This document shows, in pieces, positions 1 through 47,996 of a DNA stretch of 47,996 bases. This DNA comes from an uncultured Chloroflexota bacterium (lineage in GTDB: Bacteria; Chloroflexota; Dehalococcoidia; GIF9; AB-539-J10). Each line of letters starts with the position of its first letter. Within the stretch, counting starts at the first letter, position 1. Location of the stretch: positions 105,313 through 153,308 of the forward strand of contig CAISEW010000003.1 in NCBI GenBank assembly GCA_903884455.1, read 5' to 3'. The position numbers and the translations under genes were made by a program. The notes below the pieces were generated by a model, which did no database searches, was not told where the DNA came from, and worked only from the letters and a program-made list of their open reading frames with translations.

Positions 1-378
1 TTATCGCTCATTCAAGAACGAGCCAAAACTCTGGCTGAAGTCCCTCAACTTGCTAGCTTTTTCTTTCTCGACGAGCTGCAATATGAGACGAGCTTGCTTT
101 TAAAAGGGAAACTGGATGCCAAATCAGCTGCTAAGGCTATTATGATTGCCTCGCAAAAGTTAGAAGAAATAACGACCTGGGATGCCACTACGCTTGAAGG
201 TATCCTGCGCCCTTTGGCCACAGAGCTAAACTTAGGCACAGGGGAATTGTTCGGTTTGTTAAGGGTAGCTGTTACAGGACGTACTGCGGCACCACCACTA
301 TTTCAGACCATGGCAGTATTGGGAAAAGAGAAATGTCTGAAACGATTCGCTACGGCATTGCAGTTGCTACCCACTTAG
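1..378 (+). CDS. gltX: Glutamyl-tRNA synthetase, C-terminal part (cut by window edge)
   Basis: The reading frame is open from base 1 and ends at TAG 376-378. The last 125 residues match the anticodon-binding C-terminal domain of bacterial glutamyl-tRNA synthetases: an IQERAKTLAE helix near the start, a helical middle part, and the closing signature LRVAVTGR followed by PPLFQTMAVLGKE. The enzyme charges tRNA-Glu with glutamate in the cytoplasm. The catalytic domain with the HIGH and KMSKS motifs lies outside the window, so discriminating versus non-discriminating type cannot be judged. The gatB gene at 21.7 kb would fit a cell that uses transamidation for Gln and/or Asn tRNA. Confidence 0.9.
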   Translation, partial: LSLIQERAKTLAEVPQLASFFFLDELQYETSLLLKGKLDAKSAAKAIMIASQKLEEITTWDATTLEGILRPLATELNLGTGELFGLLRVAVTGRTAAPPLFQTMAVLGKEKCLKRFATALQLLPT

Positions 379-494
379 TTTAACTAGAATGCCACATGTA
401 ACTTCGTAGCAAGACCCTAAATAGTTTTCGGTTCTTGCCTAGCTTGCTAAAATGGCTAAAATTTACAATCTTTGCTTGGAAAGCCCAAAGGGTA

Positions 495-535
495 TTGACA
501 AAGCTTTGTTCTTGTAGTAACAATATAGGTATAGT
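495..535 (+). promoter_or_regulatory. Candidate promoter of the DUF5679 gene
   Basis: TTGACA lies at 495-500 with a weak -10 (TAACAA) 17 nt downstream. An alternative pair is TTGTTC 506-511 and TATAGT 530-535 with an 18-nt spacer. Either would start a short leader in front of the strong AGGAGG at 545-550. The choice between the two is uncertain. Confidence 0.4.
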
Positions 536-555
536 AAAATTAAAAGGAGGGCATG

Positions 556-699
556 ATGGCAACAGCTTATTGTATGAAGTGCAGGAAAAAGAGGGAGATA
601 AGAAACCCCAGGCGTGTTATGCTCAAGAACCGCAGACCGGCAACCCAGGGTGTCTGTCCTATCTGCGGCACAAAAGTATTCAGAATAGAGAAACGCTAA
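556..699 (+). CDS. DUF5679 zinc-ribbon microprotein (47 aa)
   Basis: A 47-residue protein with the pattern Y-C-x2-C-x24-C-x2-C (Cys 6, 9, 34 and 37), a basic stretch KKREIRNPRR and the segment NRRPATQGVCPICGTK. This layout is that of DUF5679, a family of tiny zinc-ribbon proteins known from Chloroflexi and Actinobacteria; its function is unknown. AGGAGG at 545-550 sits 5 nt before the second of two tandem ATGs (553 and 556), so 556 is preferred. It stands alone between gltX and leuS. A longer open frame at 435-743 overlaps it in another phase and has no family features, so I read this shorter frame as the gene. Binding of zinc and possibly nucleic acid is inference from the cysteines and basic residues. 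Confidence 0.82.
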   Translation: MATAYCMKCRKKREIRNPRRVMLKNRRPATQGVCPICGTKVFRIEKR

Positions 700-832
700 A
701 TTTCTACGGCGGTCACTGGGTGGTGAGATGGGTCACGCATTAACGGTGAGTCTGCTCATGTTTGCGTGAACTCCACAGGCGAAAGAGCTTAGACCTTTAC
801 GGGATATTTAATTTCCCGGGGGATTCTGGTGT

Positions 833-856
833 CTTTTTGAGACTATTCTCAAAAAG
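833..856. repeat. Perfect 10-bp inverted repeat at a convergent gene end
   Basis: Arms CTTTTTGAGA (833-842) and TCTCAAAAAG (847-856) flank a 4-nt loop. It lies between the DUF5679 gene and the oppositely oriented ORF whose stop codon is inside the right arm. The position suggests a two-way transcription end, but the T-run is in the 5' arm instead of after the hairpin, so it is not a textbook intrinsic terminator. Confidence 0.5.
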
Positions 857-1136
857 TAAACGCCAGAGAGTTTGTTATCTCTCTAAGACTGCGGTGCAAG
901 ATTTCCTTGTCTACATAGCTTAGATTCAAAAACGTGGGGAAATTTTTCTGGGCTTCTCGCTTAAGATATTTGTATTCTCTTGCTAAGGGTGCGCGGATTA
1001 ATCTATTTCCGCCGAAGAATATGTAATCCAGCTTGTAGGTCTTAAATTCCTCCTCGATTCTATTGCTAACTTTCCTCAGGAAATCTTTCTTCTGTTCTTC
1101 AGTTCTGCGGTCAAATCTTTTTTCGCTTCTTCTCAC
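849..1136 (-). CDS. Small protein resembling part of an eRF1/baeRF-like (Vms1-type) domain
   Basis: A 95-residue basic protein starting at GTG 1136. The run RRTEEQKKDFLRK, the segment LDYIFFGGNRLIRAPL and the following amphipathic helix resemble the middle of the bacterial eRF1-like release-factor domain (baeRF/VLRF1), in which a long helix precedes a strand ending in GG and then a helix. Full family members are two to three times longer, so this is either a truncated copy or a stand-alone subdomain. No glutamine-bearing catalytic motif can be recognised. An upstream stop in frame, at about 1160, limits extension. The ribosome site (AGGAAG) is very close to the GTG. The family call is tentative; the open frame itself, with natural-looking composition and no better overlapping gene, is more secure. 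Confidence 0.5.
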   Translation of the reverse strand: MRRSEKRFDRRTEEQKKDFLRKVSNRIEEEFKTYKLDYIFFGGNRLIRAPLAREYKYLKREAQKNFPTFLNLSYVDKEILHRSLREITNSLAFTF

Positions 1137-1215
1137 CTTCCTATGTTCTTTATTGATTTCCAGTAGTGGAGAGGGGCTTTTAATTCACCTTGACTTAGGT
1201 TAAACTTTAGCGAAT

Positions 1216-3663
1216 ATGGCTCAGAAATATAACCCTCGGGAAATCGAAAATAGATGGCAACAGAGGTGGGCGGCTGACCATATTTATAAGGTACAGAAAG
1301 ATAATAGACGCCCGAAATTTTATGCCCTGACCATGTTCCCCTATACCTCAGGAGACCTTCACATCGGTCATTGGTACGCCATGGCGCCCTCCGATGCTTA
1401 TGCCAGATTTAAAAGGATGCAGGGCTATAATGTGCTTCATCCTATGGGCTTTGACGCCTTTGGATTACCGGCGGAAAATGCGGCCATCAGCCGTGGGATT
1501 CACCCTTATGACTGGACAATGAGAAATATAGAGAATATGCGTCGGCAACTCAAAAGTATGGGGGCAATATATGACTGGAACCGTGAAGTAATTACTTGCC
1601 TGCCGGGCTACTATAAATGGACACAGTGGTTTTTCCTTAAATTCTATCACGCTAGCCTGGCATATCGAGCTGAGGCACCGGTTAATTGGTGTCCCAGATG
1701 TCAGACAGTGTTGGCTAATGAACAAGTGGTAGGGGAAGGTCTTTGTGAGCGGTGCAGCACACCAGTGACTAAAAGAGAGCTGGAGCAGTGGTTCTTTAGA
1801 ATTACTAAATACGCCGAGGAACTCCTCGATCATAGTCGTCTGGACTGGCCAGAACGCATAAAGATAATGCAGAGGAACTGGGTGGGCAAGAGCGAGGGCG
1901 CGGAAATTTCATTCCGTCTACACTATGCAGGAGTAGAGCAGAAAGAGATAAGAGTGTTCACCACTCGCCCGGATACTATTTTTGGGGTGACTTTCTTCCT
2001 CCTGGCTCCGGAGCATCCTTTAGTTTCTCAATTGACTACACCGGAACATAAAGCTGAAGTAGACGAATATATTGCCTGGTGTCGGCGGCAAACTGAATAC
2101 GAACGGGTGGCGCTGGGCAGGGAAAAAACAGGGGTTTTTCTGGGAAGCTACGTTGTCAATCCGATAAGCGGAGAGAGAATGCCTATCTGGATTGCTGATT
2201 ATGTATTGCCAACTTATGGCACCGGAGCAGTGATGGCAGTGCCTGCTCATGATGAACGAGACTTAGAATTTGCCAGGCGGTTTAAGCTACCTGTGCGAAC
2301 AGTTATTGCTCCTCCAGGTTGGACAGGTGAAGAATTGATGGAAGCATATGCTGGGTCAGGTACAATGGTGAATTCTGGAGAGTTTAGCGGTTTATCCAGC
2401 GAGCAAGGATATGAGGTAATCTGTGCTTTATTAGAGGAAAAAGGATGGGGCAAGCGAACAGTCGTTTATCGCCTTCGTGATTGGCTTATCTCCAGACAGA
2501 GGTATTGGGGGGCACCCATCCCTATAATTTATTGTGATAAATGTGGCATAGTCCCTGTGCCCGAGGAGGATTTGCCTGTTCTGCTTCCTCCCGATGCGGA
2601 ATTTAAACCTACCGGCGAATCTCCTCTGAAATATTGCCAGTCATTCGTCAATACCACCTGCCCTAAATGCTCTGGGCCAGCACGAAGGGAAACTGACACT
2701 ATGGATACTTTTATGTGTTCCTCCTGGTATTTCTTGAGATACACCAGTCCCAAAACCAGAGTGACCTCTTTCAATGCTGCCAAAGTGAAATATTGGTTAC
2801 CTGTGGATTTGTATACCGGTGGTGCTGAGCATGCAGTTATGCATCTCTTCTACGCTCGTTTTTTCATCAAGGCATTGAAGGATATGGGACTGGTCGACTT
2901 CGATGAGCCCTTTACTCGTCTATTCAATCAGGGGACCATAATTTATCGTGGTGATAAGATGAGTAAATCTCGAGGCAATGTAATTGCTCCTGACGAATAT
3001 GTGACTAAGTTAGGAGCTGACGCCGTTCGTGGGTATCTCATGTTTGTTGGTCCCTGGGAGCTGGGAGGGGAATGGAATGACAGAGGCATTGTAGGCGTCA
3101 GCCGCTGGCTGAACCGGGTGTGGAGCTTAATAACAACGGACTATGTTAGCCGTGTTGTTGATCCTGAGGCTGAGAAGGAATTTCTTCGTTTAACTCATAA
3201 GACAATTAAAGAGGTGACTGCCGATTTGGAAAAATTCCGCTTCAATACCATGCTGTCTAGCCTTATGGAATTTAGTAACTACCTATCTAAGGTTAAAGAG
3301 AGCATGGTGGTGTCAGATTCTCTATGGGGGGAAGCTATTAACTATTTTCTGCTTCTACTTGCCCCCACCGCTCCTCATCTTGCCGAGGAGTTGTGGAGCA
3401 GAACTGGGCATCCCTACAGCATTCATAACCAATCATGGCCTGAGTATGACGAAGAGTTAACCAAAGAGGAAGAAATTACTTTAGTCATTCAGGTAAATGG
3501 CAAACTTCGCGATAAGGTGCTTGTACCCGCTTCCATAAGTGAAGTCGAGGCAAAGGAGCTGGCGCTGGGTCGAGAGCGAGTGAAGGCTTATATTGATGGT
3601 AAGAAACTTACCAGAGTCATTTATGTCCCCAAGCGAGTGGTGAATATTGTGGTAACATCATGA
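1216..3663 (+). CDS. leuS: Leucyl-tRNA synthetase
   Basis: Class I aminoacyl-tRNA synthetase of 815 residues, the usual length for bacterial LeuRS; it charges tRNA-Leu in the cytoplasm. Visible marks are HIGHW of the HIGH motif near residue 50, the zinc-binding CPRCQ/CERC knuckle near 160-170, an editing domain with TTRPDTIFGVTF and MAVPAHDERD, the second zinc knuckle CDKCG, KMSKSRGN near residue 577, and the C-terminal tRNA-binding domain with VQVNGKLRDK. The start is ATG 1216; no strong ribosome site is visible before it. The end overlaps the proC start (ATGA). Two tRNA-Leu genes occur in the cluster at 23.5-23.9 kb. Confidence 0.98.
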   Translation: MAQKYNPREIENRWQQRWAADHIYKVQKDNRRPKFYALTMFPYTSGDLHIGHWYAMAPSDAYARFKRMQGYNVLHPMGFDAFGLPAENAAISRGIHPYDWTMRNIENMRRQLKSMGAIYDWNREVITCLPGYYKWTQWFFLKFYHASLAYRAEAPVNWCPRCQTVLANEQVVGEGLCERCSTPVTKRELEQWFFRITKYAEELLDHSRLDWPERIKIMQRNWVGKSEGAEISFRLHYAGVEQKEIRVFTTRPDTIFGVTFFLLAPEHPLVSQLTTPEHKAEVDEYIAWCRRQTEYERVALGREKTGVFLGSYVVNPISGERMPIWIADYVLPTYGTGAVMAVPAHDERDLEFARRFKLPVRTVIAPPGWTGEELMEAYAGSGTMVNSGEFSGLSSEQGYEVICALLEEKGWGKRTVVYRLRDWLISRQRYWGAPIPIIYCDKCGIVPVPEEDLPVLLPPDAEFKPTGESPLKYCQSFVNTTCPKCSGPARRETDTMDTFMCSSWYFLRYTSPKTRVTSFNAAKVKYWLPVDLYTGGAEHAVMHLFYARFFIKALKDMGLVDFDEPFTRLFNQGTIIYRGDKMSKSRGNVIAPDEYVTKLGADAVRGYLMFVGPWELGGEWNDRGIVGVSRWLNRVWSLITTDYVSRVVDPEAEKEFLRLTHKTIKEVTADLEKFRFNTMLSSLMEFSNYLSKVKESMVVSDSLWGEAINYFLLLLAPTAPHLAEELWSRTGHPYSIHNQSWPEYDEELTKEEEITLVIQVNGKLRDKVLVPASISEVEAKELALGRERVKAYIDGKKLTRVIYVPKRVVNIVVTS

Positions 3664-4502
3664 TAGAAGCAGGAAAAGGAAGAAATGACGGTATCATGGG
3701 AAAGAAAAAAATAAGGATAGCATTTATTGGTGGTGGGGCTATGGGTGAAGCGATGATTAAATGTCTTTCGACAAAGAAGGTGGTTGTACCACAAGATATG
3801 GTAGTTAGTGATATCAGTCCGGTGCGGCGTAAGTTATTGAGCAGAGAATATGGAGTTAGCACTTTAACTGATAATAAAAAGGCGGTGGCAAAGGCCGACT
3901 TGATTGTTCTAGCTGTGAAGCCCCAGAATCTACCCCAGGTAATAGAAGAGATAAAAGGTTTAGCGAGCAAACAGCTAGTGCTCTCTATAGTAGCTGGCGC
4001 TACTCTATCCAGTTTACGCCAGGGTTTAAGCCATTCCTCTGTGGTTCGAGCTATGCCTAATATGCCAGCGCAAATTGGCGAGGGAATGACTATCTGGACA
4101 GCAACTGCTGAGACTGAGCAGAAGCAAAAAAAGTTAGCTCAGACTGTACTGGAGGCTTTGGGTAAAGAGATTTATGTTGCTGATGAGAAATATTTAGGTA
4201 TGGCCACTGCTTTGAGCGGCAGCGGTCCAGCTTATGTTTTTCTTTTTATCGAGGCACTCGTCGATGCCGGTGTACATATTGGCTTGCCCCGGGATATGGC
4301 CCAAGAATTGGTATTACAAACTATACTTGGCTCTACTCGCACTGTTGAGAAGACGGGCAAGCACCCTGCTGATTTGAGGAACACGGTTACTTCGCCGGGG
4401 GGAACCACTACCGAGGCTCTTCTTCAGTTAGAAAAGGGGAGATTCCGTTCTCTCCTTCTGGAGGCCGTGGCTGCTGCTTATAAAAAAGCTAAACGCCTTT
4501 GA
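3660..4502 (+). CDS. proC: Pyrroline-5-carboxylate reductase
   Basis: Reduces pyrroline-5-carboxylate to proline with NAD(P)H, the last step of proline synthesis. The N-terminal Rossmann motif is IAFIGGGAMGEAMI, the middle has RAMPNMPAQIGEGMT, and the C-terminal dimerisation domain has the family signature with ALSGSGPAYVF and TVTSPGGTT. ATG 3660 overlaps the leuS stop (ATGA), indicating translational coupling. ATG 3696 would give a 268-residue protein starting MGKKKIRIAFIGGG, which is closer to the usual family start, so the first 12 residues are uncertain. Confidence 0.95.
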   Translation: MIEAGKGRNDGIMGKKKIRIAFIGGGAMGEAMIKCLSTKKVVVPQDMVVSDISPVRRKLLSREYGVSTLTDNKKAVAKADLIVLAVKPQNLPQVIEEIKGLASKQLVLSIVAGATLSSLRQGLSHSSVVRAMPNMPAQIGEGMTIWTATAETEQKQKKLAQTVLEALGKEIYVADEKYLGMATALSGSGPAYVFLFIEALVDAGVHIGLPRDMAQELVLQTILGSTRTVEKTGKHPADLRNTVTSPGGTTTEALLQLEKGRFRSLLLEAVAAAYKKAKRL

Positions 4503-4514
4503 GAGTTGTATAAG

Positions 4515-5471
4515 ATGGATTCACTTTTGGAATATCGCAACTGTCCCAATTGTGGACAAAATGATTTTGAAGTACTCTTTGAGTCTAATATGAAGACAGA
4601 CGATTTCAATGTGCTTTTTGACTATAGAATGGAAGGCCATGATTCTCAAGAAGGTGTGGAAGGTTATCTGGTGCCTGGAAAGGAATGGGGAAGGCATGTA
4701 AAGTGCAAGAATTGTCATCTCATATATATGAATCCAATGGAGAAAGTAAGCCAGACCAATGAGTATTACTTCAAAGCGAAGAATACTCATGCTCCTACTA
4801 TACGGGAAAGCTATTTAAAGACTGCCGAATCCCAGGTGCGCCTAATTCAAAAATATGCGATCGGCACAAACCTTTTGGACATAGGTTGCGCCCAAGGTTT
4901 TTTCCTTTATAATGCCTCTAAAGCAGGGTATACTACTAAAGGAATTGAAATATCACAAGATGCGGCAGAATATGCGATAATGGAATTTGGTTTGGATATA
5001 GAAGCAAAGCCTTTTGAAGAACTGCGGTTTCCTGAAAACCATTTCGATGTAGTTACTCTATGGCAAGTTCTGGAGCACGTGCCATACCCACTCACGGTTC
5101 TCAAAGAAGTTCATAGGATACTCAAGCCTGGAGGGTTGCTAGTAGCATCAACTCCAGATATTGCAGGGATACCAGCGAAGATCTTAAGGAAAAGGTGGTG
5201 GGATATAAAGAGGCTTCATATCAACCAATTTAGTACAAAAACTCTTACGGACATCCTTCAGAATGGCGGGTTCAAAAATATATCCTCTGTCTCTTATAGA
5301 GGATTTGTAAGCCTGTCTATATTACTTACAATGATGTTAAAATACCTGGATGCATATGAGCGATTAAAAGCTTTATTCAATCCTGACTCTATTTTAGGCA
5401 AGACCCTGAACAAGATAATGTTAATATATCCATCAAGGCTTAATCACTGTGTCGTACTCGGCTTCAAATAG
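4515..5471 (+). CDS. Class I SAM-dependent methyltransferase with N-terminal zinc ribbon
   Basis: A 318-residue Methyltransf_23-type protein. Residues 10-67 form a split zinc ribbon (C10-x2-C13 and C64-x2-C67). The SAM-binding core starts at about residue 120 with LLDIGCAQGFFL, followed by an acidic residue ending strand 2 (GIEIS) and the motif FDVVTLWQVLEHVPYP, which is typical of methyltransferases acting on cell-surface or secondary metabolites. The start ATG 4515 is chosen because GAGAG lies 9 nt upstream; an upstream TTG at 4506 lacks such spacing. The next gene is a radical SAM protein in the same direction 23 nt on, so the two may act in one pathway. The substrate cannot be read from the sequence. 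Confidence 0.85.
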   Translation: MDSLLEYRNCPNCGQNDFEVLFESNMKTDDFNVLFDYRMEGHDSQEGVEGYLVPGKEWGRHVKCKNCHLIYMNPMEKVSQTNEYYFKAKNTHAPTIRESYLKTAESQVRLIQKYAIGTNLLDIGCAQGFFLYNASKAGYTTKGIEISQDAAEYAIMEFGLDIEAKPFEELRFPENHFDVVTLWQVLEHVPYPLTVLKEVHRILKPGGLLVASTPDIAGIPAKILRKRWWDIKRLHINQFSTKTLTDILQNGGFKNISSVSYRGFVSLSILLTMMLKYLDAYERLKALFNPDSILGKTLNKIMLIYPSRLNHCVVLGFK

Positions 5472-5494
5472 CAAAGTGAGGTTATTACTAGACA

Positions 5495-6487
5495 ATGGCA
5501 CATCTTTCGCTATTACAAGGAATTAAACTTACCAGAGGGGCAATACACAACTATATAACTAAGCAACCCATAGTAGTTTCTTATGAAGTAACACTTTCCT
5601 GCAACTGCAATTGCCGTCACTGTGACCTTGGGGGGGTAATAGAGAATGAAAAGCAAATTAAGCCAGAGGAATACAGGGACTTAACTCAACGCTTGAAGCC
5701 GCTTGCAGCACAAATTTCTGGTGGTGAACCACTTCTACGTAAGGATATAACAGCTATAGTCAAGGCTATCAAGCAATCTGGAGTACAATACTTGATACTT
5801 GTTACCAATGGGGCGCTGCTGAACGAGAGCAATTATCTGAAATTACGCGAAGCAGGGGTGAATCAATTTTCCGTATCACTTGACTTCCCGGATGAGCGGC
5901 ATGATGAGTTTCGACGACGGCCTGGTCTCTATAAACGTTTGGAACAAACTCTTCCCCAGCTAGCAAAGCTTGGGTTTCGGGATATTATCTTAAACACAGC
6001 TATAACTAAAGCCAATCTGAAGGAAATATTGCCTTTGGCAAGAAGGGCCATTGAGTGGGGTGTAGACATATCATATAGTGCATATACTGCATTGCGAACA
6101 GGAAATGGGGACTACTGTCTCAGCACCGGAGAGGACTTGGAAATTTTACGCCAGGCCATCAACGAACTGATAATACTAAGAAAGCAAGGTACTCATCTAG
6201 TTAATCCCGAACTCACACTCCGAGATACTTTGAAATTCTTTGAACAAGGATGCATGCCAAATTGTAAGGCTGGCGTAAGGTTCCTTGTTGTAATGCCTGA
6301 TGGAAGCCTTGTTCCCTGTTCACTGCACCGCAATAAATATGCTACTCGCGAAGAGATGATAGAGAATTTTTCCCGAACTAACCAATGTGACAATTGTTAC
6401 GTCGCCATAAGATCCTACAGTGAGATGTCATTTTTGAGTCACACGAAAAATCTCCCTACGTATCTACGGCAAATGATTTTTCACTGA
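5495..6487 (+). CDS. Radical SAM protein with C-terminal cysteine-rich (SPASM/twitch-like) region
   Basis: 330 residues. C36-x3-C40-x2-C43 (SCNCNCRHC) is the site for the radical SAM 4Fe-4S cluster, followed by the glycine-rich SAM motif QISGGEPLLR. The C-terminal part has CMPNC, a PDGSLVPC segment and CDNC, the layout of SPASM/twitch domains that bind auxiliary Fe-S clusters. Such enzymes often modify peptides or act on cofactors and lipids; the substrate here is unknown. It follows the methyltransferase gene by 23 nt, and a two-gene unit is likely. The upstream ribosome site (GTGAGG) is weak and distant. Confidence 0.87.
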   Translation: MAHLSLLQGIKLTRGAIHNYITKQPIVVSYEVTLSCNCNCRHCDLGGVIENEKQIKPEEYRDLTQRLKPLAAQISGGEPLLRKDITAIVKAIKQSGVQYLILVTNGALLNESNYLKLREAGVNQFSVSLDFPDERHDEFRRRPGLYKRLEQTLPQLAKLGFRDIILNTAITKANLKEILPLARRAIEWGVDISYSAYTALRTGNGDYCLSTGEDLEILRQAINELIILRKQGTHLVNPELTLRDTLKFFEQGCMPNCKAGVRFLVVMPDGSLVPCSLHRNKYATREEMIENFSRTNQCDNCYVAIRSYSEMSFLSHTKNLPTYLRQMIFH

Positions 6488-6510
6488 GAGATATTTACGA
6501 ATCGCTCTTG

Positions 6511-6573
6511 GTGAGCTTGTCGAACCGCAAGCAGCACTCAAGATCAAATCAGCCCACCCTTCAACATGCTCGG
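6511..6573. repeat. Degenerate inverted repeat of the GAGCTTGTCGAA type
   Basis: GTGAGCTTGTCGAACC at 6511-6526 is matched by the imperfect reverse complement CCCTTCAACATGCTCGG at 6557-6573. The arms are diverged, and this is the only clear dispersed-type palindrome in the first 20 kb. It lies between the convergent radical SAM and ferredoxin genes. Confidence 0.5.
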
Positions 6574-6627
6574 AGCGAATAGGTTACTAAACGGACACTT
6601 TTCAGTGAAATATCTGATAAGTTTATC

Positions 6628-6894
6628 TTAAGTGGCGGCCGGAGTCTTACCAGGGTGTAGCTTGCGCCACTTGTTTAACAATTGCTCCCGTGTTTCCTTG
6701 TGATTAGAGTCAGAAACGCACGCATCCACGGGGCAAACTTCAACACATTTAGATGCTTCAAACCAGCCGATACATTCAGTGCATTTATCAGGGTCAATGA
6801 TATAAATTTCTTCCCCCTCAGTTATGGCCTCATTTTTGCATTCTGGTTCGCAGGCACCACAACTAATGCACTCCTCAGTAATTTTGTATGCCAT
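6628..6894 (-). CDS. 2[4Fe-4S] ferredoxin, Alvin/YfhL type
   Basis: 88 residues with nine cysteines. C9-x2-C12-x2-C15-x3-C19 is followed by C38-x2-C41-x8-C50-x3-C54. The eight-residue spacing in the second set is the hallmark of Allochromatium-type (Alvin/YfhL-like) ferredoxins, which carry very low-potential clusters. It transfers single electrons in the cytoplasm; its partner is unknown. A strong AAGGAGGT precedes ATG 6894. It is downstream of coaD on the same strand with a 35-nt gap, so it may be the last gene of a rsmD-coaD-ferredoxin unit. Confidence 0.93.
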   Translation of the reverse strand: MAYKITEECISCGACEPECKNEAITEGEEIYIIDPDKCTECIGWFEASKCVEVCPVDACVSDSNHKETREQLLNKWRKLHPGKTPAAT

Positions 6895-6929
6895 CTTTCT
6901 ATTACCTCCTTAATTTTTAGCCACTAATT

Positions 6930-7442
6930 TTACATCTTACTTTTACCAGTAGCAAGCTCACTAGGTATGGAAAACTTTTCCCTTAGAGCTACAGCCACGT
7001 GGTCAGGAACCATACCCTCGAGACAGCCTCCTAACTTAGCCACCTCCTTGATCAAAGAAGAGCTAAGAAATTGATATTGAGAGCTCGTCATCAAGCAAAG
7101 TAGCTCAATGTCTGGCGCCAGCTTTCTGTTCATCAGCGCCATTTCAAATTCCCGTTCGAAGTCAGAATTGGCTCTCAAACCACGGATCATAACCCTTCCT
7201 CCTACCTGGCGTATAAAATCCACGGTCAGCCCTTTGAAAGCTTTAACACGGACTTTGGACAAGCCAGTTACTGCTGCTTTCACTAACCTTACCCTTTGTT
7301 CCAGAGGAAAAAGTGGCTGTTTAGAAGGATTCTCATAAATGCCAACAATTAACTTATCGAACAAAGTTGCTGCTCGTTCGATAATGTCCATGTGCCCGTA
7401 GGTGAGGGGATCAAAGGTACCTGGATAAACTGCTACGACCAT
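6930..7442 (-). CDS. coaD: Phosphopantetheine adenylyltransferase
   Basis: Joins ATP and 4'-phosphopantetheine to give dephospho-CoA, the fourth step of CoA synthesis; coaE for the last step is at 13.5 kb. 170 residues. The nucleotidyltransferase motif is PGTFDPLTYGH (T14-x-G16-H17), with MIRGLRANSDFEREF in the middle and the C-terminal signature FLSSSLIKEVA. The ribosome site AAGGAGGT overlaps the last codons of rsmD, so the pair is translationally linked, a common bacterial arrangement. Confidence 0.97.
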   Translation of the reverse strand: MVVAVYPGTFDPLTYGHMDIIERAATLFDKLIVGIYENPSKQPLFPLEQRVRLVKAAVTGLSKVRVKAFKGLTVDFIRQVGGRVMIRGLRANSDFEREFEMALMNRKLAPDIELLCLMTSSQYQFLSSSLIKEVAKLGGCLEGMVPDHVAVALREKFSIPSELATGKSKM

Positions 7443-7444
7443 AG

Positions 7445-7993
7445 CTAAACCTCCTTTTGGTATATAAAAATAAAAGTGTCACCGTAGCGGCGTTGCTTAA
7501 CAAGATGAAGTCCATCATAGTCGGAATCTAAGGGAAAGCGGTTTGCGTGGCAAAGCACAATTGTAGAGTTTTCCCCCAACAATTTCGACTTAGCTAGATT
7601 TATTAGTAAATTATTGGTAGAAGGGTCAGAGTAAGGTGGGTCTATGAAAATAATGTCATAGCTACTGCTAAGGAAGGCAAGTGCTTTGCTCACACTACAA
7701 CAGTAAATGTGCGCCCGCTCTAGTTCCCCTATTTTTTCCAAGTTGGTTCTGATAATGTCACAGCAACTTTTTCTGTAGTCAACAAAATCGACCCATTCTG
7801 CCCTACGGCTTAGAGCTTCGATACCCAGAGCACCGCTGCCGGCGTATAAATCAAGAACCTGGCGCCAATTAGTAGTGCTGTTCTCCAAAATAGAGAATAT
7901 AGCTTGCTTTACCACGCTGGTCGTGGGTCTAATGGAGTGCCTTGGTAGAGTTTTTAAATGAGTTCCCTTTACTTTACCACCAGTGACCCGCAT
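7445..7993 (-). CDS. rsmD: 16S rRNA (guanine966-N2)-methyltransferase
   Basis: 182 residues. The N-terminus MRVTGGKVKGTHLKTL and the RPTTSVVKQAIFSIL segment are typical of RsmD. The SAM-binding loop is LDLYAGSGALGIEAL and the catalytic motif is IIFIDPPY. It methylates a guanine in 16S rRNA during 30S assembly. It is first in a minus-strand unit with coaD, and its promoter region faces that of clpC. Confidence 0.95.
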   Translation of the reverse strand: MRVTGGKVKGTHLKTLPRHSIRPTTSVVKQAIFSILENSTTNWRQVLDLYAGSGALGIEALSRRAEWVDFVDYRKSCCDIIRTNLEKIGELERAHIYCCSVSKALAFLSSSYDIIFIDPPYSDPSTNNLLINLAKSKLLGENSTIVLCHANRFPLDSDYDGLHLVKQRRYGDTFIFIYQKEV

Positions 7994-8029
7994 TTTTATT
8001 GACCTTTAATAATAATTTTATAGTATTAT

Positions 8030-8059
8030 AGTATATTACCATTTTATCGCTTAGTTCAA
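8030..8059 (-). promoter_or_regulatory. Promoter for rsmD-coaD
   Basis: On the minus strand TTGAAC (8059-8054) and TATACT (8035-8030) are separated by 18 nt in an AT-rich stretch about 40 nt before rsmD. It is divergent from the clpC promoter. Confidence 0.55.
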
Positions 8060-8073
8060 GTAAGCTGAGCTTG

Positions 8074-8102
8074 TTGACTGAAAGGGTAGTATGTTCTATA
8101 CT
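8074..8102 (+). promoter_or_regulatory. Sigma70-type promoter of clpC
   Basis: TTGACT (8074-8079), a 17-nt spacer, TATACT (8097-8102). Transcription would begin near 8109, which excludes the upstream TTG codon at 8071 as the clpC start and supports ATG 8128. The same hexamers with the same spacing recur before the TackOD1 gene at 24.4 kb. No CtsR-type heptad repeat is visible. Confidence 0.75.
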
Positions 8103-8127
8103 TGTTAAAACTGCGAGTAGTATTAAA

Positions 8128-10587
8128 ATGAGCACGGGATTTGAAAGGTTTTCTGAAGGAGCTCGTAGAGTGCTGACTCGGGCTCAAGGAGAGGCACAAC
8201 GCCTGGGCCACAATTACATCGATACTGAGCACATATTATTGGGGATAGCCGGCGAGGAGTTGGGGATTGCGGCCAAAGTTTTGAGTAATTTTGGTATCTC
8301 AACGAGTAAGATACAGGCGGCTGTAGAATTTGTAATTGGAAAAGGAGAGCGTCGAGCTACCAAGGGAGATGTTGACCTGGCTCCTCGGGCAAAAAGAGCC
8401 ATTGAGTTTGCTGTGGATGAGGCGCGTCGTCTTAATTCCAGCTATATAGGTGTTGAGCACCTCTTGCTGGGATTACTGCGCGAAAGCGAAGGAGTAGCTT
8501 TTAGTGTTTTAGAGAGTTTTGGTATTACCTTGGAGCGAACACGTGATGAAGTCAATCGAGTGGTTAAGCAGGAAACTGCGCGAGCTCGTACCACAGGTCG
8601 CGCGGCCACACGCACGCCAACCTTGGACCAACTTGGGACTGATTTAACTGCTCTAGCCCGGGCGGATAAACTTGACCCTATTATTGGGCGTAACAAGGAG
8701 ATTGAACGGATAGTCCAAATACTAAGTCGTCGTACTAAGAATAATCCCGCGCTTATAGGCGAAGCAGGTGTAGGCAAAACAGCTATTGTTGAAGGGTTGG
8801 CCCAGCGCATAGTAGCTGGGGAGGTTCCTGAGATTCTGCTGGGCAAGAGGATAATAGCCCTAGATATAGGTGCTCTAGTGGCGGGAACAAAATATCGTGG
8901 TGAATTTGAGGAGAGATTGAAGAAGGTTATCGAGGAAGAGAAAGCCGCTGGTAATTGCATCTTATTTATTGATGAAATGCAGACTATTGTGGGTGCTGGA
9001 GCAGCTGAAGGTGCGGTTGATGCCTCTAACCTCCTGAAGCCTTCGTTGTCGCGTGGCGAGATTCAATGTATTGGCGCCACTACTTTAGACGACTACCGCA
9101 AATATGTGGAGAAAGACCCAGCTTTGGAACGACGGTTTCAACCTATCTTGGTAGCTGAGCCTACTATGGAAGAAACCCTGGAAATATTGCGGGGTATTAA
9201 ACACAGATATGAAGATTTTCACCAATTGGATATAAGCGACGAAGCCTTGCAGACAGCGGCTACGCTGGCTACCAGATATATAGCGGACCGCTTTTTGCCC
9301 GATAAGGCTATTGATTTGGTAGATGAAGCTGGCTCTCGAGTACGCATTAAACGGGGTAGTGCCCCCATTGGCTTAGCTGAGGCAAGGCGGGCTTTGGAAA
9401 GTGTACGCAAGGAAAAAGAATCGGCTATGGCAGGTCAACAGTATGACTATTCCAGCGAGTTGCGTGCCCGTGAGCTTCAGCTAACGGAGAAACTCGAGAC
9501 CATGGAAAAGGAGTGGCAGATTAAGCGGGAACAAGGCCGACCTGTAGTTACCCCAGAGGACATTGCTGAGGTAGCCAGCATGTGGACGGGCATACCTGTG
9601 ATAAAGTTGACTATCGATGAAACCAGCCGCCTTTTACAGATGGAAGAGGCTCTACACCGCCGTATCATTGGCCAGGATGAAGCCATAAACACGGTGGCTA
9701 AGGCGGTAAGGAGATCTCGAGCCGGGTTAAAAGACCCGAGGCGTCCCATTGGTGTCTTCATCTTTTTGGGCCCCACCGGAGTAGGTAAAACTGAATTGGT
9801 AAGGGCTTTGGCCGAGTTCATGTTTGGCAGCGAAGATGCTTTGGTCAGGCTTGATATGTCGGAGTTTATGGAGCCTCACAATGTAGCTCGCTTGGTTGGA
9901 GCACCACCGGGTTATATTGGTTATGAGGAAGGTGGTCAATTAACTGAGGCAGTAAGGCGGAAGTCCTATTGTGCTATTCTTTTCGATGAGATTGAAAAGG
10001 CGCATTATAATGTATTCAATATCCTGCTCCAGATTTTCGACGATGGTCATTTGACCGATGCCAAAGGGCGCAGGGTTGATTTTCGTAATAGCATCATAAT
10101 CATGACCAGCAATGCCGGTGCTGAGCTTATTAAGCGTGATATGAGCCTCGGTTTTTCTACCCATATCGATGGCAAGGGAAAACAACAAGTGGAGTACGAA
10201 AAAATGAAGGAGAAAGTACTCGGGGAGATGAAGAAAATTTTCCGGCCCGAGTTCCTTAACCGCATTGATGACACGGTCGTGTTCCATGCTCTAAGCGAAG
10301 AGCATATCCGCCAGATTGTGGACCTGATGCTTAAACAGGTTATCGCTTCCCTTGGAGAGAAGAATGTCACTTTGGAAGTAACAGATGCAGCTAGGGATTT
10401 TATAGGCAAGAAGGGTTATAACCCTGATTTTGGAGCCCGCCACTTGCGTCGCACTATCCAGAATTTGGTTGAGGATCCACTCTCCGAGGCTTTGCTGCGT
10501 GGTGAATTCTTGCCTGGAGACACGGTGGTTGTAGATTGTGTCGAGGAGAAAATTGTAATGAGACCATTGGTTAAGGAGACTGTATAA
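8128..10587 (+). CDS. clpC: ClpC-type AAA+ chaperone/protease ATPase
   Basis: 819 residues from ATG 8128; a TTG at 8071 in frame lies within the promoter and is rejected. Order: two Clp_N repeats ([16 protein letters not shown] and the second starting [13 protein letters not shown]), AAA+ domain 1 with Walker A GEAGVGKT near residue 211 and Walker B LFIDE near 278, a short coiled middle domain ([18 protein letters not shown]), AAA+ domain 2 with GPTGVGKT near 548 and LFDEIEKA near 616, and the Clp D2-small domain. The middle insert is the short ClpC kind, not the long ClpB kind. The enzyme unfolds damaged or tagged proteins and feeds ClpP. Confidence 0.95.
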
Positions 10588-10589
10588 AT

Positions 10590-10811
10590 ATGACTAGAGA
10601 AGTAATCGAAGCGCCACTACCTGGAAAAATAGTACGTGTTGAGGTAACCGTGGGGAATACAGTCAAGGAAGGTGGCGTGATTTGCACCATAGAAGCTATG
10701 AAGATGGAAAATCCTATATTATCTCCAGTAAAAGCCTCAGTTGTAGAGGTGGCAGTTTCACCAGGGCAAATAGTTAAGACCGGGGAAAAGCTAGCCGTTA
10801 TCGAGTATTAA
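10590..10811 (+). CDS. Biotin/lipoyl carrier domain protein (BCCP-like)
   Basis: A 73-residue stand-alone biotinyl domain. The EAMKMEN motif places the biotin on Lys38; EAPLPGKIVRV at the start and the GEKLAVIEY end complete the two-sheet barrel. It would shuttle a carboxyl group for a biotin-dependent carboxylase or decarboxylase; no carboxylase subunits are in this window. It starts 2 nt after the clpC stop, so it probably shares that transcript. Stand-alone carriers of this size are usual for methylmalonyl-CoA decarboxylase, propionyl/acetyl-CoA carboxylase or oxaloacetate decarboxylase systems. Confidence 0.9.
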   Translation: MTREVIEAPLPGKIVRVEVTVGNTVKEGGVICTIEAMKMENPILSPVKASVVEVAVSPGQIVKTGEKLAVIEY

Positions 10812-10829
10812 ATATCTTGGCCAGCAGAC

Positions 10830-12257
10830 TTGAAATCTAATAGTCAGGGCAAATCCAAATTCAAGAATGTTTTCATTTGTCAGCAATGTGGCAAGGAAAG
10901 TCTTAAGTGGTTAGGACACTGTCCTGATTGCCAGGCCTGGAATAGCTTCGTAGAAACTAGAGTCACTTCATCCCCCGCTCCCAGCCGGCTTTACTCCAGT
11001 GGAAACAGACCCCAGGAACTTTCTCAAGTAGAAAAGGGGGACTTTCTTCGCTTTCCCCTTGGTTTTGCTGAAGTGAATCGAGTTCTGGGGGGTGGTTTAG
11101 TTCCAGGCTCTCTGGTGCTTGTTGGCGGCGAGCCAGGAATAGGCAAGTCCACGCTTTTACTCCAAATTTCGGCGATGATGGCTGATAATAATAAAGTTGT
11201 CGCCTATATCTCCGGTGAGGAATCTATTAATCAGGTTAAACTTAGAAGTGAGCGCCTCGGTATAAGGGGCACACGGATATATTTTCTCTCTGAGCCCGAT
11301 TTAGCTGCCGTATTAGAATGCTTGGAAGGTCTTTCTCCTGACTTGGCGATTATCGATTCCATTCAGACTATGTATTTGGAGGATGTAGCTGGGATGCCAG
11401 GCAGTATTTCTCAGGTACGGGAGTGCACCTGGAGGTTGGAGAGGTGGGCAAAACAAAATAATGTGCCCCTGTTAATCACCGGGCATGTGACCAAAGAAGG
11501 CGCCATCGCAGGTCCGGGAACGCTGGAACATATCGTTGACGTGGTGCTTTACTTCGAAGGCGAGCCATTTAGTAGTTACCGAGTGCTACGCAGCGCAAAG
11601 AATCGTTTCGGTTCCACTAACGAGGTGGGAATATTTGAGATGAGCGATAGGGGACTGATAGAAGTAGATAATCCCTCTCAAGTTTTCTTATCCGCATATA
11701 AGGATGAAACTATGGGCTCAGTGGTGGTGCCCACTCTTGAGGGGAATCGCCCTTTGTTGGTAGAGATTCAGGCTTTGACTACCTCCAACAGCTTTACTCC
11801 ACCAAGGCGCATCGCTAACGGCGTTGATTTTAATCGGCTACTGTTGATAATTGCTGTGCTTACCAAACGTGCCGGATTAAAGCTTTTCAACCAGGATATT
11901 ATAGTCAATGTCACTGGTGGCTTAAGAGTCAATGAGCCAGCGGTTGATTTAGGAATCGCCTTAGCTATTGCTTCCAGTTTTCGTGATGCAGAACCAATTT
12001 CAGGCTTGGTTGCTCTGGGAGAGGTGGGGTTGAATGGAGAGCTTAGAGGGGTATCACACGCAGAGAGAAGAATTGCTGAGGCCGTCAGGTTGGGCTTTAA
12101 ATCCTGCCTCATGCCCAGGCTTAAATCCAAACCATCCTTTAACTTCGCCGATATTCAGTTACTCCAGGTTGGCTCAGTGGCTGAAGCTCTGAGGCTGGGA
12201 CTTATAAGGGAAGGTAAGAAGGAAAGTGCAAAGGGCGAAAATACAGGGCAAGAATAA
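10830..12257 (+). CDS. radA: DNA repair protein RadA
   Basis: 475 residues. Zinc finger C17-x2-C20-x10-C31-x2-C34, RecA-like core with Walker A GEPGIGKST at 100-108, the RadA-specific KNRFG motif, and the Lon-like C-terminal domain (GLRVNEPAVDLGIALAIASS, GEVGLNGELRGV). RadA promotes branch migration in recombination repair. No ATG is available near the N-terminus; TTG 10830 is used because the zinc finger must be included. The 3' end overlaps ispD by 32 nt. Confidence 0.95.
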   Translation: MKSNSQGKSKFKNVFICQQCGKESLKWLGHCPDCQAWNSFVETRVTSSPAPSRLYSSGNRPQELSQVEKGDFLRFPLGFAEVNRVLGGGLVPGSLVLVGGEPGIGKSTLLLQISAMMADNNKVVAYISGEESINQVKLRSERLGIRGTRIYFLSEPDLAAVLECLEGLSPDLAIIDSIQTMYLEDVAGMPGSISQVRECTWRLERWAKQNNVPLLITGHVTKEGAIAGPGTLEHIVDVVLYFEGEPFSSYRVLRSAKNRFGSTNEVGIFEMSDRGLIEVDNPSQVFLSAYKDETMGSVVVPTLEGNRPLLVEIQALTTSNSFTPPRRIANGVDFNRLLLIIAVLTKRAGLKLFNQDIIVNVTGGLRVNEPAVDLGIALAIASSFRDAEPISGLVALGEVGLNGELRGVSHAERRIAEAVRLGFKSCLMPRLKSKPSFNFADIQLLQVGSVAEALRLGLIREGKKESAKGENTGQE

Positions 12258-12939
12258 AAGTAGTAAGTTAGGTGTGGTTATAGTCGCTGCCGGGACTAGC
12301 CAGCGGATGGCGGGTATAAATAAGCTCTTTGCTCCTCTAAGGGGGAAACCTTTACTGGCTTGGTCCGTGGATACCTGTCAAAAATATGGTTTGGTTCAGC
12401 AGATAGTTCTGGTATTGAATGATAAGGATTTGGCTCGAGGGCAGAAATTGAAAAAAGAGAGAGGCTGGTCTAAAGTTACTCTATGCCAAGGTGGCGCACG
12501 GCGGCAGGATTCAGTGAGGGAGGGGCTAAGACATATGAGGGGGTGTGATTGGGTCATGATTCATGATGGAGCTCGCCCATTCTTGACTTCAGATTTGATT
12601 GAGGATGGGCTGAAGATAGTCGGGGATACTAGGGCTGCTGTAGCCGCAGTGCCAGTTAAAGATACTATCAAGCTTGTTGATAGCAAGAATTTGATTGAGG
12701 AAACGCTTCAGCGCGACAGGTTATGGGCAGCGCAAACCCCGCAGATATTCAGCTTTGATATGATAACCAGGGCTTATGAGAACCTCGCGGCAGATGCTAC
12801 CGACGATGCCACTGTTGTGGAACGCCTGGGATATAAGGTGCAGCTCTATATGGGCGATTATAAAAATATAAAGGTGACAACACTTGAAGATCTGGCGTTA
12901 GCACGTATCATCTCAAGAGAATGGAAAGAGATAAATTAA
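12226..12939 (+). CDS. ispD: 2-C-methyl-D-erythritol 4-phosphate cytidylyltransferase
   Basis: 237 residues, GTG start with GAAGG a few bases upstream, inside the end of radA. The CTP-binding loop is VVIVAAGTSQRMAG, then MIHDGARPF, VPVKDTIK, TPQIFSFD and TDDATVVERLG, the standard IspD sequence marks. It makes CDP-methylerythritol in the MEP isoprenoid pathway and overlaps ispF by 19 nt, so two pathway steps are co-expressed. Confidence 0.96.
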   Translation: MQRAKIQGKNKSSKLGVVIVAAGTSQRMAGINKLFAPLRGKPLLAWSVDTCQKYGLVQQIVLVLNDKDLARGQKLKKERGWSKVTLCQGGARRQDSVREGLRHMRGCDWVMIHDGARPFLTSDLIEDGLKIVGDTRAAVAAVPVKDTIKLVDSKNLIEETLQRDRLWAAQTPQIFSFDMITRAYENLAADATDDATVVERLGYKVQLYMGDYKNIKVTTLEDLALARIISREWKEIN

Positions 12940-13424
12940 GGGTTGGTATTGGTTGGGATAGCCATCCTTTGGTTTCCGGGCGCAGGCTAATTTTGGGAGG
13001 CGTTGATATCCCTTATGACAAAGGCCTGTCCGGGTGGAGCGACGCTGATGTGGCAGTCCACGCCATAATAGATGCTTTATGCGGTGCTGCTGATCTGGGC
13101 GACATTGGCACCTTATTCCCTTCACAAGAACCGGAATATAAAGATATTTCAAGCTTGGTTTTGTTAAGCAAGACCACCGAACTGCTCAAAGCTAAAGGAC
13201 TCAGAGTAGTCAACATTGATGTTACTATCATGGCTCAAAACCCCAAGCTCTCACCCTTCGTCCCTGAAATGAAAAAACGCATTGGCCAGGCTTTAGGTGT
13301 AGATTCAACACAGGTGACAATCAAAGCCACCACTACCAACGGTTTGGGCTTCATCGGCAGAGGAGAGGGAATGGCTGCCCAGGCTGTAGCTTTACTCCGA
13401 GGAAAAGGAACGCCCGAAAGATAG
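12921..13424 (+). CDS. ispF: 2-C-methyl-D-erythritol 2,4-cyclodiphosphate synthase
   Basis: 167 residues with the metal-binding GIGWDSHPL (Asp and His), LSGWSDADVAVHAIIDALCGAADLGDIG, and the C-terminal TTTNGLGFIGRGEGMAAQAVALL. It closes CDP-ME-2-phosphate to MEcPP in the MEP pathway. The usual DxH motif is present as DSH. It overlaps the ispD end. Confidence 0.97.
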   Translation: MERDKLRVGIGWDSHPLVSGRRLILGGVDIPYDKGLSGWSDADVAVHAIIDALCGAADLGDIGTLFPSQEPEYKDISSLVLLSKTTELLKAKGLRVVNIDVTIMAQNPKLSPFVPEMKKRIGQALGVDSTQVTIKATTTNGLGFIGRGEGMAAQAVALLRGKGTPER

Positions 13425-13429
13425 GAGAG

Positions 13430-13455
13430 GCATGAAGGAATCCATTTCTTCATGC
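13430..13455. repeat. 8-bp inverted repeat between ispF and coaE
   Basis: GCATGAAG (13430-13437) and CTTCATGC (13448-13455) around a 10-nt loop. There is no T-run after it, so it is more likely a pause, processing or protein-binding site than a terminator. Confidence 0.4.
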
Positions 13456-13477
13456 AGAAACTGAGGGAAAGTAACAA

Positions 13478-14095
13478 ATGATTATTGTTGGTCTGACAGG
13501 CAGTGTAGGCACGGGCAAAAGCACGGTAACCAATTTTTTTAAAGAGATGGGGGCTTATATAATTGATTGGGATGAGCTGGCTCGGAAAGTAACTCGTCCT
13601 CACTTAAAGGCTTGGAAAGAAATAGTAGAGTATTTTGGGAAAGGTATTTTGAATGATGACCTTACCATCAATCGGCAGAAACTGGCCGATATGGTATTTT
13701 CCGACAAGGAGAAGGTAGAAAAACTAAATCAGATAGTTCATCCCGATGTATTTAAGGACGACGAAAGAATTACAAATAAGATCAAGAGCCTTGACCCTGA
13801 TGCTCTAATTATTAAGGACATTCCATTACTACTTGAAGTCGCGCGTCATATATTTGTGGATAAAGTAGTCGTTGTTTCTGCCAGTGAACAAACTCAATTA
13901 AGACGACTAGAAGAAAAGGGAATGAGTCGGAAGGATGCCCAAAACAGGATAAAGTCCCAACTTCCCCTTAAGGAAAAAATCAAATCTGCCGATTTTGTTA
14001 TTAATAATGATGGTCCCCCCGAAGAGACAAAGAGGCAGGTAGAGGAAATATATTCTTTGTTGAGGAAGGGAGAGAAACATGGCAAGAAGAGGTAA
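13478..14095 (+). CDS. coaE: Dephospho-CoA kinase
   Basis: 205 residues. P-loop GLTGSVGTGKST at the N-terminus, IDWDELARKVTRP, IIKDIPLLLEV and VVSASEQTQLRRL are the standard CoaE features. It phosphorylates dephospho-CoA to CoA. The C-terminal tail (EEIYSLLRKGEKHGKKR) is basic. GGAAAG lies upstream of ATG 13478. Together with coaD at 7 kb the window supplies the last two CoA steps. Confidence 0.95.
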   Translation: MIIVGLTGSVGTGKSTVTNFFKEMGAYIIDWDELARKVTRPHLKAWKEIVEYFGKGILNDDLTINRQKLADMVFSDKEKVEKLNQIVHPDVFKDDERITNKIKSLDPDALIIKDIPLLLEVARHIFVDKVVVVSASEQTQLRRLEEKGMSRKDAQNRIKSQLPLKEKIKSADFVINNDGPPEETKRQVEEIYSLLRKGEKHGKKR

Positions 14096-14161
14096 GGAGA
14101 GACCTTCACGGAAAACAAGTCGCCGGTGAATCTAAACAAATTATCATCAGGAGGTAATTTG

Positions 14162-15172
14162 GTGAGTCAAATCGAGGCAAAATTACAAAAAGCACTAAAC
14201 AAAGTGCTGGTCCCCGGGATAATGCGGAGCCTGGTACAGATGAACCTGGTCCGAAGTGCGGAGCTTAACGAAGGCAAGGCGAAAGTGACTTTGGCTTCGA
14301 CTGCCATCCCTGCCCAATATCATAAGTTGCTGAAGGACCAAGCAACGGCAGCGGTTAGCAAGCTTTCCCGGGTGGAAGAGGTAACTGTCGACCTTGTCGA
14401 AGCCAGACCCAAAGAACTTAATCAAATTGAGAAAATAATAGCGGTCATGAGTGGTAAAGGGGGAGTTGGCAAATCTCTGGTAGCTAGTTTATTAGCTACC
14501 TCTTTTGCTCGGGAGGGAAAGGACATAGGCATATTGGACGCAGATATCACTGGCCCCAGTATTCCTAAGATGTTCGGTTTAAATGCTCGCCCCAGCGGTA
14601 GCGAGACAGGTATTTTGCCCATATTATCGAGGTTGGGAATCGAAATTATGTCCATGAACCTGTTTTTGCCTAGTGAAGATGAAGCGGTTATCTGGAGAGG
14701 TCCCCTCTTGTCTAAAGCTATCACGCAATTCTGGGAGGAAGTTCTTTGGGGCAAGCTGGACTGCCTCATAATAGACCTACCCCCGGGTACTGGAGATGCC
14801 CCGTTGACGGTGCTGCAGACAATACCTATCACAGGGGTAATCGATGTTTTTACCCCTCAGGAGTTGACCGAGATGATAGTCAAGAAGGCAGTGAGGATGG
14901 CACAAAAGATGAATGTTCGAGTTCTGGGAGTAGTGGAGAACATGAGCTATCTCGTATTGCCCGAGACGGGTAAGAAGCTGGAAGTTTTCGGTAGGAGCAA
15001 GGGGGAGGAAATGGCCAAGGCCTCCGGAGCTCCCCTTTTGGGGAAGTTGCCCCTCGACCCGGAGTTAGCCAGGCTGTGTGACGAAGGAAGAATTGAGATG
15101 TATAGCTCAGATGCTGTGTCTGAACTTTTTGCCAATGTGGTCGCAGCTCTAGATGGGAAGAACGGAGAGTAG
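14162..15172 (+). CDS. Mrp/ApbC-family P-loop ATPase lacking the CxxC motif
   Basis: 336 residues from GTG 14162, chosen because AGGAGGT (14149-14155) is 6 nt upstream; a GTG at 14126 has no such site. An N-terminal MIP18/DUF59 domain (residues 1-85) precedes the deviant Walker A SGKGGVGKS (97-105), then DADITGPS, DLPPGTGDAPLT and VVENMSY. Typical ApbC/Nbp35 proteins carry a CxxC after ENMSY to hold a bridging Fe-S cluster; here the segment reads LVLPETGKK, and the only two cysteines lie elsewhere (LDCLIID and RLCDEG). The next gene is an IscU-like scaffold that also lacks ligand cysteines. A Fe-S carrier role is therefore doubtful. Confidence 0.9.
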   Translation: MSQIEAKLQKALNKVLVPGIMRSLVQMNLVRSAELNEGKAKVTLASTAIPAQYHKLLKDQATAAVSKLSRVEEVTVDLVEARPKELNQIEKIIAVMSGKGGVGKSLVASLLATSFAREGKDIGILDADITGPSIPKMFGLNARPSGSETGILPILSRLGIEIMSMNLFLPSEDEAVIWRGPLLSKAITQFWEEVLWGKLDCLIIDLPPGTGDAPLTVLQTIPITGVIDVFTPQELTEMIVKKAVRMAQKMNVRVLGVVENMSYLVLPETGKKLEVFGRSKGEEMAKASGAPLLGKLPLDPELARLCDEGRIEMYSSDAVSELFANVVAALDGKNGE

Positions 15173-15233
15173 TTATACGCGGTCAGGCAGACTGATCTGG
15201 CCTATGAAATCTTTTTCTACTGGAGTAGAGAAA

Positions 15234-15662
15234 ATGGCAGAAAAATTTGATGACCCGTTCAAAGAACTGGAGCAATCCATCATGGAGGATATGAAAATGG
15301 TCTACTCGGAGAAAACGATTGACCATTTCCTGAACCCCAGAAATCTGGGTAGAATTACCACCCCCGATGGATTTGGCAGGATAATTGGTCCCCATGGGAA
15401 CACTATGGAAATATACCTTAAGGTGAGAGATGGCAGGGTTATGAATGCTTCTTTCTGGACAGACGGCTGTGGGACTGCTATTGCTTCAGGCAGCATAGTC
15501 ACCGAGCTGGCTAAAGGGAAGAGCGTTTTGGAGGCTCAGAAAATTACTCAGCAAGATATACTGGATGCCTTAAGAGGGCTCCCTGAAGATAGCCTCCACA
15601 ATGCTCTCTTGGCAGCTAATACTCTTAAAGAAGCAATCAAGGACTACTTGGCTTCCAAGTAA
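15234..15662 (+). CDS. IscU/NifU-N-like scaffold protein with two of three cluster cysteines missing
   Basis: 142 residues from ATG 15234 (TGGAG 8 nt upstream); a longer frame back to 15153 would overlap mrp and has no family content. The fold is clear from FLNPRNLGRI, GRIIGPHGNTMEIYLKV, WTDGCGTAIASGSIVTELAKGK and LPEDSLHNALLAANTLKEAI. In IscU/NifU the first motif reads P-x-C-G-D and the last LHCSxLA; here they are PHGN and LHNALLA, so only the middle cysteine in DGCG remains. It may hold no cluster or act with another metal or partner. It directly follows the CxxC-less Mrp gene. Confidence 0.87.
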   Translation: MAEKFDDPFKELEQSIMEDMKMVYSEKTIDHFLNPRNLGRITTPDGFGRIIGPHGNTMEIYLKVRDGRVMNASFWTDGCGTAIASGSIVTELAKGKSVLEAQKITQQDILDALRGLPEDSLHNALLAANTLKEAIKDYLASK

Positions 15663-15709
15663 GTGATATGATTCAAAGGATTGCTAGCTTAGTTAGTAAG
15701 GCCTAAGGG

Positions 15710-16174
15710 ATGAGGAAAAGGCATAGCTTGGAATTGAAGCCCATCGGCATAATTCATTCTCCTTACAAGAATACGGGGAAAGCCCCTTATCAGGGCTATA
15801 AAGGTGAGGAGATTTCTCAGATAGAGATATTTAAGGAATTCGAAGAAGGCTTAAAAGACATTGAGGGATTTTCCCACATCACCATCATTTATTGGTTTCA
15901 TAAGTCCCAGGGATATCATCTGTTGGTTAAGACGCCCTGGGACGATAGTTTACACGGTCTCTTCACCACCAGATCACCGCATAGACCTTGTCCCCTTGGG
16001 TTGACTGTAGTGGAGCTGGTAGCCAGAGAAAAGAATATCCTTAAGGTGAAAGGACTGGACGCCATAGACGGCACTCCCCTTTTAGACATCAAGCCATATA
16101 TTCCTGGAGTAGACGAAAGGTCGGTTGTCAAACCTGGCTGGCTGGAAGGCAAGCTGGGGAAGGAAAGAAGCTGA
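15710..16174 (+). CDS. trmO: TrmO/TsaA-family protein (tRNA m6t6A37 methyltransferase)
   Basis: 154 residues. LKPIGIIHSPYKN at the N-terminus, FSHITIIYWFHKS, TRSPHRPCPLGLTVVEL and LDIKPYIPGVD are the marks of the UPF0066/TrmO fold, which uses SAM to methylate t6A37 in tRNA. It matches the short single-domain form common in anaerobes, without the C-terminal extension of the E. coli protein. The stop TGA overlaps the likely start of the next gene. Confidence 0.88.
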   Translation: MRKRHSLELKPIGIIHSPYKNTGKAPYQGYKGEEISQIEIFKEFEEGLKDIEGFSHITIIYWFHKSQGYHLLVKTPWDDSLHGLFTTRSPHRPCPLGLTVVELVAREKNILKVKGLDAIDGTPLLDIKPYIPGVDERSVVKPGWLEGKLGKERS

Positions 16175-16983
16175 CAGCAACTCATATCTCCATACTGCTG
16201 GCCGTAGGGGCAGGTGCTGGTTTCGCCAGCGGATTGCTGGGAATTGGTGGCGGAGCCATCATGGTTCCCGTCAGCTACTGGCTTATCCTGGCTATGGGTA
16301 TTTCTCCAGATATTGCCATAAGAATAGCCTTCGGGACAAGTTTGCTGGTGATTTTGCCGACAGCCATAAGTGGGAGCTGGGGGCATAATAAGAGGAAGGC
16401 AGTTCGCTGGAAAACCGCTTTAATTCTAGGCTCATGTGCCTTGGCCGGGGCTCTGGTGGGAGCTACCCTGGCAGCTCACCTTCCTGGTGAAATATTGGAA
16501 ACAGGTTTTGGAGTGCTGGTTCTGGCTGTTGCAATATGGATGGGCTTGGAACTACTGCCCAAGTTGAGAAAAGAGGCTGGAGAGCCACGGGAAAACTTCG
16601 GGCTTGTGGCGGCTTGCGGATTCCCTATAGGCATGGTAGCAGGGCTGACTGGAGTTGGTGGTGGGGTATTGATAGTCCCTGTGCTGGTGTTAGCATTAAA
16701 TTTTCCCATGCACATTGCTGTGGGAACATCGGTGGCTTCAATAATACTTGCCAGCCTGGGTGGTATTGTTGGCTATATCGTAAATGGACTCGGAGTATCT
16801 GGCCTGCTCCCTTATTCCATAGGCTATATAAATTTGCCAATATGGCTATGCTTGGCAGCTACTAGCATACCCTTGGCCCAGCTTGGAGCTCGGGCAGCAC
16901 ATGCCCTGCCGGCCAAACAACTAAGGTATATCTTTATTGCTTTTCTGGTCTACGCGGGCTTACGGATGATTGGCGTATTTTAA
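16171..16983 (+). CDS. TauE/SafE-family membrane permease (probable CTG start)
   Basis: About 270 residues with two repeats, each opening with a glycine-rich helix: GFASGLLGIGGGAIMVP and GMVAGLTGVGGGVLIVPVL. This is the TauE/SafE (TSUP) family of sulfonate, sulfite or organic anion exporters. There is no ATG, GTG or TTG before the first helix in this frame; TTG 16234 would cut it in half. CTG 16171 follows AAGGAAAG at good spacing and overlaps the trmO stop (CTGA), so a CTG start with translational coupling is the best reading. Substrate unknown. Confidence 0.83.
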   Translation: MTATHISILLAVGAGAGFASGLLGIGGGAIMVPVSYWLILAMGISPDIAIRIAFGTSLLVILPTAISGSWGHNKRKAVRWKTALILGSCALAGALVGATLAAHLPGEILETGFGVLVLAVAIWMGLELLPKLRKEAGEPRENFGLVAACGFPIGMVAGLTGVGGGVLIVPVLVLALNFPMHIAVGTSVASIILASLGGIVGYIVNGLGVSGLLPYSIGYINLPIWLCLAATSIPLAQLGARAAHALPAKQLRYIFIAFLVYAGLRMIGVF

Positions 16984-17047
16984 CTGGGCACAGGGCTTTG
17001 AGCCCTAAAAGGCACTCAGAATCGGCGACGTACCCACATCTACTGGT

Positions 17048-18295
17048 CTACCAGAGTACGCTACATATGGGCTTTAGAAAGTCGAACCGACTAGAGTAAA
17101 GGCAGCCGAGGAGCAGTACTCCCAGAATTATCAGTATTGTGGCACCTACTGGTCTGGAATACTTGGCATATCGGTCTCCCAGGCGTGAAGTCAGAGCAAA
17201 AGCGGCTGTGCCGAAGATAATGAGGTCGTCAAGCATGAAAAAGACATCGTATAGCAGTATATAGCCATAGTATTGCAAGGTGGAAAGATTGCTCAAAGAT
17301 AAAACTTGAGTGAAAACCGCCGGAATTGCTGCGGAACAGACGAATTCGACAGCATTTACCGCAAAGGCCAGAGCTATAATTCCTCCTAAAATTCCCCAGG
17401 TTAAGGGAGAGGAGACAATCTTCTGTACTTTGGTCATCGTCTTTGTTCGGGATTCCTCGTCTGTAACTTCACAGACAACGGCGCCTTTTGTCTTTATCAC
17501 CTCCCTTATTTGCAATGCCCCTCCACCCAGAGCGACCAATCCAATCACAATCGTCACTCCCTTGACGTAGCCAATGAACAGGAAGGCATTGAGCCACGCT
17601 GTCATGAACAGAAAATACAGGACTCCTGAAGCTAAAACAAAAGAGCCGCAAATCAGCCATATTCTTTTTCTATCTCTCAAGGTCGCTACTATGGATATAA
17701 GGTAAACAAGTACCCACATAGCACAGGGGTTGAAGCCGTCCACAAGACCCAAAATTATGGCCAGAGCTGGAAGAGAATAATCAGAAAGTACAATTTCCCC
17801 TATGAGGGGCAATTTGATTTTATGTTTGGGTTCTCCACTTGTCGGCGGCGGGCAGTTCCCCGCCAGACATTGTTGCAAAGCTTCCTCAATTGCTCTGCCC
17901 GTTGTTTCCTCGGATACCCAGCCACCAAATACTTGATTTCCGAAGATTGTTATGGGAAACCCCGGCTCCTCCTCTATCCCTAGCGCGGCAAGCATCTCAG
18001 ATAATAGGGCACTTCCCTCAGGTGCAGTGGCGTCGTGTTCAACAATTTGAATTGAAGGGTATGTAGCTTTTAACTTGTCATTAAATGGCCTTTGTTCCTC
18101 ACAGTGTGAACAGCCGGGAAGATAAAAGAAATAGACCTTATAACCTTCACCGGGACTTGACGTTCCCCGACTCGTGAATCCGATGACCATTCCCAGGATT
18201 ATCAGGGATATAATCAGGTATCTCTTGAAGCGGTCCTGGAAGGTGTTTTTCAGAAAATTGGTCAACCCATTATATATTGACAAATGCCATTTCAA
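17048..18295 (-). CDS. Membrane protein: thioredoxin-like domain fused to CcdA/DsbD-like helices
   Basis: 415 residues from TTG 18295 (GGAGAGG upstream). One N-terminal helix (about 26-40) anchors an extracytoplasmic thioredoxin/glutaredoxin-like domain with C62-S-H-C65 (YLPGCSHCEEQ), followed after residue 170 by about six membrane segments with GLVDGFNPCAMWVLVYL, the proline/cysteine mark of the CcdA/DsbD transporter family. It probably moves reducing power across the membrane to extracytoplasmic thiols. The PKD-like proteins encoded upstream on the same strand end in closely spaced cysteines and could be clients (inference). Confidence 0.87.
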   Translation of the reverse strand: MKWHLSIYNGLTNFLKNTFQDRFKRYLIISLIILGMVIGFTSRGTSSPGEGYKVYFFYLPGCSHCEEQRPFNDKLKATYPSIQIVEHDATAPEGSALLSEMLAALGIEEEPGFPITIFGNQVFGGWVSEETTGRAIEEALQQCLAGNCPPPTSGEPKHKIKLPLIGEIVLSDYSLPALAIILGLVDGFNPCAMWVLVYLISIVATLRDRKRIWLICGSFVLASGVLYFLFMTAWLNAFLFIGYVKGVTIVIGLVALGGGALQIREVIKTKGAVVCEVTDEESRTKTMTKVQKIVSSPLTWGILGGIIALAFAVNAVEFVCSAAIPAVFTQVLSLSNLSTLQYYGYILLYDVFFMLDDLIIFGTAAFALTSRLGDRYAKYSRPVGATILIILGVLLLGCLYSSRFDFLKPICSVLW

Positions 18296-18374
18296 AATAG
18301 CCTCTCCTGCTTAGGATTTTCTACAGGAAAGGCACGCGGTGTGTACATCGCCCATGGGAAGACTATGCCCTTAG

Positions 18375-19352
18375 CTAGAATGAAATTTCTAATAATTCCA
18401 ATCCCCAGGAACCACATGTACAAGACGGTATATGGAAAACTATGTTCTTACCCACCTTATTGCCAGCGGCATCAGACACTATTGCCGTGATTGTAACTTG
18501 AACGGAGCTCTCATTCGGGGCAGTCCAGGCAATATTAGAGCCCTCCCCGGAAATATTGCCGCCTGTGCAGGACCATTCGTAAGACAGTTCGCCGCTGGTG
18601 TTTGAAGCAACGCACTCAATGTCGTATTCCCTGTTTTTCCAGACATCGCAATCGCACCCAAGCTTGGTGGGTTTTCTCAAAAATGTGTTCCCTTTGGGAG
18701 TAACAACCAGCTTTTCAATAGTTGGCGGAGGATTAAGTGCCACGCTGAGAGGTACAAACCTTGTGTCTTCCCCACCATAGCCATCCTTAACCACAATTGT
18801 AATGTTGTATGTGCCAACTTCTTGGGGAGCAGTCCAGTTTACAGCCGTGCCTGTGCCAGAAATATTACCTCCACTGGCTGTCCACTCATAGCTCAGATTG
18901 TCGCCATCAGGGTCTGAAGCATCACACGTCACCTGGAGACTACCCGAAGGACTGGTCCAGGCTGCATCGGCCACCAGGCTCTCAATGGCCGGCGGCTGAT
19001 TGCCCCTAACTTCGATGGTTACATTTCCCGTGACTTCGCCACCGCGGCCATCGGTCACCGTGACTGTAACATTGTAGGAGCCTGAAGAGCCAGGAGCAGT
19101 CCAGGTAACCGTAGCTCCTTCCCCAGTTATTTTGCCTCCGCTAGCCGACCAGTTATAGCTTAGCTGGTCGCCACGGGAGGCTGTAGCATTACACGTCACA
19201 TTGATACTACCTAAAGGAGCGATCCAGTCCGCCTCAGCTTTCAGGTTGGTGATAGCTAGCCGATGGTTGGCTAGCATCGTGTACAATAGGATTGAAATTA
19301 ACACTGCTGCCACCACAATTCCTATAATTACTAGATATCTTTTTCTGTTCAT
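18375..19352 (-). CDS. Membrane-anchored surface protein with three PKD-like domains
   Basis: 325 residues. The start is ATG 19352 because CAGGAGAG lies just upstream; an ATG 33 nt earlier lacks a ribosome site. One N-terminal helix (RYLVIIGIVVAAVLISILLY) anchors three PKD/Ig-like repeats, each with a SYxWxxxGGxISGxG core and a WTAP strand. The last repeat carries extra cysteines (GCDCDVW, IECVAS, WSCTGG) and the C-terminus has SCTCGSW. It is a tandem paralogue of the next protein upstream (19643-20311), with flanking DNA also similar. A structural or binding role on the cell surface is inferred. Confidence 0.82.
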   Translation of the reverse strand: MNRKRYLVIIGIVVAAVLISILLYTMLANHRLAITNLKAEADWIAPLGSINVTCNATASRGDQLSYNWSASGGKITGEGATVTWTAPGSSGSYNVTVTVTDGRGGEVTGNVTIEVRGNQPPAIESLVADAAWTSPSGSLQVTCDASDPDGDNLSYEWTASGGNISGTGTAVNWTAPQEVGTYNITIVVKDGYGGEDTRFVPLSVALNPPPTIEKLVVTPKGNTFLRKPTKLGCDCDVWKNREYDIECVASNTSGELSYEWSCTGGNISGEGSNIAWTAPNESSVQVTITAIVSDAAGNKVGKNIVFHIPSCTCGSWGLELLEISF

Positions 19353-19447
19353 TAGTTTCTCTCTCCTGAAGTCTTTTTCATTCAAGCCTGCATCCAGGGC
19401 ATCACATATATTACTACTTTTATAAGATGATGGAAACTACCACATAT

Positions 19448-19468
19448 CTTTGCTTAGTTCAAGCAAAG
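19448..19468. repeat. 8-bp hairpin between the two PKD-like genes
   Basis: CTTTGCTT (19448-19455) and AAGCAAAG (19461-19468) around AGTTC. It lies in the leader of the downstream PKD gene or the tail of the upstream one. No T-run is visible on the coding strand. Confidence 0.4.
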
Positions 19469-19642
19469 GCGTCTCAGCTATAAAGTACATCCGCAACCAA
19501 AAACTCGTTTCCCTGTCGTTAGCGAGCGAAAAGTGCCGAATTCCTGTCTTTTTCAGAAATCTTCTGTATCAAAGACTCACGGTGTGCAGGCCATCACTTG
19601 GAAGACTATGCCTTAGCTGCAGCCGCTATTTATCTCCTAATT

Positions 19643-20311
19643 CTATCTAAACTCACATGGTGCACAAGGCACCACTTCCAAAACTACACTCTTCTTGACC
19701 CAATTACCTACGCCATCAAATACTTTTACCGTGACTGTAACGTCACCCACTGTATTCGGAGCAGTCCAGGTAATATTAGAGCTCTCCCCGGAAATATTGC
19801 CGCCTGTGCATGTCCAATTGTAACTCAGTGTGCCATTGTCTGAAGCAATGCACTCAATAGTGTAATTATATGTTTTCCCGACCTTGTACCCGGTAGTGGT
19901 TTTTTTCAAATATGGGTGCCCTATAGCAGTAACAATCATATTTTCAATAGTGGGCGGAGGACCATTTGACGCGGTGAGAGATACCAATCCTGTGGCATTA
20001 TTACCATGACCATCATCAACCACAACTGTGATGTCGTACATACCCACTTCTCCAGGAGCAGTCCAGATAACTTCAGGCCCCGTGCCTGAAATATTACCCC
20101 CGTTAGCCGACCAGTTATAGCTTAGCTCGTCGCCATCGCGGTCTGAAGCATTACATGTCACCTGGAGACTACCCAGGGGAGCAGTCCACCCGGGTGCCTC
20201 AGCTTCCAAGCTGGCGATAACTGGCCGACGGTTGATCGAACAAGCTGAGGCCAAAAGCAATACTACTACCGCCACAACTCCCACGATTATTAGATATCTT
20301 TTTCTGTTCAT
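19643..20311 (-). CDS. Lipoprotein with two PKD-like domains
   Basis: 222 residues. N-terminus MNRKRYLIIVGVVAVVVLL and lipobox LASAC (Cys about residue 24) indicate lipid anchoring. Two PKD/Ig-like domains follow (LSYNWSANGGNISGTG, LSYNWTCTGGNISGES), and the protein ends with a CAPC motif four residues before the stop (VVPCAPCEFR). It shares its first residues, repeat pattern and upstream DNA with the next gene, so the two arose by local duplication. Function unknown beyond a likely surface role. Confidence 0.82.
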   Translation of the reverse strand: MNRKRYLIIVGVVAVVVLLLASACSINRRPVIASLEAEAPGWTAPLGSLQVTCNASDRDGDELSYNWSANGGNISGTGPEVIWTAPGEVGMYDITVVVDDGHGNNATGLVSLTASNGPPPTIENMIVTAIGHPYLKKTTTGYKVGKTYNYTIECIASDNGTLSYNWTCTGGNISGESSNITWTAPNTVGDVTVTVKVFDGVGNWVKKSVVLEVVPCAPCEFR

Positions 20312-20415
20312 TAGTTTCTCTCTTGAAGCCCTTCTTGTTCAAGCCTGCATCCAGGTCATCACATAATATATTACCACTATTATATTGGATTTGTTAAGAG
20401 CAATGCCCCCCCCTC

Positions 20416-20496
20416 TGTCATTGCGAGGCTGACTTTAGTCAGCCGAAGCAATCTCAGTGAGGGATAAAAGAGTGCCGCGCTTCGCTCGCAATGACA
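20416..20496. repeat. Family A palindromic element, copy 1
   Basis: Outer arms TGTCATTGCGAG and CTCGCAATGACA enclose a first arm hairpin with GGCTGACT/AGTCAGCC, then GAAGCAATCTC, and a second arm CGCGCTTCGCTCG. This is the leftmost family A copy. The remaining 20497-20639 up to the SAM hydrolase stop holds nothing I recognise. Confidence 0.85.
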
Positions 20497-20639
20497 AAAC
20501 GGAAGGTCCCCGAGATGGCAAGTGGTCTCTACAGATTGATACATGTGCTGGCATTATTGAATTGGCAAGAAGATTCACACTAGCAACGGTATTTTCGCTT
20601 AGCGTGGTGATTTGGACTGGCATTTTTGATATATCTCCA

Positions 20640-21479
20640 CTATGCAGCTGAAATTACTTTTATTTCGTCTCCCACTATCGCGCCCAGAAAGTCACAAGCG
20701 CTTCCATCTCTTAGCGAGACTTCAAGATAACCACTGCTGCCCACAATAGCCATTATCCCTTCCTTTTGCGCATAGTAGTCACTGATACCTTGAATACAGT
20801 ACCCAGCCACCTCAATCATGATATTCTTTCCGGTTAAATCATTGCTTTTAATATTGGTAATCAAGGTGCCAAAGCGGTCAACATGTAAGACCCGGCCAAC
20901 TAAATTACCCTCTGTATCAAGGGTCGGTTTTGGTATAGGAAGGATATGCAGAGAGTTGATTTTTTCCCCGAATTCATAAGGGGAAATGCCTAGGGAGAGG
21001 CCAGCAGCCACCGGGGCAAAAATATCCCTTCCATGGAAGGTAGGGCTGACTGGATGTCGCCAGAAACGAGGGTCGGTAATAGCTGCAGCTTCAAGACCTT
21101 TCTTAAATACTATCTCTTTGAGATCGTGTGTCTGTTCGGTTAATGAGCAACTTTCAACGGAAAATAAATCATCAATTATATAGCTGAGGATGCCATTATC
21201 GGGGGCAACGAAGATAGCCGAAGGTGTTTTCAGTATTATTCCCTGGCGCTCACTACCTACGCCGGGGTCAACAATAGCCACATGAATTGTTTGCTTAGGG
21301 AAGTAGCGATAAGCAGTACTAAGTATAAAAGCAGCCTGAATGATATTCTGCGGCTTGATAGAATGGCTGATGTCTATAATATTAGCTTCAGGGTTAATGC
21401 TTAAGATAGCGCCTTTCACAACGGCAACGTAAGCATCCTCATAACCAAAGTCGGTAGTCAGGGTTATTATGGAACTCAT
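20640..21479 (-). CDS. SAM hydroxide adenosyltransferase (DUF62, chlorinase/fluorinase family)
   Basis: 279 residues. TLTTDFGYEDAYVAVVKG at the start, the DISHSI segment, VAIVDPGVGSERQGI, and APDNGILSYI are family signatures. Members without the halogenase loop hydrolyse S-adenosylmethionine to adenosine and methionine, which is the likely reaction here. Last gene of the gatB-secG unit: its ATG directly follows the secG stop with no gap. Confidence 0.93.
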   Translation of the reverse strand: MSSIITLTTDFGYEDAYVAVVKGAILSINPEANIIDISHSIKPQNIIQAAFILSTAYRYFPKQTIHVAIVDPGVGSERQGIILKTPSAIFVAPDNGILSYIIDDLFSVESCSLTEQTHDLKEIVFKKGLEAAAITDPRFWRHPVSPTFHGRDIFAPVAAGLSLGISPYEFGEKINSLHILPIPKPTLDTEGNLVGRVLHVDRFGTLITNIKSNDLTGKNIMIEVAGYCIQGISDYYAQKEGIMAIVGSSGYLEVSLRDGSACDFLGAIVGDEIKVISAA

Positions 21480-21707
21480 CTATAGATGCTTAGACTGGGC
21501 AACGATTATAATAGCAAGAACAACAAGCACGACAGCTAAGATTATCGTCAGCTTGAAAAGGGTGCTTTCTATCCCTCGCCGAGTTCGATACACTGAATCA
21601 GCTTGCCCAAAGATACCCCCTATGCCTCCACCGCGTAACTGAAATAACACAGTGGCAATTAAGGCTATTGATACTAGTATCTGGGCGATTAAAAAATAAG
21701 TAGGCAA
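21480..21707 (-). CDS. secG: Preprotein translocase subunit SecG
   Basis: 75 residues, two membrane helices (IAQILVSIALIATVLFQL and LTIILAVVLVVLAIIIV) with the SecG loop GGGIGGIFGQADSVYRTRRG between them. It assists SecYE in protein export. One nucleotide separates it from the gatB stop. Confidence 0.94.
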   Translation of the reverse strand: MPTYFLIAQILVSIALIATVLFQLRGGGIGGIFGQADSVYRTRRGIESTLFKLTIILAVVLVVLAIIIVAQSKHL

Positions 21708-21708
21708 T

Positions 21709-23145
21709 TTATTTACCTCCTAGTTCCTGTATAATAATCTCTCTTACTACGCCTGGATTAGCCCTTCCTCTGGTAGTTTTCATTACCTGCCCTATAATAA
21801 ACGTCAAAGCCTGCTGTTTGCCAGAGGCATAATCTGCTACTGCCCCGCTATTATTGGCTATCACTTGTTTTACCACTTCCCTTATTTCACCGACATCACT
21901 AATCTGGTTGAGTTTCTTTTCTGCTATAATCTCGCTGGCTCTCTGGCCAGTGCGAAACATCTCCTCAAGCACTATCTTGGCCGCCGGTCCGCTTATAGTG
22001 CCATTATCTACCAAGTCCAGCATTTCTGCTAGATGTTTCGGACTTATTTTAGCATTTTCAATCTCAGTGTTGGTAGCGTTAAGCAGCCGGCTGAAATCTC
22101 CCAAAAGCCAGTTGCTAACAGCCTTTGCTTTGCTGGAATCCATTAGCTTAACACAGTTTTCAAAATAATCTGCCATGGCCTTAGAGCTAGTTAGAACATT
22201 AGCATCATACAAGGACAAGCCATATTGGGTCATAAATCGGTCTCTGCGGACTTCGGGTAATTCAGGGAGTCTGGCTCTGATTTCCTCTATCCAGGCTCGG
22301 TCCCAAACCAGAGGAGGCAAATCAGGTTCGGGAAAATATCGGTAATCATCAGCATACTCTTTAGTTCTCTGGGTCACTGTTATGCCTGTTTCATCTATCC
22401 AACCTCTGGTCTCCTGTACCAGTTCTCCCCCTTCCTCAAGCACATTTCTTTGTCGCCTCGCTTCATATTCCAGAGCCTGGTAAACCGCCTTGAAACTGTT
22501 CATATTTTTAACTTCTACCTTGGGCAAGAGATTTTTATTATTTGATGGACGTATGCTTATGTTGGCATCACATCTAAAGCTCCCTTCCTCCATGTTGCCA
22601 GTGGACACCCCCAGATAACGCAAGATATTGTGTAACTTGATAAGATAATCCCGAGCCTCCTCGGGGGAGCTTATTTCGGGTTCGCTAACAACTTCCATCA
22701 AGGGCACTCCGGAGCGATTGACATCTACCAGACTATAATCCCCCCTGTGCCACAATTTAGAGACATCCTCTTCGAGATGCACCCTGGTGATGTTGACTCT
22801 TTTCCTGCTGCCGTTGCTATCAATGGTTAGCCAACCTCCTCTTCCAATGGGAGCATCATACTGGGAAATCTGGTAACCTTTCATCAGGTCAGGGTAAAAG
22901 TAGTTCTTACGGTCGAACTTGGTATATTCAGGGATGGTGCAATTTAAAGCCAGGGCAGTCATTACCGTATATTCCATTGCTTTTCCATTGATGACAGGGA
23001 GAACGCCGGGCATGCCCAGGCAGATAGGGCAGACGTGGGTATTGGGAGGAGCGCTGGCATAATCGGCGCTGCAGCTACAGAACATCTTGCTCTTGGTTAA
23101 TAGCTGAGTATGGACCTCCAGGCCAATGACGATTTCATAGGTCAT
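21709..23145 (-). CDS. gatB: Aspartyl/glutamyl-tRNA amidotransferase subunit B
   Basis: 478 residues. [20 protein letters not shown] at the N-terminus, two zinc cysteine pairs (CSC and CPIC), [31 protein letters not shown] and the C-terminal tRNA-binding YqeY-like domain. It converts Glu-tRNA-Gln or Asp-tRNA-Asn to the amide form with GatA and GatC, which are not in this window. First gene of gatB-secG-SAM hydrolase; it starts about 90 nt from the oppositely oriented tRNA cluster. Confidence 0.97.
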
Positions 23146-23234
23146 AGCTTTCGCTCAGTATAGCAGCGTTATCAGACAAGGGCAAGGAGCAGCCGATTTG
23201 ACCCACAGTTTGAAGTATTGCTAAAATTGAATTA

Positions 23235-23310
23235 GGGGATATAGCTCAATTGGGAGAGCGCTGCGTTCGCATCGCAGAGGTCGGGGGTTCGAATCCCCCT
23301 ATCTCCACCA
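23235..23310 (+). tRNA. tRNA-Ala (CGC)
   Basis: GGGGATA pairs with TATCTCC; anticodon loop TTCGCAT gives CGC; T-arm GGGGGTTCGAATCCCCC is intact; CCA is encoded at 23308-23310. First of seven tRNAs. Confidence 0.96.
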
Positions 23311-23347
23311 TAAAACCCGGGAAAGACGAGGGTTGTGGTAATAGCGT

Positions 23348-23421
23348 GCCCCTGTAGCTCAGATGGATAGAGCAGCGGTTTCCTAAACCGCGTGTCGGGC
23401 GTTCGAGTCGCCCCAGGGGTA
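23348..23421 (+). tRNA. tRNA-Arg (CCT)
   Basis: Acceptor GCCCCTG with CAGGGGT (a G-T pair at 1-72); anticodon loop TTCCTAA gives CCT; T-arm GGGCGTTCGAGTCGCCC. CCA is not encoded. Confidence 0.95.
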
Positions 23422-23445
23422 TTTTTGATATAATTACGCTGATTT

Positions 23446-23523
23446 AGGGGCGTAGCTCAGTTTGGCTAGAGCAGCGGTCTCCAAAACCGCAGGTCGCGGG
23501 TTCGAGTCCTGCCGCCCCTGCCA
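23446..23523 (+). tRNA. tRNA-Trp (CCA)
   Basis: Acceptor AGGGGCG with CGCCCCT; anticodon loop CTCCAAA gives CCA; discriminator G; 3' CCA encoded at 23521-23523. The next tRNA begins two bases later, so the two must be cut from one precursor. Confidence 0.96.
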
Positions 23524-23524
23524 G

Positions 23525-23611
23525 GCCGAGGTGGTGGAATAGGCAGACACGCCATCTTGAGGGGGTGGTGGGCGCAAGCCCGTGGGAGTTCAAATCTCCC
23601 CCTCGGCACCA
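23525..23611 (+). tRNA. tRNA-Leu (GAG)
   Basis: Class II tRNA with a long variable arm (GTGGGCGCAAGCCCGT). Acceptor GCCGAGG with CCTCGGC; anticodon loop TTGAGGG gives GAG with stem CCATC/GGTGG (one G-T pair); CCA encoded. Confidence 0.94.
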
Positions 23612-23657
23612 GGATTTGCTTGCGGGAACTAAAAAAAGACGGTAAAATCTGTTTAGG

Positions 23658-23732
23658 GCGGAAGTAGTTCAGCGGTAGAATGCTTCCTTGCCAAGGAAGA
23701 GGTCGCGGGTTCGAATCCCGTCTTCCGCTCCA
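23658..23732 (+). tRNA. tRNA-Gly (GCC)
   Basis: Acceptor GCGGAAG with CTTCCGC; anticodon stem CTTCC/GGAAG with loop TTGCCAA gives GCC; discriminator T; CCA encoded. Confidence 0.96.
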
Positions 23733-23749
23733 GTAAATTTGGTAGTTGC

Positions 23750-23822
23750 GGCGGTGTAGCCAAGAGGTTAAGGCAGGGGTCTGCAAAACCCCGATGCGGC
23801 GGTTCGAATCCGCCCGCCGCCT
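23750..23822 (+). tRNA. tRNA-Cys (GCA)
   Basis: Acceptor GGCGGTG with CGCCGCC; anticodon stem GGGGT/ACCCC with loop CTGCAAA gives GCA; discriminator T. The next bases are CCT, so CCA is not encoded. Confidence 0.95.
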
Positions 23823-23843
23823 CCTTGAGTTGTCAACTATCAG

Positions 23844-23926
23844 GCCGAGGTGGCGGAATGGTAGACGCGGCGGACTTAAAATCCGCTTCCTGCAAGGGAG
23901 TGTGGGTTCGAGTCCCTCCCTCGGCA
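23844..23926 (+). tRNA. tRNA-Leu (TAA)
   Basis: Class II with variable arm after the anticodon stem GCGGA/TCCGC; loop CTTAAAA gives TAA; acceptor GCCGAGG with CCTCGGC, the same as the other tRNA-Leu. CCA is not encoded. Confidence 0.95.
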
Positions 23927-23999
23927 GTAAATTAACCCCACAGAAATTCAAAAATCAGAATTTTTTGAAAAATGCAGCCGCATTGTTTACCATTTCCAG

Positions 24000-24022
24000 T
24001 GTGAAGGAAGGGATTCCTTCAC
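24000..24022. terminator. Perfect 9-bp hairpin after the tRNA cluster
   Basis: GTGAAGGAA and TTCCTTCAC around GGGA, about 75 nt after the last tRNA. It may end or process the tRNA transcript. There is no strong T-run. Confidence 0.4.
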
Positions 24023-24035
24023 GCCTCAACAAGCT

Positions 24036-24160
24036 TACCCCTCTTAAGATAAGAGGGGTAAGGGGAGTTATGAAGAATGCGCGCGGTGCTGAGCAAACAA
24101 CAAGATGATGCCCTAGGGAAATAACCCCCCTTAGATCCCCCCTTATTTTAAGGGGGGATA
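24036..24160 (+). repeat. Family B repeat, copy without the GC module
   Basis: Left hairpin CCCCTCTTAAGATAAGAGGGG, then AAGGGGAGTTATGAAG, a diverged centre, and right half with AACCCCCCTTAGATCC and CCTTATTTTAAGG. The junction GGTAAGGGGAGTTATG (24058-24073) corresponds exactly to the place where the copies at 27.1 and 36.3 kb hold an extra 33-nt palindrome. Confidence 0.75.
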
Positions 24161-24204
24161 TTGAGAGAGACCCTCAATTTGTGGTTTGAAGTAGAGCGCC
24201 TTTG

Positions 24205-24341
24205 GGATTGCCACGCACTTTCCAGGTGCTCGCAATGACACTCCTCCCTGTCATTGCGAGGCTGGCAACAACCAGCCGAAGCAATCTCAGAGATTCTTCG
24301 TTTCGCTCAGAATGACAGAGAGGGAAAGGGTTCGCAATGAC
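24205..24341. repeat. Family A elements, one half copy and one full copy
   Basis: 24205-24240 is a right half (GGGATTGCCACG, arm GCACTTTCCAGGTGC, CGCAATGACA). 24249-24317 is a full copy with first arm GGCTGGCAACAACCAGCC and a variant right end CTCAGAATGACA. Another right end (TTCGCAATGACA) lies at 24331-24342. With the family B copy these fill the gap between the tRNAs and the TackOD1 gene. Confidence 0.75.
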
Positions 24342-24382
24342 AAAAGGAGCGAAGGGCTCGCAAAGATAGTACCTTTCTCTCA

Positions 24383-24411
24383 TTGACTTCTGCAATATTC
24401 CGAATTATACT
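24383..24411 (+). promoter_or_regulatory. Sigma70-type promoter of the TackOD1-REase-like gene
   Basis: TTGACT (24383-24388), 17-nt spacer, TATACT (24406-24411), followed by GGAGG near 24429 and ATG 24440. Hexamers and spacing equal those of the clpC promoter. Confidence 0.72.
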
Positions 24412-24439
24412 TTTTTAACTACGTGAACGGAGGCAAGGT

Positions 24440-25801
24440 ATGACAGAAGTCAATAAGGCGGTAGAAGCAGCAAAAGACCCCCCAGTCGTAAGCGGCATGG
24501 TGGACAATGAGATAGCGATAAAATTGATAGCTGAAATGCTGGCGGGAAGGATTACTAATATTAAACCCCAGTATGATTTCACCACTGAGCTGGGCTTCAC
24601 CTATCCAGCCGTTGAACAAACACTAAAGGTCAAAGGCAAGGAAGCAGCAGCAATTATGGAATCCCTGGCTGCTAAGGGTATCGTGAACAAGAGTTTCTTC
24701 GATAGGTTCCTCCGTTGTCGCCGGTGCCAGTCAGTAAATTTAAGACCAAGCACCCACTGCCCTAAATGTAGCTCAGGACATATTGTCCGGGGCCGAATCC
24801 TCGAACACTTTGCCTGCAAGTATGTCGGCGTTGAAGACGAATTTACAGCCAAGGGTAGATACGTATGCCCCAGGTGTAAAATGGAGCTGCGGACTATAGG
24901 CGCCGACTACCGGAGCCAGGGAGTGCTATACAAGTGCCGTGATTGCAGCGAGATATTTAATGTGCCCTTTCTAAAGTGGCGCTGTCTGAAATGTTCCTCG
25001 CTTGCTAATGAGGATGAGGTTGACGAGGTAGTTATCTACGCGTATAGCTTTGATGAATCAAAGAGAAACTGGCTGGAATTTGAACTGCAGCCTAAAGTGC
25101 GGTTCGTTGAACTCTTGAGGCAGCACGGCTATAAAGTAACGGAAAATGCCAGAGTGAAGGGAAGGTCGGGGGCAGAACATTGCATGGATATACTGGCTAC
25201 CAGGGATGATGGCGTCGTTACCCATACTGTCGCTATCGGGATTGAGATTGCCAGGGATAGGATAGGACTGGACAGGGTACTGGATTTTGATGTCAAAGCC
25301 TACGATAGTGGCATTCACGATAAAATACTGCTTATCATCCCCGAGTTAGGCGAAGAGGCGAGGAAATTTGCCAGCTACCAGAGAATAAAGGTGCTGGAAC
25401 CCAAGGACCTGGAGCTAGTGCTGATAGGTAGTCCCCAGCCAGGCCGGGAAATAGTGAAGGAGCCATTTGAATTTAAGTCCAAATCACAGCTTATACAATA
25501 CCTGGAGAAACAGGGCTACATAGTAAAGGAACATGCTGAAGTCAAAGGCCGGTCCGGCGCTGCCCACAATATAGACATACTGGCTACCAACGATGAGGGC
25601 ATCATTACTCATCGTATTGCTATCGGCATCGAGGTGGATGAGAAGCCGATGGGACTGGACAGGGTATTTGACTTCGACGACAAGGCTTATGATACCGGTA
25701 TTATGGACAAGGTCTTTATTGCTGTTCCCGGGCTCACCAGGGAAGCCATGCAGTTTGCCAAGCGTCAGGGAATAAGGGTCCTTGCGGTCAGTAAACTGTA
25801 G
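24440..25801 (+). CDS. TackOD1-type zinc protein with two degenerate Mrr-like (PD-(D/E)XK) domains
   Basis: 453 residues. After an alpha-helical N-terminus (1-90), residues 90-200 carry five CxxC or CxxC-like knuckles (CRRC, CPKC, CPRC, CRDC, CLKC) in the layout of the thaumarchaeal output domain TackOD1, ending LKWRCLKCSS. Two tandem domains follow (about 222-330 and 352-453), each with GYxVxExAxVKGRSGAxH, DILA, IAIGIE, LDRV, FDxKAYDxGIxDK and an EAxxFAxxQxIxVL end. They resemble Mrr/restriction-endonuclease folds, but the usual E/QxK is IGIE, so catalysis is unlikely. The same domain, also twice, starts PilB at 45 kb. Role unknown; signal output or ligand binding is inferred. Confidence 0.78.
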   Translation: MTEVNKAVEAAKDPPVVSGMVDNEIAIKLIAEMLAGRITNIKPQYDFTTELGFTYPAVEQTLKVKGKEAAAIMESLAAKGIVNKSFFDRFLRCRRCQSVNLRPSTHCPKCSSGHIVRGRILEHFACKYVGVEDEFTAKGRYVCPRCKMELRTIGADYRSQGVLYKCRDCSEIFNVPFLKWRCLKCSSLANEDEVDEVVIYAYSFDESKRNWLEFELQPKVRFVELLRQHGYKVTENARVKGRSGAEHCMDILATRDDGVVTHTVAIGIEIARDRIGLDRVLDFDVKAYDSGIHDKILLIIPELGEEARKFASYQRIKVLEPKDLELVLIGSPQPGREIVKEPFEFKSKSQLIQYLEKQGYIVKEHAEVKGRSGAAHNIDILATNDEGIITHRIAIGIEVDEKPMGLDRVFDFDDKAYDTGIMDKVFIAVPGLTREAMQFAKRQGIRVLAVSKL

Positions 25802-25870
25802 TCAGTAGTCAGTAGCCAGTAGTCAGAATCCAGCATTCAACATTCAGAATATTCCACTACGGACTACTGA
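25799..25870. repeat. Family C repeat (AGTCAGTAG tandem type)
   Basis: Tandem GTCAGTAGTCAGTAGCCAGTAG followed by CAGAATCCAGCATTC and ending with GGACTACTGA, which mirrors the start. Related copies lie at 38821, 45309 and, partly, 36429. Confidence 0.65.
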
Positions 25871-25890
25871 TCCCCTGTTTTTTAGCTTAG

Positions 25891-26147
25891 CCAATGAGAT
25901 TGCCGCGCTCCCGCCTGCCATAGCTGTGCGGCGGGCAGGTCGTTCGCAATGACATCTCTTCTTGTCATTGCGAGGAGCACAGCGACGAAGCAATCTCGGT
26001 GGGGCTGGTGGAATGGGGATTGCCACGCCCCGACAAGTCGGGGCTCGCAATGACACACGCTCCCTGTCATTGCGAGGCTGACTTTAGTCAGCCGAAGCAA
26101 TCTCGGTGGGGGGCAATAGAGATTGCCACGATTCGTTCACACTGACA
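25891..26147. repeat. Three family A elements in a row
   Basis: 25891-25954 is a right half containing the 30-nt GC module (25910-25939, reverse orientation). 25963-26055 is a full copy with second arm CCCCGACAAGTCGGGG. 26065-26147 is a full copy with first arm GGCTGACTTTAGTCAGCC and a worn right end. They lie between the TackOD1 gene and the pilin promoter. Confidence 0.8.
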
Positions 26148-26159
26148 ACCGCCTCCACA

Positions 26160-26262
26160 TCAAACGGTTTTGAATTTGGAATTTGGGAATTAGAATTTGT
26201 TTGGTATTTGGTGCTTGGAATTTAGGATTTGGAGCGGAGCGCCTTTGGGATTTGGGGAAAGG
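26160..26262. repeat. Family D repeat, copy 1
   Basis: An AT-rich stretch built on GAATTTGGAATTTGG, TTTGGTATTTGGTGCTTGG and the tail GGAGCGGAGCGCCTTTGGGA. It is about 90% identical by eye to 28197-28297. Confidence 0.65.
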
Positions 26263-26304
26263 GGCTGGTGGGGCTAATACTATCTTCCTATTACTGATGG
26301 GTGA

Positions 26305-26332
26305 TTGACGGCTACAAAAGCTGAGCTATACT
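26305..26332 (+). promoter_or_regulatory. Promoter of the major pilin gene
   Basis: TTGACG (26305-26310), 16-nt spacer, TATACT (26327-26332). The predicted transcript has a leader of about 135 nt that contains the duplicated segment described next. Confidence 0.6.
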
Positions 26333-26348
26333 ATACATATCCAATGAA

Positions 26349-26449
26349 TTACTGGAGCTAAACCCAGAAAAACCAAAGGAGGTGAAAGAAGCGCAGAGGA
26401 TAATATATCTATCAAATAGCTTACTGGAGCTAAATCCAGAAAAATCAAA
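26349..26449 (+). repeat. Direct repeat in the pilin leader
   Basis: TTACTGGAGCTAAAYCCAGA plus AAAAYCAAA occurs at 26349-26377 and 26421-26449, 72 nt apart, with two C/T differences. Similarity extends on both sides; each copy is followed by a GGAGGT-like site. The spacing is a multiple of three and both copies are open in the pilin frame, with the peptide LLELNPEK repeated. Confidence 0.8.
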
Positions 26450-26474
26450 AAATGGAGGTAAAAAGGAAAAAAGA

Positions 26475-26876
26475 ATGGAAAAATTTATGAAAATGATGCA
26501 CCGTGGAGAGAAGGGCTTCACCCTGATTGAACTGCTAATCGTGATTGCCATTCTGGGCATTATCGCCGCCGTGGTTATCCCCAACATCGCTGGCTTCTTG
26601 ATCTCGGGGCAAGTGGCGGCAGCCAACACCGAAGTGGAAAACGTCAAAACGGCGGAACTGGGTTACTTTGCTAACTATAATGTGTGGCCCGTTGATTCAA
26701 CCAACCTGACCGCGACCGGCTACATTTCAGGAGTCCTTAAGGCTGTCTACACGTTCGACACGAGCTATGGGTGGGCAACAAATGCGACTCCTACTGTTGG
26801 AGGTTGGAGCGGAATCGTGTTTACTGGGAGCGTTCCAGGTGCCTCAGGGCAGCACGGGCATTGGGCGAAAGCATAA
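26475..26876 (+). CDS. pilA: Type IV major pilin (class III signal)
   Basis: 133 residues. The leader ends at the prepilin peptidase site in HRGEKG|FTLIELLIV (Glu at +5), and the hydrophobic helix LIELLIVIAILGIIAAVVIPNIAGFL follows, then a small Ser/Thr/Gly-rich head domain. Start ATG 26475 is preferred because of AAGG about 8 nt upstream; the frame is open farther up to 26325. No prepilin peptidase gene is in the window. It stands on the opposite strand from the other pilus genes, with its own promoter and terminator, as expected for the most abundant pilus protein. Confidence 0.92.
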   Translation: MEKFMKMMHRGEKGFTLIELLIVIAILGIIAAVVIPNIAGFLISGQVAAANTEVENVKTAELGYFANYNVWPVDSTNLTATGYISGVLKAVYTFDTSYGWATNATPTVGGWSGIVFTGSVPGASGQHGHWAKA

Positions 26877-26918
26877 GAATCACATTAGGATGATAGTCAG
26901 GTGATGAGGAATAAGTTG

Positions 26919-26962
26919 CCGGCGGAGTCAGCGTTAGCTAACTCCGCCGGTAGGCGTTTTTA
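26919..26962 (+). terminator. Rho-independent terminator of the pilin gene
   Basis: CCGGCGGAGT (26919-26928) and ACTCCGCCGG (26941-26950) form a perfect 10-bp GC-rich stem; TTTTTAT follows at 26957. Confidence 0.88.
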
Positions 26963-27113
26963 TATTCAAGTAGGCAGGAGTCAGGAGTCAGCTAAAGAAA
27001 ATCTAAATCCCAAGTAACAAATCCCAAAGCCCTAAGCAATATCAAATGACAAAGCTCAAAGGACTAAACGGTTTTGCCACCTGAGCAATCTGATTTTATC
27101 AATTTTTCCAAAC

Positions 27114-27233
27114 TTGCCCCTCTTAAGATAAGAGGGGCAAGGCCTGCCCGCCGAACAAATTCTTTGGCAGGCGGGGGAGTTATGGAAATTATGAAAATAA
27201 CCCCCTTTAATCCCCCTTACTTTAAGGGGGAGA
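27114..27233 (+). repeat. Family B repeat carrying the 33-nt GC module
   Basis: CCCCTCTTAAGATAAGAGGGG, CAAGG, then the module 27143-27175 (CCTGCCCGCC, loop, GGCAGGCGGG), then GGAGTTATGGAAATTATG and the right half ending CTTACTTTAAGGGGGAGA. Apart from the module it aligns with the empty copy at 24036. Confidence 0.8.
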
Positions 27234-27309
27234 TTTAAGGGAAGAAGTAGTTTCGACATTTAAGCATTTGGATTTCAATTGTTATTTGGATTTTGGAATT
27301 TAGCAAATC

Positions 27310-27400
27310 AGATTGCCACGCTCCGCTCGCAATGACACCCTTCTGTCATTGCGAGGCACGACAGTGTCGAAGCAATCTCAGCGGCGGCAATGAGATTGCT
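27310..27400. repeat. Family A half elements
   Basis: Right half GATTGCCACGCTCCGCTCG plus CAATGACA (27310-27337), then a left half from 27344 (TGTCATTGCGAG, arm GCACGACAGTGTC, GAAGCAATCTC) that loses its right end. Confidence 0.7.
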
Positions 27401-27584
27401 AATCGCCTCCCTATTTGCTTGGTGGTCCCGGAAGAACCTCCCCCAGAAGTACTGGAGAGGCGAGGGATTTCTCCTTCTTTTACGACTAATACTATGAGAA
27501 AGGTAATAGTCCATTAATACTATGCGAAATACAGATGACTCTGCTGGCAATGAAGAGCGATTAGTGACCCCGGCGAGGGATTAC

Positions 27585-27790
27585 CGTGCTTTGCTCGCAA
27601 TGACACGCCCCCTCGTCATTACGGAACACACCCCCCTGTCATTGCGAGAGGAGAAGATTCCTCGCTTACGCTTCGGAACAGGCTCCGCGATCTCCCTGGA
27701 ACCAGGGGATTGCCACGCAGAGCTTACCCTGAGGAGAGGCGAGATTCTTCGGCCCGACAAGTCGGGGCGAAGAATTACAGGAGATGAAGA
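27585..27790. repeat. Worn mosaic of family A pieces
   Basis: Scattered CTCGCAATGACA, TGTCATTGCGAG, TACGCTTCGGAACAGGCTCC and CCCGACAAGTCGGG segments without complete outer pairing. Confidence 0.55.
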
Positions 27791-27988
27791 CCTCGCAACG
27801 ACACGAGAAGAGGCGAGGACAAGCCCTGCCCTTGAAGTTGAAAATGATGCAGCGGCGGAATTTATCTCCGCCTTACCCCAAACGGGGTCGAATTTGAAAA
27901 TTAGAATCTATTTAGGTATGTCCTGAGCGAAGGTGAGATTCTTGGTCTGCGGCTCAGAATGACACCCCCCTTGTCTCAGCTCCCTTTT

Positions 27989-28066
27989 GTCGTTGCGAGG
28001 CACGACAGTGCCGAAGCAATCTCGGTGGGGTACAATAAAGATTGCCACGCTCCGCTCGCAATGACA
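27989..28066. repeat. Family A element, full copy
   Basis: Ends TGTCGTTGCGAG and CTCGCAATGACA; first arm GCACGACAGTGC; inner GCAATCTC; second half ATTGCCACGCTCCGCTCG. Confidence 0.8.
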
Positions 28067-28075
28067 CACCCTTCT

Positions 28076-28160
28076 TGTCATTGCGAGGTACGGCAGTACC
28101 GAAGCAATCTCGGTGGGGTGCAATGGATTGCCACGCACCTTTCAGGTGCTCGCAATGACA
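28076..28160. repeat. Family A element, full copy
   Basis: Ends TGTCATTGCGAG and CTCGCAATGACA; first arm GTACGGCAGTAC; second arm GCACCTTTCAGGTGC. In the first arm both bases of a pair differ from the neighbouring copy (GCAC/GTGC versus GTAC/GTAC), so pairing is kept. Confidence 0.85.
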
Positions 28161-28196
28161 AAAACCGAAGGACTCGCAATGACAAACGGCTTACCC

Positions 28197-28297
28197 CAGA
28201 CGGTTTTGGATTTGGAATTTAGAAATTAGAATTTGTTTGGTATTTGGTGCTTGGAACTTAGGATTTGGAGCGGAGCGCCTTTGGGATTTGGAATTTA
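28197..28297. repeat. Family D repeat, copy 2
   Basis: Near-identical to 26160-26262, including TTTGGTATTTGGTGCTTGG and the tail GGAGCGGAGCGCCTTTGGGA. Confidence 0.65.
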
Positions 28298-28302
28298 GTG
28301 TG

Positions 28303-29382
28303 TTATGAGCTTGACTGTAGTTTTACGTTGCCGACGAGTTTTTCCACTTCCTGGCGGTCATTGCAGAAATCAAGCACGGTTTTGCCAGTGATGATGCTCT
28401 TAAGATAGAGGCTGACCAGGGCTTCGTCAAGCGAAATCATGCCCATTTCCCGGTGGGTACGGATGACATTAGGTAACTGGTAGATTTTGCCTTCACGAAT
28501 GAGGCTCTTCACTGCTGGATTGCCAAGCATAATTTCTACGGCGGCTACCCTCCCTGAGCCATCAGCCCGGGGCACGAGCACCTGACACAACGCAGCAACA
28601 AGTAGCGAAGCCAGCCGTGTCTGAGCCAGGTGGCGCTGATGAGGTGGGAACAGATCTATTATCCTCTCCATTGCCTGAGTAGCGCTGGGGGCATGGCCGG
28701 TAGTTAATATAAAGTGCCCGGTCTCAGCTACGGTAAGGACAGCGTCGGCAGTCTCCGGATCTCTCATTTCCCCGACCAGAATCACATCCGGGTCCTGCCT
28801 TAAGATATGCTTTAGAGCATTGTCAAAGGATAGGGTATCAGAGCCCAACTGACGCTGGGTCACAGAACACTTAATGCTAGGGTAAACATATTCTATGGGG
28901 TCTTCAATAGTAACCACATGACGGGTCTCATGAGTATTCAAGTGCTGAATCATAGCTGCCAGGGTGGTAGTTTTACCACTGCCGGTAGGTCCAGTAATTA
29001 CTACCAGTCCTCTGGGTTTCATGGCCAGCTCTTTACATATCTGGGGCAGCTCCAGTTCATCTATGGTGGGGATTTTTGGTGGCAGCAAGCGCACGGCCAG
29101 GCTGATAGACCCGCGCTGCTGAGCGGCATTGCATCTCAGACGACCGACATCAGGTAAGGTATAGCCAAAATCAAGCTCCAGCTGGCGGTGGTAGTATTCT
29201 CTCTCCTCAGGCGTGGTTAGCTGGAGAAAAGCTTCATTTATATCCTCAGAAGTTAGTGCAGCTACACCGTTTGCTGATTCCAGGGAGCCGTCGATGCGGA
29301 ACGCTGCCGGGCTGCCAGCAACCATATGCAAATCGCTCGCCCTCCTTGACTTACCTACCCGAAGCAGTGCAAAAATATCCAT
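28303..29382 (-). CDS. pilT: Type IV pilus retraction ATPase PilT
   Basis: 359 residues. N-terminal PAS-like domain with ASDLHMVAGSPAAFRIDG, Walker A GPTGSGKTTT, the Asp box TIEDPIEYVYP, Walker B DPDVILVGEMRDPETA and the His box with HFILTTGHAPSA. It powers pilus retraction (twitching, DNA uptake). AAGG is 8 nt before ATG 29382. It is the last of the minus-strand pilus genes. Confidence 0.95.
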   Translation of the reverse strand: MDIFALLRVGKSRRASDLHMVAGSPAAFRIDGSLESANGVAALTSEDINEAFLQLTTPEEREYYHRQLELDFGYTLPDVGRLRCNAAQQRGSISLAVRLLPPKIPTIDELELPQICKELAMKPRGLVVITGPTGSGKTTTLAAMIQHLNTHETRHVVTIEDPIEYVYPSIKCSVTQRQLGSDTLSFDNALKHILRQDPDVILVGEMRDPETADAVLTVAETGHFILTTGHAPSATQAMERIIDLFPPHQRHLAQTRLASLLVAALCQVLVPRADGSGRVAAVEIMLGNPAVKSLIREGKIYQLPNVIRTHREMGMISLDEALVSLYLKSIITGKTVLDFCNDRQEVEKLVGNVKLQSSS

Positions 29383-29519
29383 ATCTTTTGCCTTCTATGG
29401 TCAACCGCTGATTTATAGTATATCTGAGTATATTTATAATATAGTGTAAGCTGCCTTCACCCTTATTGTCAATATCCCATTAGTAATAGTGATAAAGTCC
29501 TAGCCTCACCGTATTAGGG

Positions 29520-29625
29520 TGTCATTGCGAGCGACCTGCCCGCCGCACAGCTATGGCAGGCGGGAGCGCGGCAATCTCATTATCTCCACGAGATTGCTTC
29601 GGCACTATCGTGCCTCGCAACGACA
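29520..29625. repeat. Family A element with GC module, copy 1 of a pair
   Basis: TGTCATTGCGAG, CGA, 30-nt GC module (29535-29564), AGCGCGGCAATCTC, centre, GAGATTGCTTCG, arm GGCACTATCGTGCC, TCGCAACGACA. The arms are in the opposite order to the 28-kb copies. The 406-nt gap between the surface protein and pilT is mainly this pair. Confidence 0.85.
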
Positions 29626-29634
29626 GAGAGAGGG

Positions 29635-29740
29635 TGTCATTGCGAGCGACCTGCCCGCCGTACAACTATGGCAGGCGGGAGCGCGGCAATCCCATGCCCC
29701 TCACCGAGATTGCTTCGTCGCTATGCTTCTCGCAATGACA
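29635..29740. repeat. Family A element with GC module, copy 2 of a pair
   Basis: Tandem neighbour of the previous copy: module at 29650-29679 with a changed loop (GTACAACTAT), and second arm CGTCGCTATGCTTCTCG instead of GGCACTATCGTGCC. Confidence 0.85.
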
Positions 29741-29788
29741 GGGGGGAGGGCTCCCCCCAATGGCGCTCCTTTAATAGCGATATATTCC

Positions 29789-31327
29789 TTACCTTATCAA
29801 GAGAAAGCGAACCAGCGCGATGATGGCCACCGCTATTGCAGTTATGATAGCAATGAATCCCCATAGGGGTAGGAGTCCGGCTCGGAAGGAACGGGCCGCG
29901 GTCCAGGCGCCTGCATTCTCTGCGCCATCCACGGCTTGCACAATCCAGTAGTAGGTGCCATAAGGCAGGGCTCTTGTCTCCTCCAGGGTATAGTTCGTTC
30001 CGACTATGCCCGCAACCGAAACTATGGGGTCAACGAATCCTCCAGTGGCGGTGACGTCAGTACTGGCTGCTATTTGCAGGCTATAGCGAACTCCACTGTC
30101 ATCGGATACTGCTGACCATTCAAATGTTGGCGTCACCCTGCCCACAAGCCCCACCATGCTTCCGTGGGATGGTGAAATGAGCATTGGTGTGTCCGGAGGG
30201 TCTGATTCCATGGTGAAGGTGGCAGTGGCATCGGTTCCCGCAGCATCCTCGGCTGCTACCTCGCGCTCGCCATATTGGCTCTCGGGCACGACAAAACTTG
30301 TCACAAAGCTGCCTTTGCCGTTGGTCCTGGCTGTCGCTACCTGGCTACCATCGTACTTTATGACCACATCTCTGTTGGCGGCAAATCCACGGCCAGTGGC
30401 GGTCAAGTCTATGCCCACGTATCCTCCTTCAAGAGACAACACGATGCCAGGCTCTATCTTGAAGTTGAGTGCGCTGACGTCTTCTTTCATGGTCTGCTCT
30501 CCCTCGGCGGTGACGCTATATGGGCCTGCGGGCACCTCGGGCACCTCGAAGCTCCCCTCCCAGTCACCTTGAGAATCGGCTTTGATGCCCGTGACTATTG
30601 CCTCTCCATGAAACAATATCTGAATGCCACTCTCGTAGGCCGCAAATCTGCTGCCTGTCATTGTTATGCTTTCGCCCACAATGCCCGATGATTTATCTAC
30701 GCTTATCTCCGCCGTTATTTTAAAGATGGCATCTTCGACATCGTATAGCTTACTCTCAGCACCCTGGGCGTCTAGCTTGTGTTCTCCCCTGGTAGACGTG
30801 GGAATTGAGAAACTCGTTTTCCAACTGCCCTTGTCATTCGCTGTGATATTCCCTTCTATCGTTTTGTAGTTGCCATCGAGGTAATACCTCAGTTCGATGC
30901 CTGTTTCATTCTGGGCAAAGCCCTGTCCTTTCACGGTAACATTAGTGCCCACAGGACCTTCTTCGGGATTTACCATCAACCTCGGCTTCACGGTAAAGTA
31001 GGTATCCATTTCAACAGTCCCTATGGAGGTTCCTACCACAGCGAGCACTTTATGGTCTCCCTTACAGCCTTCGGGAATGGTGATGGTGATTGCGAAATTT
31101 CCGTTGATATCGGTACTGCCTGTGGCTATGCTGGTCCCATCATAATAGATGTCAACATATGCGTTCTCATGAAAATATTGACCATTGACGGCGATATTTA
31201 TTCCGGGGACTCCCGAGGTGGAGGAGAGCTCAATAGAAGGACACAAGGCTTGTGCAGGCACAACCGGCAGGGCAATGGCGATGAAGCAGACGACAAGAAC
31301 GATGGCCAGTTTTAGCAGCAATTTCAT
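29789..31327 (-). CDS. Secreted or membrane-anchored protein with IPT/TIG-like repeats
   Basis: 512 residues: Sec signal peptide (LLKLAIVLVVCFIAIALPVVPAQA), four IPT/TIG-like immunoglobulin repeats (each with GxxGxxxTxxGxxF, a YDG-type strand and GSW or GSF), a domain with PDTPMLISPSHG and FEWSAVSDDSGVRYSLQI resembling fibronectin-like modules, and a C-terminal helix (LPLWGFIAIITAIAVAIIALVRFLL) ending in Arg. It should be displayed outside the membrane. Its place between pilMN and pilT suggests an adhesin or pilus-associated surface function, but that is inference. Confidence 0.8.
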   Translation of the reverse strand: MKLLLKLAIVLVVCFIAIALPVVPAQALCPSIELSSTSGVPGINIAVNGQYFHENAYVDIYYDGTSIATGSTDINGNFAITITIPEGCKGDHKVLAVVGTSIGTVEMDTYFTVKPRLMVNPEEGPVGTNVTVKGQGFAQNETGIELRYYLDGNYKTIEGNITANDKGSWKTSFSIPTSTRGEHKLDAQGAESKLYDVEDAIFKITAEISVDKSSGIVGESITMTGSRFAAYESGIQILFHGEAIVTGIKADSQGDWEGSFEVPEVPAGPYSVTAEGEQTMKEDVSALNFKIEPGIVLSLEGGYVGIDLTATGRGFAANRDVVIKYDGSQVATARTNGKGSFVTSFVVPESQYGEREVAAEDAAGTDATATFTMESDPPDTPMLISPSHGSMVGLVGRVTPTFEWSAVSDDSGVRYSLQIAASTDVTATGGFVDPIVSVAGIVGTNYTLEETRALPYGTYYWIVQAVDGAENAGAWTAARSFRAGLLPLWGFIAIITAIAVAIIALVRFLLIR

Positions 31328-31458
31328 CCCACTAAGCCACCTGCTAATATTTGGTGAACTCCTTTCTTTGTTGGTCCTTCATAATCCTCGTGTTCTCGCT
31401 ATTATAAACAAAAAGGCGGCTCGCCATGACCTTTATGCCGCCATTTCTGCAAATGACT

Positions 31459-32886
31459 TTATTTTGTTAAGGAGAACGTAAAACTAAACTCGCCTTCACC
31501 ACCGCTGATGGAGGAAATCCAGACTTGCGAAAATCTCCCGCTCGCCCTTAAATCTCGAGCATAACTAAAAATGCCATCATTTGAACCCACCCCGTTCACA
31601 GTTACTGAGCTGCCCCCATCATTGACATTGCTCAAGGTTACCTTATCTGCCGCCAGGCTTACAATCTGGGTCAAGTCGTCGTAAAACGTGGCCCGCCGCT
31701 CTTCCATAGTAGTAATTCTGCTATCAAGCTCACTGGCAGTAGCTTCTAGCGACCCAACCTGTGCACCCAATGCCGCTACTTCACTCTGCTTTTGGGTAAC
31801 ACTGTTCTGAGCAAGTACCAGGTTGGAACGCAATGTCCCAGTCTGAGCGCGATTATACTGGACAAAAATTACTCCGAAGATAATCAGCCCGATACCAATG
31901 ACAATACCCACGGGGACAAGGACTCGTGCTATAGAGAAACCCGGGGGCACATAGACCTCAGGCAGGACATTGAGATTCACTGATGAAAAGTTAGCTCCTG
32001 CCTTTTCTGTCAGTAGTTCCTTGAGAGCCAGCCCGATATTGACCAAGAATTCGTTGGGGTTGAAGCCCTCGGGGAGTTTCACAGGTGAGGGCAACGGTGA
32101 CACCACATAGCCGCCTGTCTGGCTACCCACTAATTGCCAGGCCTCCGGTGCTTCTGCCAGGTCGCCGCAGACAAACACAGGTACAGTTGCATCTAAAGGC
32201 TTTTCCATGTGGCTGGAATTATAAAAGGCCACAGTCCTCTTGAACTCTTCAGCGATAAGCGGCAGCCTTTCCTCTAAAGATTCAGCCTCGCCGGGCAGGG
32301 ATAACCTGCGGATGACCTGGGGGAGCCTGTCTGCTATAACCATAATATCCAGGTGCTCTAACCGGGCATTTACGATGATTGCTCTGGGCTCATTCGGGAT
32401 TCGGCACAGGGCTAAAGGAGCTAAGTCCAGAATATATGGCCTGACACCGGCCTGATGTAGCGTTCTGACCAGAGCATCAACCAGATTACGGGGGAAGGTG
32501 ACCAGGAAAACACGACCTTCTCCTCTCGGGGCAGGAAGGCGCTGATATGAAAAGTAAACTTCTTCTAAAGGCGTTGGTATCGTTCTCCTTGCCTCGCGCT
32601 TTATTGCCTCAGGCATTATAGCTTCAGGCAGTTCGGGCAGGGTTATGATACGATACAGAGAATCATGTCCGCTTAAAGCAGTGATAACCTTGTTTGCCTT
32701 TGCTCCCGTCTCTTTAAATAGCTGTTTAACCCTGTCGGCTACCTGGGCCTCATCAACAATGAGCCCCTGGCTAACCAGACCGGGCTCCAGTGGTAAACTA
32801 GCCCACTTTTCTACCTGTTCGCCCTTCATTACCAGCAGGTTAACGCTGGTATCTCTGATAAATAAAGTGGTAACTTTTTTCGCCAT
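31459..32886 (-). CDS. Fused PilM-PilN-type pilus assembly protein
   Basis: 475 residues. The first ~300 are a PilM/FtsA-like actin fold: LFIRDTSVNLLVMKGEQVEKW, SGHDSLYRIITLPELP, EAIKREARRTIPTPLEEVYF, and the truncated second half. Then comes one membrane helix (VLVPVGIVIGIGLIIFGVIFVQY, about 325-347), a coiled coil (NSVTQKQSEVAALGAQVGSLEATASEL) and a small C-terminal domain as in PilN. In most bacteria these are two genes; here one polypeptide spans cytoplasm and exterior, as in GspL. SD AAAGG; 6 nt after the PilO-like stop. Confidence 0.82.
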   Translation of the reverse strand: MAKKVTTLFIRDTSVNLLVMKGEQVEKWASLPLEPGLVSQGLIVDEAQVADRVKQLFKETGAKANKVITALSGHDSLYRIITLPELPEAIMPEAIKREARRTIPTPLEEVYFSYQRLPAPRGEGRVFLVTFPRNLVDALVRTLHQAGVRPYILDLAPLALCRIPNEPRAIIVNARLEHLDIMVIADRLPQVIRRLSLPGEAESLEERLPLIAEEFKRTVAFYNSSHMEKPLDATVPVFVCGDLAEAPEAWQLVGSQTGGYVVSPLPSPVKLPEGFNPNEFLVNIGLALKELLTEKAGANFSSVNLNVLPEVYVPPGFSIARVLVPVGIVIGIGLIIFGVIFVQYNRAQTGTLRSNLVLAQNSVTQKQSEVAALGAQVGSLEATASELDSRITTMEERRATFYDDLTQIVSLAADKVTLSNVNDGGSSVTVNGVGSNDGIFSYARDLRASGRFSQVWISSISGGEGEFSFTFSLTK

Positions 32887-32892
32887 GCTTAT

Positions 32893-33435
32893 TTAACCTT
32901 TATAGCTATAAATATCCACACTGATGGCAGCTACTGCTCCTGTGTCCCCGAAATCTATACTTACACTATTCACCTCAGCGCTCCACGCTTGCCGAAAACC
33001 ATCACCAGTTCTTAGAGCGTTGATAAAGTCCAGTATGTTATTCACATCACCCTGAACCACCATTGAAAATGAGAAGACAGAATAGGTAACAGCCCCTGCT
33101 GTTCTGGCAGTCGGCATTGAGGGGCTGAGCTGGGTTAACTCCACATTACAATCGTCAGCAATATTAAATAAGTCCTCACCGTATTCAATGCTCTCCACTG
33201 ATTCAGGGAATTTTACCCGGCTCGCCTCAAGCAATGATTCGGCTGCATTCAGTTTGTTTTGCTGGTCGCTTTCCTGAATAGTGAGCTGGTGCAAGAGAGC
33301 TTGCTGCGCCGCCAGGCTGGTTCTCAATTGGTCCTGCTCTTTAACCTGCTGGGTGTAGATTCTCACCAGGCTGACGAGGGCAATAACGAAAATGACAGCC
33401 CCTAAAATCAGCCAAACTTTCCTACTTATCTTCAT
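32893..33435 (-). CDS. PilO-like pilus assembly protein
   Basis: 180 residues: short cytoplasmic start, one helix (VWLILGAVIFVIALVSLVRIY), a coiled coil (KEQDQLRTSLAAQQALLHQL through NKLNAAESLLEAS) and a ferredoxin-like C-terminal domain with FSFSMVVQGDVNNILDFINALR, the region most conserved in PilO/GspM. It precedes the PilM-PilN fusion, the reverse of the usual M-N-O order. It should pair with the PilN part of the fusion to make the inner-membrane platform. Confidence 0.82.
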   Translation of the reverse strand: MKISRKVWLILGAVIFVIALVSLVRIYTQQVKEQDQLRTSLAAQQALLHQLTIQESDQQNKLNAAESLLEASRVKFPESVESIEYGEDLFNIADDCNVELTQLSPSMPTARTAGAVTYSVFSFSMVVQGDVNNILDFINALRTGDGFRQAWSAEVNSVSIDFGDTGAVAAISVDIYSYKG

Positions 33436-33527
33436 AACCTACTCAGCTTTCTCGTAATATACCATCATCTAAAAAGCCTGTCTAGTGGTTGTCCTCATTC
33501 ATATGATTAGTGACACTTCGTTCGTAA

Positions 33528-33568
33528 TGAGATTGCCACGCCCCGACAGGTCGGGGCTCGCAATGACA
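33528..33568. repeat. Family A right half element
   Basis: GAGATTGCCACG, arm CCCCGACAGGTCGGGG, CTCGCAATGACA; the left half is missing. It lies in the 219-nt gap between the PilX-like and PilO-like genes. Confidence 0.7.
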
Positions 33569-33654
33569 CGGAAGGTTACTACCCAATGTTACAAACATAT
33601 AAAGTGTCACCCATCTATCTGAACTAGCTCACAATCATCCAGGACTCTTATCCT

Positions 33655-36240
33655 TCATCCAATAATCTTTATCGCGTAATTTGTTATGACACCGCCCGGC
33701 CCCAGCTCGCTGCGAAACTGGAGAAGCATATATGACATGGTAAAGCCATCGGTTCCAGTGGGAACGTTTATCTGAGCCGAGACATCCATTGGCTTCAAGA
33801 TTTGGCTAGCCCAGGTGACAAAGAACTGGTCTATATCTATCCCTGCGTCGGTCGGCAGGCTAATCGAGTTGCCGTTCCAGACGTCGGGTAATACCGTACC
33901 ATCGGGTAGCGCGACGCCATTCACTTTGAAGCGGTCCTTACAGTAGCAGTTGCCAGAGGAGCCGTCGGCTTTGTCCCCCTCACCCACCATAACGGTGATT
34001 CGCGCAGCATTCGTTTCGCCCGGGGTTTGTGGCGGCACCAGAAAGCCGCTGACGGTGCCGCCGGCGTTGCCGTCATTATCCCAGTCGGGATCCGTAAGTG
34101 GACAGCTCGAGCCCCCGTTCCAGCCGAAGAAGAAATGAAAACCCGCGGTGTCGATATCGTAGAGATAAAACTGATGATTGTACACCGAAGCGCAGTGGTA
34201 GAGGATTAACAGCGACCAGCCGGCATGCGCGGCGGTGTACCGTGTGGCCGGGTTCGAGCTCGGTGCCGGAGTGCCCAGAGGGTAGCCGGTGGAGCCACCG
34301 CCCGTAGCAAAGCTGAATAAATAGGTCGGGTCTGCCTGATTAGGCGCTGCCACATGGCCGAGGGTATAGGTGCCGGCGCCGTTGGAGGCGATGGTGCCGT
34401 TGCCTATCCACGCCTCCAGCAGGTTGGTAACATCAGCCTTGCACGTGTAGTACCATGTCCCTTCATATCCTGTGCCAGGGAACGCGTCGGGGTACAGGGT
34501 CTGCCAGTCGTGCGTCGTGACGAGGGTGTCAGTGCTGCTGCCACCCTTGAAATATACTTTGTTGACGCGAGAGGTATTCTCAACCAGGACTTGCAGGTCT
34601 GCCTGCGTGGGAGCATTTGGGTACTTTAAGGTGGAACCCCAAGCTGCTACGGCATAGACCTGAGTCAGCCTGATGGTCGGAGAGGCATCGTTAGAAGAAA
34701 CTCCGAAACTTTGCAACGCATTAGACCCGACGCCGTTTATATCATCTTTCGTCCACGCACTATTTGTTCTGGGGTTCGTCGTCCAGGTATAGCTGATGGT
34801 GCCATAGCTGGACGGCACTTCAGTGTATGTGCCGTAATAATCGTTTCCACCTACCTTAATCCACGGCCGCATAGTGTTGGTTCCGGAGCTAGAGTCCCTT
34901 GCCACCAGAGATACCGTCAGGCTTTTTATTACCTCGCCAGTTGGCACGTTAACGTTGAAAGCCGGGAAGCTAAACAGGGCAGAACCACTGGTTGTGCCAT
35001 GCAACAAGTAGGTAGTATCACCATCATGCGCACCCACTTCGTCCACATAGCTGTACATATTCGTGGTCTTGTCCCATGTCCCGCTGCGAGAGATATCACC
35101 CGACGGGTAGCGAGTCTGGCTTCCGGAGTTTGGTGGGTTATAGGTGTTCCAGTCTATCCAGCCCGTCCAGTAGAGGTAAGCGGCGTCAATCGTGGCGTCT
35201 GACGGGATGCCCAGGGTATCATCAACATCGTTGGTGGCGATTGTGGCTGGGGTGGACCTGTAAAGCAGGTAATGGATGTTATCCGGAGGATTCTCCATGC
35301 CTCCGATGAGGCTGTTGCCGGTGCCATAGTAATCGCCTGATACGGCAGACTTGAGTTTGCGGAACTTGGTTTTGCCACCATAGGCATCAATCCGGATTCC
35401 GCCGGCTACCGACACAATCTTATAAAGCCGGATAGTGTCATCCCAGCTATAATGATAAGTAGTACCGGGAACCCCCGTGGTATCAACCCAGGAAGCCACA
35501 AGCTCGGGAATCTGCCCCTGCGGTCCCGTGTATTTGAAGGTGAATATTTTCACCAGCGGGTTGCCAGAACTACCACCGGTAAACTGACTAAGAAGAGGCG
35601 GAGAGGTAAAGTTCCAGACCACAGCACAGCCGCCGTTACTGATGGAAATAGTCGGGGCGCGGTACCATGTTTGGCCCTGAAGGCTGCAACTGCCGCTATA
35701 TTCGGTATACTCGAAGCCGGAGGACAGCCATACCCCTAGCGTCTTTACAGTCAGGGCATTCGAGCCCTGCCAGTAATAAACTATCTTGACGTCGTATGTG
35801 GAGGCGGCGGCGTCAGGATAGCCGATTATCATCAGCTTCTCATCACCAATAATTTGTTGCGCTGTTGTAGAATTTGGGGCAGATATACTCGTGGGAAGCC
35901 AGAAATTATGAATAGTAACAGTCACATTTTTGCCGTTTACAAATAATTTATACGGATAGGTATAGTTGGAAAAAAAGTCATACTGGTTATAGCCGACACT
36001 GCTGAGTAAGTCATCCATGGTGTCATACCTTATGCGCCACATGGCATCCTCAACACCGGCATCGGCGGCATAAATCTCACAATCCTTCTGTTCATAGACT
36101 CGACCAGTTGCAATGCCGGTGCGCATAAAACTCAGAGTGGGCGTGACGATAAGCGTGCCTATAAGGAGCAGGAGCAGGGTAAGGATCAGTGCCTGCCCCT
36201 TTTCATCTCTTGCTAATCTTTTCACGGCAATTTTCCTCAC
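33655..36240 (-). CDS. Large PilX-like pilus protein with adhesin-type ectodomain
   Basis: 861 residues. The N-terminus DEKGQALILTLLLLLIGTLIVTPTLSF is a PilX/GspK-like membrane helix preceded by a possible prepilin-type site (EKG|QALIL). A very large Ser/Thr/Gly/Tyr-rich exterior part follows; near 640-780 the run AAHAGWSLLILYHCASVYNH, a VSGFLVPP segment and VMVGEGDKADGSS resemble DUF3344-type adhesin modules. Minor pilins are usually below 250 residues, so this one is unusual. The gene looks more GC-rich than its neighbours. Start GTG 36240 is weakly supported. It may present a binding tip on the pilus (inference). Confidence 0.75.
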   Translation of the reverse strand: MRKIAVKRLARDEKGQALILTLLLLLIGTLIVTPTLSFMRTGIATGRVYEQKDCEIYAADAGVEDAMWRIRYDTMDDLLSSVGYNQYDFFSNYTYPYKLFVNGKNVTVTIHNFWLPTSISAPNSTTAQQIIGDEKLMIIGYPDAAASTYDVKIVYYWQGSNALTVKTLGVWLSSGFEYTEYSGSCSLQGQTWYRAPTISISNGGCAVVWNFTSPPLLSQFTGGSSGNPLVKIFTFKYTGPQGQIPELVASWVDTTGVPGTTYHYSWDDTIRLYKIVSVAGGIRIDAYGGKTKFRKLKSAVSGDYYGTGNSLIGGMENPPDNIHYLLYRSTPATIATNDVDDTLGIPSDATIDAAYLYWTGWIDWNTYNPPNSGSQTRYPSGDISRSGTWDKTTNMYSYVDEVGAHDGDTTYLLHGTTSGSALFSFPAFNVNVPTGEVIKSLTVSLVARDSSSGTNTMRPWIKVGGNDYYGTYTEVPSSYGTISYTWTTNPRTNSAWTKDDINGVGSNALQSFGVSSNDASPTIRLTQVYAVAAWGSTLKYPNAPTQADLQVLVENTSRVNKVYFKGGSSTDTLVTTHDWQTLYPDAFPGTGYEGTWYYTCKADVTNLLEAWIGNGTIASNGAGTYTLGHVAAPNQADPTYLFSFATGGGSTGYPLGTPAPSSNPATRYTAAHAGWSLLILYHCASVYNHQFYLYDIDTAGFHFFFGWNGGSSCPLTDPDWDNDGNAGGTVSGFLVPPQTPGETNAARITVMVGEGDKADGSSGNCYCKDRFKVNGVALPDGTVLPDVWNGNSISLPTDAGIDIDQFFVTWASQILKPMDVSAQINVPTGTDGFTMSYMLLQFRSELGPGGVITNYAIKIIG

Positions 36241-36278
36241 TTCAGCTCGCTATTATACCAGATATTAGGTGTTTCCTT

Positions 36279-36350
36279 CATAACTCCCCCGCCTGCCAAA
36301 GAATTTGTTCGGCGGGCAGGCCTTGCCCCTCTTATCTTAAGAGGGGTACC
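36279..36350 (-). repeat. Family B left part with the 33-nt GC module
   Basis: The reverse complement of 36279-36350 matches the 27114 copy through GCAAGG, the module (36288-36320) and GGAGTTATG; the right half of the element is absent. It lies just upstream of the PilX-like gene. A partial family C run is at 36429-36461. Confidence 0.8.
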
Positions 36351-36488
36351 TGTTACTAGATAACAGTATAGCGTAATCATCCTTAGCGTCAATAGCCCGT
36401 TAGTACTGGCATTGACCTACCGCATATAAGTAGTCAAGAGTCAGGAGCCAGTAGTCAGCCGCCTAGATTTGAAATTCCCACAAATTAC

Positions 36489-36740
36489 CTATTTGTACAC
36501 ATCTCCCCTCGGAGATATCCTGAACACTAGCACAGTTTTATTAAACTTTGTAAATAGCACCCTGTACCTACCCACCCTGATCCTGTAAACATCCTTTTCA
36601 CCTTGTACAGGCTTTAAATCCAGCTCTAAACCTTCAGATAATCTAAGAAGAGCAATATCAACCAAGCTCTTGTATTCCTTGGGTAGCTTCTTATACTGCT
36701 TGGCTGCTTCTCTGGAAAACTTTATTTCAAATCTTCCCAA
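36489..36740 (-). CDS. RelE/ParE-family toxin
   Basis: 83 residues: FEIKFSREAAKQYKKLPKEYK at the N-terminus and YRIRVGRYRVLFTKFNKTVLVFRISPRGDVYK at the C-terminus, the standard RelE/ParE beta-sheet pattern. RelE relatives cut mRNA on the ribosome and ParE relatives poison gyrase; which applies is not clear. Start TTG 36740 lies inside the antitoxin gene (19-nt overlap), so translation is coupled. Confidence 0.9.
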   Translation of the reverse strand: MGRFEIKFSREAAKQYKKLPKEYKSLVDIALLRLSEGLELDLKPVQGEKDVYRIRVGRYRVLFTKFNKTVLVFRISPRGDVYK

Positions 36741-36925
36741 TTGATAATCTCACCTTTCTCATGCTCCTTTAAAGCTTCCTTATACGATGTCTCTTCTTCA
36801 TCAGTTAAAGGAGAGGTATCACTTTGGATTAACATTTTTGAAAATATTTCCATTAGAATATTTTCAGGTAATCCTTTAAGCATCGCTATAATGCTATCTT
36901 CAGATATCGAGACTGTCTTTGCCAT
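36722..36925 (-). CDS. Antitoxin partner of the RelE-like toxin
   Basis: 67 residues, acidic C-terminus (DEEETSYKEALKEHEKGEIINWEDLK). The short MAKTVSISEDSIIAMLKGLPE start is not a clear DNA-binding fold. It is called an antitoxin because it overlaps the toxin gene, is of typical size, and ends in the acidic helix that usually wraps the toxin. A strong GGAGGTG precedes ATG 36925. Confidence 0.82.
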   Translation of the reverse strand: MAKTVSISEDSIIAMLKGLPENILMEIFSKMLIQSDTSPLTDEEETSYKEALKEHEKGEIINWEDLK

Positions 36926-37021
36926 TTTCCACCTCCATTTGTAGAAATATTATACCATTTCTATCTGTCTCCGCTGTATTTCCTTCAGCCCGTAGGGGTG
37001 GGACTTGTCCCCACCCAGGGC

Positions 37022-37180
37022 GGCGTGGCAATCTATATTGCCCCCACCGAAATTGCTTCGGCACTGTCGTGCCTCGCAACGACAGGGGGGATGTCATTGC
37101 GAGCGACCTGCCCGCCGCTTGCCTTCGCTGAAGCTTTAGCGCAAGCAGGCACAGCTATGGCAGGCGGGAGCGTGGCAATC
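37022..37180. repeat. Family A pieces, one with an enlarged GC module
   Basis: 37022-37084 is the right half (GTGGCAATCT, centre, AATTGCTTCG, arm GGCACTGTCGTGCC, TCGCAACGACA). 37092-37180 is a left half with TGTCATTGCGAG, CGA and a 62-nt module (37107-37168), which is the 30-nt module plus a 32-nt nested palindrome at its tip (CGCTGAAGCTTTAGCG). Confidence 0.82.
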
Positions 37181-37217
37181 CCCTTGGCTAAATTCCAAAT
37201 TCCAAAACCCAAATTTC

Positions 37218-37451
37218 TCAGGAAAGATTTTGCCACTCCGGCAAGGAAATCTTCCTTCCCATAATCTGTTCCGCTTCCTTGAGAAGTGCCTTGAGCTGGG
37301 GCACAGAATATTCAGCATTGTTGGGAATAGCCAGGGTATGCGTCCCATAACGCATATAAAAGTGATGCCCACCTGGCTCAGGTGGGCTAAAACCTAATCC
37401 AACTAATTTCCTTACAAAAACTCTTCGTTTACACGGTGCCCATTTAGCCAC
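37218..37451 (-). CDS. HicA-family toxin
   Basis: 77 residues. RRVFVRKLVGLGFSPPEPGGHHFYMRY fits the HicA dsRNA-binding-like fold with the catalytic His in GGHHF, followed by HTLAIPNNAEYSVPQLKALLKEAE. HicA toxins cut mRNA. GTG 37451 overlaps the last codons of hicB by 8 nt. Confidence 0.85.
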   Translation of the reverse strand: MAKWAPCKRRVFVRKLVGLGFSPPEPGGHHFYMRYGTHTLAIPNNAEYSVPQLKALLKEAEQIMGRKISLPEWQNLS

Positions 37452-37707
37452 GGGCTACAGTTTCCTCAAGCATTGGTATGCCCTTGTTTAAGTCGAGTCC
37501 ATCTATAACAGGCAAGTGGTCACCATGCCTTATCTTGACCAGTAGCCACCCTTCGAGAACCGATCTCAGCTCAATTTGGCACTGATAAAGCGTTTCACCA
37601 AAAGCAATTGTCCCATGGCATTCAGGAATCTTGCCGCAATAGGTACCATCTTCCAGCTTCTCATACATAGCTTTGCTCATCGCTCGCTCAACGTACTCGG
37701 TCAGCAT
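37444..37707 (-). CDS. HicB-family antitoxin
   Basis: 87 residues from ATG 37707, chosen because GGAGGG lies just upstream; a longer frame to 37827 runs into a family A repeat. The partial RNase H-like HicB fold is seen in YEKLEDGTYCGKIPECHGTIAFGETLYQCQIELRSVLEGWLL. No C-terminal DNA-binding domain is visible. The antitoxin-first order and overlap with hicA are common in such modules. Confidence 0.85.
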   Translation of the reverse strand: MLTEYVERAMSKAMYEKLEDGTYCGKIPECHGTIAFGETLYQCQIELRSVLEGWLLVKIRHGDHLPVIDGLDLNKGIPMLEETVARG

Positions 37708-37788
37708 GATTATCCCTCCACAGGAATTATATATAAGCCAGCGAACACTGTCAAAAGAAGCTGTTACAAGTGTAAGTGAAGAATCACG

Positions 37789-38031
37789 CCGAGATTGCTT
37801 CGGCACTATCGTGCCTCGCAACGACAAGGAGGGACGTCATTGCGAGCGACCTGCCCGCCGCTTGCCTTCGCTGAAGCTTTAGCGCAAGCAGGCACAGCTA
37901 TGGCAGGCGGGAGCGAAGCAATCTCTGATTGCCCCCATCGAGATTGCTTCGGCACTATCATGCCTCGCAACGACAAGGGGGGGGTGTCATTGCGAGGAGC
38001 CGCAGGCGACGAAGCAATCTCGCCGCGGTGT
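37789..38031. repeat. Three family A elements filling the hicB-DUF104 gap
   Basis: 37789-37826 is a right half with GGCACTATCGTGCC. 37836-37975 is a full copy with the 62-nt enlarged GC module (37850-37911). 37985-38031 is a left half with arm GGAGCCGCAGGCGACG. The rest of the 410-nt gap shows nothing I recognise. Confidence 0.82.
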
Positions 38032-38117
38032 GTGGCGAAGGGCATAAAAAATGGAGCCGCCCTCATTTTACTTTGACATTCAGTCCCGGTTCTTGCTACG
38101 CTTCCATAAAGGCGATA

Positions 38118-38336
38118 ATGATGCCGCAAAGGATTCACGTAATCTACGAAAACGGGGTTCTCAAGCCGCTGGGCAAAGTGGATATTGCTGAACACCGGAC
38201 ATTAGAAATCCTCGTTCTCGAAGACGACTTGCCCTTGTCTGTTATCGGCCGGGTGGCAGAGCAAGGTGGCAGCTACGATTTCCTGCACCATGCTGCTGAG
38301 GACATTTACAGTGCTGATGATAGAGAGGCAGTCTAA
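38118..38336 (+). CDS. DUF104-family antitoxin
   Basis: 72 residues: RIHVIYENGVLKPLGKVDIAEHRTLEILVLEDD is the DUF104 beta-sheet core, and DIYSADDREAV the usual C-terminus. Tandem ATGs at 38118 and 38121. DUF104 proteins are antitoxins, usually of PIN-domain toxins; here the overlapping partner is PemK/MazF-like. Confidence 0.8.
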   Translation: MMPQRIHVIYENGVLKPLGKVDIAEHRTLEILVLEDDLPLSVIGRVAEQGGSYDFLHHAAEDIYSADDREAV

Positions 38337-38700
38337 GCGCAAGCCAGAAGCTGTGCTCGAACGCGGAGATATTGTTCTTGTCCCTTTTCCCTTTACCGAC
38401 CTGACCACTGAGAAGTTGCGGCCAGCAGTTATAATATCTGTGAACCCGCGGAGAATTGATGTTATCATCGCTTTTATCTCTTCCGTAGTCTCTCACGGAG
38501 AACTATCTGAAACTGATTATCTGCTGCACCAGGACAATCCTGATTTTGTCAAAACGGGTCTCAAGAAAACCTCGACTTTCAGAATGAGAAAATTGCTGAC
38601 CATCGAGCGAAGTAGAATCATTCGCCGTCTCAGCAGAGTCAGCCCTGCTATCCAGAAAGAACTGGACATAAGGCTAAGGCAGGCTGTTGGCCTGCAGTGA
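38317..38700 (+). CDS. PemK/MazF-family toxin
   Basis: 127 residues from ATG 38317, overlapping the DUF104 gene by 20 nt. RGDIVLVPFPFTDLTTEKLRPAVIIS is the MazF/PemK N-terminal signature; STFRMRKLLTIERSRIIRRLSRVS is the later conserved part. These toxins are sequence-specific endoribonucleases. Third toxin-antitoxin pair within 2.3 kb. Confidence 0.88.
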   Translation: MIERQSKRKPEAVLERGDIVLVPFPFTDLTTEKLRPAVIISVNPRRIDVIIAFISSVVSHGELSETDYLLHQDNPDFVKTGLKKTSTFRMRKLLTIERSRIIRRLSRVSPAIQKELDIRLRQAVGLQ

Positions 38701-38820
38701 TGCATCCACCCTGCCTTTGCAGGGAGCCCTGACGAGCGAGGGCGACAAAGGAATCCCATTGACTAGATTCCAAATTTCAAAATTCAAATGACAAATCTTA
38801 AGCCAAGTAGTAGCAACAAG

Positions 38821-38870
38821 AATACAGAATCCAGTAGTGAAATCTTCTGACTACTGACTACTGTCTACTA
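38821..38870. repeat. Family C repeat fragment
   Basis: CAGAATCCAGTAGTGAAATC followed by TTCTGACTACTGACTACTG; related to the copies at 25799 and 45309. Confidence 0.55.
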
Positions 38871-38917
38871 ATTTCGGGATTTGGATTTCTTGGATACTGC
38901 AGGGGTGGGGCTTCGCC

Positions 38918-39220
38918 CTAGACCCACATCATACCAGGCATCATCATCATCCTGTATGTCGTCACCCTGGGCTCTTCTATTAGAAGTGTTTCAGCTTGCA
39001 GGAGCAGTTCTTGCGTTATACTTGATTGTGCCCATAACTTCCAGTCATCAAGACTCTCCCATGTGCTTACCATGGCGACGACAGAGGCATTCTCCTCGCT
39101 GACAAGATTCTCGATGCCTTTGAAGCCCTGATATTGCGTAGCATGCGACTTGAGCTTGAGCAATATCGGCTCCAGGTCCCTGTCCCCCCTCACCTTGCAT
39201 CCTACTATACCCTTTATCAT
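38918..39220 (-). CDS. Antibiotic biosynthesis monooxygenase (ABM)-fold protein
   Basis: 100 residues with the dimeric ferredoxin-like ABM pattern: KGIVGCKVRG, LKSHATQYQGFKGIENL, ASVVAMVSTWESLDDWKLWAQS. Family members include small heme-degrading or quinol monooxygenases; no function can be assigned here. A near-perfect AAAGGAGG precedes ATG 39220. It sits alone in the toxin-antitoxin and repeat island inside the pilus region. Confidence 0.78.
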   Translation of the reverse strand: MIKGIVGCKVRGDRDLEPILLKLKSHATQYQGFKGIENLVSEENASVVAMVSTWESLDDWKLWAQSSITQELLLQAETLLIEEPRVTTYRMMMMPGMMWV

Positions 39221-39362
39221 TCCGCCTCCTTTGTGCTCTTGCCTGCATAAGCTCCGCAGGGGCGGGGCTCGTCCCCGGCCGAGATACTTCCTATCATCAT
39301 AATTATAGCACAGTCAACAAGCTTCAACTGCAAAGACGGGGGCGTCTTTGCGTGGCCAATTT

Positions 39363-39413
39363 CCTCTCCCTTGACCTGCTCGCCGTATGACTTCAGCAGG
39401 CGAGTGGGAGAGG
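39363..39413. repeat. CCTCTCCC/GGGAGAGG palindrome with a variant GC module
   Basis: CCTCTCCC and GGGAGAGG enclose TTGA and a 30-nt module (39375-39404) with arms CCTGCTCGCC and AGCAGGCGAG. The geometry equals the module in families A and B, but with one left-arm and two right-arm changes. Confidence 0.7.
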
Positions 39414-39446
39414 ATTAAGGTGAGAGTGAATTGTAAGGACTTTGCG

Positions 39447-39746
39447 AGTGAGGCGCGGCAATCTCTATTGCCCCACCGAGATTGCGGAGCCTGTTCCGAA
39501 GCGTAAGCGAGGAATCTCGCTTCTCACAATGACAAGGGGGTGGTGTCATTGCGAACACCTGAAAGGTGCGTGGCAATCTCTACTGCCCCACCGAGATTGC
39601 TTCGTCCCGATAAATCAGGACTCGCAATGACAGAAGGGGGGATGTCATCTTGAGCCCTTTCCATTTTGTCATTGCGAGCGAAGCGTGGCAATCTCTATTG
39701 CCCCCACCGAGATTGCTTCGGCTGACTTCGCCAGCCTCGCAATGAC
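39447..39746. repeat. Three family A elements before the PilW-like gene
   Basis: 39447-39534 has arm CGGAGCCTGTTCCG and a variant end. 39544-39632 has first arm GAACACCTGAAAGGTGCG. 39667-39746 has TGTCATTGCGAGCGAAGCGTGGCAATC without any module and second arm GGCTGACTTCGCCAGCC; it is the empty-site counterpart of the copies at 29.5 and 37 kb. A diverged family D stretch follows at 39768-39835. Confidence 0.82.
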
Positions 39747-39924
39747 GAGGGTGTTATTGCTCTAAACTGTTTTGGACATTCGTATTTTGGGCTTTGATAT
39801 TGTTTGGGATTTGGTGCTTGGGATTCAGGATTTCCCCCTCAAGGCCTGGGAGTCAGGATTTCCTACCTTCTGCCCTTTAATCATCCTCACGGGTAGGGCA
39901 GGGAGGCTATGCAACACACGGTTA

Positions 39925-40818
39925 TTATGAGACTGGTTTGGGCACAACTATATATGTCCTCGTTTCATTCTCTTGTTGCTGACCGGCGCCTGCTGTGGCT
40001 GTTACCGTGAGGATAAGCCCATTAGCGCTACTGAGCGTAGCAGGATTTGCACCGCTATCTACGGTTATGGCAGCAGTGGCAGCCTTAGTTTCGGACGTCC
40101 AGCTACCTTTTGTGTTAGAACTAGTGGCAGTAACTGTAATAGTGTCCCCAGTGGTGTTTGTTGTCCAGGTATAGCCGCCCGTAACTGAGACATAGGTAGC
40201 GTTGCCAGTTTTGGTGAGCGAGACGCTGCCACTAACAATTATGCTGCCGCTGTCAGATGTCGCCCCACCGGTAATCTTGAACGCATCACCAACATCAGGC
40301 AAGCTAAAGGCACTGCCACCACTAATTTGACAATTAGTTTTAGTTGTGTTGGAAATAAACGCAAACACAGGAATCTTACCAGTTTTCACTGAATTAAAGA
40401 CATCATTGACATAATAACTCCCCCTGAGACCAGAGCTAGTCAGGTTAAACACAACTTTCTGCTTTTGACTCGTGTCAAAATCGATCCAGCACATGATAAG
40501 GGGGAAACCTGAAACTCCAGTTATCGTCGTGTTTTGAGCCGAGTAGTCATAGAAGCTAACCCAATAGCCAGCCTCCTGCACTTGCCTGACAACAGCCATA
40601 TGGTGAGAGCTACGGCTACTCCCGGTAAATATCTGGGAAATAACCATGGTAACAGCTGCGGCGATAAGACCGACAATAGCGATACCTACCATTAGCTCAA
40701 GTATAGTAAAACCCTTCTGGCCTTTCTTTAGCTTTTTCATCTTCATTTGTTTAAGATTCAGCCGCGACCCTACAGAAATTCCCAATCTCAAGCTCCCATT
40801 TATAATTTGGGATTTCAT
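39925..40818 (-). CDS. PilW-like minor prepilin
   Basis: 297 residues from ATG 40818, or about 271 to 273 if ATG 40746 or 40740 is used. Prepilin site GQKG|FTILELMVGIAIVGLIAAAVTMVISQIF, then a large beta-rich domain with many Ser/Thr/Gly. The first 24 codons look like family D filler sequence, so the inner start is attractive, but the ribosome site (GAGGT) fits the outer one. It follows the PilV-like gene by 24 nt. Confidence 0.85.
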   Translation of the reverse strand: MKSQIINGSLRLGISVGSRLNLKQMKMKKLKKGQKGFTILELMVGIAIVGLIAAAVTMVISQIFTGSSRSSHHMAVVRQVQEAGYWVSFYDYSAQNTTITGVSGFPLIMCWIDFDTSQKQKVVFNLTSSGLRGSYYVNDVFNSVKTGKIPVFAFISNTTKTNCQISGGSAFSLPDVGDAFKITGGATSDSGSIIVSGSVSLTKTGNATYVSVTGGYTWTTNTTGDTITVTATSSNTKGSWTSETKAATAAITVDSGANPATLSSANGLILTVTATAGAGQQQENETRTYIVVPKPVS

Positions 40819-40842
40819 TTCTGACCTCTCTATACCCCTCCG

Positions 40843-41382
40843 TCATCGGTTTACCTTATAGGCCTCCAATGTGATGTTGGCGCCGTTAGCCCAGTAAGGA
40901 TTTGTGTTAACAAAGGTATATATTATCTTATCCTGGTTGGCCGGATCCTTGTGCTTAATCACCAGCGCTATCTTCTGAAGTCCATCATCCTTGCCTGCTG
41001 GCTTATTATTTTGGCTATCCCAGGGTATACCCACTATATTCGCACTAATTACAATAGTACTGCTGTTGCTCGCAACGCTCCAAATCGAGTAACCCTGAGG
41101 GATGTTGCCAATTTTTTGATAGGTGGGTAGTGTCAGCAACGACCCAGTGCTGTTATAACCCTGACCTTTGATATACTCCATCTGCATTCTGGCCAGGCTT
41201 TCGGCAGTGGTTCGCTCATCGGCAAGAGAGACAGTCTTCGAGGTAGTAGATAGGGCGCCTAAAATGGCGACAACAACTATCCCAATAAGGGCTATGGCTA
41301 TCAGTGCCTCAATCAGAACGAAGCCCCGGGAGCTGCCTGGAAAAGCTCTCCTTACTTTACTACTCAGTCTTACCCTTTTCAT
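40843..41382 (-). CDS. PilV-like minor prepilin
   Basis: 179 residues from ATG 41382 (GGGGA upstream). The longer open frame to 41523 is rejected because it translates a family A repeat. Prepilin site SSRG|FVLIEALIAIALIGIVVVAILGAL, then KTVSLADERTTAESLARMQMEYIKGQGY, typical for PilV/GspI-like minor pilins. Same strand as pilC and pilB. Confidence 0.86.
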   Translation of the reverse strand: MKRVRLSSKVRRAFPGSSRGFVLIEALIAIALIGIVVVAILGALSTTSKTVSLADERTTAESLARMQMEYIKGQGYNSTGSLLTLPTYQKIGNIPQGYSIWSVASNSSTIVISANIVGIPWDSQNNKPAGKDDGLQKIALVIKHKDPANQDKIIYTFVNTNPYWANGANITLEAYKVNR

Positions 41383-41402
41383 TTCCCCGCATTTCCCCAT
41401 AC

Positions 41403-41516
41403 TGTCATTGCGAGCACCCGTAGGGTGCGTGGCAATCTCCTGTCTCCTCACCCAGATTGCTTCGGCTGTCTTCGCCAGCCTCGCGATGACAAGGGAAGAA
41501 GGCTTCTCGCAATGAC
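41403..41516. repeat. Family A element between pilC and the PilV-like gene
   Basis: TGTCATTGCGAG, arm GCACCCGTAGGGTGCG, GGCAATCTCC, AGATTGCTTCG, arm GGCTGTCTTCGCCAGCC, TCGCGATGACA (41403-41491), plus an extra right end CTTCTCGCAATGAC to 41516. It lies within the putative pilus operon. Confidence 0.82.
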
Positions 41517-41597
41517 GAAGCAAAGGCTAAAATTTTTGCATTTTGATTTGTCATTTTGATTTTTGTATTTTCTATTCTCCCCATTGGTAACCCTCAC

Positions 41598-42812
41598 TTA
41601 GAGATTTACCTGATGATAGACAGAATACATAGCTGATATCATGGCTAAAACAACAAAACCAACCACTAAACCCATAATTATCGTCGTCACTGGCTGAATA
41701 AGCGCCACAGCGGAGTTGGTCTTGTCATTAGCCTCGACCTCAAAGCTTTCGGCTACAGTAGCCAGTGTGTTCTCGAGGTTACCGGTTTCCTCACCAACTT
41801 TCACCATTTGCGTCATCAAAGGCAAGAAGAGGCTCCTCTTTTCCATAGGTTTGGACAAGCCTTCGCCTCTGATCAATTCCTGCTGAACTCCGGCCAGACT
41901 CTCAACTACAATCGTATTGGTAATACTGTGAATGGTTACGGCCAGGACTTCTGGGAGAGGTAAGCCAACTCTGATTAACAATGCCATAGTCCGGCAGCAC
42001 TGAGAAAGCGCACTAAGTTGGATAATACGCCCGACTACAGGAAAACGAAGCATCATTTTGTCCCAGCGGTATTTCCCGGCTGGGGTCCTGCTGTAGAAAT
42101 AAATTGCGCCAACAACAACTAAAAGCCCAAGCAAAAGATAAAACCCATAATGTTGAAGCCCCCCAACAATGCCTAGAAGGATTCTGGTGGCCGTAGGTAA
42201 CGTAGCCCCGAGTTGAGAGTAGAAGCTGACAAAGGTGGGAAAAACTTTGGTGACCAATATCGCCACCACAACAATAGCTACCACAACCACCATAATGGGG
42301 TACATCAGGGCACCTTTTATCCTCTTCTGAGTGACGCTTCCCTTCTCTATATAATCGGCCATTTGCCTCAGCACCACCTCCAGGTTACCACCTTGCTCAC
42401 CGGCAGCTATTGCCCGGTAGTACATTGAAGAGAAAGCCTGAGGGTGTTTGCTTAAAGCCATTGACAGCGAACTACCACCACGAATATCCGCGGCTACCTC
42501 ACCGATCATTTTCTGCAAGTTTTGATTAGTTACCTGGCCTTTTAATAAGTCTAAAGAAGTAACAATATCGGTGCCAGATTCCAGTAGTAAAGCTAGCTGG
42601 CGGGAAAACATGATTATTTCTGCCTGCTTTATCCGAGAAAAGCGGGCTTGCAGTTTTTCTTTATCAAACCAGGGACGAACTAACTTAAGGCTGAGCGCCC
42701 GATAGCCGCCATAGCTCAACAGTTCGGTTGCTGCCTCTTCACTGGTAGCCGAAACCTTGCCACTAATTAACTTTTTACCTTCTTCAGCATAAGCGACATA
42801 ACTAAAATCCAT
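41598..42812 (-). CDS. pilC: Type IV pilus platform protein PilC
   Basis: 404 residues with two T2SSF domains. FSRQLALLLESGTDIVTSLDLL and the GEQGGNLEVVLRQMADYIEKG motif mark the first, CCRTMALLIRVGLPLPEVL and KVGEETGNLENTLATVAE the second; three membrane helices, the last near the C-terminus. It is the membrane platform on which PilB works. GGAGGT precedes ATG 42812; it begins 17 nt after the pilB stop. Confidence 0.95.
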   Translation of the reverse strand: MDFSYVAYAEEGKKLISGKVSATSEEAATELLSYGGYRALSLKLVRPWFDKEKLQARFSRIKQAEIIMFSRQLALLLESGTDIVTSLDLLKGQVTNQNLQKMIGEVAADIRGGSSLSMALSKHPQAFSSMYYRAIAAGEQGGNLEVVLRQMADYIEKGSVTQKRIKGALMYPIMVVVVAIVVVAILVTKVFPTFVSFYSQLGATLPTATRILLGIVGGLQHYGFYLLLGLLVVVGAIYFYSRTPAGKYRWDKMMLRFPVVGRIIQLSALSQCCRTMALLIRVGLPLPEVLAVTIHSITNTIVVESLAGVQQELIRGEGLSKPMEKRSLFLPLMTQMVKVGEETGNLENTLATVAESFEVEANDKTNSAVALIQPVTTIIMGLVVGFVVLAMISAMYSVYHQVNL

Positions 42813-42829
42813 CTATGACCTCCAAGCAG

Positions 42830-45127
42830 CTAAGTTATAACATAGGCATTGCGCAGTACCTCAGAAGGGGTGGTAATACCTTCCTTTACCTTGCGCATAC
42901 CATCGTTCCCCATAGATATCATACCCTCTTTAAGTGCCTGAGCCCGAATATCAGTACTGCTGGCTCGATCACTGACCAGCGTTCTTATCGAGTCGCTCAT
43001 AGTTAGAATTTCAAAGATTCCCGTACGCCCCAGGTAACCGGTATAGGTGCAGGACTTACAGCCGGTACCATAGAGAAACTTGGTTTGCTTCTCCCCCATT
43101 TCCTTTTCATAAGCCATTTGCTCGACCAAGGGGGCTTCCATAAGGTGACTGCAATCGGGGCAGATACGGCGTACCATCCGCTGAGCGACAACACCAATAA
43201 CCGCTGAGGCTATCAAGAAAGGCTCTATCTTCAGGTCAAGGAGACGGGAGAGCACACCGGCAACTTCATTGGCATGGATAGAAGACAGCATCAGGTGCCC
43301 GGTTAAGGCTGCCTGGACAGCTATGCTAGCTGTCTCGGCATCGCGTATCTCACCAACCAATATGACATCAGGGTCAAGACGAAGTATAGACCTCAAGCCA
43401 CTGGCAAAGGTAATGCCCGCCTGGTTATTGACCTGAATCTGGTTAATATCCTTGAAGCGGTATTCAGCAGGGTCTTCAATGGTAATGATGTTGCTCCCCT
43501 GAGTATCAAGGGAACTTATTGAGGCATATAAAGTGGTAGTTTTGCCAGCTCCAGTAGGACCGCTAATCAGAATCATACCATAGGGAACTTTGAGCATACT
43601 GTCATACTTTGCCAGGCTATCAGGGAGCATACCAAGCTGTGCTAACCCCAGAGTAGCCATTGACTTATCCAGAAGCCGCAGGGTGGCTGTCTCGCCCCAG
43701 ACAGTAGGAGCGGTGGCAACTCTGACATCTATCTCTCGCCCTTTAGCTTCGGTAGAGAATTGACCATCTTGAGGACGAAAATGGTCAGCAATATTCATTT
43801 CAGCCAGGATTTTAATTCGTGAAATGAGTGCTCGATGTATAGTTGAAGGTAGAGACATCGTATCTTGAAGAATGCCATCTATACGGTAGCGTATTCGTAA
43901 TCTATCTTCTTCTGGTTCAATATGAATGTCAGATGCGCGGGCTTTGACTGCCTCATCAATTAAAAGGTTGAGAGCCTGAACCAGTGGGGTATCAGTAGCA
44001 ATACTAATGGCAAGCTTCTCATCAGTTTCTCCAGCCGGGATAGAGATGCTAGAAACATGCTTTTCAATTTCGCTATAGGCTTTATAATTGAAGTCAAGAG
44101 CGTCCCTGATTTCCTCGACAGTGGCAGCTACAGGCTTAATCCTCATTCGAGTCTGGGCGACAAGAGCCTCTAAGGCAAAGATATCGGTCGGGTCTGCCAT
44201 GGCCACTTCCAGTGTCTTACCCGATATAGTCAGGGGTATGGCATTGTATCTCCTCGCTAGCGCCTCGGGAATCAATTGTAATGCCTCAGGTTGGGGTGTC
44301 TGCCTTAGTAGCTTGGCGTGAACCTTATCTATCTTAACTGGCTTCTCTGCTCCCCGGACAGGCAACTCTTCAGTCACAAGTTTAGGAACTGGTTTTTGAC
44401 CCAACTTAAGGACTTTTATCTGCTGGTGCTGGGCAAATTGCTGTGCCTCGGGGCTAAGCCCCACTGACACCACAATGACTTTCTCATCAACGCCAACCTC
44501 ATAGGCTTTAGTATCAAATAACATTACCTGTTCCAGGCTCACTTCTTTATCCCCATTCAGGAAATCTACACCCAGCCTATGCTCAACCTGACCGTTTTCA
44601 TCATGAGCCAGTATATCAAAGGTATATTCAATCCCGGACCGACCTTTAACTTTGGCTTTCTCTTTTATTCCATAGCCCCGGTTGGCTAAAGATTTGACCA
44701 GTTCCTCTTTTGTCTCAAACCTAACCGGCTCCTCGGGCTTAGCTGCCTTCGCGGGTTTCAAGGTTAATAGTTGCCCAATTTGTTCTCCATCAATAACCTT
44801 TATTCGCTGCTTGCGAGCCAGCTGTTTTGCCTCTTCACTAAGATCAGGGATGGCAATAAGAATCCTGTCCAGGATACCGCAATCATAGGCTTTATTGGCA
44901 AGGCTGAAAATAGTGCCCACTTCTATCTCCCTATCGCCACCAGCAGCAATGCCGATAGCAATAGTGTAGCTCGTGAAACCATCGTTTCTTTGAGCCAGCA
45001 TATCAAAGGTATGCTCAATTCCTGAGTTCCCGAGGTGCTTAGCTCCCTCGGTTACTGCATACCCCTGCTGCTCCAGATACTCTCTAATCTGTGTCCTTAG
45101 CTCCAAACCGATTTTCGTCTGACGCAT
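42830..45127 (-). CDS. pilB: Type IV pilus extension ATPase PilB with two N-terminal Mrr-like domains
   Basis: 765 residues from ATG 45127 (GGAG 7 nt upstream; a TTG at 45157 is less likely). Residues 10-245 are two degenerate Mrr/PD-(D/E)XK-like domains (GYAVTEGAKHLGNSGIEH and GYGIKEKAKVKGRSGIEY, each followed by D-[MI]-LA, a KAY helix and an EAxQxA helix). Next come an MshEN-type domain (KLLRQTPQPEALQLIPEALA), RASDIHIEPEEDRLRIRYR, Walker A GPTGAGKTT near 522, TIEDPAEY, DPDVILVGEIRDAETA, and the zinc site CPDC/CKSC. PilB normally has MshEN domains and no nuclease-like ones. It drives pilus growth with PilC; the added domains may sense a ligand (inference). Confidence 0.93.
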   Translation of the reverse strand: MRQTKIGLELRTQIREYLEQQGYAVTEGAKHLGNSGIEHTFDMLAQRNDGFTSYTIAIGIAAGGDREIEVGTIFSLANKAYDCGILDRILIAIPDLSEEAKQLARKQRIKVIDGEQIGQLLTLKPAKAAKPEEPVRFETKEELVKSLANRGYGIKEKAKVKGRSGIEYTFDILAHDENGQVEHRLGVDFLNGDKEVSLEQVMLFDTKAYEVGVDEKVIVVSVGLSPEAQQFAQHQQIKVLKLGQKPVPKLVTEELPVRGAEKPVKIDKVHAKLLRQTPQPEALQLIPEALARRYNAIPLTISGKTLEVAMADPTDIFALEALVAQTRMRIKPVAATVEEIRDALDFNYKAYSEIEKHVSSISIPAGETDEKLAISIATDTPLVQALNLLIDEAVKARASDIHIEPEEDRLRIRYRIDGILQDTMSLPSTIHRALISRIKILAEMNIADHFRPQDGQFSTEAKGREIDVRVATAPTVWGETATLRLLDKSMATLGLAQLGMLPDSLAKYDSMLKVPYGMILISGPTGAGKTTTLYASISSLDTQGSNIITIEDPAEYRFKDINQIQVNNQAGITFASGLRSILRLDPDVILVGEIRDAETASIAVQAALTGHLMLSSIHANEVAGVLSRLLDLKIEPFLIASAVIGVVAQRMVRRICPDCSHLMEAPLVEQMAYEKEMGEKQTKFLYGTGCKSCTYTGYLGRTGIFEILTMSDSIRTLVSDRASSTDIRAQALKEGMISMGNDGMRKVKEGITTPSEVLRNAYVIT

Positions 45128-45499
45128 CTCCCACTCCGTTTTTTGCAATTCAGGCAAAGTGTAATTCGCCTATTGGCTCGAGTCAAGATTGTTAACCATG
45201 TCTTAACCCAAGCTAATCAGGGCGTAATAATCTACCTTTCCCATAACCTAGATACAATTTAGCACATCTCATCAGTTTGTCAATAGAACTTTTGGGGGAG
45301 TCCCTCCCAGTCAGTAGTCAGAAGTCAGAAGTCAGTAGTCAGTAGCCACTAGGGGAATCTTCTGAATGCTGGATTCTGACTACTGGCTACTAATTTGGAG
45401 ATTTGGTGCTTGGGATTTATCCCTTTGTAAGGGGGTGTCGCGCAATGACTTTTACACCACTATTTCTGCGAATTACTATAATTGCCTGTAAAGCGGCAG
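45128..45499. other. Intergenic region with family C repeat
   Basis: 372 nt between pilB and the LuxR-family regulator. 45309-45392 is a family C repeat whose two ends are reverse complements (AGTCAGTAGCC and GGCTACT); a family D scrap (TTTGGTGCTTGGGATT) follows. The part nearest pilB should hold its promoter; AT-rich sequence near 45230-45285 is suitable but no clear hexamer pair was settled. Confidence 0.6.
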
Positions 45500-46204
45500 T
45501 TAAATCTCATCAAAATCTTCTGATACTCTTCGTGGTTTTGCTTCTGGCGAAATCCAGCCGCTGTGCAGGGCGAGAGTAACAGCATGAGCTCTATCATTAG
45601 CATTTAGCTTACGAAGGATAGCGCTGACATGATTCTTAATTGTCTGCTCGCTGATTGACAGGATACGGGCGATCTCTTTATTGGAGTTGCCCTCAGCAAC
45701 GTAGGTTAGAATCTGCGTTTCCCTTTTGGTAAGAGGAGCGGCTATGCCCTCCATAGTTCTCGTAAAACCGCGAAATTGGTTTAATACTTGCTTGGCAACC
45801 TTGGGTCTAGTCATCAAGCTTTCATTTATGGGGTATTCACCACTGTGGGCTCGTCTTATGATGTTAGTTAGCTCGTCGGCACTGGCTTTCTTACTCACGC
45901 AGGCTACGGCTGCAGTCTTAATTACTTCAAAAAGCTCTTCATCATTAGGGTCAGGGCTTAGCACTATTACCTTAGTATTTGGATAGTATTGGGCAATTTT
46001 TCTACCCAGCTCAATCCCGCTGAGGCTAGCCAGGTCAGAGCCAAGTAAAGCAACATCAGGGAGATTAGCTTCAATTAGCTCGAGTGCGTTCTGAGTTGAG
46101 TCGCATTCGAATACCTCCAGGTCGGGTTGTCGAGACAGTGCCTGACGCACCCCAGCTCTAAAAAGTGCTTGCTCATCAATTATCATAACTTTGATCTTAT
46201 CCAT
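45500..46204 (-). CDS. LuxR/NarL-family response regulator lacking the phosphorylation aspartate
   Basis: 234 residues. Receiver domain 1-120 with the acidic pair D10-E11, S83 and K105, but the phosphoacceptor position reads LLGSD: Gly55 replaces Asp, with an Asp two residues on (D57). The C-terminal HTH has LTKRETQILTYVAEGNSNKEIARILSISEQTIKNHVSAILRKLNANDR. It likely acts without classical phosphorylation. No kinase gene is nearby. AGGAGGTG precedes ATG 46204. It lies upstream of pilB on the same strand, so it may control the pilus genes (inference). Confidence 0.9.
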   Translation of the reverse strand: MDKIKVMIIDEQALFRAGVRQALSRQPDLEVFECDSTQNALELIEANLPDVALLGSDLASLSGIELGRKIAQYYPNTKVIVLSPDPNDEELFEVIKTAAVACVSKKASADELTNIIRRAHSGEYPINESLMTRPKVAKQVLNQFRGFTRTMEGIAAPLTKRETQILTYVAEGNSNKEIARILSISEQTIKNHVSAILRKLNANDRAHAVTLALHSGWISPEAKPRRVSEDFDEI

Positions 46205-46280
46205 CAGTCACCTCCTGCTGAAGCTTTACATCTTTGATTCAAACTCCATTTTGGTTATTCAGATTTAGCTCCGGTGATTT

Positions 46281-46309
46281 ATCGTATAACGTAATCTCTT
46301 TGGTGTCAA
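46281..46309 (-). promoter_or_regulatory. Promoter of the LuxR-family gene
   Basis: On the minus strand TTGACA (46309-46304), a 17-nt spacer, TACGAT (46286-46281), about 75 nt upstream of the start codon. Confidence 0.55.
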
Positions 46310-46327
46310 TATTATATCATCTCGCAC

Positions 46328-46373
46328 TGTCAAGCATCTGGGGGCTTGACAAGTGCCATTGAGGTAGTATAAT
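46328..46373 (+). promoter_or_regulatory. Consensus promoter with an inverted-repeat operator
   Basis: TTGACA (46346-46351), 16-nt spacer, TATAAT (46368-46373): both hexamers are perfect consensus. The -35 is the right arm of an inverted repeat TGTCAAGC (46328-46335) and GCTTGACA (46344-46351). A dimeric regulator bound there would block the promoter of the winged-helix gene; autoregulation is inferred. Confidence 0.75.
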
Positions 46374-46411
46374 GGTAATAGGCCAAAAGTACTAAATAGT
46401 GGTGCGGTATA

Positions 46412-46696
46412 ATGAACAAGCGCAGGTCTAATATAGAGATAATAGCGGATATGCTCAAAGTGGGCGAAAATGGCGCCGGCAAGACGGAGATTATGTATAG
46501 CGCCAATATGAGCTATGCCCAGATACAAAAATATCTTGGTTTCCTCTTGAGTCACGGGTTCATTAACAAAGTGAAGGTGGGAAATCCCGCGGTTACCTAT
46601 CAGGTAACGGACAAAGGAGGAGAGCTGCTCAAAAACATAAACTGCATAATTGAAATACTCGAGTTCCGAAATGGCCATAACGGCAATGGAGCTTGA
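46412..46696 (+). CDS. ArnR1-like winged-helix DNA-binding protein
   Basis: 94 residues: RRSNIEIIADMLKVGENGAGKTEIMYSANMSYAQIQKYLGFLLSHGFI is the ArnR1/HTH_45-type winged helix that is frequent in archaea; VTYQVTDKGGELLKNI is the wing and C-terminal helix. It is probably a dimeric transcription regulator. The transcript from the consensus promoter would start near 46380. The family is often of archaeal origin, so transfer is possible. Confidence 0.87.
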   Translation: MNKRRSNIEIIADMLKVGENGAGKTEIMYSANMSYAQIQKYLGFLLSHGFINKVKVGNPAVTYQVTDKGGELLKNINCIIEILEFRNGHNGNGA

Positions 46697-46720
46697 GGCT
46701 CGGATGTTGTGGAGTTAGAG

Positions 46721-46757
46721 AGAGGGGTGCCTCAAAGTAGCGTGAGGTCACCCCTCT
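46721..46757 (+). terminator. Hairpin after the winged-helix gene
   Basis: AGAGGGGTG (46721-46729) and CACCCCTCT (46749-46757) form a 9-bp stem, with CCTC/GAGG inside. TATTTAAC follows. Probable intrinsic or attenuating terminator before the next gene. Confidence 0.6.
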
Positions 46758-46802
46758 TATTTAACATAAAAATAGAAGGAGTTATTATGATAGGAGCAGT
46801 AT

Positions 46803-47129
46803 ATGTCTGAAAAAAGAATGCTAATAGTAGATGCCGAGCTGGTGAAAAGAATAGATGACAATCGTGGTGATATAGGGCGGTCTGAGTTCATCAACTTTCT
46901 CATTGAGAGCCAGTTGAAGGAAAAGGAAGAAAGTAAAAAGCAAGGCAGCGTAACCCGAGAGGAATTTCACCAGTTTCAAGAAGGCACGAAAGAGCTATTG
47001 CGCAATTTCCTGGAATTCTTTATCAGCTATGGGTTGGAGCTAGGCAAGCAACCTAGCGATAATGAATTCGAGCAATTAGCTCAGAGACTGCAAAGTTTAG
47101 GTAGCTCGGCAAAAGTAAAAAGCTCCTAA
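46803..47129 (+). CDS. Ribbon-helix-helix-like small protein
   Basis: 108 residues. RMLIVDAELVKRIDDNRGDIGRSEFINFLIESQLKE fits the ribbon-helix-helix fold (a strand, then RSEF at the start of the second helix). The rest is helical and acidic and ends KVKSS. TAGGAGCAG lies before ATG 46803. A DNA-binding role is inferred from the fold only. It follows the winged-helix gene and precedes the GH3-like gene. Confidence 0.72.
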   Translation: MSEKRMLIVDAELVKRIDDNRGDIGRSEFINFLIESQLKEKEESKKQGSVTREEFHQFQEGTKELLRNFLEFFISYGLELGKQPSDNEFEQLAQRLQSLGSSAKVKSS

Positions 47130-47181
47130 ATTCCTCATATTTTTCTCCACAATCACATTCTCCACAGCTTCAAATAGAACT

Positions 47182-47195
47182 ATCTTCTAGAAGAT
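47182..47195. promoter_or_regulatory. 14-bp perfect palindrome upstream of the GH3-like gene
   Basis: ATCTTCTAGAAGAT has no spacer and is a good size for a dimeric regulator site, for example of the ribbon-helix-helix protein encoded just upstream. Confidence 0.4.
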
Positions 47196-47255
47196 AATCT
47201 CTTCCCAAGCTATTCCACTCTTGTCATACTGTCATCAAGATAACGATTTCCCCTT

Positions 47256-47272
47256 TGTCATTCTGAATGACA
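47256..47272. repeat. 17-bp palindrome resembling fused family A ends
   Basis: TGTCATTC, a central T, GAATGACA. It lies 12 nt before the ribosome site of the GH3-like gene. It could be a collapsed repeat or an operator. Confidence 0.5.
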
Positions 47273-47296
47273 CGGAGGAAAGCTGGAGGGATAGCT

Positions 47297-47996
47297 ATGA
47301 CAAGGCCGCTTGATTTACTACGCTCGGGGAGGAAACAGGAGCTATGGCAGATGTGCTGCGGCTTTCTTAACCTCAGCCTGGAGCAGTTTATGGCTATCCA
47401 GAAGAGGCTGCTTCTGGAGCAAATCGAGCTATTAAACAACAGCGAGCTGGGCAGGAGGATGATGCATGGCGCCATGCCCAAGACTGTGGAGGAATTCCGT
47501 GAGCAGGTACCTTTGACCACCTACACTGATTACCTACCTGAGCTTGTAGAAAAAAGGGAAGACGTATTACCGGTGAAGCCTGCCATGTGGGCACATACTA
47601 TAGGCCGGGCTGGCGAATATAACGTAAAATTGGTGCCGTTTTCTGAGAGGTCCTTATATGAGTTTGAGCGGGTGGCTGGTGGCATCGGGCTTCTCTCCTC
47701 TTGTGACCCTCAAGGTGATTTTCCAATGAAAGAACATATGAAAAACCTATCCACCCTGGGTTCACGATATTATGGAACTGGTGTTATAGGATATATGATA
47801 AAGCAGGCGCTGGGCTGCGATTTCTTGCCTTCTAATGCTGATGGAAGTTCCCTTCAAGAGAAGATAAAGGCTGGCTTCAAAGAAGCTTTATCTCGGGGTC
47901 TTGATAGTTGTGGCGGTTTGTCTTCTATCTTAGTTTATGTCGGTGAGATGTTCAGACAAGGGGCAATAGATATAGACACTCGTTTCTTATTATCTC
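47297..47996 (+). CDS. GH3-like acyl-adenylating enzyme, N-terminal part (cut by window edge)
   Basis: Open from ATG 47297 (GGAGGG 6 nt upstream) to the window end, 233 codons. PKTVEEFREQVPLTTYTDYLPELVEKRED is close to the N-terminal signature of GH3/acyl-adenylate enzymes, which activate carboxylates with ATP. The nucleotide-binding TSGTTG-type loop that should follow reads AHTIGRAGEYN, so the motif is altered. Further on, LVPFSERSLYEFERVAGGIG and SILVYVGEMFRQ continue the fold. Substrate unknown; LuxE- or PaaK-like relatives are possible alternatives. Confidence 0.6.
   Translation, partial: MTRPLDLLRSGRKQELWQMCCGFLNLSLEQFMAIQKRLLLEQIELLNNSELGRRMMHGAMPKTVEEFREQVPLTTYTDYLPELVEKREDVLPVKPAMWAHTIGRAGEYNVKLVPFSERSLYEFERVAGGIGLLSSCDPQGDFPMKEHMKNLSTLGSRYYGTGVIGYMIKQALGCDFLPSNADGSSLQEKIKAGFKEALSRGLDSCGGLSSILVYVGEMFRQGAIDIDTRFLLS

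Follow-up and report, generated by a model that had tools for sequence, protein, structure and literature searches.

The short GC-rich palindromes M1, M2 and M3 probably form one family of non-autonomous mobile elements of about 27-33 nt, each consisting of a CCTG tag and a GC-rich palindrome and mobilised in trans. For M1, mobility is almost certain, judging from the comparison of filled and empty sites in related sequences. The stretch of 47,996 nt that we analysed (the window) lies within contig C3 of its genome (own genome, 1.56 Mb, 63 contigs, 99.5% complete). About half of this genome was sampled as stretches (778 kb) for the counts of module forms, host copies and 4-mers.

M1 has the form CCTGCCCGCC-loop-GGCAGGCGGG and a length of 27-33 nt. 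Copies with exact arms occurred 13 times genome-wide, whereas the reversed-pattern control gave none. In the window, there were 12 arm matches with at most one mismatch; the expectation from shuffles was 2.9, and none of the shuffles gave as many as 12. The loops were few and recurring (GCACAGCTAT, GTACAACTAT/TTT, GAACAAATTCTTT and AAGGCTT). An earlier note on this DNA had placed M1 copies in the window, and every one was found at its position (Table 1), as were the matching empty sites that it had described for the repeat families A and B. However, the spacing of 10-13 nt that it gave between the arms does not apply at 37107 and 37850, where the spacing is 42 because the 32-nt palindrome M2 sits inside M1. 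Furthermore, what it took for a variant of M1 at 39375-39404 is a separate sister module, M3, which was found again elsewhere in the genome. High-GC genomes do yield chance matches to the pattern, but chance GC-rich palindromy is a negligible explanation here. In the own genome it was refuted by the reversed control, the exact filled/empty pairs and the loops matching across genomes. The module is a real insertion unit. An Rfam search returned tRNAs only; seven tRNA genes are clustered at 23235-23926 of the window, directly upstream of the repeat-rich stretch. A 293-nt direct repeat is present in three diverged copies at 18667-20188.

Table 1. Modules and empty sites in the window (^, insertion point or junction).
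Feature	Position	Strand	Context
M1, loop GCACAGCTAT	25910..25939	-	family A arm, ACGA^AGCG
M1, loop GAACAAATTCTTT	27143..27175	+	family B, AAGG^GGAG
M1, loop GCACAGCTAT	29535..29564	+	family A arm, GCGA^AGCG
M1, loop GTACAACTAT	29650..29679	+	family A arm, GCGA^AGCG
M1, loop GAACAAATTCTTT	36288..36320	-	family B, AAGG^GGAG
M1, loop GCACAGCTAT, interrupted by M2	37107..37168	+	family A arm
M2, 32 nt, CCTGCTTGCGCTAAAGCTTCAGCGAAGGCAAG on - strand	37118..37149	-	in M1 at CCGCCG^CACAG
M1 interrupted by M2	37850..37911	+	family A arm
M2 inside M1	37861..37892	-	
M3, 30 nt, CCTGCTCGCC...GGCGAG	39375..39404	+	inside CCTCTCCC-TTGA^TGGGAGAGG palindrome
Empty family A site GCGAGCGA^AGCGTGGC	39674..39689	+	junction 39681/39682
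Empty family B site GAGGGGTAAGG^GGAGTTATG (AAGG^GGAGTTATG)	24053..24072	+	junction 24063/24064

All three modules share a common design, with a palindrome of variable loop directly after the 5' CCTG tag: CCTG-CCCGCC...GGCGGG in M1, CCTG-CTTGC...GCAAG in M2 and CCTG-CTCGCC...GGCGAG in M3. Their boundaries are fixed because the modules interrupt one another at definite points, with one base ambiguous for M2. M1 had been called a palindrome, which holds for its CCCGCC...GGCGGG part, but its arms, taken whole, do not form a true inverted repeat; the apparent arm mismatch arises because the CCTG tag precedes the palindrome. In the 778-kb sample, the asymmetric form was found 13 times and either perfect form not at all. 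Among the 4-mers that precede hairpins in the same sample, CCTG showed the highest enrichment, mainly owing to M1 itself.

Insertion was reciprocal: M2 and M3 were found in M1 and M1 was found in them, with up to four layers. Within one genome, the family A tip was empty or held M1 alone, M1 enclosing M3, M1 enclosing M2 and M3, or M1-in-M2-in-M1. The palindrome hosting M3 was empty in four copies and filled in one (778-kb sample). The idea that hairpins grow on existing hairpins was thus met with in nested stacks, where palindromes are inserted into palindromes. Family A tips at 23800-40000 of the window also hold other small palindromes (CCCCGACTTGTCGGGG, GGCTGACTTTAGTCAGCC, GCACCTGAAAGGTGC, GTCCCGATTTATCGGGAC), some of them nested in each other; several types of tip thus exist, of which M1 is one.

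The window's own intergenic M1 sites were not cleanly alignable in four relatives (G003, G006, G007 and G013). These regions turn over too fast, and gene-borne sites were therefore used for the filled/empty comparison. In polA (CCCCA^AATG), a 30-nt M1 was present in the own genome and in G007, and the site was empty in 11 relatives. In mfd (CTATA^TCGG), a 27-nt M1 occurred in G003 only and 11 relatives were empty; this junction was read off the sequences, and the aligner gap lies a few bases away. In G003, dnaX contained 32 nt and a single compensating base; G007 had a decayed copy, and the other aligned relatives were empty. In dnaE2, a dnaE paralogue matching the error-prone polymerase model, we found a 111-nt nested stack in G002 (sequence order M1, M3, M3, M1) and a decayed 54-nt version in G015, while six relatives were empty. 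Alignment with the relatives revealed neither target-site duplication nor loss of target bases at the polA and mfd junctions, and these exact empty sites bear out the earlier remark that no target-site duplication is evident. As far as sequences can tell, the pattern of many empty and few filled sites in polA and mfd favours insertion, not excision. Spread by insertion, which had also been suggested, is backed by the exact pairs in relatives and phages. The polA gene of G018 (L149) contains a different, GTAG-tagged palindrome, GTAGGGGCGGGTCTTGTACCCGCCC, a little downstream of the M1 site; this repeat reached its highest numbers in G013 (10) and G018 (7), which both have Y1 transposases. Comparisons with PDB structures contributed little, as the alignment of pyrB starts right behind the module, and the polA module lies in a poorly aligned stretch following the 5'-nuclease domain.

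Copies were also present in phages. The same M1 loops occurred in IMG/VR contigs, where phage portal genes had M1 at three positions, polymorphic for presence and absence, with up to three in-frame copies per gene (loci L344, L349, L353, L355, L356 and L360). The portal gene of L349 contained an entire family A arm together with M1, in frame. A single portal-gene M1 separated two phage contigs of 97.8% identity, and some insertions (or losses) are therefore recent. It is likely that phages carry M1 between species.

These sites bear on the view that M1 entered families A and B long ago, in a single event or a few, and that all later spread was by copying or gene conversion of the filled repeats. 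The loop type does follow the host family (GCACAGCTAT in A, GAACAAATTCTTT in B). However, polA, mfd, dnaX, dnaE2 and the portal genes hold single-copy insertions of independent origin, and one loop (AAGGCTT) was found in family A, family B and genes alike, which makes such a history very improbable. Copying of filled repeats is contradicted as the sole process, but it is still a contributor: families A and B each have mainly one loop type, and the spread of filled repeats therefore accounts for some of the copies in the window.

With regard to the target, a purine was found at -1 in 36 of 40 distinct short-loop sites (binomial p 2e-7), and M1 was inserted in either orientation. Families A (GCGA^AGCG) and B (AGG^GG) were struck at an identical point in several genomes, and B-like sites were struck at that same point in other phyla too. 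Insertion at hairpin tips, as the earlier note had it, holds as a mild tendency and fails as a rule. In the folding test, a stable tip was predicted at 38% of short-loop sites, a value partly inflated by related family A sites, versus 19% of random positions. In the strict test, 6.5% of lower-GC sites reached p<0.05, which is no clear enrichment. Hairpin tips as a required target were rejected on this result, on the position of M3 in the stem arm of M1, and on polA, where the strict test found no hairpin at the insertion site. Such features could also be read as template switching at replication forks that copies hairpins between places with no dedicated enzyme, since every unit is a hairpin, units are nested and tips are mildly preferred. 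We consider this rather unlikely: variable ends would be expected, but the edges are exact and do not differ between unrelated targets, the CCTG tag does not vary, and polA and other sites have no evident homology to the donor flanks.

The gene-borne copies kept the reading frame. All 16 lengths listed from lower-GC genomes were divisible by three (dnaX with 32+1), and those of high-GC chance matches were mixed; this signal is supportive and not independent, because the list came from open frames, which excludes frames broken by a module. Replication/repair genes held 9 of about 19 gene-borne insertions, related ones counted once: polA, mfd, dnaX, dnaE2, a DnaD-domain gene, a RecB/UvrD-like helicase gene, PcrA, uvrC and a DEDD exonuclease gene. 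Among 20 control genes with high-GC chance matches none was a recognised replication/repair gene, and 8 were without a family match. The excess (Fisher p 0.0004) makes a preference for replication/repair genes a strong lead, not proof, because the category was picked with the data already in view, annotation of the control genes is poorer and some long-loop memberships are uncertain. GTAG and CGTC REPs have been reported to show a like intragenic bias, their copies favouring Pol I, Uvr, RecBCD and DnaE2 genes (PMC3733652). The bias of short palindromes for repair genes described in 2013 was reproduced with a different tag and in other phyla, which makes it testable on large genome sets.

Of the 20 genomes examined in the genus, five carry M1, one of them being the own genome. 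Among 400 sampled Chloroflexota, convincing matches were obtained only in this genus, the five others being single and mostly long-loop. The GTDB genome scan matched at least 119 stretches, and among the matches listed were Bacteroidota (with the identical loop GCACAGCTAT and the near-identical GAACAAGTTCTTT), Patescibacteria, Ignavibacteria and Omnitrophota. Some high-GC matches are surely due to chance. As cross-phylum matches were identified solely by exact arms, it is less certain that copies whose loops measure 16-22 nt belong to the family.

The REP-associated Y1 transposase to which the earlier note had pointed was not there: PF01797 had no match in the own genome, and searching all five M1 carriers of the genus, of which four are incomplete drafts, yielded no Y1 transposase. 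A mover of this (IS200/IS605-like) kind would suit the size, the tagged asymmetric palindrome, the absence of target duplication and the copies in repair genes, all of which match GTAG/CGTC REPs (PMC3733652), and Y1 genes do exist in five other species of the genus. However, those five species have no M1 (an anticorrelation which across the 20 genomes is not significant, Fisher p 0.27), and the own genome holds its 13 copies without PF01797. Moreover, the M1 foot has no GTAG, and the true GTAG repeat of the genus, GTAGGGGCGGG...CCCGCCC, was commonest in two Y1 carriers. It is therefore unlikely that M1-M3 are REP elements moved by a Y1 transposase. A reverse transcriptase was rejected as the mover, since RVT_1 was present in one of five carriers and did not track M1. 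The own genome has a reverse-transcriptase domain match at G000:C41:150882-151310 (L326), which the other M1 carriers lack. With no Y1 found in the carriers and reverse transcriptase not tracking M1, we infer another trans-acting enzyme, probably not of the Y1 family. Such an enzyme would recognise a folded single strand with the CCTG foot and join this strand to target DNA that is itself single-stranded, replication forks being one example, a movement akin to that thought for GTAG-tagged REP elements via Y1 transposases; filled copies would in part spread passively as composites by families A and B. Single-strand joining by a CCTG-recognising enzyme fits because there is no target duplication, the ends are exact, the tag lies at the hairpin foot and terminal inverted repeats are missing, and we give it an even chance.

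In a broad sense M1 is a short palindromic insertion element (REP/RPE-like), being a short asymmetric palindrome that is dispersed, mobile and in some copies in frame. It is not a MITE: no target duplication was seen at polA or mfd, and its asymmetric ends are not terminal inverted repeats. The closest descriptions are those of GTAG and CGTC REPs, palindromes of 20-40 nt that carry a tetranucleotide tag on one side and of which some lie within other palindromes; CGTC repeats are likewise without a dedicated transposase (PMC3733652). In contrast, the tag of M1-M3 is CCTG, neither GTAG nor CGTC, and stands at boundaries fixed by insertion; these modules interrupt one another in stacks, have exact empty orthologues and lack Y1 in the carriers examined. 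Rickettsia palindromic elements (RPEs) are in-frame insertions in protein genes, among them genes of replication/repair (PMC10969869; PMC3733652); they are described as about 150 bp long, and RPE-4 and RPE-6 carry CGTC (PMC3733652). The likeness, compared by description only, lies in in-frame palindromes in replication/repair genes, whereas M1 is 27-33 nt and occurs in several phyla. We know of no report of mutual nesting of RPEs. REPINs are also miniature mobile palindromes, but they are tied to RAYT (Y1), which is absent from M1 carriers (PMC3116915). Mitochondrial GC clusters and repetitive hairpin elements are alike in being short, GC-rich or hairpin-forming and mobile; they merge, can sit in genes, and their enzyme is not established (PMC4478555, PMC2800124). 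However, they belong to organelle DNA, and yeast GC clusters have a putative target duplication, which M1 lacks. The cyanobacterial small dispersed repeats of Elhai and colleagues (2008) are reportedly very small, mobile and in some cases inside other repeats, a likeness by description.

We tentatively suggest, with more doubt than confidence, that CCTG palindromes might be a third superfamily beside GTAG and CGTC, with their own enzyme and an in-frame preference for replication/repair genes across phyla. If so, a common mechanistic or selective cause would be indicated, for instance a coupling of insertion with repair synthesis, or selection acting on changes in repair. These elements offer a clean comparative system for the smallest mobile DNA, and for the question of how it can move when no transposase is evident: their empty sites are exact, some phage insertions are recent and the nested stacks record the order of events. 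Literature searches on the M1 arm strings gave no related paper, judged by title, and those on two family A strings gave no paper with both. Palindromic elements of small size are already known, including some that lie in genes or within other palindromes. What is new, as far as the literature searched shows, is the CCTG-tagged set, its reciprocal nesting at boundaries known almost to the base, the pairing of filled with empty sites in core genes and in phages, and the reach across phyla.

Follow-up and report, generated by a model that had tools for sequence, protein, structure and literature searches.

A CCTG-tagged hairpin carrying the complement of its own tag: a candidate mobile element in a Chloroflexota genome

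Genomic setting and parts of the module

The window, by which we mean the whole 47,996-nt stretch of DNA analysed here, belongs to an uncultured Chloroflexota bacterium whose genome comprises 1.56 Mb in 63 contigs and is 99.5% complete. A 30-nt module with the sequence CCTGCTCGCC GTATGACTTC AGCAGGCGAG occupies positions 39375–39404, in the intergenic region between the ORFs at 38918–39220 and 39925–40818. Nearby genes encode proteins with matches to type IV pilus and type II secretion families and to a MazF-like toxin family; the MazF/PemK-like toxin ORF itself lies at 38266–38700 and adjoins a repeat-rich stretch. The ORF for a GspE/PilB-like ATPase at 42830–45157 has an N-terminal match to an Mrr-type restriction endonuclease domain (PF04471, E 7e-10), an unusual fusion. 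Seven tRNA genes clustered at 23235–23926 are the only Rfam matches in the window, and the module has none. Repeats of the type TGTCATTGCGAG...GGCAATCTC are abundant in both orientations between 20407 and 41495, and several of them are host sites of modules. The module and its immediate surroundings are as follows, with the basis of each assignment in brackets.

39363–39374, + strand: left half of the host palindrome, CCTCTCCC, with its loop TTGA, interrupted by the module (sequence; empty copies)
39375–39404, + strand: the module, an exact 30-nt insertion and CCTG-tagged hairpin of the B/T6 subfamily (sequence; six of six pairs in both registers; empty sites)
39375–39378, + strand: 5' tag CCTG (word w1), which the favoured single-strand fold leaves free (DNA fold, unpaired probability 0.97)
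39379–39384, + strand: 5' arm of the favoured stem, CTCGCC, made of w2 (CTCG) and CC (pairing scan; folds)
39385–39394, + strand: loop GTATGACTTC, of the lineage of the loops GTACAACTTT and GTACGACTTC (rows compared by eye)
39397–39400, + strand: anti-tag CAGG (w1'), the complement of the tag (pairing scan; conservation)
39399–39404, + strand: 3' arm of the favoured stem, GGCGAG, made of GG and w2' (CGAG) (pairing scan; folds)
39405–39413, + strand: right half of the host palindrome, T followed by GGGAGAGG (sequence; empty copies)
39671–39692, + strand: empty host site, ATTGCGAGCGA joined to AGCGTGGCAAT at 39681/39682 (sequence; no mismatch to the flanks of the filled copy L016 once these are joined)

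Pairing registers and folding

The initial annotation held that the 39375 copy is paired in two alternative registers, and both are complete: left-arm positions 1–6 with right-arm positions 1–6 (register 1; 39375–39380 opposite 39395–39400) and left 5–10 with right 5–10 (register 2) each give six of six Watson–Crick pairs. Its statement that the arms are not simple inverted repeats applies to the 39375 copy, in which 5 of 10 positions pair in the full inverted register, but not in the same way to the canonical copies, which reach 8 of 10 there and are imperfect inverted repeats too.

A scan of the window for pairing in both registers (loop of 3–44 nt, at least 11 of 12 pairs) gave 16 hits, and all eight with 12 of 12 pairs belong to the module family. 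The remaining eight, with 11 of 12, consist of four shifted or nested module parts and four chance hits, mostly AT-rich. Chance is ruled out as the source of the double pairing, as 12 of 12 pairs occur at no site in the window outside the module family.

Eight modules were folded with DNA parameters, using the strand that begins with CCTG. Register 2 had the highest mean pair probability among the compared registers in seven, the exception being a module with the loop AAGGCTT, which prefers the full inverted register; register 1 ranged from 0.00 to 0.26 across all eight. The four 5' bases, CCTG, were unpaired with a mean probability of 0.54–0.99 in those seven modules and 0.23 in the eighth. 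The module within its host palindrome (39355–39424) folds with a z score of -3.5, and 0 of 200 shuffles fold as well. These energies do not support the proposal of a balanced switchable hairpin: register 2 is favoured in naked strands, with register 1 at most 0.26, so that the equilibrium is not balanced, and switching would depend on a protein or a transient state.

Copies in the window and in the genome

About 20 separate module sites turn up in pattern searches of the host genome. Those of the window, besides the 39375 copy, were recovered by both the pattern search and the both-register scan, and two of them also by comparison with empty sites:

25910–25939, - strand: canonical copy with loop GCACAGCTAT
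27143–27175, + strand: canonical copy with loop GAACAAATTCTTT
29535–29564, + strand: canonical copy with loop GCACAGCTAT, inside ATTGCGAGCGA/AGCGCGGCAAT (also empty-site comparison)
29650–29679, + strand: canonical copy with loop GTACAACTAT, in the same host repeat as at 29535 (also empty-site comparison)
36288–36320, - strand: canonical copy with loop GAACAAATTCTTT
37107–37168, + strand: canonical copy with another hairpin nested in its loop
37850–37911, + strand: second copy, with a nested hairpin as in the 37107 copy

The nested hairpin, 32 nt long (CTTGCCTTCGCTGAAGCTTTAGCGCAAGCAGG), sits at the same point in both of the last two copies, which are 743 nt apart.

Exact insertion

The 39375 stretch is one copy of an exact, duplication-free insertion. 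It interrupts a host sequence between CCTCTCCCTTGA and TGGGAGAGG, and the uninterrupted form, TCTCCCTTGATGGGAGAGGATTAAGGTGAG, is present elsewhere in the same genome (G000:C37:7864-7893), with a further empty site in L015. Among 67 distinct copies with flanks, 26 could be matched to an empty site that differs at no more than 4 of 28 positions; joins that assume a target duplication of 1–6 nt give at least 5 mismatches in all 26, and insertion thus occurs without duplication. The element is 27–40 nt long. The base 5' of CCTG is a purine in 60 of the 67 copies (33 A, 27 G). Modules are found in many unrelated host repeats and in both orientations, and they are also nested in one another, often exactly between a stem word and the inner loop, or within the loop. 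By a strict score, insertion at palindrome tips applies to a minority (7 of 67 copies reach a flank palindrome score of 5 or higher, where shuffling yields 0.7 on average), which rules it out as a general rule.

Distribution across phyla and phages

An identical 30-mer with the loop GTACAACTTT is shared by the host genome, a second genome (G007), a Chloroflexi record and a Bacteroidota record. Viral contigs contain 36 matching stretches. Four of these contigs (L200, L205, L211 and L216) carry a 27-nt module at one site in a phage portal gene, and the same site is empty in three others (L225–L227); in L200 the module is in frame, adding nine codons to a gene that matches the portal family with an E value of 6e-32. 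Another copy seems to lie elsewhere in the portal gene of L212. One 30-mer had no match among 72,556 plasmid records.

Comparison with known elements

Insertion without target duplication is a property of the IS200/IS605 family, and the module shares it (an empty site is known for 26 of 67 copies, and a 1–6 nt duplication fits none of these). The family also has, according to the accounts of IS608 in PMC6006769 and PMC8266576, a guide tetranucleotide 5' of the hairpin that is complementary to the terminal tetranucleotide; in these accounts, the 5' tetranucleotide of both IS608 and REP sequences is a guide for cleavage and pairs with the cut site. Unlike the family members, the module has no transposase gene inside (the whole element being 27–40 nt) and one hairpin rather than two ends, its words are fully Watson–Crick complementary, and its target is no fixed tetranucleotide, a purine being the one preference (60 of 67).

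REP sequences with GTAG or CGTC tags are, in the account of PMC3733652, dispersed hairpins of 20–40 nt with a 5' tetranucleotide tag; some families are inserted inside other palindromes, and CGTC families lack a dedicated transposase. The module is likewise short, palindromic and multi-copy, and probably mostly extragenic (the 39375 site is intergenic; some copies lie in phage genes), and it has a tetranucleotide at its 5' foot, with CCTG unpaired in seven of eight folds. The tag itself is different, CCTG instead of the GTAG/GTGG or CGTC of the known superfamilies. The module also keeps the complement of its tag inside, its stem word covaries in crossed order, it is common to Bacteroidota and Chloroflexota, and its canonical copies rarely adjoin Y1 genes. 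We place it among REP-like mobile hairpins, with a new tag and an internal tag complement, and outside the GTAG and CGTC superfamilies. No CCTG-tagged family is named among the literature matches listed, and of 148 papers that contain one of the four arm words, the 25 listed do not deal with such repeats, judging by title or abstract. The very small mobile repeats of cyanobacteria are tiny, dispersed and thought to be mobile, and differ from the module in sequence, structure and hosts; Rickettsia palindromic elements are palindromic insertions inside genes and differ in length, sequence and hosts.

Candidate enzymes

An HuH (Y1) transposase is plausible as the mover. The unpaired CCTG at the hairpin foot counts for it, as does the enrichment of Y1 genes in module-rich genomes: in the class of the Bacteroidota genome G034 (197 genomes), the median number of Y1 genes is 7 where there are 10 or more pattern matches (14 genomes, none lacking a Y1 gene) and 2 elsewhere (183 genomes; one-sided p 7e-5). 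Over all 197 the number of Y1 genes and the number of pattern matches have a Spearman correlation of 0.27; these figures are uncorrected for ancestry, genome size and chance pattern hits. Y1 genes are present in all eight Bacteroidota, Chlorobiota and Ignavibacteria hosts tested. However, the Y1_Tnp gene is absent from all eight Chloroflexota hosts tested, including the present genome at 99.5% completeness, which counts against an HuH enzyme and, within this genome, makes a RAYT of its own an unlikely driver. The lack of a fixed target tetranucleotide beyond the purine also counts against it, as does the rarity of canonical modules at Y1 loci, which were found in 2 of 50 examined (in one of the two within 500 nt of the gene); modules are thus unlikely to be the flanking repeats of Y1 genes.

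Two of the Y1 loci have hairpins on both sides of the gene. In L177 (G494:C24, 1551–2712), a Y1 transposase gene lies between copies of a 178-nt block with CCTGCCTG...CAGGCAGG hairpins; a canonical module is inserted in one upstream block copy, and CCTG-word hairpins occur on both sides of the gene. In L175 (G596:C16), the Y1 gene lies between identical CGTC-tagged hairpins at 1433–1460 and 2106–2133, in which the tag is also complementary, in crossed fashion, to a word in the 3' stem. The L175 arrangement may reflect chance or a shared design. Duplicated crossed words near the genes of both loci were set aside as possible chance occurrences, eight-pair crossed words being present elsewhere in the same loci.

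It may also be that the same hairpin is moved by a different agent, such as an IS110-type bridge-RNA recombinase, a tyrosine recombinase, or host repair at hairpin tips. The absence of Y1_Tnp from the Chloroflexota hosts, the exact joins and the nested and palindrome-centred insertions described above would suit such a mover, while the position of the tag at the hairpin foot and the Y1 enrichment in module-rich Bacteroidota would not; we regard it as rather unlikely, at about one quarter of the weight of belief.

Covariation and conservation in the arms

The crossed order of the complementary words, described in the initial annotation, proves to be a rule and not a coincidence. With six positions free (L6 and L7 in the left arm; R1, R4, R8 and R9 in the right), the search gave 94 rows. 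All four discriminating crossed pairs were complementary in 40 of the 74 rows from five module-bearing genomes, versus 2 with all four inverted pairs; in the remaining 20 rows, which come from the rest of the genus, both counts were 0. A perfect palindrome is ruled out by this dominance of crossed order.

The T at left position 6 of the 39375 copy, with A at right positions 1 and 9 and both registers paired, was correctly described. As a case of covariation it fares less well: the state is real, but it is one inherited subfamily state rather than a fresh double compensation in a single copy. The subfamily has the loop GTATGACTYC and five copies in the host genome (C3:144687, C16:85200, C37:33331, C37:35795 and C50:7477), and the same state occurs in genomes G003 and G023. 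Five genomes of the host genus supply 61 short-loop rows. The 20 rows with T6 have A at right position 9 in 18 cases and at right position 1 in 15, against one each in the 38 rows with C6. Rows of G003 like CCTGCTCGCC GTACGACTTC GGCAGGCGAG have T6 and A9 but G1, and a third loop (GAACAAGTTCTTT) shows the same combination. From their sequences, the G003 rows resemble an intermediate state, with register 2 compensated first and register 1 left with a G.T wobble. The triple change is also present on the loop AAGCTTT (G003:C68), directly beside a T6 copy, so exchange between copies may explain it there.

On the Bacteroidota side (197 genomes, positions L6, L7, R1, R8 and R9 free), matches were found in 83 genomes. 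The second words are complementary in 57 of 143 distinct sequences among the matches listed, against 14.2 in shuffles (0 of 20000 reach 57), and after collapsing by words and length in 28 of 109 against 9.0 (0 of 20000); related copies are not fully independent, so that these shuffle counts are not probabilities, and some of the matches are chance hits from GC-rich genomes, so that the signal is diluted. Among the matches listed, the covariation spans many loops and eight dinucleotide types. Register 2 is thus a real covarying stem. Uncompensated changes at L7 and R8 occur in rows of the genus. Matches listed from 393 genomes of the window's own class are mostly chance-looking and come from GC-rich genomes.

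Register 1 places the invariant 5' tag CCTG opposite the internal anti-tag CAGG. Covariation for this register, which had also been suggested, is not supported: the words almost never vary and covariation therefore says little about them, and the one testable extra pair, L6:R1, is Watson–Crick in 28 of 57 of the sequences listed and fails in 29. The evidence here is conservation. In a search that fixed the tag and the stem but not right-arm bases 1–4, CA or TA stands at bases 3–4 in 76 of the 82 distinct sequences from G472 and in 34 of the 37 from G578, TA keeping the pairing with the tag through G.T. G472 has well over 200 tagged hairpins, mostly of exactly 36 nt, with constant arms and a hypervariable 16-nt loop; among 66 distinct 36-mers an average of 9.3 of the 16 loop positions differ, and loop positions 11–24 hold 0.1–1.0 bits versus 1.7–2.0 bits at positions 27–30 (GGCA, before the 3' arm). 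Register 1 is conserved even though right-arm bases 3–4 are not needed for the register-2 stem, and something retains the tag's complement. Versions with three words, again in crossed order, occur in G430, G490 and G517 as overlapping matches on both strands; the one read out, from G430, is CGTG CCTG CACG ... CACG CAGG CGTG.

The second register could instead be a by-product of a four-base (CCYG) periodicity and common descent, with one functional stem and no selection on the pairing of tag and anti-tag. CCTG and CCCG are the commonest words, the T6 copies of the genus are mostly one family, and the frequent failure of L6:R1 and the uncompensated L7/R8 changes point the same way. However, second words such as CACG, CGTG, CTTG and CCAG break the period while CCTG and CAGG stay (CAGG being fixed in one search pattern), CA or TA before the 3' arm is kept when free in two genomes, and the order is crossed and not inverted, all of which makes this explanation improbable. 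An RNA-level bistable hairpin acting in transcripts as a terminator, mRNA stabiliser or switch, suggested by the GC-rich hairpin and the intergenic 39375 site, is very unlikely given that modules insert exactly into many unrelated host repeats, in either orientation, that copies lie inside phage coding genes and that there is no Rfam match.

Proposed mode of movement and its meaning

The plan of the element is tag CCTG, stem word w2, loop, anti-tag CAGG and stem word w2'. In single-stranded DNA, w2 and CC pair with GG and w2', so that CCTG stays unpaired at the hairpin's 5' foot, an arrangement shared with REP sequences and IS200/IS605 ends; alternatively, the tag can pair with the internal CAGG. 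The hairpin would be moved as a single strand by an HuH (Y1-type) transposase acting in trans, with CCTG as a guide, and the cut position would be fixed by word pairing across the loop, either between tag and anti-tag or between the word 5' of the inner loop and the 3'-terminal word. That the 39375 stretch is one copy of a CCTG-tagged, non-autonomous mobile DNA hairpin moved in this way is the best explanation, to which we give about an even chance. The purine before the tag, exact insertion, the filled and empty portal alleles, anti-tag conservation and crossed covariation count for it; the minor share of register 1 in naked DNA and the preference of the AAGGCTT module for the inverted register count against it.

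The initial annotation had concluded that the hairpin is switchable and either under selection or copied by a mechanism that uses both registers. Its crossed order, the covariation of register 2 and the conservation of register 1 stand, while covariation of register 1 and an even switch do not. A copying mechanism using both registers, modified to a tag and anti-tag in a mobile hairpin, is possible and is the reading we favour. More tentatively, and with rather more doubt than belief, the modules may form a third, CCTG-tagged superfamily of mobile hairpins across Bacteroidota, Chlorobiota/Ignavibacteria, Chloroflexota and phages that carries its own tag complement. The two registers would then be a device in which one fold exposes the tag for the enzyme and the other hides it, and w2/w2' and tag/anti-tag would be guide and cut-site pairs, one for each strand.

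If the proposed mode of movement is right, a 30-letter hairpin carries both a tag and its complement, is shared between phyla, occurs in phage genes and inserts exactly and without duplication. It would provide a minimal substrate on which to test single-strand transposition and the choice of cut site by a guide tetranucleotide, and it would explain many nested GC-rich repeats in metagenome-assembled genomes.

Follow-up and report, generated by a model that had tools for sequence, protein, structure and literature searches.

Two probably inactivated nuclease-like domains at the PilB N-terminus of many Dehalococcoidia, shared with TackOD1 proteins, point to an undescribed control of pilus building

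The N-terminus of the pilus extension ATPase PilB is the region where both c-di-GMP and the PilZ and FimX proteins act, and the way in which it controls the motor has yet to be settled (PMC11656802). In MshE, PilB and PilF, the N-terminal position is held by MshEN, a c-di-GMP receptor, and residues 1-64 of MshE constitute the c-di-GMP-binding subdomain (PMC5013675). PilZ and FimX are effectors known to dock on the PilB N-terminus (PMC11656802), and their complexes (in the case of PilZ, with the PilB N1D) exemplify control of PilB by a regulatory protein through that region (PMC8389850, PMC11656802). A different output domain, TackOD1 (PF18551, arCOG06883), is known from archaea: it is a zinc-ribbon-like domain that stands alone or follows a receiver domain (REC), and proteins carrying it are encoded in thaumarchaeal type IV pilus loci (PMC5847659, PMC4858521).

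Here, we describe a pilus locus in a 47,996-nucleotide stretch of DNA (the window) from an uncultured bacterium of the Chloroflexota, whose genome is 1.56 Mb in size and 99.5% complete and whose relatives in the searched collection are Dehalococcoidia. Its PilB retains the MshEN_C half of MshEN but lacks MshEN_N with its two RLGxx motifs, and another fold stands in its place. Unlike the PilZ and FimX complexes, the locus offers a candidate regulator with no PilZ or EAL domain; this candidate, a TackOD1 protein, instead has the same putative docking domain as PilB itself. Compared by description with the archaeal TackOD1 proteins, those reported here differ in having two or three apparently dead Mrr domains after TackOD1 and in adjoining pilB or a glycosyltransferase gene, while Mrr domains form no part of the archaeal accounts in the portions available (PMC5847659, PMC4858521). 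An open-access literature search returned no description of this PilB/TackOD1 dead-nuclease pair. In many Dehalococcoidia, the combination of a PilB bearing two inactivated nuclease-like domains with the absence of its c-di-GMP part points to a way of controlling pilus building that has not been described.

Architecture of PilB and of the TackOD1 protein

The window encodes a PilB/GspE-type extension ATPase, recognized by a T2SSE domain with a Walker A motif and by the pilC, prepilin, pilM and pilT genes of its locus. It scores 507 bits against TIGR02538, below the equivalog cut-off of 676, which is reached by no genome searched, and the window's genome has just one T2SSE match besides it, a PilT-type ATPase. 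All gene starts are predicted; PilB has 775 aa from a TTG at 45157 and 765 aa from an ATG at 45127. From N- to C-terminus (on the minus strand), it consists of D1, D2, MshEN_C and T2SSE. The features of the locus are as follows.

24440..25801, plus strand: TackOD1-D1-D2 protein, 453 aa (predicted model pLDDT 86.8)
24506..25048, plus strand: TackOD1 domain, residues 23-203, Cys-rich, predicted to bind zinc (PF18551 138 bits, cut-off 32)
25076..25435, plus strand: D1 of the TackOD1 protein, predicted Mrr-type PD-(D/E)XK domain, residues 213-332, motif III IGIE (49% identity to PilB D1, E 2.5e-24; predicted model against 1y88, Z 14.1)
25478..25792, plus strand: D2 of the TackOD1 protein, predicted Mrr-type PD-(D/E)XK domain, residues 347-451, motif III IGIE (Mrr_cat 27.7 bits; 42% identity to PilB D1)
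26382..26876, plus strand: major-pilin-like gene adjoining the TackOD1 gene (N_methyl 38.2 bits)
28303..29382, minus strand: PilT-type ATPase (T2SSE 146.7 bits)
31459..32886, minus strand: PilM/PilN-like protein (PilM_2 59.7 bits, PilN weak)
39925..41523, minus strand: two prepilin genes, at 39925-40818 (N_methyl above cut-off) and 40843-41523 (N_methyl weak)
41598..42812, minus strand: pilC (T2SSF E 2.5e-53)
42830..45157, minus strand: PilB/GspE-type pilus extension ATPase (T2SSE 421 bits; Walker A GPTGAGKTT; followed directly by pilC)
42851..43996, minus strand: T2SSE ATPase core of PilB, residues 388-769 (PF00437 E 3.9e-126)
44090..44311, minus strand: MshEN_C subdomain of PilB, residues 283-356 (PF05157 64 bits; aligns only to residues 65-145 of MshE, 5htl, Z 13.1)
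44402..44713, minus strand: D2 of PilB, predicted Mrr-type PD-(D/E)XK domain, residues 149-252, degenerate motif III GVD (Mrr_cat 21.6 bits; predicted model against NucS/EndoMS and RPB5, Z 9-11)
44759..45100, minus strand: D1 of PilB, predicted Mrr-type PD-(D/E)XK domain, residues 20-133, degenerate motif III IGIA (Mrr_cat above cut-off; predicted model against 1y88, Z 13.7 over 113 residues)
45500..46204, minus strand: LuxR-type response regulator gene immediately preceding pilB (above cut-off for both Response_reg and GerE)

An earlier reading of the sequence only had proposed two Mrr/PD-(D/E)XK-like domains at the PilB N-terminus and the same domain twice in the TackOD1 protein, and profile searches bore out both proposals. 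Against Mrr_cat (PF04471, gathering cut-off 21), the two proteins scored 39.5 and 42.9 bits and single segments 21.6-28.0 bits, all above the cut-off, with the domains at residues ~20-133 and ~149-252 of PilB (numbered from the TTG, where the earlier reading had begun at the ATG) and ~213-332 and ~347-451 of the TackOD1 protein. A search of the whole genome with PilB D1 returned both TackOD1-protein copies (49% identity, E 2.5e-24; 42%, E 1.9e-21) and PilB D2 (36%, E 2.3e-16), with no match beyond these three. As the search returned exactly the other three domains, at E values of ~1e-16 to 1e-24, the kinship of the four is far beyond chance. The NACHT-associated inactive REase family (PF22722, NA-iREase1) likewise uses an inactive REase fold as an accessory domain, but the match to its profile is weak (25.7 bits, below the cut-off of 27), which places the domains outside the family, and the PilB and TackOD1 proteins contain no STAND/NACHT ATPase. 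Searching the PDB by phmmer with D2 gave weak unrelated matches only, and our search for viral relatives found none. The TackOD1 domain matches its profile with CxxC motifs, and 11/22 invariant Cys positions of the Cys-rich-family alignment lie within residues 93-185.

The same reading had noted that PilB proteins usually begin with MshEN domains but missed that MshEN_C is kept here, after the pair. PilB residues 280-358 match MshE (5htl) from MshE residue 65 on (Z 13.1, 38% identity), and the TIGR02538 match begins at position 66; MshEN_N, with its two RLGxx...LxxxLxxQ motifs, is absent.

Three other elements of the window lie in or near the locus: a predicted 861-aa protein with no Pfam match (33655-36240, within the pilus locus), a protein of 512 aa whose Ig-like domains include TIG (29789-31327, between pilT and the PilM/PilN gene) and seven clustered tRNA genes (23235-23926, adjoining the TackOD1 gene).

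Predicted fold and degenerate active site

AlphaFold2 models were built on shallow alignments, one of 31 PilB N-termini (pLDDT 78, pTM 0.56) and one of 22 TackOD1 proteins (pLDDT 86.8, pTM 0.67), and relative domain placement is unreliable at such pTM values. Each domain was modelled as alpha-beta-beta-beta-alpha-beta. The closest solved structure was AF1548 (1y88), matched by PilB D1 at Z 13.7 (113 residues) and by D1 of the TackOD1 protein at Z 14.1 (114 residues), followed by NucS/EndoMS, the Can2/Card1 nuclease domains and RPB5 at Z 8-11. D1 and D2 are thus predicted to have a PD-(D/E)XK fold of the Mrr type, in agreement with the sequence-only reading. The domains resemble AF1548 and the Mrr_cat restriction endonucleases in profile score and predicted fold, and differ from them in the loss of the (E/Q)xK pair throughout, in their tandem arrangement and in their fusion to PilB or TackOD1. 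The RPB5 N-terminal domain, a non-nuclease use of the fold, is matched in structure by the predicted fold (Z ~9) but belongs to an RNA polymerase subunit. Among the matches listed for the TackOD1 protein, which the two Mrr-like domains fill, the TackOD1 domain itself had no clear fold match.

In the window, motif III reads AIGIA in PilB D1 and AIGIE in both TackOD1-protein copies, as first noted from the sequence (IGIA or IGIE), but LGVD in PilB D2. In the aligned domains, the E/Q position is mainly C, G or D in PilB D1, D in 48/49 PilB D2 and mostly G in the TackOD1 copies, and at the K position A, I, L and E predominate, Lys being confined to some TackOD1 copies. The proposed loss of the (E/Q)xK catalytic pair proved general: none of 172 aligned homologous domains had both E/Q and K, the combination that marks an active Mrr-type endonuclease. 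With (E/Q)xK absent from all 172, the PilB/TackOD1 Mrr domains are likely to be catalytically dead, to judge by their motifs. Two further Mrr_cat matches in the same genome read QVK (a DNA methyltransferase fusion) and SCK, which indicates that the loss is specific to the PilB/TackOD1 domain family. The intact QVK sequence is found elsewhere in the window's genome, in a DNA methyltransferase fused to Mrr_cat (G000:C31:90554-90823).

Other positions are conserved. Motif II retains its Asp in 41/48 PilB D1, 45/49 PilB D2, 32/32 TackOD1 D1 and 30/32 TackOD1 D2, a GxSG loop is conserved across the aligned domains, and the Lys of FDxKAYD is near-universal in the same four sets (42/48, 47/49, 28/32 and 31/32). 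Together with the Asp of motif II and that at the E/Q position of PilB D2, this Lys could in principle serve an active nuclease with a relocated catalytic lysine. We consider that very improbable, given the Gly in motif III of most TackOD1 copies, the mixed residues there in PilB D1, the loss of the motif II Asp from 7/48 PilB D1 and 4/49 PilB D2 and the lack of an evident use for a nuclease on a pilus motor.

A dead fold might still bind DNA, RNA or a nucleotide (for example, DNA under uptake) and inform PilB of it, as the sequence-only reading had suggested. The nuclease origin of the fold and the conserved motif II Asp and GxSG loop speak for such a sensor, as does the uptake of DNA by some type IV pili (PMC11656802). 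However, all four domain sets are acidic, with a median net charge of -2 to -4 and a median pI of 5.1-5.9, and PilB D2 is positively charged in 0/49 sequences; no ligand site was found, and the module also precedes a glycosyltransferase operon, which has no obvious link to DNA. The suggestion thus gained no support, and we regard it as unlikely.

Spread, loss of MshEN_N and fusion history

The pair was found in 48/294 genomes of the class Dehalococcoidia, in class samples that are not exhaustive and include many draft MAGs, where absence of a gene is weak evidence. A 400-genome Chloroflexota sample gave no match outside this class, and neither did the 63 loci from a scan of 84,980 species, which used short peptide patterns and may miss distant relatives. 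Within these searches, the pair is therefore confined to Dehalococcoidia. Its architectures among 88 distinct proteins are PilB or TackOD1 only, save two truncated fragments, and nearly all TackOD1 matches above cut-off in the class run straight into the pair, the exception being a short frame in G200. The f14 genomes (mostly single contigs of 1.4-2.1 Mb, ~99% complete) have the PilB form. Copy number varies: one PilB (L057) has four copies of the domain, and one REC-TackOD1 protein (L095) has three.

The PilB form occurs in 39 genomes of the class sample, the TackOD1 form in 22 and both in 13, so we rejected an obligate couple: the two do not always co-occur. As 26/39 genomes with a pair-bearing PilB are without TackOD1, PilB appears independent of a TackOD1 partner. 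Where both proteins were on one contig, in the cases examined, 2-19 kb separated them, and they lay within or next to the pilus locus.

A closer association was seen in sister families of the window's lineage. In four genomes (G061, G165, G229 and G122), the pilus operon opens with the TackOD1-D1-D2 gene, which ends 27, 24, 9 and 22 bp, respectively, before a short pilB, in the order TackOD1-D1-D2, short pilB, pilC, prepilins, pilMN and pilT. The short PilBs of these genomes have 519-526 aa and are without the pair; G267 and G316 have the same short PilB, with a TackOD1-D1-D2 match ~90 bp away. In all six, the short PilB starts at TIGR02538 position ~50-55.

Loss of MshEN_N accompanies the pair without exception in the class sample. 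Of 115 PilBs, the 44 associated with the pair (38 in cis and 6 next door) all lack MshEN_N, with TIGR02538 matches that start at position 37 at the least, whereas 50/71 other PilBs have full MshEN and 21/71 lack MshEN_N (Fisher p 5e-16, a value that ignores shared ancestry). These 21 have neither pair nor TackOD1. We rejected the idea that the c-di-GMP system was lost and MshEN_N thereby made useless: GGDEF proteins were present in 61/68 genomes tested, among them nearly all pair-bearing ones, and the window's genome has two. Because GGDEF proteins persist in this way, the pair does not simply stand in for a c-di-GMP system that has disappeared. GGDEF proteins of ~1,000 aa are encoded ~6-13 kb from pair-bearing pilB in several genomes (G041:C11:68596, G024:C54:68476 and 73952, G028:C32:18545, G023:C39:11135 and G018:C18:22772). 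Direct replacement of MshEN_N by the pair was also weakened as an explanation by two short, pairless PilBs that fall outside the pair-bearing clade and make an earlier loss of MshEN_N probable.

We then compared trees of the PilB core and of the domains (the latter on ~112 columns), all unrooted. In the PilB core tree, a single clade without MshEN_N (100/97) contains all pair-bearing and all TackOD1-adjacent PilBs, and the TackOD1-adjacent short forms fall into one subclade, joined by the fused form of G196. In the domain tree, PilB D2 clusters with D2 from precisely those TackOD1 copies that adjoin pilB (100/95; 99/93 in a repeat), and PilB D1 clusters with D1 from these copies at moderate support (87/86; 83/86 in a repeat). 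An origin of the PilB pair from the window's own TackOD1 protein was rejected, as that copy belongs to another TackOD1 lineage and the nearest relatives are the pilB-adjacent copies of sister families. The plainest history would be loss of MshEN_N, then TackOD1-D1-D2 beside pilB, then fusion of D1-D2 to PilB and finally later losses; because the trees are unrooted, the direction of the fusion is one that we infer. Three PilBs within the pair-bearing clade have lost the pair (L190 in G138, L186 in G241 and L187 in G263), and that of G138 keeps a degraded N-terminal D2 remnant. Between the TackOD1 gene and the fused pilB of G196 (L168, G196:C7, ~7289-9051) are three mutually similar short genes of 141-146 aa that look Roadblock/LC7-like by eye.

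The pair might instead be a structural extension that stands in for MshEN_N, anchoring PilB to the PilM stator or widening the ring without any signal. It occupies the position of N1D, which is thought to contact PilM (PMC11656802), and the losses in G138, G241 and G263 show that PilB persists when the pair is lost or degraded. Yet some short PilBs lack both MshEN_N and the pair, and a structural role leaves the pair on receiver-domain TackOD1 proteins and before glycosyltransferases unexplained. We think this explanation quite improbable.

A shared module in cis and in trans

The view that a shared module links pilus extension to TackOD1 was upheld, and the operon and tree evidence makes this link much stronger. 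We favor, with a probability of roughly 60%, a model in which the pair is a tandem dead Mrr-type PD-(D/E)XK docking or regulatory module that an output protein shares with its effector and that PilB acquired through gene fusion. The strongest argument is the switch between cis and trans, since the presence of a pair in a neighbor in some genomes and within PilB in others usually marks a physical or functional partnership. In this model, the D1-D2 tail would have originated in a TackOD1 output protein encoded directly upstream of a pilB already without MshEN_N, and fusion or duplication of the gene would have placed it at the PilB N-terminus. The TackOD1 protein would, in sister lineages, use this tail to act in trans on the PilB encoded in its own operon. 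In the lineage of the window, where the tail belongs to PilB, contact between domains may allow a second TackOD1-D1-D2 protein of the pilus locus, one that evolves separately, to dock on it. TackOD1 (predicted to bind zinc), or a response-regulator receiver domain where present, would sense an input that alters the ATPase activity of PilB or its docking at the pilus base. Across an entire clade, the c-di-GMP half is gone and a fold unrelated to it has come in, and the naturally occurring cis and trans versions are directly comparable. TackOD1, an output domain also present in archaeal pilus loci, thereby gets its first likely targets, and the nuclease fold gains a clear added case of reuse without catalysis.

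The module also has a second setting. In seven loci (L095 and L228-L233, from G267, G316, G262, G321, G303 and G165), TackOD1-D1-D2 lies directly upstream of a membrane glycosyltransferase 2 gene, usually followed by a sugar-nucleotide epimerase gene, and has an N-terminal REC wherever the start of the frame is complete. From this position of REC-TackOD1-D1-D2, the module appears to accompany a second kind of membrane machine. Tentatively, and with the balance somewhat against it, one might propose a previously undescribed output system in which TackOD1 proteins, often response regulators, would use the dead-nuclease tail to dock on and control machines of the membrane, both the pilus extension ATPase and membrane glycosyltransferases, with the tail in PilB as a built-in receiver; as part of the same tentative proposal, its two kinds of target would be those that MshEN controls elsewhere via c-di-GMP. 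The targets of MshEN-type control include PilB-type ATPases and the glycosyltransferase NfrB (PMC5013675), and the NfrB model NF008411 weakly matches the MshEN_C part of the window's PilB. We take the targets apparently common to the MshEN and TackOD1 modules as a parallel rather than as evidence of mechanism. In one of the glycosyltransferase loci (L229), genes for a histidine kinase and an OmpR-type response regulator are found just upstream of the TackOD1-D1-D2 gene.
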